Source of the DNA: Clostridiales bacterium | Lineage (GTDB): Bacteria; Bacillota; Clostridia; Caldicoprobacterales; DTU083 | Direction: 5' to 3' | Length of the DNA: 64,000 bases | Assembly (NCBI GenBank): GCA_012842605.1 | Contig: DUSN01000094.1 | Location: 1-64,000 of the forward strand | Shown here: positions 1 through 64,000 of the stretch, piece after piece | How the letters are laid out: every line of letters begins with the position of its first letter | Numbering within the stretch: the first letter of the stretch is position 1 | Position numbers and translations under genes: made by a program | The notes under the pieces: generated by a model | What the model was told of the DNA's origin: nothing | The model's database searches: none | The model's input: only the letters and a program-made list of their open reading frames with translations

Positions 1-1
1 C

Positions 2-30
2 TTGACATTCCTATTTAATACGTATATACT
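2..30 (+). promoter_or_regulatory. Sigma-A promoter for the kinase/SIS/M20 operon
   Basis: TTGACA at 2-7 and TATACT at 25-30 are separated by exactly 17 bases, a near-consensus housekeeping promoter. Transcription should start near position 37, about 40 bases before the kinase start codon. Confidence 0.8.
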
Positions 31-39
31 GATTGTAAA

Positions 40-51
40 TGGTAATTACCA
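40..51. promoter_or_regulatory. Palindromic operator candidate at the transcription start
   Basis: TGGTAATTACCA is a perfect 12-bp palindrome lying just after the -10 box at the expected transcription start. Its TGGT-N4-ACCA arms resemble the sites of GntR/HutC-type regulators of amino-sugar genes (NagR/DasR, TGGTCTAGACCA). That would suit the downstream NagK-like kinase and SIS protein. The regulator is not in the window. Confidence 0.45.
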
Positions 52-77
52 GTTGAGAACAACAATGAGCAGGTGCA

Positions 78-1040
78 ATGATGGAGCTGTATTGCGGATT
101 GGATTGCGGGGGTACAAAGACAAGTTGTGTATTAGCCGATGAAAATGGCAGGATTTTAGGGAAGGGAGAAAGCGGGCCTTCTAATTATTTAACATGTTCA
201 AAAGAGCTTGCTGCCCATTCAATAAAAGAAAGCATACAAATAGCATTTGATGATGCCAATCTGAAACCATGCAGATTGAGATGTACATATGCAGCTTCTG
301 CGGCGATTGAAGTAAACAATGGTGCAGGACATATTCCGTTTTTAATGTCATGTATAGATACAGCGTTAATATATGCGAATAGTGACGCTATGCCTGTTTG
401 GTTTGCTGTCGCCCGGAAGGAGCCTGCCATTGTTACAATATCAGGAACCGGAGCTGTTACCTATGCGTTTTGGGGACAGCAATTCATCAAGTCAGGCGGC
501 TGGGGGCCGTGGTTTGGTGATGAAGGTTCCGGTTACGATATTGGAAGAAAATTAATCAATGCAGCTTCACGTACACAGGACGGCAGAGAGGATAAAACAA
601 GTATCCTGCAGTCAGTATGCCGGCATTTTGCTATAGACGACTTTAATCAAATTTACAATATATTGAGAGCCGGAGACTGGCGCAGCATTATAGCTTCAGC
701 TGCTGTATGCATAAATGATTTATATCAAAACGGAGATCAAGCAGCTGTAGAAATTCTTCAAAATGCATCCAGAGAGCTTGTTCTTGCTGTGAAGACTGTT
801 TTGAAAAGAGCATGCTTTGACAGGAGTGTGCCCTTAATACTGTCCGGAGGGCTGTTAAAAGATGGTCAGCCCCTGAATAGCCTGGTACGGCAGCAGCTTT
901 GCAATGAAGATGGAATAAGCGAAATAGTTACGCCCCAGGTGCCCATTGCGGTTTCAGCTGCAGCAATGGCATTGTATGAAAACGGTAAAGAAAATAAGGC
1001 AGAAGAAATCTTGTTAAATTATAGGGAGAAACAATGGTGA
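78..1040 (+). CDS. BadF/BadG/BcrA/BcrD-family ATPase, N-acetylglucosamine-kinase-like
   Basis: This 320-residue cytoplasmic protein belongs to the ASKHA sugar-kinase fold. The phosphate-1 motif GLDCGGTKT lies at residues 7-15, a phosphate-2-like TISGTG near 120, the glycine-rich GGWGPWFGDEGSG near 140-152, and an adenosine-site ILSGGL near 255. This arrangement is typical of bacterial and mammalian N-acetyl-D-glucosamine kinases. The likely reaction is ATP-dependent phosphorylation of an (amino)sugar. The start could be either of two adjacent ATGs (78 or 81); the upstream ribosome binding site is weak. The stop overlaps the start of a deleted gene (see 1034-1176), then come SIS and M20 genes, suggesting an amino-sugar pathway. 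Substrate specificity is inferred only. Confidence 0.8.
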   Translation: MMELYCGLDCGGTKTSCVLADENGRILGKGESGPSNYLTCSKELAAHSIKESIQIAFDDANLKPCRLRCTYAASAAIEVNNGAGHIPFLMSCIDTALIYANSDAMPVWFAVARKEPAIVTISGTGAVTYAFWGQQFIKSGGWGPWFGDEGSGYDIGRKLINAASRTQDGREDKTSILQSVCRHFAIDDFNQIYNILRAGDWRSIIASAAVCINDLYQNGDQAAVEILQNASRELVLAVKTVLKRACFDRSVPLILSGGLLKDGQPLNSLVRQQLCNEDGISEIVTPQVPIAVSAAAMALYENGKENKAEEILLNYREKQW

Positions 1041-1176
1041 AGGCAGGATTTGCACGAATCGATACAACCCCTGAAAGAAACATGAAATATTAATTTTTCC
1101 CGGGAAGCCAAGGAGTTTGCTTAATGAATTGGATAAGCTGCTGAGATCTATGAAAGGAAAGGTTAATGGCATATGA
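1034..1176 (+). pseudogene. Deletion remnant of a ceramidase-like gene (N- and C-terminal ends only)
   Basis: An ATG at 1034 overlaps the kinase stop (ATGGTGA) with AGGGAG six bases upstream. It opens MVKAGFARIDTTPERNMKY and stops at 1093. The KAGFARxDxTP opening is the usual start of the neutral/alkaline ceramidase-like N-terminal domain (PF04734). In another frame, 1096-1176 reads as a plausible protein C-terminus ending in LLRSMKGKVNGI, and its stop overlaps the next start as ATGA. Both junctions look like translational coupling, so a full gene probably sat here and lost its interior. The family assignment rests on about 15 residues. Confidence 0.55.
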
Positions 1177-1904
1177 ACAAAGAGTACTTGAACAATATCC
1201 GGAGATTGCTGCAATTCGTAGAAAGCACACAAGCTGAGACCATTGATAAGGTTTCTGAAATATGTGCAGAGGCTATATATAAAAATAAGTTGTTATATTT
1301 TTTCGGCACAGGACACTCCCATATGATATGTGAGGAACCTTTTTACAGAGCAGGGGGACTCGCCTGCGTTTATCCCATACTGGAGTCGATTTTTATGCTG
1401 CATGAAGGTGCCAGTAAGAGCAGCATTTATGAGCGTATAGAGGGCAATGGTGCCGTTGCGGTAGCGGAAAGTGGTATTGGGGAAGGGGATGTGCTTTTTG
1501 TAATTTCCAATTCAGGGCGAAATTGCGCGCCGATTGATGCCGCTTTGGAAGCCCGGCGGCGTGGTGCAATTACAATTGCTATGACATCGCTTAAACATTC
1601 CAAATCAGTCTCTTCGCGTCATCCTAATGGAAAGCGTTTATTTGAAGTGTGTGATTTTTGTCTGGATAACGGCGGTGAACCGGGAGATGCATCGGTTTCT
1701 TTGGATGGAATTCAACAGAAGATCGGGCCTACTTCATCTGTTATTGATATCGTAATTATTAATACTGTTATTATTGGAACTGTTGAACGGCTGCTGAAAA
1801 AGGGAGTCAAGCCGCCTATATTTATCAGCGCAAATGTGGATAATAGCGAAGAACTCAACAGCGACATTTTAAAAGAATTCCGAACCCGAGTTAAGTTATT
1901 ATAG
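1173..1904 (+). CDS. SIS-domain protein (UPF0309 type)
   Basis: This 243-residue protein has one sugar-isomerase (SIS) fold, the phosphosugar-binding domain found in GlmS, MurQ and GutQ. Visible SIS features are the first strand and loop FFGTGHSH (about residues 41-48) and the phosphate-binding stretch VISNSGRNCAPIDAA (about residues 111-125). The HPNGKRLFEVCD and DNGGEPGDA segments match the UPF0309 family, whose reaction is not established. The ATG lies in an ATGA overlap with the remnant upstream, with GAAAGGAAAGG at 1151-1163 as a plausible ribosome binding site. It probably binds or isomerises the phosphorylated amino sugar made by the upstream kinase; this role is inferred from context. 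Confidence 0.8.
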   Translation: MNKEYLNNIRRLLQFVESTQAETIDKVSEICAEAIYKNKLLYFFGTGHSHMICEEPFYRAGGLACVYPILESIFMLHEGASKSSIYERIEGNGAVAVAESGIGEGDVLFVISNSGRNCAPIDAALEARRRGAITIAMTSLKHSKSVSSRHPNGKRLFEVCDFCLDNGGEPGDASVSLDGIQQKIGPTSSVIDIVIINTVIIGTVERLLKKGVKPPIFISANVDNSEELNSDILKEFRTRVKLL

Positions 1905-1994
1905 CAGCACTTTTATTATATTTGACATATAATATTGGCATATAATGTATGATATATAATTATGAAGTATTATATTTACAGAGGTAATATATAT

Positions 1995-3344
1995 ATGCAA
2001 ACATATGAGAATTTGCTTAATAGTGTCGAAAAGCATCGCAAGCTTATATTATCAGCTGAAAAATATATATGGAAACATCCGGAACTTGGGTATAAAGAGT
2101 GGAAAACAAGTGCTTATCTGGAAAGGGAGTTTGAAAAACTAGGCTATACCCTGACTAAGGCAGGAAATATTCCAGGATTTTACACAACTATCCAAACCGG
2201 GCGTCCCGGGCCTTGCGTGCTGATAATGGCAGAAATGGATTCACTGATTTGTCCGGATCATCCGGAAGCTGACAGAAAAACCGGGGCTGTACATGCCTGC
2301 GGACATAATGCACAATGCGCAGCCCTGCTGGGAATAGCTGCTGCCTTAAAAGAAGAGGGTGTGCTCGATGGACTGTCCGGTTCTGTCCGTCTTTGTGCCG
2401 TGCCTGCAGAAGAATTGATTGAGATTGGCTATCGCGAAACACTGAGACAAGCAGGCATTATCCGTTATTATGGAGGTAAGGTTGAGTTTCTGTACCGCGG
2501 ATACTTTGATGGTGTAGACATGGCCTTCATGTTCCATACAAGCGGTGGGGAATTACATTTTTCTGCAACTAAAGGCTCAAATGGCTGCATAGTGAAAAAT
2601 GTTAATTATAAAGGTGTAGCCGCTCATGCCGGAGGTGCTCCTCATAAGGGTATAAATGCCCTGTATGCTGCAAACTTGGGTATGCAAGCCATTAATGCTC
2701 TTCGTGAGACTTTCAGGGATTCAGATCATATACGCGTACATCCTATTATTACAAAGGGCGGAACTTCTGTTAATGTGATTCCCAGCGATGTTGTCATGGA
2801 GAGTTATGTTCGGGGAGCTGATATTAATATAATTTATGAAGTTAACAAGAAAGTAAACCGTGCTCTTAGCGGTACTGCTGCTTCTATTGGTGCCAATGTC
2901 TTTATCAGTGATCGCTATGGATATTCACCTTTAATAAATGATAAAAATCTGCTTGAGATTGCAGAAAAGGCAATGAGAATTGTTGCAGCTCCCGAAAATG
3001 TATCGGTTAAAGATGACTGGAGCACCGGTTGTACAGATATGGGAGACATATCTGCTGTTATGCCTGCCATTCACCCTTATGTCGGAGGTGCAGCCGGAAT
3101 TAGCCATGGAAGTAACTATTATATAGCTGACCCGGAAATTGCATGCGTGGAATCTGCGAAATGCCAGCTTGTGCTGCTGCACATGCTTTTATCGGATGAT
3201 GCTTCTGCAGCTAAAAAGGTGATTGATGAAAGGGCTGTGCGTTTCCCATCTGTACGTGCGTATTTTGAAGCAATCGATGCGTTTTTCCGGGACAAGGAGG
3301 CAGTTGTCTATAAGGAAGATGGAACTATAATTTTAGATTATTAG
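1995..3344 (+). CDS. M20-family metallopeptidase/amidohydrolase
   Basis: This 449-residue protein is an M20D-type aminoacylase/carboxypeptidase. The metal site is visible as AEMDSL, then HACGHNAQ (about residues 94-101), AEE near 140 and a C-terminal GISHGSNYY; the lid domain lies between. The family hydrolyses amide bonds such as N-acyl amino acids, indole conjugates or aminobenzoyl-glutamate using two metal ions. No signal peptide is present, so it is cytoplasmic. ATG 1995 is chosen because GAGGT sits at 1981-1985; an in-frame ATG at 1962 lacks a ribosome binding site. The 90-base gap before it is AT-rich with a TTGACA at 1922, so it may have its own weak promoter. Here it may deacylate an amino sugar or peptide; substrate unknown. 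Confidence 0.85.
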   Translation: MQTYENLLNSVEKHRKLILSAEKYIWKHPELGYKEWKTSAYLEREFEKLGYTLTKAGNIPGFYTTIQTGRPGPCVLIMAEMDSLICPDHPEADRKTGAVHACGHNAQCAALLGIAAALKEEGVLDGLSGSVRLCAVPAEELIEIGYRETLRQAGIIRYYGGKVEFLYRGYFDGVDMAFMFHTSGGELHFSATKGSNGCIVKNVNYKGVAAHAGGAPHKGINALYAANLGMQAINALRETFRDSDHIRVHPIITKGGTSVNVIPSDVVMESYVRGADINIIYEVNKKVNRALSGTAASIGANVFISDRYGYSPLINDKNLLEIAEKAMRIVAAPENVSVKDDWSTGCTDMGDISAVMPAIHPYVGGAAGISHGSNYYIADPEIACVESAKCQLVLLHMLLSDDASAAKKVIDERAVRFPSVRAYFEAIDAFFRDKEAVVYKEDGTIILDY

Positions 3345-3365
3345 CATAAAGGATCAAATAGAAAG

Positions 3366-3395
3366 ACTCCCCTTTAAGACGGGGAGTTATTTTTG
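3366..3395 (+). terminator. Rho-independent terminator after the M20 gene
   Basis: ACTCCCC (3366-3372) pairs with GGGGAGT (3381-3387) around an 8-base loop, followed by TATTTTTG. It closes the first operon. Confidence 0.85.
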
Positions 3396-3454
3396 TTATA
3401 TTTTAGTTTTGCAGCTAATATTAAATGATGATAGACAGGAAAACTTATATTTTT

Positions 3455-3478
3455 GTTGAATACAATAGTTGAATACAA
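3455..3478. repeat. Tandem GTTGAATACAA repeat upstream of the sugar kinase
   Basis: Two exact copies of GTTGAATACAA (3455-3465 and 3468-3478) lie in direct orientation 13 bases apart, 73 bases upstream of the FGGY kinase. Spacing close to one helical turn suggests a regulator binding two adjacent half-sites. No clear -35/-10 pair was found here. Confidence 0.5.
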
Positions 3479-3550
3479 ATTACAGATATCAGCCATCATA
3501 ACTCCCGTAGCTGCGCTTAATAATTAATATTATAGACAGGAGGTAAGCAT

Positions 3551-5143
3551 ATGAACAATGTACAAAGCTTAATTAATTTTGATGAAACGGTCCTGGGCAT
3601 TGAGCTTGGCTCAACTCGCATCAAGGCAGTGCTGATTGGGCCTGACCATCTGCCTGTTGCATCCGGTTCACACAACTGGGAAAACCGTTTTGAAAACAAC
3701 ATGTGGACATATCATCTTGAGGATGTCTGGACAGGACTGCAGGATGCCTATGCTGAACTGGCAGAAGATGTCAGGAAAAAATACGGTCAGACTCTCACAA
3801 GGGTAAAGGCAATAGGCATATCCGGCATGATGCATGGATACCTGCCCTTTGATAAGGACGGGAATCAGCTGGCAGAATTCCGGACCTGGAGAAATACTAA
3901 TACGGAACAGGCTGCTCCTGAGCTGACACAGCTGCTTGAGTTCAATATTCCTCACCGCTGGAGCATTGCTCACCTTTATCAGGCAATTCTGAACGGAGAG
4001 AAACACGTAAAGGATATTGATTTTCTTACCACTCTTGCAGGATATGTGCATTGGAAGCTTACCGGCGAAAAGGTACTTGGCGTTGGCGAAGCATCCGGTA
4101 TGTTTCCCATTGACAGTACAACCATAGATTATAACAGCGTAATGGTTTCAAAATTTGACAACCTGTTAAAGGATCGAGGGCTGCCCTTCAAATTACTTGA
4201 CATTTTGCCAAAGGTTAAGAATGCAGGTGAATTTGCAGGCGCATTGACTGCTGAAGGTGCCAAATTATTGGATCCGACAGGCGGTTTGCAGCCTGGAATT
4301 CCTTTCTGCCCGCCGGAGGGAGACGCCCAGACAGGCATGGTAGCCACCAACAGTGTAGCGCCGCGTACCGGCAATGTATCAGCGGGTACATCCATATTTG
4401 CCATGATAGTGTTGGAGAAACCATTGTCAAAAGTTTATACTGAGGTGGATATGGTTACTACTCCTTCGGGCAGTCCTGTAGCTATGGTACATAGCAATAC
4501 ATGCACATCAGACCTGGATGCATGGGTTCGTGTCTTTGGTGAGCTGGTTGAAGCGGCAGGGGCTAAGCTTACCAAGCCGGAATTATATGATCTTCTGTAT
4601 TATAAGGCATTGGAAGGGGATGCTGATTGCGGAGGTCTTGTAAGCTTTAACTACTATTCCGGTGAGCCTATTGCAGGCATAGACGGAGGACGGCCGTTAT
4701 TTGTCCGTAAGCCGGATGCAAAGCTTACCCTGGCTAATTTCATGCGGGCACACTTATTCTCCAGCATGGCAATTTTGAAAATAGGTATGGATATTCTTGA
4801 AAAAGAAAATGTTGCCCTGGACAGGCTTTTCGGACATGGCGGGCTGTTTAAAACCAAGGGTGTAGGCCAGAAATTGATGTCAAGCGCTTTGAACGTCCCT
4901 GTAGCAGTATTGGAAACAGCAGGTGAGGGCGGACCATGGGGAATGGCCTTGCTTGCAGCCTACATGGCAAATAAGAATGAAGGTGAAACACTTGAATCCT
5001 ACCTGGAAGACAAGGTGTTTAAGGATGCCAATGCTCAGTATGAATTCCCCGACCCGAGGGATAATGCAGGTTTTGCTGCCTTCTTAAGCAATTATAAAGC
5101 TTGTTTGCCGGTTGAACAGGCAGCTGTTGATTCACTTAAATAA
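3551..5143 (+). CDS. FGGY-family carbohydrate kinase (ribulokinase/xylulokinase-like)
   Basis: This 530-residue cytoplasmic kinase has the FGGY N-terminal phosphate loop [13 protein letters not shown] (about residues 15-27), the sugar-contact segment [13 protein letters not shown] near 92, the middle [12 protein letters not shown], and the C-terminal [12 protein letters not shown] and [13 protein letters not shown] adenosine-site motifs. It lies 20 bases before araA, so L-ribulose is the most economical substrate. Proteins of this type sit beside araA in many Gram-positives where canonical AraB is absent. Xylulose is the alternative. AGGAGGT at 3538-3544 sets the start. L-ribulose-5-phosphate 4-epimerase, the third step, is not encoded in the window. 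Confidence 0.8.
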
Positions 5144-5163
5144 AATAAATGGGGGATGAGAAG

Positions 5164-6633
5164 ATGAAACAGTACGAGTTCTGGTTTGTGGTAGGCAGCC
5201 AGTTTTTATACGGGCCTGAGGTGCTTGAAACGGTAGCTGCCCGTGCGGCAGAGATGGCTGACAAAATGAATGAATCCGGTCTGCTGCCATTTAAACTGGT
5301 GTATAAAGCCACAATAAAAACCAATGCAGAGATTACGAAAATAGTAAAAGAGGCAAATTATACTGATGAATGTGCCGGTATTGTTGCCTGGTGCCACACA
5401 TTCAGCCCGTCTAAAATGTGGATCAATGGGTTTGTTGATTTGCAAAAGCCTTACTGTCATCTTGCTACTCAGTACAATCAAGTCATTCCCAATGAAGAGA
5501 TAGACATGGATTTTATGAATCTTAACCAGGCAGCCCATGGCGACCGTGAGCATGGCTTTATCACTGCTCGTTTAAGGCTGCCCCGTAAAGTTATTGCCGG
5601 ATATTGGAAGGATGAGAATGTACAAAAACGTTTGGGCAGCTGGATGCGTGCAGCTGTAGGAGCAGTATTCTCAAAACAGATTAAGGTTATGCGTTTTGGC
5701 GACAACATGCGCGAGGTAGCTGTTACAGAGGGCGACAAGGTTGAAGCACAGGCAAAACTGGGCTGGCAGGTAAACACATGGCCTGTAGGCAGGCTGGCTG
5801 AGGTAATGAATCAGGTAACAGATGATGAAATCAACAGCATGATGGATTATTACAAAAGCAAATATGAGTTTGCCACAGATGATATAGAAACCGTGCGTTA
5901 TCAAGCACGTGCTGAAATAGCCATAAAGAAGATGCTGGATGAAGAAGGCTGTCAGGCTTTCTGCAACACATTCCAGGATTTATATGGCATGAAGCAGCTG
6001 CCGGGTCTGGCAACTCAGGACTTAATGGCGCGGGGCTACGGTTATGGTGCTGAAGGTGACTGGAAGACTGCTGCCATGACTGCTATAATGAAGGCAATGA
6101 GTGAAGGGCAAACCGGTGGTACGGCATTTATGGAGGATTATACCTACCATTTGGAAAAAGGCAATGAGTGCACCCTGGGCGCTCATATGCTGGAAGTATG
6201 CCCTTCCATAGCATCGGGCAAACCCCGTATTGAGATACATCCTTTAGGCATAGGCGATCGTGAACCGCCTGCACGCCTGGTATTTGAGGGCCGTGAAGGT
6301 CCTGCCATCCTGGTGAGCCTTGTGGATATGGGAGGCCGTTTGCGTTTGATCTGCCAGGAGGTACAGTGCATTAAGCCAATCATGGAAATGCCTAATCTGC
6401 CGGTAGCTCGTGTTATGTGGAAACCCATGCCGGATCTGAATACCAGTATTGAATGCTGGATTACAGCAGGCGGTGCACATCATACGGTGCTCAGCTACGA
6501 TGTAACGGCCGAGCAGATGCGTGACTGGGCCCGCATGATGGATATTGAGTTTGTGCATATCAGCAAGGATACTACAGTAGAAAGTTTAGAACATGTCTTG
6601 TTCCTGTCTGATCTTGCATGGAAGTTGAAATAG
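5164..6633 (+). CDS. araA: L-arabinose isomerase
   Basis: This 489-residue enzyme interconverts L-arabinose and L-ribulose in the cytoplasm. The N-terminus KQYEFWFVVGSQFLYGPEVL is the family hallmark. CHTFSPSKMWI, PYCHLATQYN, MDFMNLNQAAHGDREHG and the C-terminal GGAHHTVLSYDVT segment, which carries metal-binding His residues, are all recognisable. The length matches the usual 470-500 residues. An ATG at 5149 is in frame, but GGGGGATGAG directly precedes ATG 5164 and family members begin about here. It is co-transcribed with the FGGY kinase and followed by a strong terminator. No frameshift or missing active-site segment was noticed. Confidence 0.95.
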   Translation: MKQYEFWFVVGSQFLYGPEVLETVAARAAEMADKMNESGLLPFKLVYKATIKTNAEITKIVKEANYTDECAGIVAWCHTFSPSKMWINGFVDLQKPYCHLATQYNQVIPNEEIDMDFMNLNQAAHGDREHGFITARLRLPRKVIAGYWKDENVQKRLGSWMRAAVGAVFSKQIKVMRFGDNMREVAVTEGDKVEAQAKLGWQVNTWPVGRLAEVMNQVTDDEINSMMDYYKSKYEFATDDIETVRYQARAEIAIKKMLDEEGCQAFCNTFQDLYGMKQLPGLATQDLMARGYGYGAEGDWKTAAMTAIMKAMSEGQTGGTAFMEDYTYHLEKGNECTLGAHMLEVCPSIASGKPRIEIHPLGIGDREPPARLVFEGREGPAILVSLVDMGGRLRLICQEVQCIKPIMEMPNLPVARVMWKPMPDLNTSIECWITAGGAHHTVLSYDVTAEQMRDWARMMDIEFVHISKDTTVESLEHVLFLSDLAWKLK

Positions 6634-6671
6634 CTTAAAACAACAATTTAAAATAGTATAAAATAATAAAG

Positions 6672-6719
6672 GTCCCATATCCGAATCATGCTACATGTTT
6701 CGGATATGGGACTCATTTT
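6672..6719. terminator. Terminator between araA and the convergent lacI gene
   Basis: GTCCCATATCCGA (6672-6684) and TCGGATATGGGAC (6700-6712) form a perfect 13-bp stem with a 15-base loop, followed on the plus strand by TCATTTTG. Its position between convergent genes suggests it may work in both directions, although the minus-strand T-tract is poorer. Confidence 0.85.
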
Positions 6720-6747
6720 GTGGGGAAAATGGGTGTATATATATTTT

Positions 6748-6764
6748 ACTTGACATTGTAAAGT
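6748..6764. promoter_or_regulatory. Operator-like 17-mer in the araA-lacI gap
   Basis: ACTTGACATTGTAAAGT matches the palindrome at 8129-8145 at 15 of 17 positions. No convincing -10 box follows its TTGACA, so it is more likely a protein-binding site than a promoter. Confidence 0.4.
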
Positions 6765-6858
6765 AATATTGCTTGATTTTACTTGTATTATTCTTTGGAC
6801 ATTCACTAAGCCTTTTTTCTTTCAAATCTGCTGCATTGATAGAATATTTAGTCTGTTA

Positions 6859-7902
6859 TCAAAGCGCTTCTTTATTTATTTTACGTACTGAATCCCGTAC
6901 AACCAGCTCACAGGATATAGAAAGATTGCATTTATGAAGATGGCTTTTCTTTGTTTGTTCAAGCAATTGCATTACTGCAAGCTTGGCCATGAGGTTTCTG
7001 TCTACATGAATGGTGGTAAGTGCAGGTGTGACCAATTCAGAAACCTTTAAGTTGTCAAAGCCCATTATTGAAATATCCTCCGGAACACGGATGTTTTGTT
7101 CGCCAAGCAGCCCTATCAATGATATTGCGATCAAGTCGCCGGAACATAGCCAGGCGGTAGGATATTCGGGCAATTTTGACAGATATTTTCTAAGGATTTC
7201 AGCATTGTCAAGCAGCTCGAAATGATCCTGGGAACCAAAGATGCAGTACTCTTCATAGAGCGGCAGACCGGCTTCCATCACGGCTTGACTAAAACCACAC
7301 CAGCGTTCGTATACACTCTGTGCTACATATATAGGTCCAATAAAGCCGATCTTTTTATGTCCCGAACGTATTAAATAATCGACTGCTGTATATGCACCGC
7401 CGAAATTATCTGTGCCAACTGTCAGGATGGGCAGGTTATTATGGCGTATATCCACGGAAATAATAGGCTTATTTAATGTACATAATTTAGCCAGGTATTC
7501 CTTGCGGATAATACCGATAGCAAGGTAACCAATCACTTGCAGATGTTCGGACATTACGGGTAATTTTCCTTCCTCTTCATCTTTAGGTGATATACCCAGC
7601 ATTAAAACAGTATGTCCGGTCTTGCGTGCTTCATGTTCAATACTCCAAAAAATATCCGAATAAAAGTAGCTGTCATTACGAATATATTCCGGTACAAGAA
7701 CAACTATACAAGTTGGGCCGGCATTTTCCAATGCAGACAGTTTGCCGTAATTCATTTGTTTAGCAGTTTCCAGCACCTGCTTGCGCAATGCTTCACTGAC
7801 ACCGGGGCTATTATTCAGAGCCAGTGATACTGCATTCTTGGATATATTCAGCTTTTTTGCTATGTCTGCCATGGTTACTTTTTTTCTTCTATTACCGCTC
7901 AT
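6859..7902 (-). CDS. LacI-family transcriptional regulator
   Basis: This 347-residue repressor has an N-terminal helix-turn-helix (VTMADIAKKLNISKNAVSLA, about residues 9-28, then a hinge helix) and a periplasmic-binding-protein-like effector domain (VVLVPEYI through HVDRNLMAKLAV). The first ATG (at 7920) lacks a ribosome binding site, whereas GAGGAG (7918-7913) sits 10 bases before ATG 7902, so the latter is preferred. It is divergent from the ABC importer at 8210, and a perfect palindrome overlaps that promoter's -35 box, which makes it the probable regulator. The inducer is unknown; arabinose or the imported oligosaccharide are candidates. Confidence 0.9.
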   Translation of the reverse strand: MSGNRRKKVTMADIAKKLNISKNAVSLALNNSPGVSEALRKQVLETAKQMNYGKLSALENAGPTCIVVLVPEYIRNDSYFYSDIFWSIEHEARKTGHTVLMLGISPKDEEEGKLPVMSEHLQVIGYLAIGIIRKEYLAKLCTLNKPIISVDIRHNNLPILTVGTDNFGGAYTAVDYLIRSGHKKIGFIGPIYVAQSVYERWCGFSQAVMEAGLPLYEEYCIFGSQDHFELLDNAEILRKYLSKLPEYPTAWLCSGDLIAISLIGLLGEQNIRVPEDISIMGFDNLKVSELVTPALTTIHVDRNLMAKLAVMQLLEQTKKSHLHKCNLSISCELVVRDSVRKINKEAL

Positions 7903-7938
7903 CTGCAAGCTACTCCTCATTCATTATCTACGTATATG

Positions 7939-7967
7939 AGTATATCATTTACACATTAATTGGTCAA
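7939..7967 (-). promoter_or_regulatory. Promoter of the lacI gene
   Basis: On the minus strand TTGACC (7967-7962) and TATACT (7944-7939) are separated by 17 bases. Two direct CTTGAC half-sites like those of the importer operator overlap and precede the -35, suggesting autoregulation. Confidence 0.6.
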
Positions 7968-8128
7968 GTTATGTCAAGATGTTTGTAAAGTATTTTAGTT
8001 GATTTATATTTATATATCCAACAGATATACAGTAATCAATTGAAGTTAAATTGTAGAAAAATGATAAAAACAAAAATCAAACTTACCATAAATTGCTTTA
8101 TTATTTTTATTATGCGTTTATTTTATAT

Positions 8129-8159
8129 ACTTGACAATGTCAAGTTATGGTGATATATT
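8129..8159 (+). promoter_or_regulatory. Sigma-A promoter with overlapping palindromic operator for the sugar importer
   Basis: TTGACA (8131-8136), 17 bases, then TATATT (8154-8159) form a near-consensus promoter 51 bases before the start codon. The -35 is embedded in the perfect palindrome ACTTGACAATGTCAAGT (8129-8145, arms of 8 around one base). A LacI dimer bound here would block RNA polymerase. Confidence 0.8.
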
Positions 8160-8209
8160 AGTACTAACAACATGTGTAAGTACACATGTACATAAAAGGG
8201 GGGTAATAT

Positions 8210-9910
8210 ATGAAAAGTAAGCTGACTAAACTATTGGCCTTATGCTTTATTGCAAGCATGCTATTAACTGCATGCACCGGCGGAGGAGAGACAGTTAACC
8301 CTTCAGACAAACCTACAACATCTCCACAAGCAACCGAAAAACCGGCAGAAACTGAAGATACTTTAGAAGAAATTGATTACTGGAGCCGCTATGATGAACC
8401 TGTTACTGTCCGTTTTGCTGTTTTAGGCGCTGAAGATGGTTTCAGCTGGTCGGACAACATTTGGACTCAGGCATGGAAAGAGCAATTCAACATTGAAACA
8501 GAAATTATGTGGAACACAGGAACGACCGAAGCTTATCAAACCAAGTTTGCCATGGCAATGCTTACCGGCGATTTGCCTGACTACATGTACTTAACTGCCG
8601 GTCAGTTCAAACAGCTGTATGAAGCCGGACACCTGGCAGACATCACCGAAGCATATGACAAGTACATTTATCCTCATCTCAAGCAGACTGTTTTTGAAGC
8701 CAATGAAGGCATGCAGGACATAGCCTTTATAGACGGCAAGCGCTATGGAATTGCTACAGAAGGTATTAACAACAGTTATACCCGTTTGATTTACATTCGT
8801 AAAGATTATATGGAAAAGGTTGGTGCCCAGGTACCAAAAACAACGGAAGAGCTTATTGAACTTGGAAAGAAGTTTGTTGATGCAGGACTGGCCAAGTATG
8901 CACTGCCTCTCATTGGTAAAGTGACAACCGAAGCATACAGTGATATCCGGGCAATCGCCAATGGCTTTGGTGTATATCCGGGTATCTGGGTTGATGATGG
9001 CAATGGCGGCATGATGTACGGCTCCATTGATCCCAAGATGGAAGGTGTTCTGAACATATACAGGGATCTGTACAAACAGGGATACATTGATCCAACCTTC
9101 CCGTCTGCTGTAGGTGACAATCTTACCCAGCAGATTCTGAATGGCGAAGTCGGTATACTTACAGGTGAATTCTGGGTAGCTACCTGGCCTCTGCCCCAAC
9201 TGCTTGATGAGGAAGGCAAAGTAGTTGACTGGGAAATTATAAATGTTCTGCCCAGCGAAAACAATACTAACCATAAGTATCAGGCTTTTGGCTCCCCTGC
9301 TGACACCAAATTTGTTGCGGTACGTGCCGGCTATGAGCATCCTGACGCCATTATGAAGCTTATCAATCACCGTCATGCTATGCTGGATGATCCTGATATG
9401 GCAATAACTGAATTCCATAGTATAAAAGACGAAAACGGAAACGAAATAGGCAACCATATGAGATGCCCCATCCGCGAGTATTTCAACAGTCCTTTTACAA
9501 ATCAGCTGACCAGCCCGGCAGTTACTGAAGCTATCGATACCGGAAATCTGGATGCACTGGTAAGCCCCCATGATAAACTCCAATATGAAAATGTAACTAA
9601 TTATCTGAAGGCCGTTGAGGCGGGCGATATAGAAGGAATGAACTATGGTTGGGCTGTTTACAAGTTGTTCTATGGTGAAGACTCCGTATTTGGCTTATTC
9701 CATAAGAATTTCACAAACAATCTCTATTTCTGGGATTTGCGTGACAAGACCACTGAAAACTATGAGCGCCTCTGGGGTACAATGCAGCAGTATGAAAACA
9801 CATTCTATGTAAACTATATAAGCGGCAGTGAAGATACTACCTTTGCTCAGTTTGTCCAGGAGTGGAATGACATGGGCGGCGAGCTTATAACCTATGAGCT
9901 CAATCATTAA
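8210..9910 (+). CDS. ABC transporter sugar-binding lipoprotein (LplA type)
   Basis: This 566-residue extracellular solute-binding protein carries a lipoprotein signal: charged KSKLTK, a hydrophobic core, and lipobox LLTAC with lipidated Cys22. A Thr/Pro/Glu-rich linker (about residues 23-55) follows, then a family-1 type binding domain (RLIYIRKDYMEKVGAQVPKT and EQFNIETEIMWN segments). Its length fits the large LplA/YtcQ-like proteins that bind oligosaccharides. It is the first gene of the importer under the palindrome-controlled promoter. A stable hairpin follows it, probably raising its expression over the permeases. GGGGGG directly upstream gives a strong ribosome binding site. Confidence 0.9.
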   Translation: MKSKLTKLLALCFIASMLLTACTGGGETVNPSDKPTTSPQATEKPAETEDTLEEIDYWSRYDEPVTVRFAVLGAEDGFSWSDNIWTQAWKEQFNIETEIMWNTGTTEAYQTKFAMAMLTGDLPDYMYLTAGQFKQLYEAGHLADITEAYDKYIYPHLKQTVFEANEGMQDIAFIDGKRYGIATEGINNSYTRLIYIRKDYMEKVGAQVPKTTEELIELGKKFVDAGLAKYALPLIGKVTTEAYSDIRAIANGFGVYPGIWVDDGNGGMMYGSIDPKMEGVLNIYRDLYKQGYIDPTFPSAVGDNLTQQILNGEVGILTGEFWVATWPLPQLLDEEGKVVDWEIINVLPSENNTNHKYQAFGSPADTKFVAVRAGYEHPDAIMKLINHRHAMLDDPDMAITEFHSIKDENGNEIGNHMRCPIREYFNSPFTNQLTSPAVTEAIDTGNLDALVSPHDKLQYENVTNYLKAVEAGDIEGMNYGWAVYKLFYGEDSVFGLFHKNFTNNLYFWDLRDKTTENYERLWGTMQQYENTFYVNYISGSEDTTFAQFVQEWNDMGGELITYELNH

Positions 9911-9939
9911 TAAGACGTTAACTGAATAATTGATTCTTT

Positions 9940-9965
9940 GTTCGGCGGGAGAAATCCCGCCGAAC
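9940..9965 (+). promoter_or_regulatory. Intercistronic hairpin between binding protein and permease
   Basis: GTTCGGCGGGA and TCCCGCCGAAC form a perfect 11-bp stem closed by a GAAA tetraloop, with no T-tract after it. Such hairpins usually protect the upstream message from 3' decay, giving excess binding protein relative to permease. Confidence 0.75.
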
Positions 9966-9988
9966 ATTAAGAAAGGAATGATAACGTC

Positions 9989-10927
9989 ATGCGGACTGTT
10001 ATTGATGCACCGCCTGCTGTTCAGAAAAGAAAGAAACGCCTGAAAACAGATTATATGCTTTGCGCTATGCTGATTCCGGGCTCTATCTATTTAATCATCT
10101 TTGATTTTTTTCCTTTGTTTGGCTTAGTTATAGGATTTCAGGATTTTCAGCTGGCAAAGGGCATATTGGGTTCCAAGTGGGTAGGTCTTGAAAATTTCAA
10201 GTATCTCTTTACCATGTATCCAAACTTCTGGCGTATAGTCAGCAATACCGTGCAGATTGCTGCCCTGAAGCTGTGCTTTGGTTTTACTGCACCAATTATA
10301 GTGGCCTTGATGCTCCATGAAGTGCGTCATATCCGCTATAAGAGAACAATTCAGACTTTGGTGTATGTTCCTCATTTTATTTCCTGGGTTATTCTTGCAG
10401 GTATCCTGCGTACCATGCTGGATCCCAGCGATGGAATAGTTAACTATATCCTCAATTTGTTAGGGCATGAATCAGTATACTTCCTGGGAGAGAACTCCAC
10501 ATTCAGGGGAGTGCTGGTAGTGTCCGATGTCTGGAAAGGCTTTGGCTGGGGGACCATCATTTATATGGCTGCATTAACCGGTATTGATCCGGCTTTATAC
10601 GAGGCAGCCATTATCGACGGTGCCGGCAGATTTAAACGCATGTGGCATATAACATTACCCGGCATAATGCCTTTTATTATTCTGAATCTGATTCTCTCTG
10701 TCCCAGGTATTCTCAATGCAGGCTTTGACCAGATCTTCAACCTGTATAATGAGCGTGTCTATAAGACAGCTGATGTGCTGGATACATTTATATACCGCTT
10801 GGGTATAGTGGATGCGCAGTATGACCTGTCTACTGCAATCGGCCTTGTCAAATCTGCCATCAGTGCGGTTCTTTTGGTAACTTCATATAAAATTGCAAAC
10901 AAATTCTATGACTACAAGGTGTTTTAG
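9989..10927 (+). CDS. ABC transporter permease (CUT1, LplB-like)
   Basis: This 312-residue integral membrane protein is the first permease of the importer. A cytoplasmic N-terminal tail (QKRKKRLKTDY) precedes the first membrane segment (MLIPGSIYLIIFDFFPLFGLV). The EAA loop that contacts the ATPase reads YEAAIIDGAGRFKRMWHITL (about residues 199-218). The length and the late EAA loop fit the CUT1 oligosaccharide family. AAAGGA at about 9971 precedes ATG 9989. The partner permease follows 13 bases later. No ATPase gene is nearby, so a shared MsmX-type ATPase encoded elsewhere is expected. Confidence 0.9.
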   Translation: MRTVIDAPPAVQKRKKRLKTDYMLCAMLIPGSIYLIIFDFFPLFGLVIGFQDFQLAKGILGSKWVGLENFKYLFTMYPNFWRIVSNTVQIAALKLCFGFTAPIIVALMLHEVRHIRYKRTIQTLVYVPHFISWVILAGILRTMLDPSDGIVNYILNLLGHESVYFLGENSTFRGVLVVSDVWKGFGWGTIIYMAALTGIDPALYEAAIIDGAGRFKRMWHITLPGIMPFIILNLILSVPGILNAGFDQIFNLYNERVYKTADVLDTFIYRLGIVDAQYDLSTAIGLVKSAISAVLLVTSYKIANKFYDYKVF

Positions 10928-10940
10928 GGGGTGTATCCAA

Positions 10941-11846
10941 ATGGCAGTTAAAGCAAAGAAGCGTCGTATTGGAAGATCCTTCGCAGAAAGCATTGTTGAT
11001 GTTATTATCTATTCTGTTCTGGCTATTTTGGGAATTTCATGTGTACTGCCCTTTATACACCTGATAGCAATTTCTTTATCCGGTGCTGTAGCCGTAGGTT
11101 CGGGCAAAGTTACACTCTGGCCTATGGATTTCAGCATTGATGCTTATAGATTTGCCATAGAGCACCCCTCATTTCTGCGTGCATTCAGCATATCAGTAGC
11201 TCGAACAGTCGTAGGAATATTGATATCACTGACAATGCTGGTTATAACAGCATACCCTCTTTCCAAAAGCTATGAAGCCTGTCCCCCAGCCCGCATATTC
11301 AAGGGTATGATGATTATTGCCATGTTAATAAGCGGAGGCCTGGTGCCGATGTATTTAGTTATGAGCTGGATCAGGCTGACCAATACATTCTGGGCGCTGG
11401 TTATACCTGGCAGCCTGTCTTTATGGAACTGTTTCATGGTAATGAACTACTTCCGTAGCATACCGTCAGAATTGGAAGAAGCTGCTGTTGTAGACGGTGC
11501 CAACTCATTTCAGATTCTGGTTAGGGTATATTTACCCTTGTCCGTGCCCATAATTGCCACCATGGCAGTATTTGTCGGCGTAGGCCACTGGAATGACTGG
11601 TTCAGCGGCATGCTGTACATTGCCCGGTCCCAGAACTATCCTCTGCAAACCTACTTGCAGCAGGTCATTACCATACCGGACTTCTCCAAACTGACTCTTG
11701 AAGAAATGAAAAAGTATGCTGAGGTCAATAACAAGAACAACCAGGCTGCTCAGATATTGATTGCTACCATTCCAATTCTGCTTATATATCCCTTCCTGCA
11801 GCGTTACTTCATGACTGGATTGACTTTGGGAGGAGTAAAAGGTTAA
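10941..11846 (+). CDS. ABC transporter permease (CUT1, LplC/YtcP-like)
   Basis: This 301-residue second permease has six likely membrane segments, beginning IVDVIIYSVLAILGISCVLP, and an EAA loop LEEAAVVDGANSFQILVRVY. The C-terminus YFMTGLTLGGVKG is characteristic of the LplC/YtcP group. An in-frame ATG lies further upstream inside the preceding gene, but AGGGGG at 10927-10932 and ATG 10941 give the natural start right after the previous stop. With the 8210 and 9989 products it forms one complete importer apart from the ATPase. Confidence 0.9.
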   Translation: MAVKAKKRRIGRSFAESIVDVIIYSVLAILGISCVLPFIHLIAISLSGAVAVGSGKVTLWPMDFSIDAYRFAIEHPSFLRAFSISVARTVVGILISLTMLVITAYPLSKSYEACPPARIFKGMMIIAMLISGGLVPMYLVMSWIRLTNTFWALVIPGSLSLWNCFMVMNYFRSIPSELEEAAVVDGANSFQILVRVYLPLSVPIIATMAVFVGVGHWNDWFSGMLYIARSQNYPLQTYLQQVITIPDFSKLTLEEMKKYAEVNNKNNQAAQILIATIPILLIYPFLQRYFMTGLTLGGVKG

Positions 11847-11886
11847 AAGAGCAATAAAGATAGATTTTCTAAACCCCAATGGAAAT

Positions 11887-11915
11887 AGTCAGTATATATA
11901 ACTGGCTTTTTCTTT
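11887..11915 (+). terminator. Terminator of the first importer operon
   Basis: AGTCAGT (11887-11893) pairs with ACTGGCT (11901-11907), including one G-U pair, followed by TTTTCTTT. It is a modest terminator, so partial read-through into the enzyme operon is possible. No strong promoter was found between here and 11970. Confidence 0.65.
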
Positions 11916-11969
11916 ATTCAGCACTTATTTTCTGATTATACATCATAGCATTGAGAGGAAGAGAAGAAG

Positions 11970-14309
11970 TTGAGGCATAAATATGGATTTTTCAGGGAGA
12001 GCGGCACAGAATTTGTCATAACAGATCCAGCAACTCCAAGGGCATTTGACAATTTTTTATGGAATGATTCCATATTTTCAAATGTACATCAAACAGGAGT
12101 CGGATATTGTGACTATCAAATAGGTGAAAACGAAGCTGTTCAGCTGTTGACAGGAATAGGCAGAATCTGCGATTTTGATGTATTCGGCCGTGATCATCTT
12201 ATGAGCAGGCTTATTTATGTCCGGGACAATGAAACCGGGGAATTCTGGAATGTCAACTGGGAGCCTGTGCAAAAGCCATACGATGCTTTTGAATGTGTTC
12301 ATGGACTGGGATACACAATTCTTTCAACAAGTGTAAATGGTATAGCAGTCAGCTTCAGAATCTTTGTTCCAAAGGGGAAGGACCCGGTAGAGCTTTGGAC
12401 ATTGAAAGTAAGCAATACCTCAGATAAACCGCGGGATTTATCTATATTTGCCTATAACCAGTTCCAGTTCAAATACAAATGGGGTTTTGACAGCTATGGA
12501 GACATGATTTTCCGCGGGGTATGGTTTAACAAGGAGTTGAATGCTGCTGTAGCATGCAAGCATCCTCATACAAAGCCTCATGACTATCTGACAGGATTCT
12601 TAACCGCTGATGAGCTGATAGCTGCCTATGACGGTTCCAGAAATGCTTTTGTGGGTATTTACAACACTTTAGAAAGACCCCAGGCTGTTGTCAATGGTGC
12701 ATGCACCAACACCCCCGGGTCCTCAGACGCTACCATAGGAGCTGTTCAGTTTAATGTTAAGCTGCCTGCAGGTGAGGCAAAAGAGATAAACATAATTCTC
12801 GGTGCTACCGACGAAGAAAAGAATATTGAGTATTTCCGGTCCAAATACTTCGGGATGTTTGATAAGTATTTCCAGGAACTTAAAGAAGACAAACAGGCTT
12901 TGATGGCCAGAAACAAGGTTAATACACCGGATGAGCATCTGAACCGGATGATAAATTACTGGATCAAGCAGGGGAATTTGTATGGTGCGAAGTGGTGCCG
13001 CTGGGGATGGAACGGGTACAGGGATATTGTCCAGCACGGGCTGGGAATAGCTTCTGTTTTGCCGGCCAGAACCCGGGAAATCCTGCTGGAAGCCCTCAGG
13101 TATCAGTACGGAAGCGGACTTGCCCTGCGGGGCTGGAATCCGATAGATGAGAAGCCCTATTCGGATAGTGCTTTATGGCTGGTATTTACTTTGTCAGCCT
13201 ACATAAAGGAAACCGGGGATTTTGAACTTTTAAATGAAGTTGTACCTTATTATGATGAAGGATGCGGAACGGTACTTGAGCATATTGATCAGGCATTGAA
13301 TTTTCTGGAGACAAATAAGGGTGCCCATGATCTCTGCCTTATAAAATTCGGTGACTGGAATGACTCCTTAACAGCCGTAGGCAGGGAAGGCAGGGGAGAA
13401 AGCGTATGGCTCAGCCAGGCTTATGCTGAGGCTATGCTGCTCATGGCTGATTTGTTTGATCATCTGAAGGATGAAGAGAAAAAGCAGGATTACCTAATGC
13501 GATATGATAGAATCAAGGAAGCTATTAATAAGCATGCCTGGAACGGGGATTGGTATATCCGCTGCTTTGATGATAACGGAAGACCCATCGGATCTAAGGA
13601 GAATGAACAGGGACAGATCTTCCTTGAAGCTCAGGCATGGGCTTTGATATCGGGCATTGCAGATTCCGAACAAATATCCAAAATTATGGAAACCTGTGAT
13701 ACAAAGCTTCTTACTGAGCTTGGATATGCCCTGCTGGCACCTACCTTTACCAAAAGGGACGACAATATTGGCCGGATCAGCTGCCTTGAGCCGGGAGTTT
13801 GTGAGAACGGCACCATTTACTCCCATGTAAACGCCTGGCTGATTTTAGGGTTGCTGAAAAACCGCAGGCCGGTCAAGGCTTTTGAGACATTGAAAAAGAT
13901 CATGCCAGGCTATATGGAAGGCCAGAGTGAACTGAAAAACAACTGTCCGCCTTACATGTTTGCCAATTGCTACTATGGCAAGGATCATCGCAATAACAGC
14001 ATGCAAATGGAGTTTTTGTGGATTACCGGTTCTCTGCCCTGGTATTATCATCTATTGTTAAATGACTTTATTGGTGCCAGAGCGGAGTACGACGGATTAA
14101 GGATAGATCCGTGCATTCCGCCTGAATGGGAACAATGCGAAATAGAACGACACTACCGTGATGCTGTTTATCATATTGTTATCAAAAATCCCGATCGCAA
14201 GGGGTTCGGTGAAGTGCAGTTAAAGGTTGACGGAAAGGACTTCAACGGTAATATTGTACCGGCTTTTTCTGATAATCAAATCCATCATATTGAAGCAGTA
14301 ATTAAGTAA
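11970..14309 (+). CDS. GH94-like glycoside phosphorylase
   Basis: This 779-residue protein matches the cellobiose/chitobiose-phosphorylase family (GH94): an N-terminal beta-sandwich, a helical linker, an (alpha/alpha)6 barrel and a C-terminal beta domain. The catalytic acid motif GDWND is at residues 461-465. The phosphate/sugar-site ENGTIYSHVNAW and WITGSLPW segments are conserved. The family breaks beta-glycosidic bonds with phosphate, giving sugar-1-phosphate. There is no signal peptide, so it acts on imported oligosaccharide. The start is TTG, with GAGAGGAAGAGAAG just upstream; no suitable ATG exists in frame. It heads the long enzyme operon directly after the importer. Which disaccharide it uses cannot be told. 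Confidence 0.8.
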   Translation: MRHKYGFFRESGTEFVITDPATPRAFDNFLWNDSIFSNVHQTGVGYCDYQIGENEAVQLLTGIGRICDFDVFGRDHLMSRLIYVRDNETGEFWNVNWEPVQKPYDAFECVHGLGYTILSTSVNGIAVSFRIFVPKGKDPVELWTLKVSNTSDKPRDLSIFAYNQFQFKYKWGFDSYGDMIFRGVWFNKELNAAVACKHPHTKPHDYLTGFLTADELIAAYDGSRNAFVGIYNTLERPQAVVNGACTNTPGSSDATIGAVQFNVKLPAGEAKEINIILGATDEEKNIEYFRSKYFGMFDKYFQELKEDKQALMARNKVNTPDEHLNRMINYWIKQGNLYGAKWCRWGWNGYRDIVQHGLGIASVLPARTREILLEALRYQYGSGLALRGWNPIDEKPYSDSALWLVFTLSAYIKETGDFELLNEVVPYYDEGCGTVLEHIDQALNFLETNKGAHDLCLIKFGDWNDSLTAVGREGRGESVWLSQAYAEAMLLMADLFDHLKDEEKKQDYLMRYDRIKEAINKHAWNGDWYIRCFDDNGRPIGSKENEQGQIFLEAQAWALISGIADSEQISKIMETCDTKLLTELGYALLAPTFTKRDDNIGRISCLEPGVCENGTIYSHVNAWLILGLLKNRRPVKAFETLKKIMPGYMEGQSELKNNCPPYMFANCYYGKDHRNNSMQMEFLWITGSLPWYYHLLLNDFIGARAEYDGLRIDPCIPPEWEQCEIERHYRDAVYHIVIKNPDRKGFGEVQLKVDGKDFNGNIVPAFSDNQIHHIEAVIK

Positions 14310-14344
14310 AGTTCAATAATGATAAACCGGAAAGGGTGGCTTAT

Positions 14345-16837
14345 ATGAGCAGCAGTGATATTTATCTGAAAGCATCAGCCTATGTAGATAAATTTATAAC
14401 CGGAACACAGGCACGCAGAATTACTGCTCTTAAGGATGAGTGGCGCTTTCATGCCGGGGACATTATAGGGGCATGGGAGCCTTCTTTTGATGACTCCTCA
14501 TGGCGTGTATTGTCCATACCCCATGATTACTCCGTCGAAGGCGAATTTTCTGAGGAGCATGCTGCCAACGGATTTGTGCAATCCGGTGTAGCCTGGTATA
14601 AAAAGCATTTTACCTTGCAAAAAACTCTTTTGAGTGAGAAATTTTATCTATTGTTTGACGGTGTGTCAATGAACAGCCAGGTATGGATAAATGATCGTTT
14701 CTTAGGGCAGCATCCTTATGGTTTTACCCCTTTCTGGTATGACATTACACCATTTATAAAATTTGATGAAGAGAACGTCATTACCATCAGAGTAGACTGT
14801 TCTCTCCAGCCTTTTACCAGATCATATACGGGTATGGGACTTTACCGCAATATATGGCTGGTTTCTGCTTACTCCCTTCATATTGAGCAATGGGGAATAA
14901 CCTATGAAGTAACCAAATTGACTGACGAGGAAGCTGAGATTTCAGTCAACACTAAATGCCGTGTAGACCGCTACCCTGAAACCATTTGGAATGCATTCTG
15001 CTGGCAGGGCTGCGGCATGGAGCATAACAACTGGATAGAGAAAACCTGCAAATTGGTTACTTCAATCATTGACAGTGAAGGAAATATAGCTGCTGAAGCA
15101 GAAGATTCAGCCCTCATGCCGAATTTCAGCAAACATGAGTTCAAGCAGTTGCTGAAGGTTTCAAAGCCACAAACCTGGTCTCCCGATACACCAAATATGT
15201 ATCACATTCATTCTAAGCTTTATATAGACGGAACCCTGGTGGATGATGTGCTTACTCCCCTGGGTATCCGTACCATTTCCTTTGATTCAAGGAACGGATT
15301 TATGTTAAATAATGAAACAGTTAAGCTCAAAGGTGTCTGCATCCATCAGGATTCCGGCATATATGGTGGAGCTGTTCCTGTGCAGGAATGGGTAAGAAAG
15401 CTTTTAAAACTTAAAGCTGCCGGCTGCAATGCTATACGTACAGCTCACCATCCATTTCCAACAGAGTTCTATCATGTTTGCGATTATCTGGGCTTTATGG
15501 TAATGGACGAAGCCTTTGATGAATGGCAGATGGGCTGGGACCGGGGGTTAATTAACGGACCCTACGGAAAATATATATATGGCTATTACCTGTATTTTGA
15601 ACAATGGCATGACACCGATCTTCGTGCAATGGTGCGCAGGGACCGTAATCATCCCAGCGTTATCATGTGGAGCATAGGAAATGAGATTCCCGAACTGTAT
15701 TTTGATGAAGGAATTGATATTGTAAAGAAACTGACTGCCATCTGTAAAGAAGAAGATACAACCAGGCCTGTGACCGTATGTGCGGAGGGGAATCATATAC
15801 TCCGCATAAAGGAAGGAATAATGGATCTGGTGGATATTCCAGGTTATAACTATGTTAACAGCAGGGAAGGCAAAGCATATTACAGCAGATTCCATGAGGA
15901 GCATCCGGACTGGGTTATGGTGGGATCGGAAACAGAGTTTGAGCCCGAGCATTGGAAGGTCATATTAGACAACCCCTATGTAATCGGCCAGTTTTTATGG
16001 TCAGGATATGATTATTTAGGTGAAGGTGCAGATATATTCGGTGAAGATGCCAAACTGGGGAACACCTTTGATATATCTGCCTTGGCAACGGAAAAGAGAG
16101 ATGAAAGGAAAAGAATAATACGCCATGGCTGGGCGTTTGGGGTACTGGATATTATAGGAACACCCAAGGGAGAGTATTACTATCGCAAGTCTGTATGGAA
16201 TGATGAGCCATGTGCATACCTGGCAGTAAAGTCTGATTTAAGTGATAAAAAACCCTATCGGTACTTCCTTTCCCATCTACACTGGTACTGGAAAGCAGGT
16301 GACAGGAAAACCGTCTATTGCTTCACCAATTGCGAGAAGGTAGAATTATTCCTTAATGATAAATCCATGGGTATTAAAGAATCTGGTACATGCTTCCCGT
16401 TTGCGGTTGAATGGGATATAGAGTATGAACCCGGCAGCTTGAAGGTGATAGGCTATAGTAACGATGTCAAGGTATGCGAGAATGAACTGGTCACTGCCGG
16501 GAAGCCTGCAAAAATCATTCTTGAAAGTGATACAGACATATTGAGTGCCGGTTCTGTTGACTATGCTAATATCACCATATCTATAACTGATGAAAATGGG
16601 ATTCATGTGCCTTATGCCTCGAATAAGCTGACGGCTCGTGTTAAAGGCTGCGGCAGCCTGCTTGGCATATTCTCTGCCGACATGACCAGCAACATAAGCT
16701 ATAGAGCTGAGAGCTGCAATGCCTTCAGGGGAAAATGTATGGCTGTGGTAAAGGCATCAAAGGAAAGAGGTCCGATAGAAGTTGTAATAGAAGGAGAAGG
16801 ATTGCAGCCCGGAGTTCTGTATTTGAAAAGTAACTGA
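14345..16837 (+). CDS. GH2 glycoside hydrolase (beta-galactosidase/glucuronidase-like)
   Basis: This 830-residue enzyme has the GH2 order: sugar-binding jelly roll (WRVLSIPHDYSVEGEF, VWINDRFLGQHPYGFTPFWY), an immunoglobulin-like domain, a TIM barrel and C-terminal beta domains of the DUF4982 type. The acid/base is Glu447 in HPSVIMWSIGNE and the nucleophile is Glu529 in VGSETEF. There is no signal peptide. A GTG at 14336 is in frame, but GAAAGGG precedes ATG 14345 at good spacing. The short C-terminal architecture resembles DUF4982-type beta-galactosidases rather than E. coli LacZ. It is co-transcribed with GH94, GH78 and GH36-like genes, probably removing a beta-linked sugar from an imported oligosaccharide. 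Confidence 0.88.
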   Translation: MSSSDIYLKASAYVDKFITGTQARRITALKDEWRFHAGDIIGAWEPSFDDSSWRVLSIPHDYSVEGEFSEEHAANGFVQSGVAWYKKHFTLQKTLLSEKFYLLFDGVSMNSQVWINDRFLGQHPYGFTPFWYDITPFIKFDEENVITIRVDCSLQPFTRSYTGMGLYRNIWLVSAYSLHIEQWGITYEVTKLTDEEAEISVNTKCRVDRYPETIWNAFCWQGCGMEHNNWIEKTCKLVTSIIDSEGNIAAEAEDSALMPNFSKHEFKQLLKVSKPQTWSPDTPNMYHIHSKLYIDGTLVDDVLTPLGIRTISFDSRNGFMLNNETVKLKGVCIHQDSGIYGGAVPVQEWVRKLLKLKAAGCNAIRTAHHPFPTEFYHVCDYLGFMVMDEAFDEWQMGWDRGLINGPYGKYIYGYYLYFEQWHDTDLRAMVRRDRNHPSVIMWSIGNEIPELYFDEGIDIVKKLTAICKEEDTTRPVTVCAEGNHILRIKEGIMDLVDIPGYNYVNSREGKAYYSRFHEEHPDWVMVGSETEFEPEHWKVILDNPYVIGQFLWSGYDYLGEGADIFGEDAKLGNTFDISALATEKRDERKRIIRHGWAFGVLDIIGTPKGEYYYRKSVWNDEPCAYLAVKSDLSDKKPYRYFLSHLHWYWKAGDRKTVYCFTNCEKVELFLNDKSMGIKESGTCFPFAVEWDIEYEPGSLKVIGYSNDVKVCENELVTAGKPAKIILESDTDILSAGSVDYANITISITDENGIHVPYASNKLTARVKGCGSLLGIFSADMTSNISYRAESCNAFRGKCMAVVKASKERGPIEVVIEGEGLQPGVLYLKSN

Positions 16838-16940
16838 TGTAAAGCGTCTGTTTTTCAATGCGATTTTACATTAAGCTGGACTTTTAATACTGGCTTGCTT
16901 GTAGCAAGTCAATGGTATGGGGAAGGAGTTATTTAACCGC

Positions 16941-19301
16941 ATGGAAGCAGTAACAAAGTTACACGGTGCCAAATGGATTGGCATACATGATGATGAAATC
17001 GTCATTATCGATAACCAAAAGGTATATTTCCGGACGCAGTTTAATCTTAATAAATTAGGTTCTATGAAAATAGCAATCAGTGCTCATAACCGCTACAAGC
17101 TTTGGGTCAATGGACAGCGGGCAGGAGCGGGGCCCTGCAAGGGAGACAGGTGGCGATGGTTTTATGAAGTAATGGATGTCAGCAGCTATTTAAAGCAGGG
17201 CATCAATGTCATTGCAGTAGAAGTAGTTCATTTTCCTCCCGCGGCTTACAGGGGCAAATCCTTAGGCGGTCCCTGGAGTGTCGTGTCCGTCGTTAAGGGA
17301 CCGTGGCTGATAGCAAAAGGCATATGCGAGGATGAAAACGGTAATGAACTGGCAGATATAACCACCGGCAGTGCTGAGTGGTTTTATAAGGTGGATGAAT
17401 CCATCACCTGGGAAAGCAGTGAAAGGTTTGTGTTCCAGCCTGTAGGCGCATTTGAGAATGTAAACGGCAGTAATATTCCCTGGGGATGGATGACGGATGA
17501 GAACCTATCTGAAGGATGGAAAAAAGCTATTCCCAGATGGGATGCTGACGGTTGCGCATGGGGCGGTATTCCCGTTCTGCCCATAGAAGAAAGAAAAATT
17601 CCATTTATGTATCATAAAATCCGTCCGTTTGTCAGGGAAATGAGCATCAACCCGGATGACCTGAAACCAATAACCTTTGGGGACAAGGACCAGGCAGAAC
17701 TGGAACCATGTTCACGATATGTAATAGAACTGGATGCAGGCGAATTGACTACCGGGTATCCTATAATAAAAACCAGGAAGGGCTCAGGAAGCAAGCTGAC
17801 AATACGCTATGCAGAGAGCTATTCTCTGCCTCCTGTTGTGCAGTATCCGGTAAAAGGCGTCAGAGACGACAGCAGGAATTTTAAAATAATGGGATATGAG
17901 GATGTTTATTGGCCTTCATCAGGCAATGATGTTTATGAAACGTTCTGGTTCAGAACCTTCAGGTTTATCAGGATAGAGGTTGAGACAGGCACGGAGCCTT
18001 TAGTGCTGTTTAAACCGGAATATGTAGAGACCGGGTATCCCCTTGAGGTAAAATCAGAAATTCACTCAGATGCGAAATGGGTTGAACAATTATGGGATAT
18101 TAGCGTCAGGACTCTTAGAAGATGCATGCATGAAACCTATGAGGACTGCCCTTATTATGAGCAATTGCAATATGAGTTAGATACAATGGTGCAGGCACTG
18201 TTTACCTATGCTGTCTCGGGTGATACAAGACTGGCTCTGAAAGCAGTTGAAGACTTTCATAATTCTTTGTCCCCGGAAGGACTTCTGCAATCCGGAGCTC
18301 CGTCCAATCAGCCCCATTTTATACCCACCTTTTCACTGTATTGGATATTGATGCTTGAAGACTATTATATAGAAACCGGGGACTTGAGTGTGGTCAAAAG
18401 ATACCGGCCCACTGTGGATGCTATTCTTGACTGGTTTGACAGAAAACGGGGCAGCTATGGCCTGTGTGAAAAATATGTGTACTGGGAATTTGTCGACTGG
18501 GTGGAGGAATGGCAGAATGAGATAAACCAGATCACCGGAATTCCAAAAGCAGCTTATTACGGACCGTCTGCAACAAATAATCTCATATATGCATATGCCT
18601 TAAGATCTGCCGCCAGGCTTATGCAGGCAACCGGCAGGCCTGATACTGCTTCGGAGTATCACAGAAGGGCTGACGAGATAAACGAGAACGTCCATAAGTA
18701 TTGCTGGAGTGAAGAAAACGGGATGTACAGGGAGGGCCCCCAGGTAGAAGAATATACCCAGCATGCACAGGCTATGGCGGTATTAAGCGGCCTGGCTGAA
18801 GGAGAAAAAGCGGAGAGGATATTAAGAAACTGCCTGACTGACAGCAGGGTGCATATTTGCACATATGTATTTTCCTACTTCCTGTTCAGAGCACTGGAAA
18901 AGGCCGGTCTTTACCATATGACGGATACCCTGCTGGACAAGTGGAGGAGTCTTTTGAACCTGAATCTTACAACATTGCCTGAGGACCTTAAGCGCCAGCG
19001 CAGTGACTGTCATGGCTGGAGTGCTCTCCCGCTTTATGAGTTTATAAGGTGCATTTTGGGAGTACAGCCAGAAGAGCCTGGCTGGAGTAAAATTAAAATA
19101 GAGCCTCATGCTCTTTCATTACCCAATGCCCGGGGCAAGGCGATTACTGCAAAGGGCATTGTTGAGGTTGAATGGGAAAGAATGCAAAACGGACTAAAGT
19201 TAAGCGGTAATGTGCCCAAGGGCGTAAATGCCAGAATTGTTCTGCAGGGCAAAACAGTCCTTGAGCTTCCTCAGGGAGGAGACTTTAAGGTACAAACTTG
19301 A
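16941..19301 (+). CDS. GH78-like alpha-L-rhamnosidase
   Basis: This 786-residue protein has an N-terminal beta-sandwich (YKLWVNGQRAGAGPCKGD, like the Bac_rhamnosid N-domain), a middle domain and an (alpha/alpha)6 barrel. The catalytic-acid region EDCPYYEQLQYELD spans residues 401-414, with Glu407 the likely general acid. The C-terminal domain ends in EPHALSLPNARGKAITAKG, a common GH78 ending. The family releases alpha-L-rhamnose from plant or algal glycans and glycosides. There is no signal peptide. Two ATGs are possible: 16917 has no ribosome binding site, while GGAAGGAG (16921-16928) precedes 16941 by 12 bases, so 16941 is preferred with moderate certainty. Confidence 0.8.
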   Translation: MEAVTKLHGAKWIGIHDDEIVIIDNQKVYFRTQFNLNKLGSMKIAISAHNRYKLWVNGQRAGAGPCKGDRWRWFYEVMDVSSYLKQGINVIAVEVVHFPPAAYRGKSLGGPWSVVSVVKGPWLIAKGICEDENGNELADITTGSAEWFYKVDESITWESSERFVFQPVGAFENVNGSNIPWGWMTDENLSEGWKKAIPRWDADGCAWGGIPVLPIEERKIPFMYHKIRPFVREMSINPDDLKPITFGDKDQAELEPCSRYVIELDAGELTTGYPIIKTRKGSGSKLTIRYAESYSLPPVVQYPVKGVRDDSRNFKIMGYEDVYWPSSGNDVYETFWFRTFRFIRIEVETGTEPLVLFKPEYVETGYPLEVKSEIHSDAKWVEQLWDISVRTLRRCMHETYEDCPYYEQLQYELDTMVQALFTYAVSGDTRLALKAVEDFHNSLSPEGLLQSGAPSNQPHFIPTFSLYWILMLEDYYIETGDLSVVKRYRPTVDAILDWFDRKRGSYGLCEKYVYWEFVDWVEEWQNEINQITGIPKAAYYGPSATNNLIYAYALRSAARLMQATGRPDTASEYHRRADEINENVHKYCWSEENGMYREGPQVEEYTQHAQAMAVLSGLAEGEKAERILRNCLTDSRVHICTYVFSYFLFRALEKAGLYHMTDTLLDKWRSLLNLNLTTLPEDLKRQRSDCHGWSALPLYEFIRCILGVQPEEPGWSKIKIEPHALSLPNARGKAITAKGIVEVEWERMQNGLKLSGNVPKGVNARIVLQGKTVLELPQGGDFKVQT

Positions 19302-19356
19302 CAAGGCACAGACTGAATAAGGTATAAGTTGTGCTAGAAGTCAGGAGGAAGCAGAA

Positions 19357-20967
19357 ATGTTAGCATATGATGTTTTACGCCAGCCGGACCTGGTAACCGT
19401 TCAAACAGAGTCTGACTGGGTTGAGCTGTCCTTTTCTGAAGGACAGGATAGCTGGCAGAACCGTGATATCATATTGAAAGCTGCAATAGATGCAAGCAGC
19501 GTTAAGTTTTATTTAAGAAGCCCCAAAACACCTGTTATGCGTGTGTGTATAAGGTGGAATCAGAGAGTCTCTTTTTCAGATAACACCCGTATATTAAACG
19601 ACCATTGGGAAAGAGGGTATGGTGATCTGGAGTGGCGTGGGCTTGTGCCTGAACGTGTACTTCCATGGTATTTCATGATATCTGACGGCAAAACAACTCA
19701 CGGCTATGGAGTCAGGACCGGATGCAATGCCCTGTGCTTCTGGCAGGCGGATGATACGGGAGTGACTCTATGGCTGGATGTGCGCAACGGAGGTGCTGGT
19801 GTACACCTGTCTGACAGGGAGCTTTATGCAGCTGAGGCTGCATTCCGTTTGGGAGTTGAGGGTGAAACACCTTATCAGGCAGCAAGGGCATTCTGCCGCA
19901 TGCTGTGCACTGAACCTGTGCTGCCATCTCAGCCTGTTTTCGGCGGCAACAATTGGTATTATGCATACGGCAGCAGCTCACATCAGGAAATTTTGGATGA
20001 TTCCGAAAGAATTGCATCATATGCACCTTCAGGTCCAAACAGGCCTTTTATGGTTATAGATGACGGCTGGCAGCTGTGCCATTCAAGACTATGCAATGGC
20101 GGTCCCTGGTCGATGGGGAACTACCGGTTTCCTGACATGCAAAGGCTTGCAGAAGAAATGAAGGAAACAGGCGTACGTCCCGGAATATGGATGCGCCCGC
20201 TGATGACAGCTGAGAAGGTGCCTGCAGACTGGGTAATGACTAACATGCACAGGAGCGAAAGTACAGAAAATCAATTTCTGGATCCTTCTCATGAAGGTGT
20301 ACTTAACAAAATTACCGTGGATATCAGCAGAATCGTATCCTGGGGCTATGAACTGATTAAGCATGATTTCAGCACCTATGATATCTTTGGCAAGTGGGGC
20401 TTTGAAATGGGCAGCTCCTTAACGAAGCCCGGATGGTGTTTTTATGACAGGAGCAAGACCACGGCTGAAATCATTCTGAATCTGTATCGGACCATTCGGG
20501 AAGCTGCCGGCTCAGCACTGGTTTTAGGCTGCAATACAATAGGCCATCTGGCTGCCGGCTTATTTGAGCTGCAGCGGACCGGGGATGATACCAGCGGACG
20601 TGAATGGGAGAGGACAAGAAAATACGGAATTAATACCCTTGCATTCCGCATGCCGCAGCATGGTGCCTTTTTTGCGGCAGATGCAGATTGCGTGGGGTTA
20701 ACCAGGAATATCCCCTGGGATTTGAACCGTCAGTGGATGGAACTGTTAGCATACAGCGGAACCCCATTGTTCATATCCATTTCTCCCGATGCTGTTGGCA
20801 GTGAGCAGGAAAAGGCTCTTAAAGAAGCCTTTGCAGCAGCGGCAGTTGAAAGGACACCTGCTGAGCCGCTGGACTGGTTCAACAACACATGTCCTTCAAA
20901 ATGGGCATTGAATGGTGAGATCCGCAGCTTTAACTGGTATGGCGGAAAAGGTGTATGCTTTTTCTGA
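19357..20967 (+). CDS. GH36-like (clan GH-D) alpha-galactosidase-type hydrolase
   Basis: This 536-residue protein combines an N-terminal beta-sandwich with a TIM barrel of clan GH-D. Barrel signatures are FMVIDDGWQ (strand 2), PGIWMRPL, the nucleophile strand LIKHDFSTYD with Asp337, and the acid/base segment RTGDDTSGREW (Asp410 or Asp411). These correspond to the K-x-D and D motifs of GH36/GH27 retaining enzymes. It is shorter than typical 700-residue GH36 alpha-galactosidases and ends soon after the barrel, so the usual C-terminal beta domain looks reduced. AGGAGGAAG precedes the ATG. It presumably removes a terminal alpha-sugar inside the cell; galactose specificity is inferred. Confidence 0.75.
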   Translation: MLAYDVLRQPDLVTVQTESDWVELSFSEGQDSWQNRDIILKAAIDASSVKFYLRSPKTPVMRVCIRWNQRVSFSDNTRILNDHWERGYGDLEWRGLVPERVLPWYFMISDGKTTHGYGVRTGCNALCFWQADDTGVTLWLDVRNGGAGVHLSDRELYAAEAAFRLGVEGETPYQAARAFCRMLCTEPVLPSQPVFGGNNWYYAYGSSSHQEILDDSERIASYAPSGPNRPFMVIDDGWQLCHSRLCNGGPWSMGNYRFPDMQRLAEEMKETGVRPGIWMRPLMTAEKVPADWVMTNMHRSESTENQFLDPSHEGVLNKITVDISRIVSWGYELIKHDFSTYDIFGKWGFEMGSSLTKPGWCFYDRSKTTAEIILNLYRTIREAAGSALVLGCNTIGHLAAGLFELQRTGDDTSGREWERTRKYGINTLAFRMPQHGAFFAADADCVGLTRNIPWDLNRQWMELLAYSGTPLFISISPDAVGSEQEKALKEAFAAAAVERTPAEPLDWFNNTCPSKWALNGEIRSFNWYGGKGVCFF

Positions 20968-20995
20968 CTGCTGTGTAACGAAAAGGAGCAGTAAA

Positions 20996-22072
20996 ATGGG
21001 ACTGCAGAAATTCTTGGAGGAAAGAATTTTAAGATATAAGGCGTTTTATGAGAATAAGGAACCTGGCCAGATTCTGGTGCAAATCTCTCCTTACACATTT
21101 AATATTGACTATTCTCCGATTGGATTTAAGGAAAAGGGCCTTAATGAATGGGATATAGAGCGTGAAGCAGAAGACATGATAGATGCCCAGATCAGGAGCG
21201 TGCGTTATTTTAATGAATACACTAAGGGCCTGGACAATGACTATATTCCCATAATCTCTGCTTCATTGGGGGTCGGTGTCAACAGCAGCTTTCTGACAGG
21301 ATCAGATGTTGTATTTGGTGCAGACACAAGTTGGTCCCATCCTGTTATCCATGAATGGGAAGATATGGATGAAATATCATTTAACAAAGAAAACAAGTGG
21401 GTGCAAATACTGAAGAGGATGGTCAAACGAAGTGTTGACATGTGTGACGGGGATTATGCAACAATGACCTATACACATTTTGCACCAAGTGATATGGCCA
21501 ATGCTCTTCGAGGCAATCAGCTGTTCTATGATTTTTACGATTATCCCGAACAGGTGCGAAAACTAATGGACATCTGTGCAGATGCCACCATTGCTCTGGA
21601 GCGCGAGCTGAAAACAATTGTACCCGATGTTATGGGCGGCAGTGCAGCTGCATATGCATGGATGCCGGGGCATGCATTATATTTGTCCGAGGATGCCGCT
21701 GATCTTTGTTCGCCTGCTGTTTATCGTGACTTTTGCAGGGCTTATACGCAGAAGGTTATTGATGCAATCGGCGGTGCACATATCCATCATCACGGCAAGG
21801 GCATGCATGTGCATGGTGAGATAGTGATGCTGAATAATGTTCATTTTATTGAAATAAGCTGGGATCCCAACTGTCCAAGGCCCATCGACAATTTGGAAAA
21901 GCTGATTGCATTAAATCCTGATATGCCTATTATGACCAGGTGCACTGTGGGGGATGTTTATAATAAGATTGATATCATAAAGCAGGGAAGAGTCATGCTT
22001 ATGCTTATTGTGAAAAATCTGGAGGAAGCCAAACAGGCCGTTGCCTTTATTCGCAAGCACTCTAAGATATAG
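20996..22072 (+). CDS. Uroporphyrinogen-decarboxylase (URO-D)-family protein 1
   Basis: This 358-residue protein resembles the URO-D/MtaA barrel superfamily over its full length, with the substrate-entry helix region (THFAPSDMANALRG) and a barrel strand near HIHHHGKGMHVHG. It has no true HemE features, and the H-x-C zinc motif of corrinoid methyltransferases is missing; instead there is an unusual His cluster. Function is unknown. AAGGAG precedes ATG 20996; a longer in-frame reading begins inside the previous gene without a ribosome binding site. It is one of four URO-D relatives in the window, all beside glycan-degrading enzymes. A carbohydrate-related role, perhaps demethylation or C-C bond chemistry, is conjecture. 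Confidence 0.65.
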   Translation: MGLQKFLEERILRYKAFYENKEPGQILVQISPYTFNIDYSPIGFKEKGLNEWDIEREAEDMIDAQIRSVRYFNEYTKGLDNDYIPIISASLGVGVNSSFLTGSDVVFGADTSWSHPVIHEWEDMDEISFNKENKWVQILKRMVKRSVDMCDGDYATMTYTHFAPSDMANALRGNQLFYDFYDYPEQVRKLMDICADATIALERELKTIVPDVMGGSAAAYAWMPGHALYLSEDAADLCSPAVYRDFCRAYTQKVIDAIGGAHIHHHGKGMHVHGEIVMLNNVHFIEISWDPNCPRPIDNLEKLIALNPDMPIMTRCTVGDVYNKIDIIKQGRVMLMLIVKNLEEAKQAVAFIRKHSKI

Positions 22073-22200
22073 GCTTCATCTTCTTTGCAAGCACTCCGGG
22101 ATATAGGTCAATGCCTTTAATGAAACTCTGGAATTAGGCTACAGCTTCAATATTATAAGCACTCCCATAGATCGCAGCTTTATTCGAAAGCAATCCAAAA
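22053..22200. repeat. Degenerate tandem repeat covering the end of URO-D 1 and the gap
   Basis: A 21-base unit starting GCAAGCACTC and ending GATATAGG occurs at 22053-22073, overlapping the stop codon, and again at 22087-22107 with three mismatches. Weaker copies (AAGCACTCC at 22157, AAGCAATCC near 22187) follow. The 227-base gap thus looks built from duplications of the gene's 3' end. No terminator or promoter was found in it. Confidence 0.6.
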
Positions 22201-22299
22201 TTTAAAGATATTGACGATAGAAGAATAGAAAGAAGACAATAACAAGAAACCTTCTGCCATATAGGCCATGGGACACATCAAAGAATGGGTGAAGATAAT

Positions 22300-23757
22300 A
22301 TGAATAATTATGTCCAAGAAACCTTAAGGCTCCATGCTCACTCTGAATACCTGCGTTCTGTTAAACCGTTAACCCAGTCGGAAAAGAAAAAAGTCCCAAA
22401 TATCATATTTATAATGATGGACGATATGGGTTGGGGCGACCTGTCATGTTTTGGTTCAAGGTCGATACATACGCCTAACCTTGACAGGATGGCACAGGAT
22501 GGAGCAGTACTTCAGAACTGCTATTCCTCCAGTCCGATATGTTCACCGAGCAGATTTGGCTTTTTGACCGGCAGGTATCCGTGCAGAGGATTCATACGTC
22601 ATGTATTCTTTCCCACAGTAGAAATAGATGAAAAATATATAGTACCTAACAGAGGCTATGAGATTCCTGAGGATGAGGCTGGCGGCAAAGCCAGCAAGGC
22701 TTTCATTGATGCTGTCCGAAGGACATCGGAGTTTAATAGGGAGCACTTGCCGGTGCAAGGAATATTGCCAGATGAGATAACTATACCAGAGATTTTAAAA
22801 GCAAGAGGTTTTAAGACTGCGATGTTCGGCAAATGGCATCTGGGGGATAAGGAACCTCACCTGCCCAATGACAGGGGGTTTGATTATTTTTACGGGGCAC
22901 ATTACTCAAATGACATGTACCCCTATCATTTCTGGAGAAACAAGGAGATAGCAATTGAAGCACCCTTTGACCAGAGCAGGATAACAGAGTATCTGAACAA
23001 TGAGTTGTTTAAATTTATAGATGAGAATGCACATAGTCCCTTCTTTATCTATTATGCCTCACCCTGGCCCCATCATCCGCTGAATTGCGGGGATAAGTTC
23101 AGGGGAACCTCAAAGGCCGGGGTATACGGCGATTGTATACAGGAGTTTGACCATGGGATCGGGCAGCTGTTTGATTTGCTTAAAGAAAAGGGTATACTGG
23201 AAAACACTTTGGTTATATTCACATCGGACAACGGACCATGGCATCAGGGCTCAACGGGGGGCCACCGGGGAAGGAAGGGAAATACCTTTGACGGCGGGCA
23301 GGTAGTTCCTACTATCTGCTATTGGAAAAACCAAATAGTCAATGGAGTCATTAAGGAGCAGGCGATGAATATAGACTTCCTGCCAACATTCTGTGAAATA
23401 GCGGGGGTGGATCTGCCAACTGACAGGATAATAGACGGAAAGAGTCTTCTGCCTCTGTTAAAGGGAGAGACCAATTGCAGTCCTCATGATTATTTAGTAT
23501 ATATTAATTCCACTGTACCTGATAATCAGGGATTCGGTGTAAGGTCAAGGGATAGTTTTAAGTATTATAAAGCTGCTAACAGCGAAAATGCACTTTACAG
23601 AGATATGCGCATTCATTCCTTTTTGTTTGATCTCAATCATGATACTGATGAGTCATATGATGTAAAAACATTACACCCTGAAAAATATAAAGAACTGAAG
23701 GATTACCTGGATAGTTTCAATGAATCCATAGAGAAAAACCCAAGGGGGTGGATATAA
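22300..23757 (+). CDS. Sulfatase (S1 family, Cys-type formylglycine site)
   Basis: This 485-residue enzyme hydrolyses sulfate esters. Metal ligands appear in IFIMMDDMGWGDL near the N-terminus and TSDNGPW later. The active-site signature CSPSR starts at Cys81, followed by GFLTGRYP, the standard FGly motif; KWHLG is also conserved. Cys81 must be oxidised to formylglycine; in anaerobes this is done by the radical-SAM enzyme anSME, which is not in the window. There is no signal peptide, so it would act on imported sulfated oligosaccharide. ATG 22285 is also in frame, but GGGTGA seven bases before ATG 22300 favours the latter. It is embedded in the glycosidase operon. Confidence 0.88.
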   Translation: MNNYVQETLRLHAHSEYLRSVKPLTQSEKKKVPNIIFIMMDDMGWGDLSCFGSRSIHTPNLDRMAQDGAVLQNCYSSSPICSPSRFGFLTGRYPCRGFIRHVFFPTVEIDEKYIVPNRGYEIPEDEAGGKASKAFIDAVRRTSEFNREHLPVQGILPDEITIPEILKARGFKTAMFGKWHLGDKEPHLPNDRGFDYFYGAHYSNDMYPYHFWRNKEIAIEAPFDQSRITEYLNNELFKFIDENAHSPFFIYYASPWPHHPLNCGDKFRGTSKAGVYGDCIQEFDHGIGQLFDLLKEKGILENTLVIFTSDNGPWHQGSTGGHRGRKGNTFDGGQVVPTICYWKNQIVNGVIKEQAMNIDFLPTFCEIAGVDLPTDRIIDGKSLLPLLKGETNCSPHDYLVYINSTVPDNQGFGVRSRDSFKYYKAANSENALYRDMRIHSFLFDLNHDTDESYDVKTLHPEKYKELKDYLDSFNESIEKNPRGWI

Positions 23758-23892
23758 GCTTTACATGCAATTTCTGCCTTCAAACCTTCCATCGCCCAGC
23801 TTTTCACTGCGGTGGACAATCTGAAATTCTATAAAGACTTTTTTGACTTATGTAGAACTTTATTATCATATGAGGGGTATGATGATGAATAG
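23758..23892 (+). pseudogene. Possible C-terminal gene remnant between sulfatase and URO-D 2
   Basis: In frame after the sulfatase stop, 44 codons stay open until a TAG at 23890-23892 that overlaps the next start codon. The translation (for example FKPSIAQLFTAVDNLKFYK) has protein-like composition. It could be the tail of a lost gene coupled to URO-D 2, or a lost sulfatase extension. No family was recognised. Confidence 0.25.
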
Positions 23893-24820
23893 CAAAGAGA
23901 ATTTTTTAGAAGCAATATCATTTGGGAGTCCGGATTATGTACCTTGCGAAAATGAAAATATATTCATAGGGATTTCATTTGATGGAGTTTTCAAGTGTGA
24001 AGATTGGACTGACTCTTGGGGAATAGAATGGAAGGTTGGTATTGACGGAACTGTACCATTTCCTGTGAAGTATCCTTTGGAGGATATCAGAAAACTGGAT
24101 GGATACAAATTTCCTGATCCATACAAGCTCAACCTGAGTGATGGCGACAAGTACAGGCTGGAAAAAGCAGACAGAAGCAGCAAGCTGGTAGTGGGCCACC
24201 TGATGTATTTGCTCTTTGAACGGGCATGGGCATTGATGGGTATGGAAAACTTCCTGCCGGCATTAATAGAATATCCTGAGGAATGCCATGCATTACTGCA
24301 TAATATTGCTGCATATGCAAGAGCGGTATTTGACCGTTATCTTGAGTTAGGCGTTGATGCCATAAGCTTTTCTGAGGACTTGGGATCGCAGAAAGCGCTG
24401 ATGATGTCACCGAAATTATTCAGAGAGTTCTTATTGCCGGAGTACAGGTATTGCTTTGAAAATGTCATAAAAGAAAAAAAGATAATAAACTTCCATAGCT
24501 GTGGATGCATAGACGAAATAGCAGGAGATTTGGCATCTATCGGCATAACAATTTTAAATCCCATACAGGCAAGGGCAAACGACTTATCAAAAATAAAGAA
24601 TGCAACCTATAAACGCATGGCTTTAATGGGCGGCATTGACACTGCTGTTATAATGACAGGTACGCCGCAGGATGTCAGGAATGAAGTGATAAGGGTGATG
24701 GATATACTCAAGCCCGGAGGAGGGTATATATGTGCTCCTGATCAGTACTTGCCGGATATGCCTGAAGAGAATTTGCAAATGTTATGGAAGACTGCGAAAG
24801 AGTATGGGAGATACCGATAG
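23885..24820 (+). CDS. URO-D-family protein 2, MtaA/CmuA-like with zinc motif
   Basis: This 311-residue protein belongs to the uroporphyrinogen decarboxylase/corrinoid methyltransferase superfamily. Unlike the other three relatives here it keeps the H-x-C-Xn-C zinc motif of MtaA-type methyltransferases: His204 and Cys206 in FHSCG, and Cys283 in GGYICAPDQ. It starts KENFLEAISFGSPDYVPC, the usual opening of these proteins. Known relatives move methyl groups between corrinoid proteins and thiols; no corrinoid protein or reactivase is encoded here. Three ATGs in a row (23879, 23882, 23885) follow GAGGGG; the third gives the best spacing. It could act in removing O-methyl groups from sugars, but this is inference. 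Confidence 0.75.
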   Translation: MNSKENFLEAISFGSPDYVPCENENIFIGISFDGVFKCEDWTDSWGIEWKVGIDGTVPFPVKYPLEDIRKLDGYKFPDPYKLNLSDGDKYRLEKADRSSKLVVGHLMYLLFERAWALMGMENFLPALIEYPEECHALLHNIAAYARAVFDRYLELGVDAISFSEDLGSQKALMMSPKLFREFLLPEYRYCFENVIKEKKIINFHSCGCIDEIAGDLASIGITILNPIQARANDLSKIKNATYKRMALMGGIDTAVIMTGTPQDVRNEVIRVMDILKPGGGYICAPDQYLPDMPEENLQMLWKTAKEYGRYR

Positions 24821-24868
24821 AACTAAATTATCATGTATATATTTGACTCTGACAAAAAAGTACGCAAA

Positions 24869-24941
24869 GGTATCATAAATGAGTGATATATTATAGGCTT
24901 CGGATTAAGGGTATCATAAATTAGTCATATATAGGTTTGGA
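24869..24941. repeat. Imperfect tandem repeat upstream of GH43
   Basis: Two copies starting GGTATCATAAAT (24869 and 24910) with similar ends (GGCTTCGGA, GGTTTGGA) repeat with a period of about 41 bases in the 190-base gap before GH43. No stem-loop terminator was seen in this gap. Confidence 0.55.
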
Positions 24942-25010
24942 CAATTAAAGGCGATCTAACGATGCAAAGGATCTATTGGTTTACTGAAAGTTTTCCGGAG
25001 GGAGTTAAGC

Positions 25011-26255
25011 ATGGATAAGGTTTTTACTAAAAAGAATCCCATTATTAAGGGTAAAGGCATTTGCGATCCTCACATGCATGTTTTCAATGGCAGGGTTTAT
25101 CTTTATGCAACTCACGATTATTCTCCCGACAACAAAGGCTATATTATGAAGGACTGGCAGATCTGGTCCTCAGCGGACCTGGTGGAATGGACCTATGAAT
25201 CAACCCTGCGTCCGGAGGACACATACATAGGCTCTTCTGACAGGTGCTGGGCAACGGATGCTGCTGAGCGCAACGGCAAGTATTATTTCTATTTCTCCAA
25301 CGGAATGGATAATACCGGCGTTGCCGTATCAGATAATCCCGGAGGACCATTCAGGGATGCACTGGGCAGACCGCTGCTGGACGGAACCAATACCCCTACC
25401 AGGGAGTATGACCCTGCTATATTTATAGATGATGATGAAAATGCCACCCCATATATAATTTTCGGCACACCGGTCTGGGCAGGGGGAGACAGCTATTATA
25501 TCGCCCGCCTTAATGACGATATGATTTCCCTTGCGGAAAAACCCAGAAAGGTAATAGTGGATGATACTGCAGATGACAAGCCGTCTATACATAAATACAA
25601 GGGCATATATTATCTGACATGGGCTTCTTTCTATGCCATATCGGATAATGTATACGGACCGTATAAGCTGCTTGGCAACCACGGAGCATCGCCGGATCAT
25701 GGTTCATATTTTAAATGGAATAATCAATGGTTTAATGCATTTACAATTTTAGATCCGACTCTTTTCCACAGAGCGTCAGGACTTTGCTATGTTCATTTCA
25801 GAGAAAACGGCGAGATGGTTACAGACCAGCTGATCGTTGAATATGGCGTAGGTCAGTACAATGCTGAATGGGACAGGATTCAGGCAGAATGGTATATGGC
25901 AGCGCATGGCAATGAAAAGGGTGAGAATCCAAGGCGTGGATTTGATGTGTGCAAAATTACGGACGGCAGCTATCTGTACTTCCCAAACATCTACAATATA
26001 AAAGAAAATACGGGCATGTGCTTTTTTGCAGCGAATGGGAACAATAGCGACGGTGTCATAGAAGTTCGGGAAGATGAGCCGGAAGGCAGGCTTTTAGGCA
26101 GCTGTCAGATCACGCCTACCGGAAGCTGGAACTGGTGGGGCTACAGGTCATTTGCCTGCAGCCTGAAAAACGAGGGTGGGAGCAAAAACCTCTACCTTGT
26201 ATTCAGAGGCAAGGGTGACGATATTATGCACCTGGATTGGTTCAGTTTCTTTTAA
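25011..26255 (+). CDS. GH43 glycoside hydrolase with C-terminal CBM6-like domain
   Basis: This 414-residue protein has a five-bladed GH43 propeller followed by a partial CBM6-type beta-sandwich (NLYLVFRGKGDD and LDWFSFF at the end). The catalytic base is Asp19 in CDPHMHVF and the pKa-modulating Asp is Asp134 in EYDPAIF. Where classic GH43 enzymes have the acid Glu (E-G/A-P), this one reads DKPSIHKY (Asp189), a variant I associate with one GH43 subgroup. GH43 enzymes release arabinofuranose or xylose. There is no signal peptide. GGAGGG lies nine bases upstream of the ATG. It may remove arabinosyl or xylosyl branches, feeding the araA pathway. Confidence 0.8.
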   Translation: MDKVFTKKNPIIKGKGICDPHMHVFNGRVYLYATHDYSPDNKGYIMKDWQIWSSADLVEWTYESTLRPEDTYIGSSDRCWATDAAERNGKYYFYFSNGMDNTGVAVSDNPGGPFRDALGRPLLDGTNTPTREYDPAIFIDDDENATPYIIFGTPVWAGGDSYYIARLNDDMISLAEKPRKVIVDDTADDKPSIHKYKGIYYLTWASFYAISDNVYGPYKLLGNHGASPDHGSYFKWNNQWFNAFTILDPTLFHRASGLCYVHFRENGEMVTDQLIVEYGVGQYNAEWDRIQAEWYMAAHGNEKGENPRRGFDVCKITDGSYLYFPNIYNIKENTGMCFFAANGNNSDGVIEVREDEPEGRLLGSCQITPTGSWNWWGYRSFACSLKNEGGSKNLYLVFRGKGDDIMHLDWFSFF

Positions 26256-26278
26256 ATATAAGCAGGAGGTTGTAATTT

Positions 26279-27097
26279 ATGAAGGCTTCAGAAATACTAA
26301 ACCATTTTTTAGGTCTGGCGGATTGGGTGGACCGATCAAATACAGTGGATAAAATTATTATCGGTGATCCTGAAAAGGAAATCAGCAGAATTTTAGTGTC
26401 TTTATATGTCGATAGGAAGGCAATCAAACATGCGATCGATAACGGTTTTGACATGATAATTACACATGAGCCTACGTTTTGGTTCCATGCCAATGAAGTG
26501 GAAAATGTGCTGGGTATGGAAGACGGGCCCAGGAAAAAGGCATGTTATGACAAAATGAAACTTATAAATGACAATGGTCTTGTTATAATGCGCAATCATG
26601 ACGTATGGGACAGGATGCCCAGGCATGGAATCCCGTGGGCATGGGCTGATTTCCTTGGTCTTAAGGGAGAACCAGCAGCTATCGGTGCTGCAGGATACCA
26701 GCATAGATATGATATTGAGCCTGTATCACTTGATGCATTTGCACGTGCAGTTGCTCAAAGGACTGCGGCTGTTGGAGAGCCGGCAGTTCAGGCAATAGGA
26801 GACGGCAATAGAATAATTTCAAAAATCGGGATAGGCACAGGCTGCTGCTGTACTTTAGAAGCCTTCATTGAAATGGGCTGCGATGCTGCGATAGTTACCG
26901 ATGACGGCTTCATATACTGGGAGGATATTAAATGGGCAATGGACATCGATTTTCCTCTCATCCGGGTCAACCATGCTACAAGCGAAGAAGCCGGAATGAT
27001 AACTCTGACCAGGTATATAAATGAAAGCCTAAGCGGGGTTAAAGCAGTGCATCTGCCGCACGTATGCGGTATAAGAGTAATTACCGGAAGCTTATAA
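26279..27097 (+). CDS. NIF3-like (DUF34) dinuclear metal-centre protein
   Basis: This 272-residue protein fits the NIF3/YbgI/DUF34 family: an early SLYVD strand, the metal motif ITHEPTFWF (His-x-Glu rather than the more common HHP), NHDVWD, and the C-terminal ATSEEAGM that supplies further metal ligands. The family forms hexameric rings with paired metal ions; proposed roles include GTP cyclohydrolase-like or metal-insertion functions, with no settled reaction. AGGAGG lies directly upstream and the gene is 23 bases after GH43, so it is firmly in the operon. A NIF3 protein among glycosidases is unusual and suggests a hydrolase of a modified sugar or other dedicated task. Confidence 0.75.
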   Translation: MKASEILNHFLGLADWVDRSNTVDKIIIGDPEKEISRILVSLYVDRKAIKHAIDNGFDMIITHEPTFWFHANEVENVLGMEDGPRKKACYDKMKLINDNGLVIMRNHDVWDRMPRHGIPWAWADFLGLKGEPAAIGAAGYQHRYDIEPVSLDAFARAVAQRTAAVGEPAVQAIGDGNRIISKIGIGTGCCCTLEAFIEMGCDAAIVTDDGFIYWEDIKWAMDIDFPLIRVNHATSEEAGMITLTRYINESLSGVKAVHLPHVCGIRVITGSL

Positions 27098-27119
27098 TAT
27101 CAGAGCAGAAAACTGCATA

Positions 27120-27146
27120 GAACTCCCCGGGTAAGCTGGGGAGTTC
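27120..27146 (+). promoter_or_regulatory. Intercistronic hairpin before the second GH2 gene
   Basis: GAACTCCCC and GGGGAGTTC form a perfect 9-bp stem with a 9-base loop. No T-tract follows (ATAATAAGG), so it is more likely a processing or stability element than a terminator. The stem shares ACTCCCC/GGGGAGT with the terminator at 3366-3387. Confidence 0.6.
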
Positions 27147-27168
27147 ATAATAAGGAAGGAGGGTTAAT

Positions 27169-29562
27169 GTGAATTGTACAGGCTTTTCTAATGACTGGCA
27201 GTTTGCCTATGCACAAAATGAAGAATGGTCAAATCAAGATAACAACTTTAAGTATGAACCTGTTAACCTGCCCCATGACTTCAGGATAAGCCTGGAGCGT
27301 TCCGAAAGCTCATTTTCCGGTGCCAGCGAAGGCTTCTATCCCGGGGGAATAGGCTATTACAAGAAAACCTTCCATGCAGACAAAAAGCTTCTGTCCCAGC
27401 GGGTGCTGCTTTACTTTGACGGAGTTTACCGCATGTGCGAAGTACGCCTGAATCGTAACCTGATTGCAGCTCATAAAGGCGGATATACGAGCTTCTTTGT
27501 TGATCTGACGGGCAAACTGGCAGAAGGTGAAAATACCATCCAGGTTAAGGTTAACGCATCTTTGCTGCCTGCATCACGCTGGTATTCAGGTGCCGGAATT
27601 TACCGTAAAGTTTACTTGTACACCGGGTCCATTCCTTGTATCGAGCCTTGGGGCACATCAATAGTAACTGTGCCGGAAACATTGTCAGATCAAAACGCGG
27701 AAGTCCGGATAAAATCAAAAATTTATAACCCGGAAGGTCTGCCATGCAAAGTTAAATATGAGATATTTGATCCGGACGGAAATCATGCAGCAGCACAAGT
27801 ATTGACAAACATTATCAGTGAGACTGACTGCATAATCAATATCCCATATCCTAAGCTGTGGGATGCTGACTCACCTTTCCTGTATACCTTACATACTACT
27901 GTAGAAGCAAATGAAAATGCTACTGTTATAACAAATGAATATACTTCTGCTGAAACAATTGAAGAAAGTTCCGCTTCGTTCTGTATAAAATTCGGTATCC
28001 GTACAATTGAAGTAAATGCTGAGAAAGGCCTTAAAATTAATGGCAGGAAAGTATTGCTTAAAGGCGGATGCGTCCACCATGATAACGGATTGCTTGGTTC
28101 TGCCGCCTACAAATCCAGTGAGTTGCGAAAGGTCAAAAAATTGAAAGAGAATGGTTACAACGCTGTCCGCTGCGCTCATAATCCTCCTTCGACTGCGTTC
28201 CTGGATGCTTGTGATGAACTGGGAATGTATGTCATTGATGAGGCCTTTGATTGCTGGCGTGAAGGCAAGAAGCTTAATGATGAGCATATCTTCTTTGAGA
28301 CTCATTGGAAGGAAGAGCTGCAGGCCATGCTGCTTAGGGACCGCAATCACCCCAGTGTTATCATGTGGTCAACCGGCAATGAAATAGTGGAACGCAGCGG
28401 TATTTCCGATGGTGCTGCCTGGTCAAAAAGGCTGGCTGATGCAGTTCGTGAAATTGACAGCAGTCGCCCTGTTACCAATGCACTTTGCGGCTTCTATGAA
28501 GAACAGAATATAGCGGAGATGGAGGCAAATACAAAATCAACTGCAGGAGTAGGCAAGGATTACTGGGCAGCAAAAAGTGAGAAATTTTGTGAACCATTGG
28601 ATGTAGTCGGATATAACTACTTGCTGGATCGGTATGAAAAGGATCATGAGCTGTATCCTGAGCGCGTTATTGCAGGTACTGAATCATTTCCGCTGAAAGC
28701 ATTTGACAACTGGGAAGCTGTGAAGAAGTATCCATATGTAATTGGAGACTTTGTATGGACTGCATGGGATTACTTAGGTGAGTCGGGAATTGGCCACACC
28801 TCCTTTGAGGGAGAAGCATGGGGATTAAAGCCGTTCCCCTGGCATATTGCCAACTGCGGGGATCTGGATCTTTGCGGAAGAAAACGCCCGCAATCCCATT
28901 ACCGGGACTTTTTATGGACCAACCGCAGCAAACCCTATATCGCAGTACAGCATCCTGAGTACTATGGCAAAGAGGAACACATATCTGCCTGGGGATGGCC
29001 TGATTTGACTGAAAGCTGGTCTTTCCCGGGATATGAAGGAAAAAAGGTTAAGGTAGTGGTTTATGCAAAAGGCGACACGGCAGAGCTGCTGCTAAACGGC
29101 AAGGTTCTGTATAGAAAACCCTGCGGAGCAAAAACTAAATATATACAGGAATTTGAAGTAGATTATATGCCGGGTGAACTTACAGTCATTGCCTATGAGC
29201 AGTCAAAGGAGATTGGTAGGGCTTCTCTCAGTACAACAGATAAACCTGAAAAGATCTTGTTATATCCTGAAACAGATTTAAACAAGGAAGATAATATCGT
29301 GTTTGTAGATATTCATGTTGCTGACAGAAACAGCCAGCCTGTTCCTTATGCAGATAACGAAATTAAAATTATTGTTGAAGGGGGCAGGCTCCTTGCTATG
29401 GGTTCGGGCAAACCGGACAGCAGCCAAAATTATACTAAGTCAAGAGGATCTGTCTGGCGCGGCCGTACCATGGCGGTGATACAAAAAGACTGCACCGGCA
29501 ATGCCGTGACAATAAAGGCAGTTGGGGAAGGATTAAGAGAAGGGGTACTGATAATAAAATAA
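27169..29562 (+). CDS. GH2 glycoside hydrolase, second copy
   Basis: This 797-residue cytoplasmic enzyme has the GH2 order of jelly roll (WQFAYAQNEEW, VNLPHDFRISLE), immunoglobulin-like domain, TIM barrel and DUF4982-type C-terminal domains (VYAKGDTAELLLNGK). The acid/base is Glu405 in HPSVIMWSTGNE and the nucleophile is Glu505 in AGTESF. It is related to, but clearly diverged from, the GH2 at 14345. The start is GTG with AAGGAGGG upstream; the overlapping ATG would read ATGTGA. It is the last gene of the long enzyme operon and is followed by a good terminator. A beta-galactosidase or related exo-activity is likely. Confidence 0.88.
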   Translation: MNCTGFSNDWQFAYAQNEEWSNQDNNFKYEPVNLPHDFRISLERSESSFSGASEGFYPGGIGYYKKTFHADKKLLSQRVLLYFDGVYRMCEVRLNRNLIAAHKGGYTSFFVDLTGKLAEGENTIQVKVNASLLPASRWYSGAGIYRKVYLYTGSIPCIEPWGTSIVTVPETLSDQNAEVRIKSKIYNPEGLPCKVKYEIFDPDGNHAAAQVLTNIISETDCIINIPYPKLWDADSPFLYTLHTTVEANENATVITNEYTSAETIEESSASFCIKFGIRTIEVNAEKGLKINGRKVLLKGGCVHHDNGLLGSAAYKSSELRKVKKLKENGYNAVRCAHNPPSTAFLDACDELGMYVIDEAFDCWREGKKLNDEHIFFETHWKEELQAMLLRDRNHPSVIMWSTGNEIVERSGISDGAAWSKRLADAVREIDSSRPVTNALCGFYEEQNIAEMEANTKSTAGVGKDYWAAKSEKFCEPLDVVGYNYLLDRYEKDHELYPERVIAGTESFPLKAFDNWEAVKKYPYVIGDFVWTAWDYLGESGIGHTSFEGEAWGLKPFPWHIANCGDLDLCGRKRPQSHYRDFLWTNRSKPYIAVQHPEYYGKEEHISAWGWPDLTESWSFPGYEGKKVKVVVYAKGDTAELLLNGKVLYRKPCGAKTKYIQEFEVDYMPGELTVIAYEQSKEIGRASLSTTDKPEKILLYPETDLNKEDNIVFVDIHVADRNSQPVPYADNEIKIIVEGGRLLAMGSGKPDSSQNYTKSRGSVWRGRTMAVIQKDCTGNAVTIKAVGEGLREGVLIIK

Positions 29563-29570
29563 GATGTAAG

Positions 29571-29607
29571 AATGAACCTGATAATTGAACTGCCAGGTTC
29601 ATTTTTT
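29571..29607 (+). terminator. Terminator of the long enzyme operon
   Basis: AATGAACCTG (29571-29580) and CAGGTTCATT (29594-29603) form a perfect 10-bp stem with a 13-base loop, followed by TTTT. Confidence 0.9.
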
Positions 29608-30147
29608 ATGCCCGGATGGGCGATCGGTACCGGGAAAAGCTTAAGTCTTATACTCTATAATTACTGGACGGATATATTCTGTTTAGTAAAAATCCCAAAC
29701 CAAAGCAGGAAGTGTATAGCTAGAGACATTCATCCTGCCTGATTGGTAAAGAAAAATAACAGTGGTAAAAAAACATAAACAGATGTAAAAATGTTGTATC
29801 TGTTTCCGTAAGCCCGAATTATTTATAATGTGTTTATAGATACTGTTGAGAAGAAATAATCTGTGCCTATTTCAGCAGTCATTTGCGATACATGCCCGCT
29901 TTTTGACAGTTAATGCATATATAGATTCTTTAAATTAGCTAAGCACAGCTCAGGGATTTTGCTTACTTCTCATTTGTAAAGTCTGAGGACACCGTATGCA
30001 GAAAGCTGCACCATAAATAAAGACGGCACCTTAATAAAAAGCGGAGTTTAAATATAAAAGGCATATACGCTGATTAAGATATAAATTTTAATGCTCTATG
30101 AGATATTTTTGGAGTTAAGAATGGAATCTGATGTTGGAGTGATCTAT
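29608..30147. other. 540-base gap before the two-component system
   Basis: No credible gene was found. A CCCGG/CCGGG hairpin lies at about 29611-29634. The inverted repeat AAACAGAT/ATCTGTTT (29777-29805) is followed by TATAAT at 29824-29829 without a good -35, so an activator-dependent promoter is possible. A second TTGACA at 29903-29908 lacks a matching -10. Confidence 0.5.
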
Positions 30148-31911
30148 ATGCCGGAAAAAAGCTCGAATTGGCGGAAATCCATTTTTACCAGGCTGCTCAG
30201 TACATTTTTTATCATTATAATACCACTATATTTTATGGGCAGCAGTGTGTATCGATGGGGAGCACAAAGTGTCAGAAAAGAAATATCAAATTCCATGGTG
30301 GCACAGATCAATTCATATCTGAAAGGGCTGGAATATGAAATACGTCGAATCCAGGACCTGCAATATAATTGCTTAAGTGATAAAGATTTAAATAGGATTG
30401 CCGCCTTTCCCGAGGGTATGAGCGATCTAGTACGTGTATTGTCTGTCATGAGGCTACAATACAGGCTGTATTCCATCAGAAAAAGCAGCGAATATATTCA
30501 GGATGTCAGGGTATATATTCCGTCCATAAATAAAGTAGTAAATGAAAGCAGATTTACAAATGCACCATCCAATGATTGGTTTAATACACTTGCAGCTGCC
30601 AGCTTAAGTGATGAACCTATCAAGATGTATAAGGACAACAATATTGTTCTGAGCGCTGCATTTCCGCGGCAAAGTCCGGTAACCGATAGAAAGCCGATGT
30701 TTATCATTGAGATTCTTTTATCAGAGACCCAAATCAGGAATGCCTTGATGCGGATGGATGACTACAAAGGGAGAGGCACCATGCTTATCAGCCCGGAACA
30801 TAATATGCGGATTACCTACAGTGCTGATTCTGATGCTGATGAAATTATCTATAATGAACTGATGAACAGGCTGCAAAAAAGCAGTAGTGGTTCATTTACC
30901 ATAAAGCTTAACAAAACGCCCCATATTGCCATATATTCAACTTCCGATTACCTTAATGTGACCTTATGCAAATATATTCCTGAATCACAGATATTTGCAC
31001 CGCTATTTAAATACCAGATTCTTTTCTACCTGTTTACGGCTCTTGCAGTAGCAATTATAATCGGGTTTACATTCTATACCAGGGGGTTTATCCACCAGCC
31101 TTTAATGAAACTGGTCAAATCCTTTCAAATGGTTGAGAAGGGAGACCTAAGTGCCAGCCTGGAGCATGAATATGATGATGAATTCAGCTATCTATACAAG
31201 TGCTACAATGAAATGGTGAACCGGCTGAAAAACTTGTTTGACCAGGTATATACCCAAAAGCTTCTTGCACAGAAATCGGAACTGAAGCAGCTGCAATCCC
31301 AAATCAATCCTCATTTCCTGTATAATTGCTTCTTTAGCCTGAACAGCATGATTATTCAGCGTGAATATGACAACGCAGAGTACTTTACAAGACAGCTTGG
31401 CAGCTATTTTCAATATGTTACCAGGAATGCAGCGGAAGAGGTGCCGCTAATAAAGGAAATTCGTCATGCCAAAACCTATGCGGAAATACAGGCAAGGCGG
31501 TTCAGGAATCGCATCTGCCTGGATTTCTGCCCGCTGCCACAGGAGTTTCACCATATTATTGTACCCAGACTCATCGTACAGCCGATAATTGAGAATGCAT
31601 TTGAACACGGCCTAAAAAACAAAATCAGCAATGGATTTTTGCTGATCGATTATTATGTTGATGCGGATATATTGTTTATTTGCATAGAGGATAACGGGAA
31701 TGACCTTAGGGAAGAGGATATAGCCGCTATGAATGCTGCTCTGGCTGACAACGGCATTAATGCGGAAAGTACAGCAATCATCAATATACACAGGCGTCTT
31801 AGGCTTAAATATGGTGAAAAAAGCGGGCTGAGGTTCTCAGCAGCAGAACCGGAAGGACTTCGCGTTGAAATAATGATTCCGCTGCACGGTATGGAAATGG
31901 GGGGAATATAA
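30148..31911 (+). CDS. Sensor histidine kinase, YesM type
   Basis: This 587-residue membrane kinase has a first membrane segment (LLSTFFIIIIPLYFMGSSVY, about 13-32), a large extracellular sensing domain (about 33-285), a second membrane segment (ILFYLFTALAVAIIIGFTFY), a HAMP linker, the His_kinase domain with phospho-acceptor His389 in NPHFLYN, and a HATPase domain (PIIENAFEHGL). YesM/YesN-type systems sense extracellular carbohydrate and activate neighbouring uptake genes. ATG 30148 follows GGAGTGAT; upstream in-frame starts at 30121 (with GGAG) and 30091 are possible. It is three bases before its response regulator. It likely controls the operon starting at 33818. Confidence 0.9.
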   Translation: MPEKSSNWRKSIFTRLLSTFFIIIIPLYFMGSSVYRWGAQSVRKEISNSMVAQINSYLKGLEYEIRRIQDLQYNCLSDKDLNRIAAFPEGMSDLVRVLSVMRLQYRLYSIRKSSEYIQDVRVYIPSINKVVNESRFTNAPSNDWFNTLAAASLSDEPIKMYKDNNIVLSAAFPRQSPVTDRKPMFIIEILLSETQIRNALMRMDDYKGRGTMLISPEHNMRITYSADSDADEIIYNELMNRLQKSSSGSFTIKLNKTPHIAIYSTSDYLNVTLCKYIPESQIFAPLFKYQILFYLFTALAVAIIIGFTFYTRGFIHQPLMKLVKSFQMVEKGDLSASLEHEYDDEFSYLYKCYNEMVNRLKNLFDQVYTQKLLAQKSELKQLQSQINPHFLYNCFFSLNSMIIQREYDNAEYFTRQLGSYFQYVTRNAAEEVPLIKEIRHAKTYAEIQARRFRNRICLDFCPLPQEFHHIIVPRLIVQPIIENAFEHGLKNKISNGFLLIDYYVDADILFICIEDNGNDLREEDIAAMNAALADNGINAESTAIINIHRRLRLKYGEKSGLRFSAAEPEGLRVEIMIPLHGMEMGGI

Positions 31912-31913
31912 CC

Positions 31914-33581
31914 GTGTACAAATTGCTGATAGTAGATGACGAGCCGGATGTTGTTAACGGGCTTTGTGCCTATTTTGAAGATTTTGATGAACTGGAACTG
32001 GACATATATACGGCATATTCCGGCTATGAAGCGCTGGACATACTTAATGATACAAGGATCGATATCATCTTAAGCGATATCCTGATGCCGGGAATGACGG
32101 GCCTGGAGCTGCTGGAAAAGGTACGGGCCAACTGGCCTCATTGCTGTGTCATCTTTCTGACAGGGCATGATGAGTTTAGCTATGTGTATACAGCCATACG
32201 ATATGAATATGTTTATTATCTGCTTAAAACAGAAGGCTTTCATGCTATTGGGAAAACCCTTGTCAAGGCTGCTGCTCAGATTGAGAACCACCTGAAAATG
32301 AGCGAACTTCTAAAAAAGTCCGAAGAATACATGGAGACAGCTTTGCCATTTATGCAGAAGGACTACTTGGCCAATTTGCTTAATGGTGATGAAGATAATG
32401 CAGCAGACCGCAGCAGGCAGTTTAAAGAGCTTAAGATTCCCCTGGACTGGAACAGGCCGGTGCTATTGCTGCTTGGCAGGATGACGGGCCTGGACGGGAA
32501 TCTCTCATCTTATGAAAGATCCAGGCTTATTTTTGCTGTCCAGGCAGTTGCTGAGGAATACTTTCCAAAGGGCATTCATGCTTTTTTTCTGCCCATTGAC
32601 AGGTATCTGCTGCTATGGATCATTCAGCCTGGGGAAGAGGAGGAAAAAAGCGGAGAACTGTGGCAGCATATTAAAAATCAGACAAAGAGCAGTGCTGAAG
32701 TAATTCAAAATATCTGCCTGGACCAGCTCAATCTTTCCATTTCCTTTATATTAGACTGTGACAAAGCTGCATGGGAAGAGGTTTCACAAAGATACAGTTC
32801 ACTAAAGACGCTGATTCACTATCATCTGGGACCGGAATCGGAGCTTCTGCTTATGACCCGGTCACCGGAAATGGGCCTGCCCCAGCAGGACTTCATATAC
32901 GGCTACAGAAAACTAAAGAGCCTTGAAACATATCTGGAAAGCCTTCAGAGGGATGAGTTTCTCAATACACTTTTAGAGATTTACGAGAATCTGAAGAAAA
33001 CCGACAACCTTAGCCGCAATGCATTGCTGGAGGTTTACTATACTGTTGCCCTTACCATCCTTGGATATATCAACAGATACGGGCTTACAGAGAAAATATC
33101 CTATCACACCGGCCTGGATAAGCTAATCAGGATTGAGGAGCATGCATCCTGGCAGGATGCCATGGAGTATCTTATTGGATTGGTGAATATGATATTCGAC
33201 TTCAGGGAGCAGGACAGCAGAAAGTATTCGGTTTCGTCCATAGACGCGATTATTTTATATATCAACGAACACTTGAATGAAGATCTCAGCCTGGCTAAAA
33301 TGGCCGACCGCTTTCATTTCAACTCATCATACCTTTCACGGCTGTTTAAGCGTGAGACTGGCATTAATTTCCAAACATATATAAACGAGGCCAGGCTGGA
33401 AAAGGCAAAGCAGCTTTTGAAAAATACTGATATGAAGATCTATGAAATTGCCAATGCCATTGGCTGTGAAACCCCATCCTATTTTACACAGTTTTTTAAA
33501 CGGAATGCGAATATCAGCCCAATGAAGTACCGTGAGATTCACTTGATGAGAAAATCGGTAAAGAAAACTAAACAACAGTAA
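31914..33581 (+). CDS. Response regulator with AraC-type DNA-binding domain, YesN type
   Basis: This 555-residue regulator starts with a receiver domain (LLIVDDEPD, phospho-acceptor Asp55 in ILSDILMPGMTG). A long helical middle region of about 300 residues follows. The C-terminus holds two AraC helix-turn-helix motifs (LSLAKMADRFHFNSSYLSRL and KIYEIANAIGCETPSYFTQF). One oddity is the receiver segment near residue 100, which reads YYLLKTEGFHAI where the conserved Lys-Pro is usual. The start is GTG, with GGGGGGAA eight bases upstream in the end of the kinase gene. It is expected to activate the downstream solute-binding protein operon. Confidence 0.9.
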   Translation: MYKLLIVDDEPDVVNGLCAYFEDFDELELDIYTAYSGYEALDILNDTRIDIILSDILMPGMTGLELLEKVRANWPHCCVIFLTGHDEFSYVYTAIRYEYVYYLLKTEGFHAIGKTLVKAAAQIENHLKMSELLKKSEEYMETALPFMQKDYLANLLNGDEDNAADRSRQFKELKIPLDWNRPVLLLLGRMTGLDGNLSSYERSRLIFAVQAVAEEYFPKGIHAFFLPIDRYLLLWIIQPGEEEEKSGELWQHIKNQTKSSAEVIQNICLDQLNLSISFILDCDKAAWEEVSQRYSSLKTLIHYHLGPESELLLMTRSPEMGLPQQDFIYGYRKLKSLETYLESLQRDEFLNTLLEIYENLKKTDNLSRNALLEVYYTVALTILGYINRYGLTEKISYHTGLDKLIRIEEHASWQDAMEYLIGLVNMIFDFREQDSRKYSVSSIDAIILYINEHLNEDLSLAKMADRFHFNSSYLSRLFKRETGINFQTYINEARLEKAKQLLKNTDMKIYEIANAIGCETPSYFTQFFKRNANISPMKYREIHLMRKSVKKTKQQ

Positions 33582-33744
33582 AACATTTGCAGGTACAAAC
33601 AAACAGGTATGTCAATTATAATTAGCTTAACATAAGGTTATGCGCAAACCATTACTCCAACCGGAATTTGCTTTTTGCAAAAGGCGTCATTTCTACAAGC
33701 AGTGTTACTCTGTCTCCTTAATTAAAATGGGACATATATTATTC

Positions 33745-33785
33745 TTGCTGTCCTGTTGTTTGTAAACTTATTAGTGGTTCACTAA
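33745..33785 (+). promoter_or_regulatory. Weak promoter with adjacent palindrome for the second importer operon
   Basis: TTGCTG (33745-33750), 17 bases, then TTATTA (33768-33773) form a weak promoter of the kind that needs an activator. The palindrome TTAGTG-GTT-CACTAA (33771-33785) overlaps the -10 and start region. Placement after the YesM/YesN genes and before the SBP gene suggests control by them, though a repressor site is also possible. Confidence 0.5.
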
Positions 33786-33817
33786 AATAAAAGGAACTTA
33801 AAAAGGAGGTTATTCTG

Positions 33818-35491
33818 ATGAAGGTTTCTACCGTTAAAAGGTTGATTGTACTGCTCTTGACGACCGCAATAGTATTTTCCTTAACAGCCTGTTCAAAACC
33901 CGCAGCAAATCCCGATCCGACACCCACGGCACCTCCGGCTACAGAAAAACCTGCTGATAATGAAGAAATTCCTACAGACTCTGATCGCTACGGAAAGTAT
34001 GATCCACCAATTAAGATGACTCAGGTAATTGCTCTTGGCACCCATCAGAAGTTTAGAGAAGGAGAAGACATTAACAACAATGTATGGATTCAATCCTATC
34101 TTGAAGACCTTGGTATTGAGCTGACCTATGACTGGGCAGTTGACGGAAGTGAATACGGTGAGAAGCTGAGCCTGGCCATTACCACCGACAACCTTCCGGA
34201 TGTGCTTACCGTTGGTGCGGCTCATTTCAAAACACTTGCAGAAGAAGGCCGCATCTGGGATTTAACGGATATTTTTGAGGAATATGCATCTGAAACCACA
34301 AAGGAAATCATGAAACAGGATGCCGTTGGCTGGAAATCAATGCATATAGACGGCAAACTAATGGGCTTGGGCTATACGGACAGCTCAGCTGCCAACGCTC
34401 CCCTGCTCTGGATACGCAATGACTGGCTGAGAAACCTCGGTCTTGAGGAGCCTAAAACCATGCAGGAAGTACTGGATGTTGCAGAAGCATTTGCCAGGAT
34501 GGATCCGGACGGAAACGGTGCAGATGATACCTATGCATTTGCATTCAACGGCAGCTCCAGATCCTTCTACGGCTTCTTCAATGCTTACCATGCATACCCC
34601 GGAATCTGGATACAGAAAGACGGAGAGCTGGTTTACGGGGGAATTCAGCCTGAGATGAAAGCAGCCCTGGCCAAGCTTCAGGATATGTACAGGTCCGGCC
34701 TGATTGATCCGGATTTTGCAGTAAATGATCCGGGTGAAGGCATAATCAACGGAAAATTCGGCATGGTTTATGGCGCCTGGTGGCAGTGCTTTGCCAATCT
34801 GCCCCATACCAGGGTAAATAATCCTGAAGCTGACTGGAGAGCATACAGGCCCATGTCAATAGATGACAAAATCGGCAAAGCCCAGTACAGCAATGCGGTA
34901 TACAATTACCATGTTGTAAACAAGGATTACGAACATCCCGAAGCCATGATAAAGATGTACAATTACTGGTTTGACATAATCACAAACCAGACAGAAGAGA
35001 ACCTGTATAAATATCTGGTAGACCGGGATGATCCCGAAATCGTAATGTACCACTACATCAATCTGATAGGCTGGGAACCGAAATCAAAAATGCCCCTGCA
35101 GCTGTGGGAGGCAATAGAATCCGGGGATACCTCCAACCTTCCCTTTGCTTCTCTGGAGACATATAACACTATCATGAGGTACCTGGAAGATCCCGAAAAC
35201 GCCGGTGTGGAAGAGTGGGCAACCTATGTGGGCAACGGTCCGGGAGGATCCCAGTCCATAATCTTTGAGGTTGGCGAAAACAGGGGCATATTCAATGAAT
35301 TCTACGGTGTACCCACGCCGATGATGGCAGAAAAAATGCCTGCTTTGGAATCAATGATGGATGAAATGATTATTAACATCGTCCTTGGTGAGCCGGTAGA
35401 CAATTTTGACCGCTTTGTAGAGGAATGGAAGAGACTGGGCGGCGACGAGATCACCTATGAAGTAAATGAATGGTATAAGAGGAACAAGTAG
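33818..35491 (+). CDS. ABC transporter sugar-binding lipoprotein, second system
   Basis: This 557-residue lipoprotein has a signal peptide with lipobox SLTAC (Cys25), a Pro/Thr-rich linker and a large binding domain. The segment MDPDGNGADDTYAF near residue 228 is the calcium-loop-like stretch common in LplA-type oligosaccharide-binding proteins. It is related to the protein at 8210 in length and C-terminal pattern (EEWKRLGGDEITYEVN against EWNDMGGELITYELN). AAGGAGG precedes the ATG. It is the first gene of the operon beside the two-component system and is followed by an internal terminator-like hairpin, which would make it the most abundant product. Confidence 0.9.
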   Translation: MKVSTVKRLIVLLLTTAIVFSLTACSKPAANPDPTPTAPPATEKPADNEEIPTDSDRYGKYDPPIKMTQVIALGTHQKFREGEDINNNVWIQSYLEDLGIELTYDWAVDGSEYGEKLSLAITTDNLPDVLTVGAAHFKTLAEEGRIWDLTDIFEEYASETTKEIMKQDAVGWKSMHIDGKLMGLGYTDSSAANAPLLWIRNDWLRNLGLEEPKTMQEVLDVAEAFARMDPDGNGADDTYAFAFNGSSRSFYGFFNAYHAYPGIWIQKDGELVYGGIQPEMKAALAKLQDMYRSGLIDPDFAVNDPGEGIINGKFGMVYGAWWQCFANLPHTRVNNPEADWRAYRPMSIDDKIGKAQYSNAVYNYHVVNKDYEHPEAMIKMYNYWFDIITNQTEENLYKYLVDRDDPEIVMYHYINLIGWEPKSKMPLQLWEAIESGDTSNLPFASLETYNTIMRYLEDPENAGVEEWATYVGNGPGGSQSIIFEVGENRGIFNEFYGVPTPMMAEKMPALESMMDEMIINIVLGEPVDNFDRFVEEWKRLGGDEITYEVNEWYKRNK

Positions 35492-35530
35492 TTAATTTTC
35501 CTGCAAATATAAATTTAACGGATATGGCAG

Positions 35531-35568
35531 GGGGAAGAAGGCGGTTAACTCCACCACTTCCCCTTTTT
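35531..35568 (+). terminator. Internal terminator/attenuator after the second binding protein
   Basis: GGGGAAG (35531-35537) pairs with CTTCCCC (35557-35563), and TTTTT follows at once. A weaker inner GG/CC stem extends it. It should stop part of transcription so the downstream permease genes are made in lower amounts. Confidence 0.7.
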
Positions 35569-35595
35569 CCTAAAATGGTTCAGAAGGAGATTGCA

Positions 35596-38547
35596 ATGTT
35601 AAGAAAAGCTGCCTTCGACAAACGCAAAATCTCATATCCTTTGAAGTGGCTGTGCTGTTTGCTCGTGCTGGCTGCTGTGCTTCAAACAATGGCATCCGCT
35701 GCTCCCGGCATACCGCTTAAGGATAAGTTTAAGTCTCAGGTGGTTCAGCCTGCTGACGATATAAGCGGGATTTCAGTTAAGCCCAATTATGCACAGATAA
35801 AAGAAGAATACAGTAAGCTTAACAGACTGCCTGCAAAAGGCTCAGAGGTAATACTTACTGCTGAAGACCTGTCAGCCCGCAGCCATGTCCCTGAAATTAA
35901 GAGTGGCATTGGTGGGAATGAGGATCCTGCTCTGGTGTGGGATAATCAGGAAGACTGGTTTGAATGGAGCTTTAGTATAGCGGATGAGGGCTTATACGAA
36001 ATCCATGTGGAATACTACCCCCTGCCGGGAACCGGCCTGGTGATACAGCGGGGATTGCTGATAGACGATGATTCGGCTTTTCAGGAAGCTTACAACATGC
36101 TTTTTTTCAGAAGCTGGGTTGATGACGGAGAACCAAGAAAAAACAGCAAGGGTGACGATGTGCGGCCCAGGCAGGCAGAGGTTCCCTACTGGAGAACCCT
36201 TGCATTTCACGACAGCAAGGGCTTGTATCCTGAACCGCTTCAATTCTACCTTGAAAAAGGTCAGCATACCCTGCGCCTTATATATATTGATCAGCCCATG
36301 GCAATAACAAGAATCATACTGAAGCCGCCGGAGGAATTGCCGGCTTATGTCGAAGTGAAGGCTGAATATATGCAAAAGGGCTTTCTTAATGCCGGCCATG
36401 GCATTACATTTCAGGCAGAAAGCAATGTTGCAGAAAAAAATGATCCCATCCTTAGACGGGAAAATGACGAAGATCCCATGACACAGCCCCAGTTCAAAGG
36501 AAACCGGGTGCTGAACTACATGGGAGGATGGCGCTGGAGGAAAGGAACCCAGTCCATTACCTGGGAGTTTGAAGTGCCGGAGGACGGTCTGTATAAGATT
36601 GGCATGCGGGTCATGCAGGATTGGGGAGACGGCCTGTCTTCCTACAGGAAGATTGCCATTGACGGCAAGGTTCCCTTTAAGGAGCTGCTGGAGTATCCAT
36701 TTGTATATGACAGGAACTGGTATGTGACAGCGCTGAAGGACGAAACCGGGGAACCCTTTCTCTTCTATCTGACTAAGGGCACCCACCGCCTGACCATGAC
36801 TGTACAGACAGGACCCTTAACCGAAATTGTCAACTCCCTGAATGACGATATATACATGCTGTCCCGGAAAATACGCCAGATTATCATGATCACCGGAGAC
36901 AACCCAGACATCCATTATGATTATAATCTGCCAAACCACATTCCCGGTCTCCTGGATGATTTCACCCTGCTTGCAGAGCGGATGCAGCAGAAGATGGATA
37001 TTCTTGAGCGGGTATCCAGGAGAAGGCCGTCCATGTACAACAATTTCAAGATGATAAAGAACCAGCTGGAGGAAATGGTGGATGACCCATTTACTATTCC
37101 CAAGCGGCTGCAGGACCTGAATAATGCGCTCACCAGTCTGAGCAGCTGGTACCTTGTCCTGCAGGATCAGCCACTGATGGTGGATTACTTCCATGTTTCC
37201 CCTTATGATGAAAAATGGCCTGACGGAAAATCCACTCTGCTGCAGAGGATAAAGGCCACATGGTTTAACCTGATCAATTCCTTTTACAAGGACTATGACA
37301 ATGTAGCAGGTTTCTATAATGAAGAAGTGATTGACGAAGAGGATGTTATTACAGTCTGGATTTCGAGAGGGATGGAGTGGGGAGAGATACTGAAGGAGAT
37401 TGCTGATGAAGACTTTACTCCAAAAACAGGGAAGCACATCAAAATGAACATACTGCCGCCTTCCCAATTGGAGGCTGGAGCTGTTAACGCACTGATGCTG
37501 GCCATAACATCGGGCAAGGCCCCGGATGTGGCTTTAGGTGTAGGGGCCAATTCCCCTGTGGAGTTTGCCATCCGCAATGCGGTTGCAGACCTGACCCAGT
37601 TTGAAAATTATGAAGAAGTGGAAAAAAGATTTGTACCCGGCGGAATAATTCCCTACCGCTATCAGGGCGGTGTTTATGCGTTGCCGGAAACCATGGATTT
37701 CAGAGCTATATTCTACAGAACAGATATTTTTGAGGAAATCGGCCTGACAGTACCAAATACATGGGAGGAGCTTTATCAGTACACCCTGCCCGTCCTGTAT
37801 CAGAACGGACTGGAGTTCTTCTATCCTCCGGAGCCGTCTCCCTTCCTGTTTCAAAAGGGCGGAAGCTATTATAACGAGGACGGAACCCGTTCAGGACTGG
37901 ATACACCGGAGGCCTATCAGGCCTTTAAGGAATTTACTGAGCTATATACCCAATACGGGGTCCCGGTCGTAGCAAATACCTTTAACAGGCTGCGTACAGG
38001 TGAGATGCCATTAACAGTGGGAAATTATGCACTTTATGTACAGCTTTCAGTTGCAGCTCCTGAGCTGACGGGCCGATGGACGATTGCTCCTATACCTGGT
38101 ACTCTTAAGGAAGACGGGACCATAGACAGGACAGCAGGCGGCATCGCATCCCAGGCCTGCATGATTATGGAAAGTTCGGAAAAGAAAGACGCGGCATGGC
38201 AGTTCCTGGACTGGTGGACCAGCGAGGCTGTCCAATCCCGATACGGCAATGAACTGGAAGCGGTCATAGGCATGGAAGCAAGATGGAATACAGCGAATCT
38301 TAAGGCATTTCAGCAGCTTCCCTGGAAGAAAAACGATCTTGAGGTTATTATGGAACAGCTGTCCTATGGTAGGGATATGCCCGTTGTCTTGGGCGGATAC
38401 TTTACAAACCGCCATCTTGTGAATGCCTGGATTCGGATTATTTTAGGCGAAACCCCTGTAAGAGATTCATTGGAAAAGGCAGTTAAGGATATCAATACCG
38501 AGCTTAAGAGCAGGCAGGAGGAATACGGCCTGAAAGCTGATGATTAA
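35596..38547 (+). CDS. Secreted fusion of carbohydrate-binding-like domains and a solute-binding protein
   Basis: This 983-residue protein has a signal peptide (KWLCCLLVLAAVLQTMASAA) that looks like a type I site (A-S-A) rather than a lipobox. Two beta-sandwich domains follow (WFEWSFSIADEGLYEIHVEY, about 110-260; and ITWEFEVPEDGLYKIGMRV, about 320-410), resembling galactose-binding/CBM folds. A helical stretch leads to a complete family-1 SBP domain from about 583 to the end (ITSGKAPDVALG, AIFYRTDIFEEIGLTVPNTW). It is more than twice the normal SBP length. AAGGAG precedes ATG 35596; a longer reading would include the terminator hairpin. How it stays near the membrane is unclear. Confidence 0.8.
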   Translation: MLRKAAFDKRKISYPLKWLCCLLVLAAVLQTMASAAPGIPLKDKFKSQVVQPADDISGISVKPNYAQIKEEYSKLNRLPAKGSEVILTAEDLSARSHVPEIKSGIGGNEDPALVWDNQEDWFEWSFSIADEGLYEIHVEYYPLPGTGLVIQRGLLIDDDSAFQEAYNMLFFRSWVDDGEPRKNSKGDDVRPRQAEVPYWRTLAFHDSKGLYPEPLQFYLEKGQHTLRLIYIDQPMAITRIILKPPEELPAYVEVKAEYMQKGFLNAGHGITFQAESNVAEKNDPILRRENDEDPMTQPQFKGNRVLNYMGGWRWRKGTQSITWEFEVPEDGLYKIGMRVMQDWGDGLSSYRKIAIDGKVPFKELLEYPFVYDRNWYVTALKDETGEPFLFYLTKGTHRLTMTVQTGPLTEIVNSLNDDIYMLSRKIRQIIMITGDNPDIHYDYNLPNHIPGLLDDFTLLAERMQQKMDILERVSRRRPSMYNNFKMIKNQLEEMVDDPFTIPKRLQDLNNALTSLSSWYLVLQDQPLMVDYFHVSPYDEKWPDGKSTLLQRIKATWFNLINSFYKDYDNVAGFYNEEVIDEEDVITVWISRGMEWGEILKEIADEDFTPKTGKHIKMNILPPSQLEAGAVNALMLAITSGKAPDVALGVGANSPVEFAIRNAVADLTQFENYEEVEKRFVPGGIIPYRYQGGVYALPETMDFRAIFYRTDIFEEIGLTVPNTWEELYQYTLPVLYQNGLEFFYPPEPSPFLFQKGGSYYNEDGTRSGLDTPEAYQAFKEFTELYTQYGVPVVANTFNRLRTGEMPLTVGNYALYVQLSVAAPELTGRWTIAPIPGTLKEDGTIDRTAGGIASQACMIMESSEKKDAAWQFLDWWTSEAVQSRYGNELEAVIGMEARWNTANLKAFQQLPWKKNDLEVIMEQLSYGRDMPVVLGGYFTNRHLVNAWIRIILGETPVRDSLEKAVKDINTELKSRQEEYGLKADD

Positions 38548-38558
38548 GGCATCAAAAC

Positions 38559-38655
38559 TCATGTATAGCAAAAGGCTCATAAACAAATAAGGTTTATGCA
38601 TAGATAAGATGTACATGAAGAGATAAAGGTTCATGTATGATAAAGGCTCATTAAC
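38559..38655. repeat. Degenerate direct repeat upstream of the third permease
   Basis: A unit of about 26 bases with TCATGTAT and AAAGGCTCAT followed by an AAC end occurs at 38559-38584 and 38631-38655, with similar AT-rich sequence between. It fills the 139-base gap between the fusion protein and the permease. No terminator is evident. Confidence 0.5.
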
Positions 38656-38686
38656 TGAAAAGGCTAATGCACAGGGAGGTCATCAT

Positions 38687-39643
38687 ATGAGTGTACAGGC
38701 AGGTGCCGATGCACGAAGATATGCAAGCGCAAAAGAGTTGATACGGAAATTGGGCAGTCAGAAGATCAAAAGAAGCCATGTAATCGGCTACTTGTTTTTA
38801 GCACCCTTTGTAATATTGTTTTCCATATTTATTGTTATCCCGGTTTTTGTATCTTTCGGACTCAGCTTTACAAGATACAGCATGCTTGAACCTCCTGTAT
38901 GGGTGGGCCTTACCAATTTCAAGATTCTTCTGATGGATGATGATATATTCCTTATTGCTTTGAAAAATACCATGATTTTTGCGCTGATTACCGGACCATT
39001 GGGATATATCATGTCATTTATGGCAGCCTGGGTGATAAACCAGCTGAAATTTAAAAACGGATTTGCCCTGGCATTTTATGCTCCTTCCATCACCAGCGGC
39101 ATTGCCATGTCAGTTGTCTGGATGTATTTCTTTTCAGGCGACCGTTACGGCCTGATTAATAACCTGCTTCTAAACCTCGGGCTGATTGTTGAGCCCATTA
39201 TCTGGAATATGAGCGAGAAAACCATCATGCCCGTTGTTATGATCATCTCAGTCTGGATGAGCATGGGTACCGGCTTTCTTGTGTTTTTAGCAGGCCTGCA
39301 GAATGTTCCCCGGGAGCTTTATGAAGCAGCTGCCATAGACGGTATCAGAAGCCGGTTCCAGGAATTGTGGTATATTACCCTTCCGCTTTTGAAGCCTCAG
39401 CTGCTGTTTGGCGCTATTAATTCCATTGTAGGCTCCTTTGGAGTATTCGATGTGGCGGTATCAGTGGCAGGCATTCCCAGCCCCAACTATGCTGCCCATA
39501 CTCTGGTTGCCCACCTGTACGACTTTGCCTTTATCCGGTTTCAGATGGGGTATGCATCAGCTGTTGCAGTGTGCTTGTTTCTGATCACATTTATACTGGG
39601 CCGGGTATCAATGAAATTGTTCTCATCCAAGGATGTATATTGA
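38687..39643 (+). CDS. ABC transporter permease (CUT1 MalF-like), pair A
   Basis: This 318-residue permease has an N-terminal cytoplasmic tail, then IGYLFLAPFVILFSIFIVIP as its first membrane segment. Its EAA loop reads YEAAAIDGIRSRFQELWYIT, close to the consensus. GGGAGGT seven bases before ATG 38687 fixes the start; an earlier in-frame ATG at 38633 falls in the repeat region. It pairs with the permease 12 bases downstream. No ATPase is nearby. Confidence 0.9.
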   Translation: MSVQAGADARRYASAKELIRKLGSQKIKRSHVIGYLFLAPFVILFSIFIVIPVFVSFGLSFTRYSMLEPPVWVGLTNFKILLMDDDIFLIALKNTMIFALITGPLGYIMSFMAAWVINQLKFKNGFALAFYAPSITSGIAMSVVWMYFFSGDRYGLINNLLLNLGLIVEPIIWNMSEKTIMPVVMIISVWMSMGTGFLVFLAGLQNVPRELYEAAAIDGIRSRFQELWYITLPLLKPQLLFGAINSIVGSFGVFDVAVSVAGIPSPNYAAHTLVAHLYDFAFIRFQMGYASAVAVCLFLITFILGRVSMKLFSSKDVY

Positions 39644-39655
39644 GGAGGCACAAAG

Positions 39656-40537
39656 ATGACAAAAATTGCTGCTAAAAAAGTACGCAGGAGACTGCGTTTC
39701 AGATTCAGCTTCAAATGGTTTCTGGTCTATGTCTTCATGCTCTCCCTTGTAGCATTTACTGCCCTTCCCATAGTCTATATGGTATCAACAGCGTTCAAGC
39801 CCATTGATGAGCTGTTTATCTATCCTCCTCAATTTTTTGTACGCAGGCCTACCTTGATAAACTTTTCCAATCTCCTGTTTGCACTCAACAGCTCAGAAGT
39901 GCCCTTTGTAAGATATATATTCAACAGCGTGCTGACAGCATCGGTCACTGTTGGCCTGACTGTTATCGTGTCAGCTATGGGTGCTTTTTCCCTGGTTAAG
40001 TACAAGCCGCCGGGTTCTAATATTATCTTCATGATTATCTTAGGTGCCCTGATGTTTTCTCCCCATGTTACCCAGATACCGACCTATATGGTGGTAAACA
40101 GTCTTGGAATTATCAATACCTACCTGGCCTTGATCATACCTAAGGTGGCTGTTGCCTATAACTTCTTTCTCATGAAGCAGTTTACCGAGCAGCTTCCCGA
40201 TGTGCTGCTGGAGGCAGCCCGCATTGACGGTGCCGGTGAGTGGTATATTTTCTGGAAGATTGTAATGCCCTCTCTCAGGCCGGCATGGGCAACTTTAATT
40301 GTGTTCTCCTTTGTAGCCAACTGGAACGACTACTTTTCCCCGCTGATTTTCACTACCAGCCAGACAATGAAAACCCTGCCCCTTGCTCTGCAGACCATAG
40401 CCGGAGGCTTGTCCATTGCCCGGGCAGGAGCGGTGGGAGCAGCAACCCTGCTTATGACCATGCCTACCATAATTATCTTTACCATTATGCAGGCCAAGGT
40501 CATGGAAACCATGGTACATTCTGGAATTAAAGCATAG
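39656..40537 (+). CDS. ABC transporter permease (CUT1 MalG-like), pair A
   Basis: This 293-residue permease begins with a basic tail (KKVRRRLRFRFSFKW), followed by a membrane segment containing YVFMLSLVAFTALPIVYMVS. The EAA loop is LEAARIDGAGEWYIFWKIVM. The upstream permease's TGA stop runs straight into the GAGGAGG ribosome binding site, so the pair is tightly coupled. It should form the second half of a heterodimeric channel with the 38687 product. Confidence 0.9.
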   Translation: MTKIAAKKVRRRLRFRFSFKWFLVYVFMLSLVAFTALPIVYMVSTAFKPIDELFIYPPQFFVRRPTLINFSNLLFALNSSEVPFVRYIFNSVLTASVTVGLTVIVSAMGAFSLVKYKPPGSNIIFMIILGALMFSPHVTQIPTYMVVNSLGIINTYLALIIPKVAVAYNFFLMKQFTEQLPDVLLEAARIDGAGEWYIFWKIVMPSLRPAWATLIVFSFVANWNDYFSPLIFTTSQTMKTLPLALQTIAGGLSIARAGAVGAATLLMTMPTIIIFTIMQAKVMETMVHSGIKA

Positions 40538-40557
40538 GGAAAGGAGGAGGCAGAGGA

Positions 40558-41991
40558 ATGATAAGAATCCTTAAAAAAGCTCTGGCAGCAGTGATTATGC
40601 TCCTTTTTCTGTTTCCCCAGCCTGCTCTTGCATCCAAATCCCAGGATTATGATTATGTTCTGGACAAAAATGTTAGAGTACCTATTCCCCGCACATATAA
40701 GGCAGACCGGGTCATTTCCTACCTGGGAGAAGAAATAGGCTATATGAAAGGAGCCGAGGATCTCTTTATAGACAGGCAGGGAATTCTTTACGTTGCAGAT
40801 ACCGGCAACAACCGTGTACTGAAGATGACAGGCAGCGGTGAGGTGCTGGGGGTTTTTACCGGTCCGAAGGAAAAGCCCATGAAGAGTCCCAGGGGAGTCT
40901 ATGTGGATGATGACGGTGATATCTATGTAGCTGATACGGAGAACGGGAGGGTGCTGCACTTAAGCCCGTACGGGGATTTTGTGGAGGAGTTTACAAGGCC
41001 CGAGTCCGATCTGCTCCATGAAACGGTATCCTTTGACCCAAACAAGGTGTTCATAAGCTCCACCGGGTATCTTTATGTCATCAGAGGACGGCAGTTCATG
41101 ATGATTGATGCATACAACCGGTTCAGGGGTTATGCAGGTGCAGATCAGGTGGGTTTCAGCTTAAATGACCTGCTGGTGCGGATATTTGCCTCAGATGAGC
41201 AGAAAAGCAGGCTGCAGAGGAGGGAACCGCCATCCTATATCAACTTTGTTATACATGAAGATGGAATGATCTATGCTGTTTCCGCAGGCAGCTCCAATCA
41301 AATCAAAAAGCTGAATTCCGTAGGAAAGAATATATATCCCAGCGGACAATACGGTGAGGTTGAAGAGGATGCTGAGGCAAAGGAACCGGCCTTTGCAGAT
41401 ATTGCTGTGGACAGGAATGGAATAATAAGTGTCCTTGACTGGAAGCTTGGCAAGGTTTACCAGTACGATCAGGAGGGCAACCTCCTCACCGTATTTGGGG
41501 GAATAGGCGCTGTTAAGGGAAAATTCGAATCACCAAGCAGCCTTGTTGTGGACAGGGACGGGAATATTTACGTGCTGGACAGAGGACGCAACAATATCCA
41601 GGTATTTGCTCCAACCAAGTTTATCAGAGATGTACATGAGGCGGTAATGCTGTATGCCAATGGCGATTATGCAGAGGCCCTGGTGAAGTGGGAAGAGGTT
41701 CTGAAGACCGATGCCAATTATACCCTGGCTCATAGGGGAATTGCGAAAGCCTTGTATAAAGATGAGGAATACCTGAGAGCCATGGAAGAATACAGAATCG
41801 GAGATGACCAGGAAGGCTATTCGCTTGCCTTTGAGGAATACAGGCATGAGTTCTTCAGAGGCAGCTTCGGTTTGCTTGTATTAGCCTTTATTCTATTGAT
41901 TTATATCCTTTACAAGGTGTTTATGCTGATGAAAAAGGCAGCCAAAAAGGAACAGCTCAAGGATACGGTCTGGCATGGGGAGGTTATTTAA
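40558..41991 (+). CDS. Secreted NHL-repeat protein with TPR-like segment and C-terminal membrane anchor
   Basis: This 477-residue protein has a signal peptide (KKALAAVIMLLFLFPQPALA), then NHL beta-propeller blades recognisable by repeated LYVADTGNNRVLKM, IYVADTENGRVLHL and IYVLDRGRNNIQVF motifs. A short TPR-like helical stretch (YANGDYAEALVKWEEVLKTD, about 370-420) follows. A membrane segment (GLLVLAFILLIYILYKVFML, about 437-456) and a basic cytoplasmic tail end it. The predicted layout is an extracellular propeller tethered to the membrane beside the permeases. Such propellers usually bind proteins or glycans; enzymatic action is possible but not shown. It is 20 bases after the permease pair and abuts the next gene. 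Confidence 0.8.
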   Translation: MIRILKKALAAVIMLLFLFPQPALASKSQDYDYVLDKNVRVPIPRTYKADRVISYLGEEIGYMKGAEDLFIDRQGILYVADTGNNRVLKMTGSGEVLGVFTGPKEKPMKSPRGVYVDDDGDIYVADTENGRVLHLSPYGDFVEEFTRPESDLLHETVSFDPNKVFISSTGYLYVIRGRQFMMIDAYNRFRGYAGADQVGFSLNDLLVRIFASDEQKSRLQRREPPSYINFVIHEDGMIYAVSAGSSNQIKKLNSVGKNIYPSGQYGEVEEDAEAKEPAFADIAVDRNGIISVLDWKLGKVYQYDQEGNLLTVFGGIGAVKGKFESPSSLVVDRDGNIYVLDRGRNNIQVFAPTKFIRDVHEAVMLYANGDYAEALVKWEEVLKTDANYTLAHRGIAKALYKDEEYLRAMEEYRIGDDQEGYSLAFEEYRHEFFRGSFGLLVLAFILLIYILYKVFMLMKKAAKKEQLKDTVWHGEVI

Positions 41992-42612
41992 ATGGAAGCA
42001 CTGCGATTGTCTCTGATGGTCCTGTTTCATCCGGCTGATTCCTTCCGCAGAATCAAGAGCGACAGAAGCCGGTTTGACAGCAAGCCTATTTTTGTCATAC
42101 TTTTTCTCTTAATTGTGGTCAGGGTTGCGTATATCTACCTCTGCCATTTTCCGCTGGCGCTCATTCAGCCCAGGGACACGAATATCTTCCTGGAAATCGT
42201 AAAGCTGATCCTGCCTGTGGTTTCCTGGGCAGTATCCTGCTATGCCGTTACAACCATTATGGACGGCGGGTCACTGATGCGTGAAACCATGACAGCTTCG
42301 GTCTATTGCATGATGCCATATATATACTTCACTATACCCTTGGCAGTCATTTCCCATGTACTGGGATTAAGCGAACTGATGCTGTACAGAGCATTAACGG
42401 CAGGAATCTGGATATGGGTGGTCCTGCTTTTCTTGATCAGCATAAAGGTAATGAACGAATATACAGTACTTCAGACCATAGGAGTCAGTCTGATAACACT
42501 TGTAACTCTAATTCTGATCTGGGCGGCTTTCCTGCTGCTGGCAACCCTGACGGGCCAGTTGATTGACTTTGTCAGGAGCCTGATCATTGAATTGAGATTC
42601 TTTCTCAGATAG
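41992..42612 (+). CDS. YIP1-family integral membrane protein
   Basis: This 206-residue protein has five or so hydrophobic segments (PIFVILFLLIVVRVAYIYL, ILPVVSWAVSCYAVTTIM, and others). Its opening EALRLSLMVLFHPADSFRRIK is the usual start of bacterial YIP1-domain proteins. The ATG follows the previous stop with no gap, so translation is coupled to the NHL protein. YIP1 proteins have no defined enzymatic role; here it may help assemble or scaffold the transporter. Other members beside NHL proteins in sugar-uptake operons are known to me from genome annotation only. Confidence 0.75.
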   Translation: MEALRLSLMVLFHPADSFRRIKSDRSRFDSKPIFVILFLLIVVRVAYIYLCHFPLALIQPRDTNIFLEIVKLILPVVSWAVSCYAVTTIMDGGSLMRETMTASVYCMMPYIYFTIPLAVISHVLGLSELMLYRALTAGIWIWVVLLFLISIKVMNEYTVLQTIGVSLITLVTLILIWAAFLLLATLTGQLIDFVRSLIIELRFFLR

Positions 42613-42627
42613 AAGAGGTGAACAAGG

Positions 42628-44901
42628 ATGAACAAGAGGAAAGCCATTACCGCAGTCATAGCTCTTGTCTTAAGCTTTTACTGGATATTGCATTTTTGTG
42701 GCTGTACAGGTAAACAGGAAGTACTTAAGCTTAATTCTTATGCAATGACTGTCAACACGACGGGTTCTGACGATACCGATAGAACTGCCGATATTGCTGC
42801 AACATCTGATTTAGCCCAGCCTGCCGGGTTCGCCGGAACTGACAGGTATGTCAAAGCTGCTGAAACCGATATCCTGGTAATGTATTACAACAGTGCGCAG
42901 TGTGCAATTGATATTGAGGATAAAAGAACCGGATTTGTTTGGTCATCATCAGTAAAGGATGATTATTACGGCAGCCCGCTGTCAGGACCTGCAGCAAAAA
43001 ATGTTCAATCTTTGTTTCACTTCAGTGTAACTGATTTTGATAAAGCATTTGTCGTTACCAATATTGCCTCTCATGGAGATAAACAGGTAACTGAACGCTT
43101 AACAGACAACGGATTGTCTGTGGACTACTACTTTCCAAAATACAATGTCGGATGGACCGTGGAGTTTTGGCTGGAAGGAGATAAATTCTATATAGATATC
43201 CCCCAGGACAAGATCATTGAGGATGGGAAGCATGGAATTGTATCCATCAATATGCTGCCCTGCTTTGGTGCAAGCCGGAATGACGAGGACGGCTATATTT
43301 TCTATCCTGACGGCAGCGGTGCACTGATGTATTTCAAGGGAAGGAACTTTTCGCTTCCCAAGCAGTACAGCTTCAGCATTTACGGGGAATCAAGAGTGGA
43401 TCTTGACCTGTATCATGAAAATGCATTGCTGGGTTTAAAAACCGCCATGCTGCCGGTCTTCGGGCTGAAAAGGGGAGAGAATGCATTTGCAGCCATTCTC
43501 GACAACGGTGAGCATGATGCTGTCATAAATCTGGCCTTAAGCGGCTATATTGCAGATGTAAACCGTATATCAGCCGAATTCCGTTTCCGGAAGGATTATT
43601 TCTATACCACCTCTGACAACAAAGTACTGAATATATTTGAAAAGGCAATGATTAAAACTCAGCGAAGGATGCATTATCAATTCCTGGCCGGGGATGATGC
43701 AAACTACAGCGGAATGGCCAATGCCTATCGAAAGTATCTGCTGGATGAAGGCAGAATCAGCAAGGTGATTGACAAAGATGATGGAATACCGCTGGGCCTT
43801 GACCTGTTTATGGGTGTTATAGAGGAAAGGCTGCTTTTTGACAAATACATTACTATGACCACCTTTGACCAGGCGAAGAGCATTTTAAGGGAATTCATAG
43901 ACCATGGCACAAATAACATTCTTGTAAACCTTATTGGCTGGACGCAAAACGGCTATGGCGCTTATCCCCGGCACCTGCCTCCCGGCAGAAAGCTTGGCGG
44001 AGCAAGAAAGCTGAAGAGCCTGGCGGAGTTTGCCCGCAGTGAAGGGCTCAAGCTTTACGTGCAGGACAACTTTGTGGATGCCTACAGCAAGAACCGCAAA
44101 TTTTCAAAGCGAAATGATACCGTACTGACCGAAGCGCGAATGGTAATCAGCAATAAGGAACAGGATGAATTCCTGCTAAATCCGGCAATATCCTGGAACA
44201 AGTTCACATCCTCATATATACCTAAAATTGAAAATTATGGCGTAGACGGAATTAGCTTTGAACGGTTCGGATCCCTTCTGTACCATGATTTTCACCGCCA
44301 ATATCCCCTGACCCGGGAAGGTACCGCAGAATACTGGAACAGGTTTATTTCCGAAACTAAGGAACGTCTGGGGCATGCTGCAGCAGAAGGCAATGCTTAT
44401 GTCCTGCCTTTTGTGGACCGGTTGTTTAACATTCCTGTTTCATCTTCCGGTTATTTCTTTACAGATGAGTCCATTCCATTTTACCAGATGGTGGTTCACG
44501 GTATGATTCCATATTCCTCTGAGCCGGGAAATCTGTTCTATGATATGGAAATTCAAAAGCTGAGCTGGGTGGAATATGGATGCATGCCATATTTTGAACT
44601 AACCTATGAGAACTCAAACTTGCTGAAATATACCGAATACAATGCCTTGTTTTCCTCACAGTACACGGACTGGCTGGAAACCGCCGTGTCATTGTACAAG
44701 GAGTTTAATGAAAGGCTGGGAAAGGTTTGGCCTCAGAATATGATCAGCCATGAGAGATTGTCTGACGGTGTTTACAGGGTAGGCTATGAGAACGGAATAA
44801 AGGTCTACATAAACTACAATGACCGGTATTCAAAAGCGGATGGCTATGAGATTCCGCCCCGTGATTACCTGGTGGTTGAGGAAGGGGGAAATATCAGATG
44901 A
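42628..44901 (+). CDS. DUF5696-type extracellular protein with predicted glycosidase-like barrel
   Basis: This 757-residue protein has an N-terminal signal region ending in HFCGCTGK. A Cys suggests a lipoprotein, although the lipobox is atypical. The first 350 residues look like a beta-sandwich; about 390-660 looks like a TIM barrel (LGLDLFMGVIEE, NILVNLIGWTQNGYGAYP, LKLYVQDNFVDAY, VDGISFERFGSL, AYVLPFVDRL); a small beta domain ends it. This order recalls GH13/31/101-like glycosidases. I recognise the sequence as DUF5696, which has no assigned activity that I know. It overlaps the next permease by four bases (ATGA), tying it to transport. A membrane-anchored glycan-processing role is inferred. 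Confidence 0.7.
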   Translation: MNKRKAITAVIALVLSFYWILHFCGCTGKQEVLKLNSYAMTVNTTGSDDTDRTADIAATSDLAQPAGFAGTDRYVKAAETDILVMYYNSAQCAIDIEDKRTGFVWSSSVKDDYYGSPLSGPAAKNVQSLFHFSVTDFDKAFVVTNIASHGDKQVTERLTDNGLSVDYYFPKYNVGWTVEFWLEGDKFYIDIPQDKIIEDGKHGIVSINMLPCFGASRNDEDGYIFYPDGSGALMYFKGRNFSLPKQYSFSIYGESRVDLDLYHENALLGLKTAMLPVFGLKRGENAFAAILDNGEHDAVINLALSGYIADVNRISAEFRFRKDYFYTTSDNKVLNIFEKAMIKTQRRMHYQFLAGDDANYSGMANAYRKYLLDEGRISKVIDKDDGIPLGLDLFMGVIEERLLFDKYITMTTFDQAKSILREFIDHGTNNILVNLIGWTQNGYGAYPRHLPPGRKLGGARKLKSLAEFARSEGLKLYVQDNFVDAYSKNRKFSKRNDTVLTEARMVISNKEQDEFLLNPAISWNKFTSSYIPKIENYGVDGISFERFGSLLYHDFHRQYPLTREGTAEYWNRFISETKERLGHAAAEGNAYVLPFVDRLFNIPVSSSGYFFTDESIPFYQMVVHGMIPYSSEPGNLFYDMEIQKLSWVEYGCMPYFELTYENSNLLKYTEYNALFSSQYTDWLETAVSLYKEFNERLGKVWPQNMISHERLSDGVYRVGYENGIKVYINYNDRYSKADGYEIPPRDYLVVEEGGNIR

Positions 44902-45770
44902 AGCGATATATGCTGAGTATGAAGGCAAGACGAATAAGAGACGGTTACCTGTTTGTGCTGCCCTGGATCATCGGCTGTATCTTCTTTTTTGCCGGGCCAA
45001 TTCTGCTGTCCATCCGCCTGAGTTTCAGCAAGCTTATAAAGGTAACAGGGTTCCAGATGGAATGGCTGGGCCTGGACAATTATATGCGGGCCTTTGTATA
45101 TGATGTTACCTTCATTCCCATGTTTCTTGAGGTAGTTAAGAACATGTTCGTCAACACCCCCCTCATTGTAATATTCTCCTTGTTTATTGCCATGCTTCTG
45201 AACAGGGATATCAAGTTAAGAGGGCTGTTCCGGGTAGTGTTCTTTTTGCCTGTTTTACTGGGAGCAGGCTATGTAATGCAGCAGCTGATCGGATACGGGG
45301 TTGATAAGGAATCCATTGAAGTAGCCAAAGGGATGCTGCTGCCCAGGGAAATGCTTCTCTATTTCGGGCCCCGGGTTTCCGGCTTTATTCAATTGTTCCT
45401 GGACCGGTTCACCATTATTCTGTGGAAATCCGGTGTACAGATCCTGCTGTTCCTGTCCGGGCTCCAGGGAATTCCTCCTGCTCTTTATGAGGCAGCCCGC
45501 TGTGATTCCGCCACGGAGTGGGAAATGTTCTGGAAGATTACACTGCCGATGATTTCACCGGTTATTTTGCTTAACATCGTCTACACCATCATAGACTCCT
45601 TTACGGATTTTGCAAATCCCATAATCGACTTTATCTACCAGACGGCCTTCCAGAGAACAGAGTTTGAGTATGCTGCAGCCGTAGGTTGGATTTATTTTAT
45701 TTTCATACTCATCATATTAGGAATGACCTTTGGTTTGATGAAACGATATATTTACCGTACAGGAAAATGA
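44898..45770 (+). CDS. ABC transporter permease (CUT1), pair B
   Basis: This 290-residue permease has the first membrane segment GYLFVLPWIIGCIFFFAGPI, and an EAA loop YEAARCDSATEWEMFWKITL in which the usual Gly after Asp is Ser. It starts within an ATGA overlap with the DUF5696 gene. It is a second, separate MalF-like subunit in the same operon, unlike the usual single pair per importer. Confidence 0.9.
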   Translation: MKRYMLSMKARRIRDGYLFVLPWIIGCIFFFAGPILLSIRLSFSKLIKVTGFQMEWLGLDNYMRAFVYDVTFIPMFLEVVKNMFVNTPLIVIFSLFIAMLLNRDIKLRGLFRVVFFLPVLLGAGYVMQQLIGYGVDKESIEVAKGMLLPREMLLYFGPRVSGFIQLFLDRFTIILWKSGVQILLFLSGLQGIPPALYEAARCDSATEWEMFWKITLPMISPVILLNIVYTIIDSFTDFANPIIDFIYQTAFQRTEFEYAAAVGWIYFIFILIILGMTFGLMKRYIYRTGK

Positions 45771-45795
45771 TGTATTATATTAAGGAGGGGGTTTC

Positions 45796-46767
45796 ATGCA
45801 AAGGAGCATCAGTTATTCACCGGGCAGGACAAAATTCAGAGCAATGCTGTCAAAGATAAATCACAAGAGCTTTTGGCTCAGCCGTGTTTACAGATTTTTT
45901 GTTTATGTATTGCTGCTGGATTTGACATTTATATTTCTTTATCCGTTCATGCATATGCTGGTTACTTCATTTATGACCGATGCAGACCTGGTGGATATCA
46001 CGGTGAAGTGGATACCCAATGAATTTCGCTATCAGAACTATATCATTGCCTATAACTTCCTGAAAGTGCCTGTGGGTCTAAGGAACTCCATCATTCAAAC
46101 CGGTCTTCCGGTCCTTGGGCATATTCTTTCCTGTTCCTTCATTGCCTACGGATTTGCCAGGTATAAGTTTCCCGGCAGGAACTTCATGTTTGTCCTGGTT
46201 CTGCTGTCATTCATCATTCCTGCCCAAACCATAATAGTTCCTATGTACATTAACTTTGTGAGCATAGGATGGGGCAAGTCCATACTCCCCTTGGTGGTGC
46301 CTACCTTCTTCGGATTTGGACTCAGGGGAGGTCTGTTTATCTTTATCTTCAGGCAGTTCTTCATGGGGCTTCCCACTGAGCTGGAGGAAGCTGCCCTGAT
46401 AGATGGCTGCGGAAGCTTCAGGACCTTTTTCACCATCATTCTGCCCCTTGCGAGAACAACAATCCTTGTTACGGCAGTTCTTGCAATGGTCTGGCACTGG
46501 AACGATTATTTTGAACCGTCCATATACATTACAAAGGCGTCTCTGTTTCCTCTTCCTCACATGCTGCCGGGCATGTACCAGGAGATGATACAGGTGAAAA
46601 ATATGTTTGTCATCAACCCCGTCACAGGCGAGCTGACGGAGAAGATCCTTAATGAGGCCGTGGCCATGGCAGGTACGGTGATCGTTATCCTGCCGCTGAT
46701 GATTGCATATTTGGTTCTGCAGAAACATTTCATGCAGGGCATTGAACGAACCGGCCTGGTAGAATAA
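45796..46767 (+). CDS. ABC transporter permease (CUT1), pair B partner
   Basis: This 323-residue permease has a long basic N-terminal tail, a first membrane segment (FFVYVLLLDLTFIFLYPFMH) and the EAA loop LEEAALIDGCGSFRTFFTII. AAGGAGGGGG lies just before the ATG. It completes the second permease pair. The operon therefore holds four permeases, two solute-binding proteins and no ATPase. Confidence 0.9.
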   Translation: MQRSISYSPGRTKFRAMLSKINHKSFWLSRVYRFFVYVLLLDLTFIFLYPFMHMLVTSFMTDADLVDITVKWIPNEFRYQNYIIAYNFLKVPVGLRNSIIQTGLPVLGHILSCSFIAYGFARYKFPGRNFMFVLVLLSFIIPAQTIIVPMYINFVSIGWGKSILPLVVPTFFGFGLRGGLFIFIFRQFFMGLPTELEEAALIDGCGSFRTFFTIILPLARTTILVTAVLAMVWHWNDYFEPSIYITKASLFPLPHMLPGMYQEMIQVKNMFVINPVTGELTEKILNEAVAMAGTVIVILPLMIAYLVLQKHFMQGIERTGLVE

Positions 46768-46863
46768 GGCGGACAGGGCATCAGCAAAGTAGTATAACAG
46801 CAACCGATAATAGAATTATCAGATAACAGTATAACCGGAAAAAAGCACAGGAGGTTTATATAA

Positions 46864-47940
46864 ATGAATGAAAGACCTTTGTATTTGCACGAGTACCATC
46901 CTAAGCCGGAACTTGTGGTTGAATCGCATCAGGTATTGACGCCTAAGTTTCCCGCGATCGACGTCCATGGGCATTTTGGTGCCTTGTACTCCGATTTATG
47001 GCTGGAGGAAATGAACCAGAAAAGGCCCAACCCGGATGATGTGGTTGCCATGTTTAAAAGATGCGGTATAAAACGAATCGTTAACCTTGACGGGTTCTGG
47101 GACGGCTTTATGGGAATCACCAGGGAAAAGGTTCTGGAAACCCTGAAACCCTATGGAGACTTCTTTATCAACTTTGTGTCGGTAAATACCAATGCAGTAA
47201 ATGAACCGGACTTTGAGAAAAGCGTGAGAGAGCATCTTGTATCATCAAAGGCCATGGGCTTTAAGGGAATAAAGCTTTTTAAGCACGTTAGCATCATGGT
47301 TTTGGACCGGGAGGGAAAGTTTGTGCCCGGTAGGAATATACGGATTGATGATCCGCGGCTGAAGGTAATTTGGGACACTGCAGCCGAGCTTTCCATGCCG
47401 GTTTTGATACATATCGCTGATCCTGTAGCCTTTTTCAGGCCTGTTGACAGGCACAACGAACGTTATGAGGAACTCCTGCACCACCCGGAATGGCAGTTCG
47501 GGAAACCCGGTCTATATACCTTTGAAGAGCTGATGGAGATGCAGGAAAACCTGCTAAGCTCAAACCCGAATACCACATTTATAGTGGCTCATGCAGGCTC
47601 CTATCCGGAAAACTTAGGGTTTGTAGGCAAATGCCTTGATAAGTATCCCAATATGTACATTGATATTGCTGAGAGAATAAATGAACTGGGAAGGCAGCCC
47701 TATACCTGCCGCAAGTTCTTCTATAAATATCAGGACAGGATTTTGTTTGGCTCGGATGCTTTCCCCTGGAGCATGGACTGGCGTTATCCGGTTTATTACC
47801 GGTTCCTTGAGACATGGGATGAGTACTTTTTCCAGTACAGCAGGTGGGGATTGTATGGCATCGGTCTGGAGGATGACATCCTGAAAAAGATATATTACAA
47901 GAATGCGGAAAAGGTACTAATGCTGGAGGGGGACGAATGA
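46864..47940 (+). CDS. Amidohydrolase (PF04909 type, metal-dependent)
   Basis: This 358-residue cytoplasmic protein is an amidohydrolase-2 TIM barrel. Metal-site motifs are IDVHGHFGAL (HGH, about residues 38-40), LIHIADP, FIVAHAGSYPENL and GSDAFPWSMDW with the catalytic Asp. The family includes decarboxylases and lactonases acting on aromatic or sugar acids. AGGAGG lies nine bases before the start. Its stop overlaps the next start (ATGA), coupling it to a GH172 protein, so a lactone or modified sugar released by that enzyme is a plausible substrate. This is inference. Confidence 0.8.
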   Translation: MNERPLYLHEYHPKPELVVESHQVLTPKFPAIDVHGHFGALYSDLWLEEMNQKRPNPDDVVAMFKRCGIKRIVNLDGFWDGFMGITREKVLETLKPYGDFFINFVSVNTNAVNEPDFEKSVREHLVSSKAMGFKGIKLFKHVSIMVLDREGKFVPGRNIRIDDPRLKVIWDTAAELSMPVLIHIADPVAFFRPVDRHNERYEELLHHPEWQFGKPGLYTFEELMEMQENLLSSNPNTTFIVAHAGSYPENLGFVGKCLDKYPNMYIDIAERINELGRQPYTCRKFFYKYQDRILFGSDAFPWSMDWRYPVYYRFLETWDEYFFQYSRWGLYGIGLEDDILKKIYYKNAEKVLMLEGDE

Positions 47941-49799
47941 AAGACCTTTCATTAACCATTTGTGACATAAGCACCCTGCCTGTTCTTCCAAAAGGCGTCA
48001 CAGTACGGGAGATATCCAGCCGAAGCCGCATGGGCATTAATAATGACCGGGGCAACTACCTGTATACTGATGAACAGGGGCATTCGGTCATCTTTGATGC
48101 AAAGGGACCGGGGTGCATTTGCAGCATATGGGCTACAGAAATACTGAAGCCCATTATTTTGAGGTTCTATTTCAACGGAGAAAAATCTCCGAGCATAGAA
48201 ATGGATATCAGGGATTTCTTTACAGGCAGGCACCCGGATTTCCCTCCTCACTTGGTTTCCCTTGACTGGAGGGGGTATTACCTTGGACCGGATTCCCTGG
48301 CAGGCAATTGCTTTATTCCTGTCCTGTTTGAGGAATCGCTGAAGATAACGGCAGAAGCAGCCCATCCGTTTTTTTATCATATCATATGGGAGCAGTATCA
48401 ATATGGCACACAGATCTCCCGCGGCGGGGAAATACCGGAAAGCAACATACAGGAAAGCAAACTGCCGGAAAGCAAACTGCAGATCCCATTTTCCATAGAA
48501 GGCATCAATCCGTATAATCGGGCTGATTTATATAAGCATGAAGGCTCTGCCTGCATCAATGCTATTACCATAGAGGCTCCCTGTCCGGACAAATTTCTAA
48601 AAGAGGTTTACATATGCATGAGGTGGGATGATGAGCCATATCTGCAGGTGCAGGCTCCGGTTGGAATGTTCTTTGGGAACCCTTTAGGTCCTTCTCCGGT
48701 GTCGACCTCAATGATGACTTGCGAGCCTCTTGAAAACGAGCGGATCCGCCTTACCTGCCGCTGGCCCATGCCTTACTGGTCAGGTGCTCATATCTACCTT
48801 GAGAATCGATCCAGTATGACCATTCCTGATATAACAGGAACTGTCAGCATATCCTCAAATGTTAATGACCATGAAGACAGCGGTTATTTTACTACCCTGT
48901 ACCGGAAAGGGCAGACTGAGCATGGCAGGGACTGGCTGCTTTTTGAAGGCAGGGGGTGGGGGAAATTCTTAGGCGTTGTTCAGACCATGGACGGAGGCCA
49001 CTACTGTGAAGGGGATGAGCACTTCTATATTGACAATGCCTGCTCGCCCCAGATCAACGGCACCGGTACCGAGGATTATTACCTTGCATGTTTCTGGCCC
49101 AATCCCAAGTTTGACACACCTTTTGCCGGCTGCATTTATGATGTGCATATCCGGGGAGGCGGGCTGAAGGACAATTATTACCGGCTGCCATCGGCCTATT
49201 ACCGTTTTCACCTGGAAGCTCCCATACCATTTTATCAGTCAATTGATGCCCGGATTCAGCATGGAGAAATGAGCAATATCCTGTCCAATTACAGCAGCCT
49301 GGCCTTTTGTTATTTAAAAAAGAAGCCTGTATTAGTCCAGACAGATTTTATAAAGGTTGCCAACAGGGTTAACGCCGGCATGCACTGCTACTGTGCTGAT
49401 TCGGACCATGAAGAAATATTTGTCGCATCATCACCGGAGGGAAATTATATGGATGTAGCAGAAAGCTCCGGCGGTTATCTCCATAAAGGCGGCACAATAA
49501 CCTTTGAAGCAGCCGTGGACCCTGATAATTGCGGCATTCGCTTAAGACGCCGGTTGGATCAGAAGTATGGCAGGCAGGGAGCAAAGGTTTATATAGACGG
49601 AGAATATGCCGGATTCTGGTATGAAGCAGACAAAAATGAATATCTCCGCTGGTACGACTCGGATTTTGACATACATCCTGCACTTACAAAAGGTAAGACA
49701 AAAATAAAGGTGCTGCTTGATATCACAGCAGGAGAAACAGGCTGCTTCACAGAATTTACATACAGTATCTTTTCTTTCATTTTCAGGGATAAAGTCTGA
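47937..49799 (+). CDS. GH172-like (DUF2961) protein, large form
   Basis: This 620-residue protein carries DUF2961, the family that defines GH172 (difructose dianhydride I synthase/hydrolase and D-arabinofuranosidase). Typical segments are SSRSRMGINNDRGNYLY near the start, GPGCICSIWAT, the acidic-site motif GTGTEDYYLACFWP and the core SAYYRFHLEAPIPF. No signal peptide is seen. An additional C-terminal domain (KVYIDGEYAGFWYE) makes it longer than the second copy at 59538. A three-unit 15-base repeat lies in its middle. Coupled to the amidohydrolase by a four-base overlap. It probably acts on furanosides (fructo- or arabinofuranose); exact bond unknown. Confidence 0.8.
   Translation: MKDLSLTICDISTLPVLPKGVTVREISSRSRMGINNDRGNYLYTDEQGHSVIFDAKGPGCICSIWATEILKPIILRFYFNGEKSPSIEMDIRDFFTGRHPDFPPHLVSLDWRGYYLGPDSLAGNCFIPVLFEESLKITAEAAHPFFYHIIWEQYQYGTQISRGGEIPESNIQESKLPESKLQIPFSIEGINPYNRADLYKHEGSACINAITIEAPCPDKFLKEVYICMRWDDEPYLQVQAPVGMFFGNPLGPSPVSTSMMTCEPLENERIRLTCRWPMPYWSGAHIYLENRSSMTIPDITGTVSISSNVNDHEDSGYFTTLYRKGQTEHGRDWLLFEGRGWGKFLGVVQTMDGGHYCEGDEHFYIDNACSPQINGTGTEDYYLACFWPNPKFDTPFAGCIYDVHIRGGGLKDNYYRLPSAYYRFHLEAPIPFYQSIDARIQHGEMSNILSNYSSLAFCYLKKKPVLVQTDFIKVANRVNAGMHCYCADSDHEEIFVASSPEGNYMDVAESSGGYLHKGGTITFEAAVDPDNCGIRLRRRLDQKYGRQGAKVYIDGEYAGFWYEADKNEYLRWYDSDFDIHPALTKGKTKIKVLLDITAGETGCFTEFTYSIFSFIFRDKV
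48435..48479 (+). repeat. Three tandem 15-base units inside the GH172 gene
   Basis: Units beginning CCGGAAAGCAA or CAGGAAAGCAA at 48435, 48450 and 48465 encode PESNIQESKLPESKL (about residues 167-181). It is an in-frame micro-expansion that adds a charged loop to the protein. Confidence 0.8.
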
Positions 49800-49861
49800 C
49801 AGGCTGCAGCAAGCTGTTGGCTATAAAGTTTGAATGCTCAAATAATTAAACGGAGGCAAAA

Positions 49862-51028
49862 ATGCAGGACCATATTGCAGACGAAAAGAGTGACATTGGC
49901 ATTTTCTTTGAATTATTAAGGGATTACAGATCTGACCACAGGTTTGAGCTTTCTTTTCTTTACGGTGAGTGGGCGGATTTTGATCAATGGAAAGCAATTG
50001 CAAGGGCAAAAGTGTTTGACCTGCTGAGCTATTTTCCAAAAAGAGCTCCATTGCTGCCCGCTACAACTGCTGTATCCGATAAAGAAGAATTTATTCAGGA
50101 AGAGATAGAATTCAACACTGCATTGAATGTAAGGGTGAAGGGCACCTTGCTGATTCCAGGAGAAAACAAAGGGCCCTATCCTGCAGTTATAGCGCTTCAC
50201 GATCATGGAGGTTTCTATTTTTACGGGCGCGAGAAAATTCTGCAGGCCGAAAATGAACCTGAGGTACTGAAAGCTTTTAAAAGATCAGCGTACAGCGGCC
50301 GTTCCTGGGCAAATGAACTGGTAAAAAGAGGATATGTTGTCCTGTGCATAGATGCCTTTTATTTTGGTTCCAGAAAGACTGATTTTGATGCAGTTTCTCG
50401 TGATATACTTGAAAGACGTCCTTTCAGGCTGGATGGCATTGCATATGGTACAGATGAGTATATTGAGAAATACAACAGAAATTGTGTGTTTTTTGAAAGC
50501 CTGCTTGTAAAGCATATATTAACTTCGGGTGCAACCTGGCCGGGAATACTCTTTCATGACGACAGGAGATGCATTGATTATCTGTATACCCGGGATGAGG
50601 TTGATAAGGACAGAATAGGATGCTGCGGGCTGTCAATAGGCGGCTTCAGATCGGCCCATCTTGCTGCCCTTGATTCGAGAATAAGGTGCTCTGTTGCAGC
50701 AGGCTGGATGACCACCTATGATTCATTATTGTATAACAGGCTTCGGGATCATACGTATATGATATACATTCCCGGCTTGCTCAGATATCTGGATCTGCCT
50801 GATGTCGTCAGCATGACAGCTCCAAACCCGTTATTCATACAGCAATGCAGCAAAGATATGCTGTTTACGTATGACGGCATGCTTCAGGCTTGCCTGAAGA
50901 TAAAGGAAGTATATAAGCTGATTGGGCATACGGACAAGTATTCTTATCAATTCTATGACAACGGGCATGAGTTTAATGCTAAAATGCAGGAGGATGCGTT
51001 TGATTGGCTGGACAAGTGGCTTAAATGA
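49862..51028 (+). CDS. Alpha/beta hydrolase, acetyl-xylan-esterase/dienelactone-hydrolase-like
   Basis: This 388-residue enzyme has an N-terminal helical cap followed by an alpha/beta-hydrolase core. The strand VIALHDHGGFYFYG supplies the oxyanion region, GCCGLSIGGFRSAHLA holds the nucleophile Ser (GxSxG) and the C-terminal DNGHEFNAKM holds the catalytic His. It lacks a signal peptide. Similar enzymes remove acetyl or other ester groups from sugars. ACGGAGG precedes the ATG by eight bases. It lies after GH172 in the same operon and before URO-D 3, so de-esterification of an imported sugar is likely. Confidence 0.78.
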   Translation: MQDHIADEKSDIGIFFELLRDYRSDHRFELSFLYGEWADFDQWKAIARAKVFDLLSYFPKRAPLLPATTAVSDKEEFIQEEIEFNTALNVRVKGTLLIPGENKGPYPAVIALHDHGGFYFYGREKILQAENEPEVLKAFKRSAYSGRSWANELVKRGYVVLCIDAFYFGSRKTDFDAVSRDILERRPFRLDGIAYGTDEYIEKYNRNCVFFESLLVKHILTSGATWPGILFHDDRRCIDYLYTRDEVDKDRIGCCGLSIGGFRSAHLAALDSRIRCSVAAGWMTTYDSLLYNRLRDHTYMIYIPGLLRYLDLPDVVSMTAPNPLFIQQCSKDMLFTYDGMLQACLKIKEVYKLIGHTDKYSYQFYDNGHEFNAKMQEDAFDWLDKWLK

Positions 51029-51111
51029 GGTTATTCATATCAGCAAGAAGTCTCTTGTTTATAAACCGCCTTTTGATGAACAATCAAATTATTGGAATCA
51101 GGAGGAAGAGC

Positions 51112-52185
51112 ATGAGATACAAGGATGATTGGGAGAAATCCAAAAAGCGTTTTGAAGCTTTATGGAACCGGGAGATAATTGACCGCTGCTGCATATCAGT
51201 TACTGCACCAAGAAGCAAAGCTAATTTTAAACCGGATGTTTTGCCTGATAGCCCGGAAGACTGGCTGAAATATCGTACCGATGGAGAGCTGATACTGAAA
51301 AGGCGGCGCTCAGATTTTGAGAACACATACTTTGGCGGAGAATCCTTTCCGCAGATTTTTCTAGACCTTGGTGCCGCAGGCCATGCGGGTTTTTTTAAGG
51401 GAGCCAGGTACCAGATAGAGGGTACCGTATGGTTCTTTCCATCAATAGAGGAACTAAATGAGAAATCCTTGCAGTTTGATGAAAACAGCATGCTCTACAG
51501 AAAGACCATAGAGCTGGCCGAATACTTTACCAAAGAAAGCAATGGAGACTTCTTTGTATCCATGCCGGATATATCGGGCAATGCCGATGCCCTGGCACAT
51601 TTGATGGGCAGCGATAACCTCATGGTGGAAATGATTCAGAATAAAGACCAGGTGCATCATGCTTTGAAAAAGATTCAGGATGTGTGGCTGAAAACCAGTG
51701 AGGAAATCTTTCAGATTACCCACAAAAACAATGACGGGGGCAGTACGATAGGCTGGCTGAGTACATGGGCGCCCGGCAGGCATGGGCAGATGCAGAGTGA
51801 TATGTGTGTAATGATCTCGCCGTCCATGTTCGAGGAGTTCATCATGCCCGAGCTGCGTGCTCAGACCCAGTGGATGGACCGTTCCACCTATCATTTTGAC
51901 GGGATAGACCAGCTGAAGCATCTTGATTTGCTGCTCTCCCTGGAGAGGCTTGATATGATTCAATGGACCAATGTAGCAGGCCAGCCGTCACTTCTGAATT
52001 ATATGGATGTCTTCCGTAAGATACAGGCTGCCGGGAAATGTCTTTTGCTAACGGTACAGCCTAAGGAAATCCGGTATGTGATGGAACAGCTCTCATCTAA
52101 GGGGTTATTCCTTCTGACATCAGCATCATCGCCTGAGGAAGCGGATAATATCATATCCATGGTAGAATCCCTTACCCATGATTGA
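51112..52185 (+). CDS. URO-D-family protein 3
   Basis: This 357-residue protein begins DDWEKSKKRFEALWNREIIDR, a known opening of a URO-D-like group found in carbohydrate clusters. The mid-region FVSMPDISGNADALAHLMG corresponds to the substrate-pocket helix. At the zinc-site position it reads YHFDGIDQLKHL, without cysteines. The activity is unknown. AGGAGG lies six bases before ATG 51112; longer in-frame readings overlap the previous gene and lack a ribosome binding site. It is the last gene of the second importer operon, followed by a strong terminator. Confidence 0.65.
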   Translation: MRYKDDWEKSKKRFEALWNREIIDRCCISVTAPRSKANFKPDVLPDSPEDWLKYRTDGELILKRRRSDFENTYFGGESFPQIFLDLGAAGHAGFFKGARYQIEGTVWFFPSIEELNEKSLQFDENSMLYRKTIELAEYFTKESNGDFFVSMPDISGNADALAHLMGSDNLMVEMIQNKDQVHHALKKIQDVWLKTSEEIFQITHKNNDGGSTIGWLSTWAPGRHGQMQSDMCVMISPSMFEEFIMPELRAQTQWMDRSTYHFDGIDQLKHLDLLLSLERLDMIQWTNVAGQPSLLNYMDVFRKIQAAGKCLLLTVQPKEIRYVMEQLSSKGLFLLTSASSPEEADNIISMVESLTHD

Positions 52186-52229
52186 GCTGATTTGTATACA
52201 AGTTCAAGTATATTTGCATTGAATAATTC

Positions 52230-52276
52230 AGCTGCCTCTAAAAAAGGTAATACTTTAGGGGGCAGCTTCCTTTTTT
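52230..52276 (+). terminator. Terminator of the second importer operon
   Basis: AGCTGCC (52230-52236) pairs with GGCAGCT (52261-52267), extended by CTAAA/TTTAG, and CCTTTTTT follows. Confidence 0.88.
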
Positions 52277-52373
52277 ACAGGTCTTATTAAAGTTTCCTGC
52301 CGTATTATGCAAAATTTTAGGAAATGTTATTTACTGTTAATGCCATCCGTCCATCCACCGAATTCCATTTTAG

Positions 52374-52421
52374 TTTACATATACTGACAATTATGCTAAA
52401 CTACAATCATGAATATTCATG
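52374..52421 (+). promoter_or_regulatory. Promoter-operator A for the VOC/flavoprotein genes
   Basis: TTTACA (52374-52379), 17 bases ending in an extended TGC, then TAAACT (52397-52402). AGTTTA and TAAACT are inverted arms around the promoter. The perfect palindrome CATGAATATTCATG (52408-52421) follows eight bases after an ACTAC-type start region. Nearly the same sequence occurs at 58511-58558. Confidence 0.7.
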
Positions 52422-52478
52422 AAACATGCAACTATAAAGTTTTTAATGCAAAAATATATTGAAAAGGAGAAATGGATT

Positions 52479-52934
52479 ATGGAAAAGTTACCATTGGGTA
52501 CAAACATAGTGGCACAGATAGCTTTTGTTGTCAACGATATTGAGAAAACCGCTCAGGCATATGCAGATTTCTTAGGTGTGGAAAAGCCTCCTATTATCAT
52601 GAACGGTACACCTGATAAAACCGAAGTCCAATATATGGGGCAGCCCACAAATGCACGGGCAAAATTAGCCTTCTTTGATATTGGACCGAATATCAGGCTT
52701 GAATTAATAGAGCCGGATATGGAACCCAGCACATGGAGAAATGAACTGGATAAATATGGCGAAGGTATTCATCATATTGCCTTTTTCATAAAAGGCATGA
52801 ATGAAAAGATTGGCATACTGGAACGTAATGGTATGCCCCTGGTTCAGAAGGGCAACTATCCGGGCGGACGATATGCTTATATCGATGCCAAGGAGGAACT
52901 TAAGACCATTATTGAGCTGCTTGAAAATGATTAA
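52479..52934 (+). CDS. VOC-family (glyoxalase-like) protein
   Basis: This 151-residue protein has the two beta-alpha-beta-beta-beta modules of the vicinal oxygen chelate fold: IVAQIAFVVNDIEKTAQAYADF then GIHHIAFFIKGMNEKIGILE, with LELIEP supplying a metal-ligand Glu. Relatives include glyoxalase I and methylmalonyl-CoA epimerase; these isomerise or epimerise carbonyl compounds. AAGGAG nine bases before ATG 52479 fixes the start; an earlier in-frame ATG at 52419 lies in the promoter region. It is the first gene under promoter-operator A. In this setting it may epimerise a sugar-derived ketone. Confidence 0.8.
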   Translation: MEKLPLGTNIVAQIAFVVNDIEKTAQAYADFLGVEKPPIIMNGTPDKTEVQYMGQPTNARAKLAFFDIGPNIRLELIEPDMEPSTWRNELDKYGEGIHHIAFFIKGMNEKIGILERNGMPLVQKGNYPGGRYAYIDAKEELKTIIELLEND

Positions 52935-53019
52935 CTTTCATTATGACGATCGACAACATGAAGCAGCTGAAGATGCCTTTACTAACATGCACTTTGCTCC
53001 GGACATTAGCTTATGGTGA
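52927..53019 (+). other. Short open frame overlapping the VOC stop
   Basis: ATG 52927 overlaps the VOC stop and opens 30 codons (FHYDDRQHEAAEDAFTNMHF and so on) ending at TGA 53019. No ribosome binding site or family was recognised; it may be chance or the end of a decayed gene. Confidence 0.2.
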
Positions 53020-53098
53020 ATGGCTGGGAACTTAATATATAGACAGATCAGCTTGTATGCGTTTATATGTTTTATATTCATTGCAGGGGGGAAAAGAA

Positions 53099-53662
53099 TT
53101 GAAGATAGCTATTTTGTCAGGAAATCCGAAAAAGGACGGGCTTTGCCAATCTGCTGTAAATGCTGCAATTCAAGGGGCCGTTGAAGCAGGTGCAAAAATA
53201 GACGAAATCAGGCTATGTGATTACCATATGGGTGCATGCAGGGTGTGCGGCGACGGATGGGGCACATGCCTGTCAGAGAATTACTGCACCTATGGAGATG
53301 ACGGCTTTAATGAAGCAAGGGAGCGTTTGAAAAATAGTGATGCAATCATAATGGTAACACCGGTTTACTGGGGAGAAGTATCAGAAGCATTAAAGAGCTT
53401 TATAGACAGGCTCCGCAGACTGGAATTCAACCAATCTGATGTGCTTAGGAACAAACAGGTATTGCTCATCGCTTCACCGGGAGGCTCGGGCAACGGCGCA
53501 TTAACCTGCCTGGAACAGATGGATCGTTTCTGCCGGCATACCGGAGCAATCATATTTGATTATATAGTTGTAAACAGGTGGAACAGGGATTACAAGACAA
53601 CTGCTGTCAAAGCTGCAGCAAGTGCTATTGCTAAGGGCAGAAAAAACGGAGACAATATCTGA
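53099..53662 (+). CDS. NAD(P)H-dependent FMN reductase / flavodoxin-fold protein
   Basis: This 187-residue protein has the flavodoxin-like fold of the FMN-reductase family (PF03358): phosphate loop ILSGNPKKDG at the N-terminus, TPVYWGEVSEALKSFIDRL as the flavin-contact region, and a Cys-rich CRVCGDGWGTC loop like that of iron-sulfur flavoproteins. It likely passes electrons from NAD(P)H to a redox partner. The start is TTG at 53099, eight bases after GGGGGG; longer in-frame readings have no ribosome binding site and a non-conserved N-terminus. It could serve a sugar oxidation or reduction step; the partner is unknown. Confidence 0.78.
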   Translation: MKIAILSGNPKKDGLCQSAVNAAIQGAVEAGAKIDEIRLCDYHMGACRVCGDGWGTCLSENYCTYGDDGFNEARERLKNSDAIIMVTPVYWGEVSEALKSFIDRLRRLEFNQSDVLRNKQVLLIASPGGSGNGALTCLEQMDRFCRHTGAIIFDYIVVNRWNRDYKTTAVKAAASAIAKGRKNGDNI

Positions 53663-53709
53663 AACTGAAATAAGGAAATTTTAAGCAGAAATAGAAGCTG
53701 AACAAATGA

Positions 53710-56901
<3,192 letters not shown>

Positions 56902-56972
56902 TAAGATGATATAAATATAAGCCGATATGCCTGTAAAACCGATATCTAAATTAAAAACGGGAGGACAATAAA

Positions 56973-58418
56973 ATGACTCTAAGGGAATTGTATCGCCCAA
57001 AGTATCATTTTACCCCGCAGAAAAACTGGACTAATGACCCAAACGGAATGTTTTATTACAAAGGAGAATACCATTTATTCTTTCAGCACAATCCCAACGA
57101 TAAAGTATGGGGTCCAATGCATTGGGGGCATGCCGTCTCAACTGATCTTGTTCATTGGGAAGAACTGCCCGTTGCTCTGGAACCTGACAGCCTGGGAACA
57201 ATTTTTTCCGGTTGTGCCGTTGTTGACTGGGAAAACACCAGCGGTTTTCAAACCGGACAGGAAAAAGTTATTGTAGCTGTTTTTACCCAGCATGAGGATG
57301 ATAATGAGAAGCAGAGCATTGCCTACAGCAATGACAGGGGAAGGACATGGGTTAAGTATAAGGGAAATCCTGTGGTGAAGAATCCGGGTATAAAGGACTT
57401 TAGAGATCCTAAGGTGTTTTGGTATGCTCCTTCTGAAAGGTGGACCATGGTGCTTGCCTGCCATGACAGGGTCAGGTTTTATTCTTCACCTGATTTGAAA
57501 AGCTGGGAATATTTAAGTGAGTTCGGCCAGGATCATGGTGCTCATGGTGGTGTATGGGAGTGCCCTGACCTGTTCCGGCTTAATATCGAAGGAAATCCTG
57601 GTGAAGCCAGGTGGGTGCTTGCTGTAAGCGTATCCAATGGTGCTCCTAACGGCGGACCCGGCGTCCAATATTTTATTGGACAGTTTGACGGGAGCACCTT
57701 CACCTGTGAAAATTATGAGTCGCAAGCTTTATGGGTGGATTACGGCCGTGATTTTTATGCAGCTGTAACCTGGCATCATGATCCGTTTGGTATGGAACGC
57801 AGGATTCTGCTGGCATGGGCAAACAACTGGGAGTATGCCAATTGCATACCTGCCTCTTCCTGGAGAGGTGCAATGTCAGTGCCCAGGGAGCTGAGTCTGT
57901 CAAGGACTAAGGATGGAAATATTATTCTTGTACAGAAACCTGTAGATGAGATTATGAATTTACGTAAAAAGGTATTAATATCAGGACGGAATTTATTAAT
58001 TGCCGACAACAAGCCTATAAGTATAACTGATATCGAAGATGCCGCTGAGATAATATTGAAAATTAGTGTTGATGATTTTAAAACCGAAGAATTTGGCCTC
58101 AGGATCCTGGACGACATGGGGAATTTCTGCAGTATGACAGTTGACATGGAATCAATGAAATTAACGGTAGACAGAAATAATACCGGAGTTCAGTTTCATG
58201 ACAGGTATCCAGGAGTATTTCATGCTCCCATTTGCTTAAATGAAAATGAGCTGAAGCTTCATATATTTATAGATTCGTCATTATTGGAGATATTTGAAGG
58301 TGACGGTCAGGTTTCGTTCACCAACCAGTTTTTCCTGAAAGGTCATGTTTCACAGGCAGAGCTTTTTGCCTTAAAAGGACAGGTGCTGTATAAGACTGTA
58401 GAGATATATGCCCTTTAA
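56973..58418 (+). CDS. GH32 beta-fructosidase (invertase/inulinase/levanase-like)
   Basis: This 481-residue enzyme has a five-bladed propeller and C-terminal beta-sandwich. The nucleophile is Asp22 in WTNDPNG, the transition-state stabiliser lies in FRDPKVFW, and the acid/base is Glu196 in WECPDLF. These are all the GH32 signatures. The IFIDSSLLEIF segment of the C-terminal domain is also typical. There is no signal peptide, so it cuts imported sucrose or fructooligosaccharides in the cytoplasm. GGGAGG lies upstream of ATG 56973. The nearby GH172 genes, a family that also handles fructofuranose, make a fructan-related substrate plausible. Confidence 0.9.
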   Translation: MTLRELYRPKYHFTPQKNWTNDPNGMFYYKGEYHLFFQHNPNDKVWGPMHWGHAVSTDLVHWEELPVALEPDSLGTIFSGCAVVDWENTSGFQTGQEKVIVAVFTQHEDDNEKQSIAYSNDRGRTWVKYKGNPVVKNPGIKDFRDPKVFWYAPSERWTMVLACHDRVRFYSSPDLKSWEYLSEFGQDHGAHGGVWECPDLFRLNIEGNPGEARWVLAVSVSNGAPNGGPGVQYFIGQFDGSTFTCENYESQALWVDYGRDFYAAVTWHHDPFGMERRILLAWANNWEYANCIPASSWRGAMSVPRELSLSRTKDGNIILVQKPVDEIMNLRKKVLISGRNLLIADNKPISITDIEDAAEIILKISVDDFKTEEFGLRILDDMGNFCSMTVDMESMKLTVDRNNTGVQFHDRYPGVFHAPICLNENELKLHIFIDSSLLEIFEGDGQVSFTNQFFLKGHVSQAELFALKGQVLYKTVEIYAL

Positions 58419-58511
58419 TATAAGCAGCAAGAAGTCTTCTGCATAAGAAGTCTTTATGGCAGCGGGAGTAAGTTACTGCATTTGGAGATTTCCACAATTG
58501 TGCATTTTTGG

Positions 58512-58556
58512 TTTACACATGTGGACGGCTGTGCTAAACTACGATTAAGAATATTC
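58512..58556 (+). promoter_or_regulatory. Promoter-operator B for thuA-like gene
   Basis: TTTACA (58512-58517), 17 bases ending in an extended TGC, then TAAACT (58535-58540), and the 8-bp palindrome GAATATTC at 58549-58556. Every element and its spacing match promoter-operator A at 52374-52421, including TAAACTAC and ATTCAT. Confidence 0.7.
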
Positions 58557-58577
58557 ATTATTATTGGAGGGTTCCTT

Positions 58578-59309
58578 ATGAGCAAGGCAATTCAAGTTAC
58601 CGTATGGAATGAATTCCGGCATGAAAAGCATAATGAGGCCGTTAAAAAAATCTACCCCAATGGAATACATGCAGTTATAGCCGATTATCTTAATACACAG
58701 CCTGGTGTAAAGGCCAGAACAGCCTCATTGGATGAACCTGAACATGGTTTGACTGATGAGGTTTTGAATGACACCGATGTTTTGATTTGGTGGGGGCATA
58801 TGGCGCACCACGAGGTCAAGGATGAAATAGTTGAAAAGGTTTACAATAAGGTGCTTGACGGCATGGGCCTTATTGTATTGCACTCCGGCCATTTTTCCAA
58901 GATTTTCAGAAAGCTGATGGGAACAACCTGCGATTTGAAGTGGCGGGAAATAGGCGAAAAGGAAAGGCTGTGGGTAGTAGAGCCCGGTCATCCGATTGCA
59001 GAAGGAATAGGTGAGTATATTGAACTGCCCCATGAGGAAATGTATGGTGAACGGTTTGATATTCCTGCTCCAGACACTTTGGTATTCATAAGCTGGTTTG
59101 CCGGCGGCGAAGTATTCAGGAGCGGCTGCTGCTATCACAGGGGCAAAGGCAAGATATTCTACTTCCGTCCCGGCCATGAGAGTTTCCCTGTCTATCACAA
59201 TCCTGAAATTCAGAGGGTTATCTACAATGCGGTAAAATGGGCTGCCCCGGTTAACGGACCGCAAGTTAAATTCGGACATTTCCCAACTCCTCTTGAAGAT
59301 GTAAAGTAA
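58578..59309 (+). CDS. ThuA-family protein
   Basis: This 243-residue protein matches ThuA/trehalose-utilisation proteins, a class-I glutamine-amidotransferase-like fold. It shows [11 protein letters not shown] at the start, [33 protein letters not shown] and the final [22 protein letters not shown]. The family is linked to use of trehalose and other disaccharides through keto-sugar intermediates, but the reaction is not well defined. GGAGGG eight bases before ATG 58578 fixes the start; the in-frame ATG at 58482 precedes the promoter. It is monocistronic, between promoter-operator B and a terminator. Confidence 0.85.
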
Positions 59310-59327
59310 TAAAGTCATTTAACATAT

Positions 59328-59342
59328 ACTTGTAATACAAGT
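59328..59342. promoter_or_regulatory. Palindrome downstream of the thuA-like gene
   Basis: ACTTGTA-A-TACAAGT is a perfect 7-1-7 inverted repeat. It shares ACTTG/CAAGT ends with the importer operator at 8129-8145 but has a shorter centre. No promoter overlaps it convincingly. Confidence 0.4.
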
Positions 59343-59369
59343 TAAGCATAGCATTGTTTGACCTTGTGA

Positions 59370-59436
59370 AACGGGCTATCCAGTTGAGCAAACCTAAAGT
59401 TTTAAGTTTCTAAATACTGGGTCAGCCTGTTTTTTA
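59370..59436 (+). terminator. Probable long-loop terminator after thuA-like gene
   Basis: AACGGGCTATCCAGT (59370-59384) pairs imperfectly with ACTGGGTCAGCCTGTT (59416-59431), leading into TTTTTAC. Mismatches and the long loop make it less certain. Confidence 0.5.
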
Positions 59437-59537
59437 CTTGTTTCAATATTTTAAAGTCAACTCTGACCTCTGTTTTACTATCAAATACATTTACCTTAAT
59501 TTAAATATATATAAAAATAGAATGGAGACTGATTAAG

Positions 59538-60677
59538 ATGGAATTATTCAGAAAACCGGCTGGGGTTGTTACTCGTTGGCAGAGCTTCGAAAATATTAAA
59601 GGAGAAAAGGGAAAAGGAGGTTTCCGCAATAATGGCGCTAAAGGACATCCCAGTGACTATATTCAGCCCGGACATACACTTATATTATCAGACATAAAAG
59701 GTCAGGGGATTATCCGCAGGATTTGGGCAACAATTAATCATTATAATTCGCCGGATGTATTAAGGGGTTTGAAACTTCAAATGTTTTGGGATCATTGCGA
59801 AACCCCGGCAGTATCAGTTCCATTTGGAGACTTTTTCGGGGCTGTTCTCGGAAAAAAGACAGCTTATGAAAATGAGTTTTTTGCTGATCCGGAAGGCAGA
59901 TCCTTTGTTTGTACAATACCCATGCCATTCCGTAAAGCTGCTAAGATCAGCTTGGTAAATGAAACAGACAGAAATATCCGAATTTTTTATGATGTGGACT
60001 ATACACTGGGGGATTATCTGAGTGATGATAGCTGCTATTTTCACGCGTGGTGGAACAGGCAGAATAAGACAAAACTGGGGCAAGACTTTGAAATACTACC
60101 CAAGATAAAGGGTAAAGGACGTTTTCTTGGCTGCTATATCGGAGTTAATGAAAACCCAATATATAATGGGAACTGGTTTGGAGAAGGAGAGTTTAAGGTT
60201 TATTTAGATGGGGATGAGGATCTGCCTACCCTTGTAGGTACCGGTACAGAGGATTATATAGGATCAGCCTGGTCTCAGGGAGCTTTTGTCGGCAGATACA
60301 GCGGTTGTCTGATTGCAGACAATGAGAATCACCAGTTTTCTTTTTACAGATTCCATGTTAAGGATCCAATATACTTTGATACTGATTGCAGGGTTACCCT
60401 GCAGCAATTAGGCGGAGCAACACGAGACCGAATTGAAGAGATGATTGCCAAGGGTGTCAGGCTTGAGATAGTCTCGGTTGATTGCCAGGAACGTGGCGTA
60501 ATTAATTTATATGAACAAGAAATACCGGATTGGAGGTATTGGGCAACTGAAGAGGGTAATTGGTGCAATTTTTACCGCGAAGATGATGTATGCGCTGTAG
60601 CTTATTTCTATTTGGATACACCAGACAATTGTCTGGGTGATATCCAGCCGGTTTTGGAACGAATCAAAGATATGTAA
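59538..60677 (+). CDS. GH172-like (DUF2961) protein, compact form
   Basis: This 379-residue DUF2961 protein is about the size of the family core. Characteristic segments are GQGIIRRIWATINHY near the start, PFGDFFGAVLG, and GTGTEDYIGSAWSQGAFVG with acidic residues. No signal peptide is present. The larger paralogue at 47937 shares GTGTEDY. The GH172 family acts on alpha-fructofuranose or arabinofuranose bonds. GGAGA ten or so bases upstream of the ATG is an acceptable ribosome binding site. It stands alone between two terminators, downstream of GH32 and ThuA genes. Confidence 0.8.
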   Translation: MELFRKPAGVVTRWQSFENIKGEKGKGGFRNNGAKGHPSDYIQPGHTLILSDIKGQGIIRRIWATINHYNSPDVLRGLKLQMFWDHCETPAVSVPFGDFFGAVLGKKTAYENEFFADPEGRSFVCTIPMPFRKAAKISLVNETDRNIRIFYDVDYTLGDYLSDDSCYFHAWWNRQNKTKLGQDFEILPKIKGKGRFLGCYIGVNENPIYNGNWFGEGEFKVYLDGDEDLPTLVGTGTEDYIGSAWSQGAFVGRYSGCLIADNENHQFSFYRFHVKDPIYFDTDCRVTLQQLGGATRDRIEEMIAKGVRLEIVSVDCQERGVINLYEQEIPDWRYWATEEGNWCNFYREDDVCAVAYFYLDTPDNCLGDIQPVLERIKDM

Positions 60678-60785
60678 TAATGACTGGTCGCGTTTCCTGA
60701 CATTTCGTCAGAATCGTATAATCAGCTAAGGAAGTATTTTCATTATTAAAGTTTTTGCGTTCTTTTATCCTTTTCGACAGGAATT

Positions 60786-60834
60786 GTCCAACGGTGGTCG
60801 AATATATAATACAATAACCGTTGGACTTTTATTT
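60786..60834 (+). terminator. Terminator after the compact GH172 gene
   Basis: GTCCAACGGT (60786-60795) and ACCGTTGGAC (60817-60826) form a perfect 10-bp stem, followed by TTTTATTT. Confidence 0.85.
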
Positions 60835-61092
60835 GTATCTATATAACAATTCGTTATTTGCCTCCACAGTAGGTCTTATAGATCATTTAGCTAACCAGTT
60901 GAGTTTATAGTTTAAAAACTCGTTTCCTCCCAACAGGTCTACTGCCTTTATACAACTAAACAACTGATATTTATTAAGTATGAAATACTCGATTAATTTA
61001 AACTATAAAGCAGGAAAATGAAAAATAATAGATAACTATAAATCAGGAGGATAAATCAGCACTAATAAACAGAGCAGAACAAATAGATATAT

Positions 61093-61129
61093 AGCAAGAT
61101 TAATAGCAAGGAGCAAGACTAATGGCAAA
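61093..61129. repeat. Imperfect tandem repeat before URO-D 4
   Basis: AGCAAGATTAATAGCAAG (61093-61110) is repeated as AGCAAGACTAATGGCAAA (61112-61129) with a 19-base period and three mismatches. Confidence 0.55.
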
Positions 61130-61198
61130 AAAAAGAAGATAAATAACAATAAACAGCATAGATCTATATCACAAGATACGGAGGAAAGAGGTGCTCTA

Positions 61199-62338
61199 AT
61201 GTTTACTGACAAAAAAATGAACGGCAGGGAAAGATTCATCAATGTTATGGAGTACAAGCCGGTAGACAAGGTTCCCAATTATGAAGCAGGTGTATGGGAG
61301 CAGACCAAGGAGAGATGGGTTAAAGAGGGTTTAAATGAGTATGATCTTCACTGGAACTGGTGGGCAGGGGAAGAGTATTTCGGAATGGATGTAAGGGAGT
61401 TCATTCCAGTAAATTATGGCATGATGCCTCCATTTGATTATGAAGTTCTGGAAAGAACAGACCGGTATGAGATAATCAGGGACAGCAAGGGTATAGTTCA
61501 TAAAGCACTGCTTGAGGGAACTGTAAGGGGAATGCGTACAAGCATGGACCAGTATCTGAGCTTTCCTGTCGAGAATTTATCAGACTTCAGGGAGATGAAG
61601 AAACGATACTGTGCTAATTTGCACAGGAGGTATCCTCCACGGTGGAAAGAAATTATGCTTCCGCGCTGGAAGGACAGAGAACACCCGCTGATACTGGGTG
61701 AAAACTGCAGCACATTGGGCTTTTACTGGATAGCAAGAGAGTGGATGGGCACGGAGAATCTCTGCTATGCCTGGTATGATCAGCCTGAGTTAATGCATGA
61801 AATGATGGAATTTATTGCTGATTTTACAATGGAAGTTTCAAAACCGATATTGGCTGAAACGGATATAGACTATGTAATGATAAATGAGGACATGTCTATG
61901 AAGAACGGCCCCCTCCTTAGTCCGGATACTTACAGGAAGTTTATTTGTCCTCACATGAAAAGGCTTGTGGACTTCTTTAAGAGCAACGGCGTCAGATATG
62001 TAATGGTAGACACTGACGGTAACTGTGAAGTGTTAATTCCTCTTCTGATGGATTGCGGCGTAGATGCAATCTGGCCTCTGGAGAGGGTTGCAGGAATGGA
62101 TCCTGTTATGCTGCGGAAAAAATTCGGCAAAGAACTGCGGCTGTTTGGCGGTGTTGACAAAATGGTATTAGCACAGGGAAAAGAAGCAATAGAAGCACAC
62201 TTGGCTGAAATGTTACCCTTGATAGAAGAAGGAGGTTTTATCCCAACCGTAGACCATTTGGTTTCACCAGACGTTTCACTGGAGAATTTTAAATACTATA
62301 TGAAGAGGAAAAATGATCTGCTGAGCGGCAAGTTCTAA
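61199..62338 (+). CDS. URO-D-family protein 4
   Basis: This 379-residue protein opens NGRERFINVMEYKPVDKVPN, the usual start of URO-D-like proteins found beside sugar genes. The mid-region GENCSTLGFYWIAREWMG and the site VDTDGNCEVLIPLLMDCG (in place of the zinc H-x-C motif) are conserved in one subgroup, as is the C-terminal PTVDHLVSPDVSLENFKYYM. It is neither a HemE nor a clear methyltransferase, and its reaction is unknown. CGGAGGAAAG precedes the ATG. It is followed by the GH99-like gene 78 bases later, probably in one transcript. Confidence 0.7.
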   Translation: MFTDKKMNGRERFINVMEYKPVDKVPNYEAGVWEQTKERWVKEGLNEYDLHWNWWAGEEYFGMDVREFIPVNYGMMPPFDYEVLERTDRYEIIRDSKGIVHKALLEGTVRGMRTSMDQYLSFPVENLSDFREMKKRYCANLHRRYPPRWKEIMLPRWKDREHPLILGENCSTLGFYWIAREWMGTENLCYAWYDQPELMHEMMEFIADFTMEVSKPILAETDIDYVMINEDMSMKNGPLLSPDTYRKFICPHMKRLVDFFKSNGVRYVMVDTDGNCEVLIPLLMDCGVDAIWPLERVAGMDPVMLRKKFGKELRLFGGVDKMVLAQGKEAIEAHLAEMLPLIEEGGFIPTVDHLVSPDVSLENFKYYMKRKNDLLSGKF

Positions 62339-62416
62339 TCTCAATAATACTCTCTGCAATCTCTAAAACTTAGGATAAGGTACTCTAAAATATATAAGAT
62401 ATAGAAAGGATAGAAT

Positions 62417-63544
62417 ATGATGTCTGACAGTATAAAGAAATTCGATGTTGCAGCATATATTTGGCCGGCATATACTGGCGATGAACCAAGAACTAAAATG
62501 TTCTGGCCGGAGGGCATTGGTGAATGGCAGTCAGTAAAGAATGCAGTCAAGAAGTTTCCGGGGCACGACTGGCCAAGGAAGCCTTTATGGGGCTATGTCA
62601 ACGAGGCAGATCCCTATGTGATGGAGATGGAGATTAATGCAGCTGCAGATCACGGCATAAATGTTTTTATATACGACTGGTATTGGTATGACAGAAGGCC
62701 TTTCCTGGAACAGTGCCTCAATAACGGATACTTGAAGGCCAGAAACAATGATCGTGTCAGATTTTACTTAATGTGGGCCAACCACAATGTAAACAATTTG
62801 TGGGATATCAGGCTTTCACATGAGGATAACCTGATCTGGGATGCAGCTGTAGACCGGCAGGAATTTGAAAGGGTAGCCAATCGGATTATAGAGAAATATT
62901 TCTCACACCCGTCATATTACAAAATTGAAGGCAAGCCTGTGTTCATGATTTATGATACGGAGAATCTGATGAAAGGGCTGGGCGGAGCAGAGGCCACCAG
63001 AAATGCCCTGGACTGGTTCAGAAACCAGGCAGTTAAGGCCGGTTTTCCGGGTCTGCATCTTCAGATGACCACGTGGGGTGAAAGAAACTTCAATTACAGC
63101 GGCATTGATGGAGATGCTGTTCCCGCAACCAGAGAAATTGTCGATTTGCTGGGGTATGACAGCATGACCCATTACCAGTTCTGTCACTTTGTAAATATAG
63201 ACAGAGACTATAATGAAATCATCGAAGATGTGTTAAAAGAATGGGACAGGATTGAAAAGAACTACAGCATACCCTATTTTCCGCATATTTCAATAGGCTG
63301 GGACAACAATCCAAGATTTCAGGATTTCAGACCGGGAATTGTAAAAAACAATACTCCAGAAAACTTTAAAAAAGCTCTTATTAAAGCAAGGGAGTATGCA
63401 GAAAATCATCCGAATCAAGCGCCATTAATTACAATTAACAGTTGGAATGAGTGGACTGAGACCAGCTACCTTGAGCCTGATAGTTTAAATGGGTACGGGT
63501 ATCTTGAGGCTGTAAGAGAGGTTTTCCTCGGCAGCAGCAAGTAA
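62417..63544 (+). CDS. GH99-like / WbsX-domain protein
   Basis: This 375-residue protein matches the WbsX (Glyco_tran_WbsX, GH99-like) family. It starts with an AAYIWPAYTGDEPRTKMFWPEG-like region, followed by AADHGINVFIYDWYWYDRRP, LMWANHNVN, PVFMIYDTENL and the ending ITINSWNEWTETSYLEPD. These features indicate a TIM barrel related to endo-alpha-mannosidase GH99. It has no signal peptide. Members occur both in polysaccharide synthesis clusters and in degradation clusters; the surroundings favour degradation. GAAAGGA precedes two adjacent ATGs (62417 and 62420). It is followed by a terminator-like hairpin. Confidence 0.75.
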   Translation: MMSDSIKKFDVAAYIWPAYTGDEPRTKMFWPEGIGEWQSVKNAVKKFPGHDWPRKPLWGYVNEADPYVMEMEINAAADHGINVFIYDWYWYDRRPFLEQCLNNGYLKARNNDRVRFYLMWANHNVNNLWDIRLSHEDNLIWDAAVDRQEFERVANRIIEKYFSHPSYYKIEGKPVFMIYDTENLMKGLGGAEATRNALDWFRNQAVKAGFPGLHLQMTTWGERNFNYSGIDGDAVPATREIVDLLGYDSMTHYQFCHFVNIDRDYNEIIEDVLKEWDRIEKNYSIPYFPHISIGWDNNPRFQDFRPGIVKNNTPENFKKALIKAREYAENHPNQAPLITINSWNEWTETSYLEPDSLNGYGYLEAVREVFLGSSK

Positions 63545-63645
63545 AGCTGAATAAACAAACCATAAAAATGACATGGAGCTGCCTTAAAATGGATATGCCC
63601 CTGAGTGAGTAGATAAAGAAAAAAGTATGCTTTGTCTATTTGACA

Positions 63646-63679
63646 GGGAGCAGTTCACTTTAAAATAGCTCCTTTTTTT
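63646..63679 (+). terminator. Terminator after the GH99-like gene
   Basis: GGAGC (63647-63651) pairs with GCTCC (63668-63672) around a 16-base loop and is followed by seven T residues. The stem is short, but the T-tract is strong. Confidence 0.6.
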
Positions 63680-63709
63680 GCGTTAATAACACAAAAGACT
63701 TAATCTTAG

Positions 63710-63738
63710 TTGACAATCCTCTTCCAAAAGACTATAGT
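63710..63738 (+). promoter_or_regulatory. Sigma-A promoter of the second LacI-family gene
   Basis: TTGACA (63710-63715), 17 bases, TATAGT (63733-63738): near-consensus, about 115 bases before the start codon. Confidence 0.8.
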
Positions 63739-63749
63739 AGAATTATAGA

Positions 63750-63767
63750 AATTGAACTGGTTCAATT
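63750..63767. promoter_or_regulatory. Operator palindrome of the second LacI-family gene
   Basis: AATTGAACTGGTTCAATT is a perfect 18-bp palindrome (arms of 8 around TG) just downstream of the transcription start, placed for autorepression. Confidence 0.65.
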
Positions 63768-63852
63768 TTGATGAGAACAACTTCAGTAAGGTAAACTCAA
63801 ATCTATGTGACTACTTTAGAATGACGTAAATCAATCTTACGGAGGATGGCAG

Positions 63853-64000
63853 ATGTCGGTAACTATACGCGATGTAGCAAAAAAAGCAAAGGTCTCCCTG
63901 GGAACGGTTTCCCGGTACCTGAACGGCTACAAGCTCAGAGAGTCCAACAGGATTCGTATCGAGGAAGCCATCCGTGAGCTGGGCTTCCAGGAAAACTTAA
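63853..64000 (+). CDS. LacI-family transcriptional regulator (partial, runs off the window)
   Basis: An ATG at 63853 with GGAGG seven bases upstream opens SVTIRDVAKKAKVSLGTVSR, then YLNGYKLRESNRIRIEEAI, the standard LacI-type helix-turn-helix and hinge helix. The frame is open for 49 codons to the window edge, so the effector domain is not visible. Its promoter carries a palindrome suggestive of autoregulation. It lies after the URO-D 4/GH99-like pair and may regulate genes to either side. Confidence 0.88.
   Translation, partial: MSVTIRDVAKKAKVSLGTVSRYLNGYKLRESNRIRIEEAIRELGFQENL

Follow-up and report, generated by a model that had tools for sequence, protein, structure and literature searches.

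CUT1 sugar importers which rely on an ATPase of the MsmK/MsmX/UgpC type comprise a family-1 solute-binding protein (SBP) and MalF/MalG-type permeases with EAA loops, with the ATPase being encoded elsewhere. All of these features recur in a gene cassette on contig DUSN01000094.1 of a Clostridiales bacterium. However, this cassette differs from such importers by two obligatory permease pairs and by an SBP that is fused to CBM35-like domains, and it adds three constant subunits, which are an NHL propeller protein with TPR repeats and a transmembrane (TM) helix, a YIP1-family membrane protein and a DUF5696 protein. We know of no sugar importer with any of these three subunit types, and, more generally, the SusC/SusD-independent binding and import of large plant and host glycans by Gram-positive bacteria is, to our knowledge, poorly understood.

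Three further systems share individual features with the cassette. In Bacillus, the Yip1-family protein YknW of the four-component YknWXYZ system was reported to modulate ABC transporter assembly (PMC4887032, PMC4338810). Like the cassette, YknWXYZ pairs an ABC transporter with a multispan protein of the Yip1 family and with an extracellular protein that is anchored in the membrane. YknXYZ, however, is an exporter of the MacAB type that includes a membrane-fusion protein, whereas the cassette combines CUT1-type permeases with an NHL propeller and a protein resembling glycosidases, and a Pfam search found no membrane-fusion protein family among its products. The glycosidase-like DUF5696 protein shows detectable homology to the GH129 α-N-acetylgalactosaminidase NagBb (5wzn) and to the 3,6-anhydro-D-galactosidase DagB (5opq; PMC5698469) over the N-terminal β-sandwich, the TIM barrel and the C-terminal domain. 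In contrast to both enzymes it lacks a conserved nucleophile and acid/base and is encoded within a transporter unit. Finally, Gram-positive polysaccharide utilization loci (gpPULs) cluster transporter, regulator and degradative enzymes, as does the window (i.e., the whole analyzed stretch of 64,000 nucleotides), which would itself qualify as a gpPUL. Yet, the published account of gpPULs (PMC5320581) attributes transport to ordinary ABC, GPH, MFS or PTS systems, contains no constant platform of eight genes and mentions neither NHL nor YIP1 in its text. The eight-gene unit is apparently undescribed, as the sequence-only reading of this DNA had supposed for its function: a literature search found no paper describing it, and neither did searches on DUF5696 or on YIP1 in combination with a carbohydrate ABC transporter yield any paper.

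Layout and conservation of the eight-gene unit

An ORF check of the window confirmed nine ORFs, all on the forward strand, and Pfam assigned them as previously proposed to SBP_bac_1 (two), BPD_transp_1 (four), NHL, Yip1 and DUF5696. They are separated by gaps of 32, 85, 12, 20, 0, 15, −4 and 25 bp, and both the abutment at 41991/41992 and the overlap at 44898-44901 are real. Eight of these genes (35596-46767) constitute the core, in the order CBM-SBP, permeases A1 and A2, NHL-TPR-TM, YIP1, DUF5696, permeases B1 and B2. The gene run probably continues downstream to 52185 with gaps of 96, −4, 62 and −4 bp. Promoter and terminator scans at the locus gave scores no better than those of shuffled sequence.

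A DNA-level scan of genome contigs yielded only two relatives, as this method reaches close kin only, and a genome search was used for the cassette surveys instead. Among 61 related genomes, all 41 full-length DUF5696 proteins had a cassette-type YIP1 encoded just upstream, and 41 of 42 YIP1 matches adjoined a DUF5696 gene, with the remaining one being located at a contig end. Over 62 DUF5696 loci the gene order was kept, with contig edges, half-cassettes and a small number of rearrangements as the exceptions, and permease B1 followed immediately 3′ of DUF5696 at 56 of the loci. Since dozens of loci in other genomes show this order too, the arrangement goes beyond chance. The pairwise distances of all cassette components correlate with each other (0.81-0.93; 0/2000 permutations). 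The source genome alone contains three copies; further cassettes are spread over the class, occur in other lineages of the same phylum and are carried by named megaplasmids of Paenibacillus and Butyrivibrio. Viral contigs contained no DUF5696 relative, and the cassette's families of NHL, YIP1 and DUF5696 proteins were not found in unrelated operons. Neither of the two objections foreseen in the sequence-only reading, neighbors not kept together and an equal association with unrelated operons, came true. The genes are thus not a chance neighborhood; the cassette is a conserved eight-gene unit of fixed order across many Gram-positive bacteria.

At some loci the cassette is split into an A half (CBM-SBP and permeases A1 and A2) and a B half (NHL-YIP1, DUF5696 and permeases B1 and B2), which indicates that the two channels are separable modules. 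In all seven half-cassette genomes that were checked, CBM-SBP is encoded elsewhere.

Binding proteins, permeases and ATPase

The first core gene (35596..38547) encodes a predicted signal peptide or anchor, two CBM35-like β domains, a helical linker and a family-1 solute-binding domain (SBP_bac_1, residues 620-904, E 5e-25). Its start is more likely ATG 35596 than the listed 35524, as AGGAG precedes the former and no ribosome-binding site is evident at the latter. In a PDB profile search the N-terminal part matched the CBM35-bearing 5x7g (E 4e-10) and 2w47 (E 0.003). At a threshold of ≥300 bits this family is confined to cassette-bearing genomes.

A second family-1 type SBP, a stand-alone lipoprotein (33818..35491, + strand; SBP_bac_1 E 8e-15, lipobox LTAC), lies in the same gene run, yet outside the conserved unit. 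It had been counted as a part of the cassette, but it is not conserved at other cassette loci and is a local add-on, while the remaining eight genes held as the core. Stand-alone SBPs do recur beside cassettes in variable positions, and the protein encoded here is a candidate binding protein for permease pair B.

Permeases A1 (38633..39643; UgpA 83 bits) and A2 (39656..40537; UgpE 118 bits) are MalF/UgpA-like and MalG/UgpE-like CUT1 transmembrane subunits, respectively, with BPD_transp_1 domains. Pair B, likewise of the CUT1 type, consists of B1 (44898..45770; BPD_transp_1 30.9 bits), which overlaps DUF5696 by 4 bp, and B2 (45796..46767; BPD_transp_1 60.6 bits). The EAA loop, which couples to the ATPase, is kept in all four permeases, and the idea of pair B being degenerate and uncoupled was dropped for this reason. 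At only 25-27% identity, which disposed of pair B as a recent duplicate of pair A, the A and B permeases resemble each other no more than they resemble an unrelated CUT1 pair of the window. One UgpC/MsmK-like ATPase (57% identical; G000:C82:28017) is encoded in the source genome and would serve the cassette in trans; in Paenibacillus cellulosilyticus, ugpC is located directly upstream of the cassette. The transport is presumed to be carbohydrate import.

The NHL, YIP1 and DUF5696 subunits

The NHL protein (40558..41991; NHL E 8e-22) is a predicted exported β-propeller followed by TPR repeats and, at the C terminus, by a single TM helix (439-457), and its family is cassette-specific, being confined to cassette-bearing genomes. 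The adjoining YIP1 protein (41992..42612) has about five predicted TM helices and belongs to Pfam PF04893 (31.5 bits; curated cut-off 28.6). A PDB search with its profile gave no match, and its AlphaFold model was poor (pLDDT 53). The two proteins are separate neighbors at 31 loci and a single fused protein at 28 (n = 59), without any exception, and at least 8-11 changes between both states fall on the tree. Being always adjacent or fused, with repeated fusion and fission, NHL and YIP1 are, as far as sequences tell, one functional part.

DUF5696 (42628..44901; 607 bits) is a predicted exported and membrane-attached member of the GH129/GH101 superfamily. Its profile matched 8rzg/5opq (E ~1e-13) and 5wzn (E 2e-10) in the PDB, and alignment with stand-alone relatives by hhalign gave an E-value of 1e-54, i.e., homology to GH129/GH101-type glycosidase folds is evident. 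The catalytic residues, however, are not conserved: the nucleophile column contains D in 22 and the acid/base column E in 11 of 62 cassette proteins (the mapping of both columns to NagBb/DagB residues being indirect), whereas essentially all stand-alone relatives keep both. Moreover, an alignment of 34 members shows not a single invariant Asp or Glu within the barrel, although 8 of 11 members of the window's subclade have a Glu or Asp one residue ahead of the nucleophile column. The AlphaFold model, obtained from a three-row alignment, was poor (pLDDT 41). As the catalytic pair is lost in the cassette and kept in the relatives, DUF5696 is probably a non-catalytic glycan-binding subunit, which leaves the "trims" in the claimed capturing and trimming of glycans by the extra proteins unsupported, DUF5696 being the only enzyme-like subunit. 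The surface complex itself is plausible around two channels, with the recurrent NHL-YIP1 fusion as direct evidence for a part of it.

A putative uptake machine and its surroundings

With a probability of roughly 0.6, the products of the eight genes form a modular machine at the cell surface that takes up complex oligosaccharides; it would be made of two CUT1 importers, an NHL-YIP1 scaffold and a non-catalytic DUF5696 and work with locus-specific enzymes. The CBM35-like domains of CBM-SBP would capture glycan and this fusion protein would supply importer A (permeases A1 and A2), while importer B (permeases B1 and B2) would receive substrate from a separate SBP of variable position, here probably 33818-35491. 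The NHL/TPR protein and YIP1 would form one membrane-anchored scaffold that coordinates both importers and positions DUF5696 above importer B, where the latter, with its catalysis lost, may bind or orient the glycan. A common UgpC/MsmK-type ATPase encoded elsewhere would power both importers, and the variable neighboring enzymes would determine the substrate. We infer the glycan substrate and the physical assembly of the products, with the NHL-YIP1 fusion being the sole direct proof of contact. A bolder version, which is offered tentatively and with the odds somewhat against it, is that NHL-YIP1 clamps the two ABC import channels into one machine, in which a retired glycosidase acts as glycan guide or receptor and long or branched glycans enter via a double importer; this would be a Gram-positive functional counterpart of SusCD-type platforms without described precedent. 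A constant eight-gene platform beside variable glycan-degrading enzymes is a defined, testable system and supplies a working hypothesis for DUF5696 and for a bacterial YIP1 protein. The annotation of ABC sugar importers in Clostridia and Paenibacillus would change as well, since these genes now carry separate names there ("permease", "YIP1 family" and "DUF5696").

The cassette might instead represent two ordinary, independent CUT1 importers on one transcript, which import different products of one polysaccharide, with NHL-YIP1 and DUF5696 being loosely associated. The separable halves, which need not be encoded together, the intact EAA loops in each pair, the frequent stand-alone SBPs and the low identity between the pairs all fit with this idea. 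It appears doubtful nonetheless, as independent importers should be shuffled and lost separately, yet the eight parts co-occur almost without exception in a phylum-wide sample and the half-cassette genomes that were checked still encode CBM-SBP. Still somewhat less probable is that DUF5696 is exported and active as a glycosidase, by means of a catalytic pair that is displaced or unusual, in a complex that captures, trims and imports. Its clear homology to GH129 α-N-acetylgalactosaminidase and DagB, the fold kept from the β-sandwich through the C-terminal domain and the displaced acidic residue in the window's subclade would agree with activity, but the scarcity of D and E in the catalytic columns and the lack of any invariant acid in the barrel argue against it, and catalysis is already supplied by the variable flanking enzymes.

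It is quite improbable that NHL-YIP1-DUF5696 is a transporter-linked sensor (transceptor), which reports glycan to a neighboring kinase or regulator rather than aiding uptake. Propeller/TPR and dead-enzyme subunits do resemble ligand-recognition parts, and a sensor histidine kinase and an AraC-type response regulator (30091..33581, + strand; probably local regulators) adjoin the cassette here, with such a kinase and regulator also being found near the cassette in Butyrivibrio. However, pair B retains its ATPase-coupling loops and regulators are inconstant: among 37 sampled upstream flank genes, AraC-type domains occurred in two and LacI in two. Regulators beside the cassette are local additions and not core. 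The flanks vary by locus, with GH26, GH10, GH43, GH28, sulfatases and many SBPs, and the window also carries GH2, GH43, GH78-like, LacZ and GH32 enzymes together with the kinase and regulator.

Conservation of the cassette

The nine ORFs which the sequence-only reading had described as one transport operon were present with their stated domains in an ORF check and a domain search. Eight of them form a near-contiguous core, extending from the CBM-SBP gene (probable start 35596) to the second permease gene of pair B (end 46767), with intergenic gaps of 85, 12, 20, 0, 15, −4 and 25 bp. Each part can be assigned to a known family, and in transport chemistry the system is a CUT1 importer; what appears to be undescribed is the constant combination of the eight genes. 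The 5.39 million papers searched, with subscription papers and preprints outside their scope, contained no mention of DUF5696 and no YIP1 family protein paired with a carbohydrate ABC transporter.

The search for DUF5696 covered the genome of the window (assembly of 3.28 Mb, 84% complete), which has three full copies, 60 relatives and a phylum-wide set of 299 genomes (26 over the family cut-off). Neighbourhoods were retrieved and labelled using profiles made from the cassette proteins, giving 62 full DUF5696 loci, including a few near-duplicates (e.g., L027 and L043 from the same contig). The exact order CBM-SBP, PA1, PA2 (permease pair A), NHL, YIP1, DUF5696, PB1, PB2 (pair B) was observed in 26 of the 62, and 16 further loci differed only by a fusion of NHL and YIP1; the others comprise contig ends, ORF-calling gaps, half-cassettes and a few rearrangements. 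The proposed joint conservation of these neighbours in other genomes thus holds. Nor do they associate equally with unrelated operons: among 61 genomes, 41 of 42 YIP1 matches lie directly upstream of DUF5696 (the other at a contig end), all 41 full DUF5696 genes are accompanied by YIP1, and the NHL protein (40 matches) is limited to cassette-bearing genomes. The CBM part of CBM-SBP is similarly confined (39 matches of at least 300 bits; two other matches are weak). Distances between components correlate at 0.81–0.93, partly by shared descent, the observed value being reached in 0 of 2000 permutations for the pairs tested.

Megaplasmids of Butyrivibrio fibrisolvens and Paenibacillus cellulosilyticus are named carriers. 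A cassette on the plasmid of the latter species (L129:16210-25433) has as neighbours not glycoside hydrolases but two SBPs and four LLM-class flavin oxidoreductases, which suggests that not every cassette serves polysaccharide. PA2 is relocated behind PB2 in L050 and L051, and CBM-SBP-PA1-PA2 follows PB2 in L126. In the own genome, proteins of about 700 aa with weak DUF5696 similarity, one containing DUF6259, adjoin CUT1 permease and SBP genes (L068:8736-10823 on G000:C108; L107 on G000:C91), possibly as evolutionary forerunners of the cassette arrangement.

Modules and their partners

The NHL protein of the window has a signal peptide, a propeller, TPR and one TM helix, and YIP1 has about five TM helices. 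NHL is unfused in 31 of 59 cases (467–516 aa, separate YIP1 gene at the same locus) and fused in 28 (672–835 aa, no separate YIP1), with a C-terminal YIP1 domain (E 1e-35 to 1e-77). On the DUF5696 tree this state requires 11 changes, at least eight forced by well-supported branches. That the same two neighbours recurrently fuse and split is strong evidence that they work together as one part. YIP1 may be a scaffold, by analogy to YknXYZ, whose assembly is reported to be modulated by the Yip1-family protein YknW (PMC4887032, PMC4338810).

The four permeases are of CUT1 type, all with EAA loops, and pairs A and B share only 25–27% identity. Some lineages carry the B half (NHL-YIP1, DUF5696, PB1, PB2) alone (L112–L114, L118, L123, L128), and the CBM-SBP-PA1-PA2 half occurs at separate places (L141, L142). 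CBM-SBP was present in 7/7 genomes checked from half-cassette lineages, and genome G298 has one half of each kind on separate contigs. As the halves occur apart yet in the same genomes, A and B are distinct modules which tend to be retained jointly. Among the flanking genes no family is commoner than stand-alone SBPs (16/58 downstream and 13/37 upstream genes), which also adjoin half-cassettes, making the window's lipoprotein SBP (33818-35491, +) a candidate partner of pair B.

CBM-SBP consists of a CBM35-like N-terminal half (profile match to CBM35-bearing chains, 5x7g at E 4e-10, 2w47 weaker), a helical stretch and the SBP domain. It would capture glycan and feed importer A; DUF5696, held on the NHL-YIP1 scaffold, would bind glycan above importer B, which would take its substrate via a separate SBP. 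Both importers would probably be powered by a UgpC/MsmK-like ATPase, for which the own genome has one strong candidate; in Paenibacillus ugpC adjoins the cassette. In this scheme the substrate, the inward direction of transport and the contacts between the proteins are inferred.

DUF5696 as binder or enzyme

DUF5696 is an exported protein whose N-terminus resembles a lipobox or a TM segment, and its profile matches DagB (5opq/8rzg, E 1e-13) and the GH129 enzyme NagBb (5wzn, E 2e-10). DagB requires Asp486, the counterpart of NagBb Asp435, and Glu517 (PMC5698469). Across 34 aligned cassette proteins, the DUF5696 barrel has no invariant acidic residue. Stand-alone relatives (L097–L105; hhalign E 1e-54) keep Y[VI]D and SE[GA] motifs, which look like nucleophile and acid/base, respectively. 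These columns vary in the cassette proteins (D in 22/62, E in 11/62), with locally ambiguous alignment near both motifs. From these sequence patterns, cassette DUF5696 is probably non-catalytic (about 70–75%). Residual or unusual catalysis is conceivable, as a Glu precedes the Asp column by one residue in most members of the window's subclade.

Six stand-alone proteins of 565–668 aa with both candidate catalytic motifs intact (L097:1087-2790, L098:7004-8761, L099:7243-8961, L100:419-2200, L101:4332-6029, L102:8264-10270) have no adjoining transporter and may represent an undescribed GH129/GH101-like glycosidase family.

Surroundings in the window

A two-component regulator lies immediately upstream of the cassette. 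Both belong to a unidirectional island for carbohydrate utilisation, which also encodes many glycoside hydrolases along with a sulfatase, a second CUT1 importer and two DUF2961 proteins (47937-49799, 59538-60677). Behind the cassette, one of the latter is closely spaced with genes for an amidohydrolase and an acetyl-xylan-esterase-like protein. The esterase-like gene overlaps by 4 bp with that of a 386-aa protein without Pfam match (51025-52185), a relative of which occurs at L113:2. Three uroporphyrinogen-decarboxylase-family genes of the island (20912-22072, 23843-24820, 61199-62338) are possibly corrinoid methyltransferase-like.
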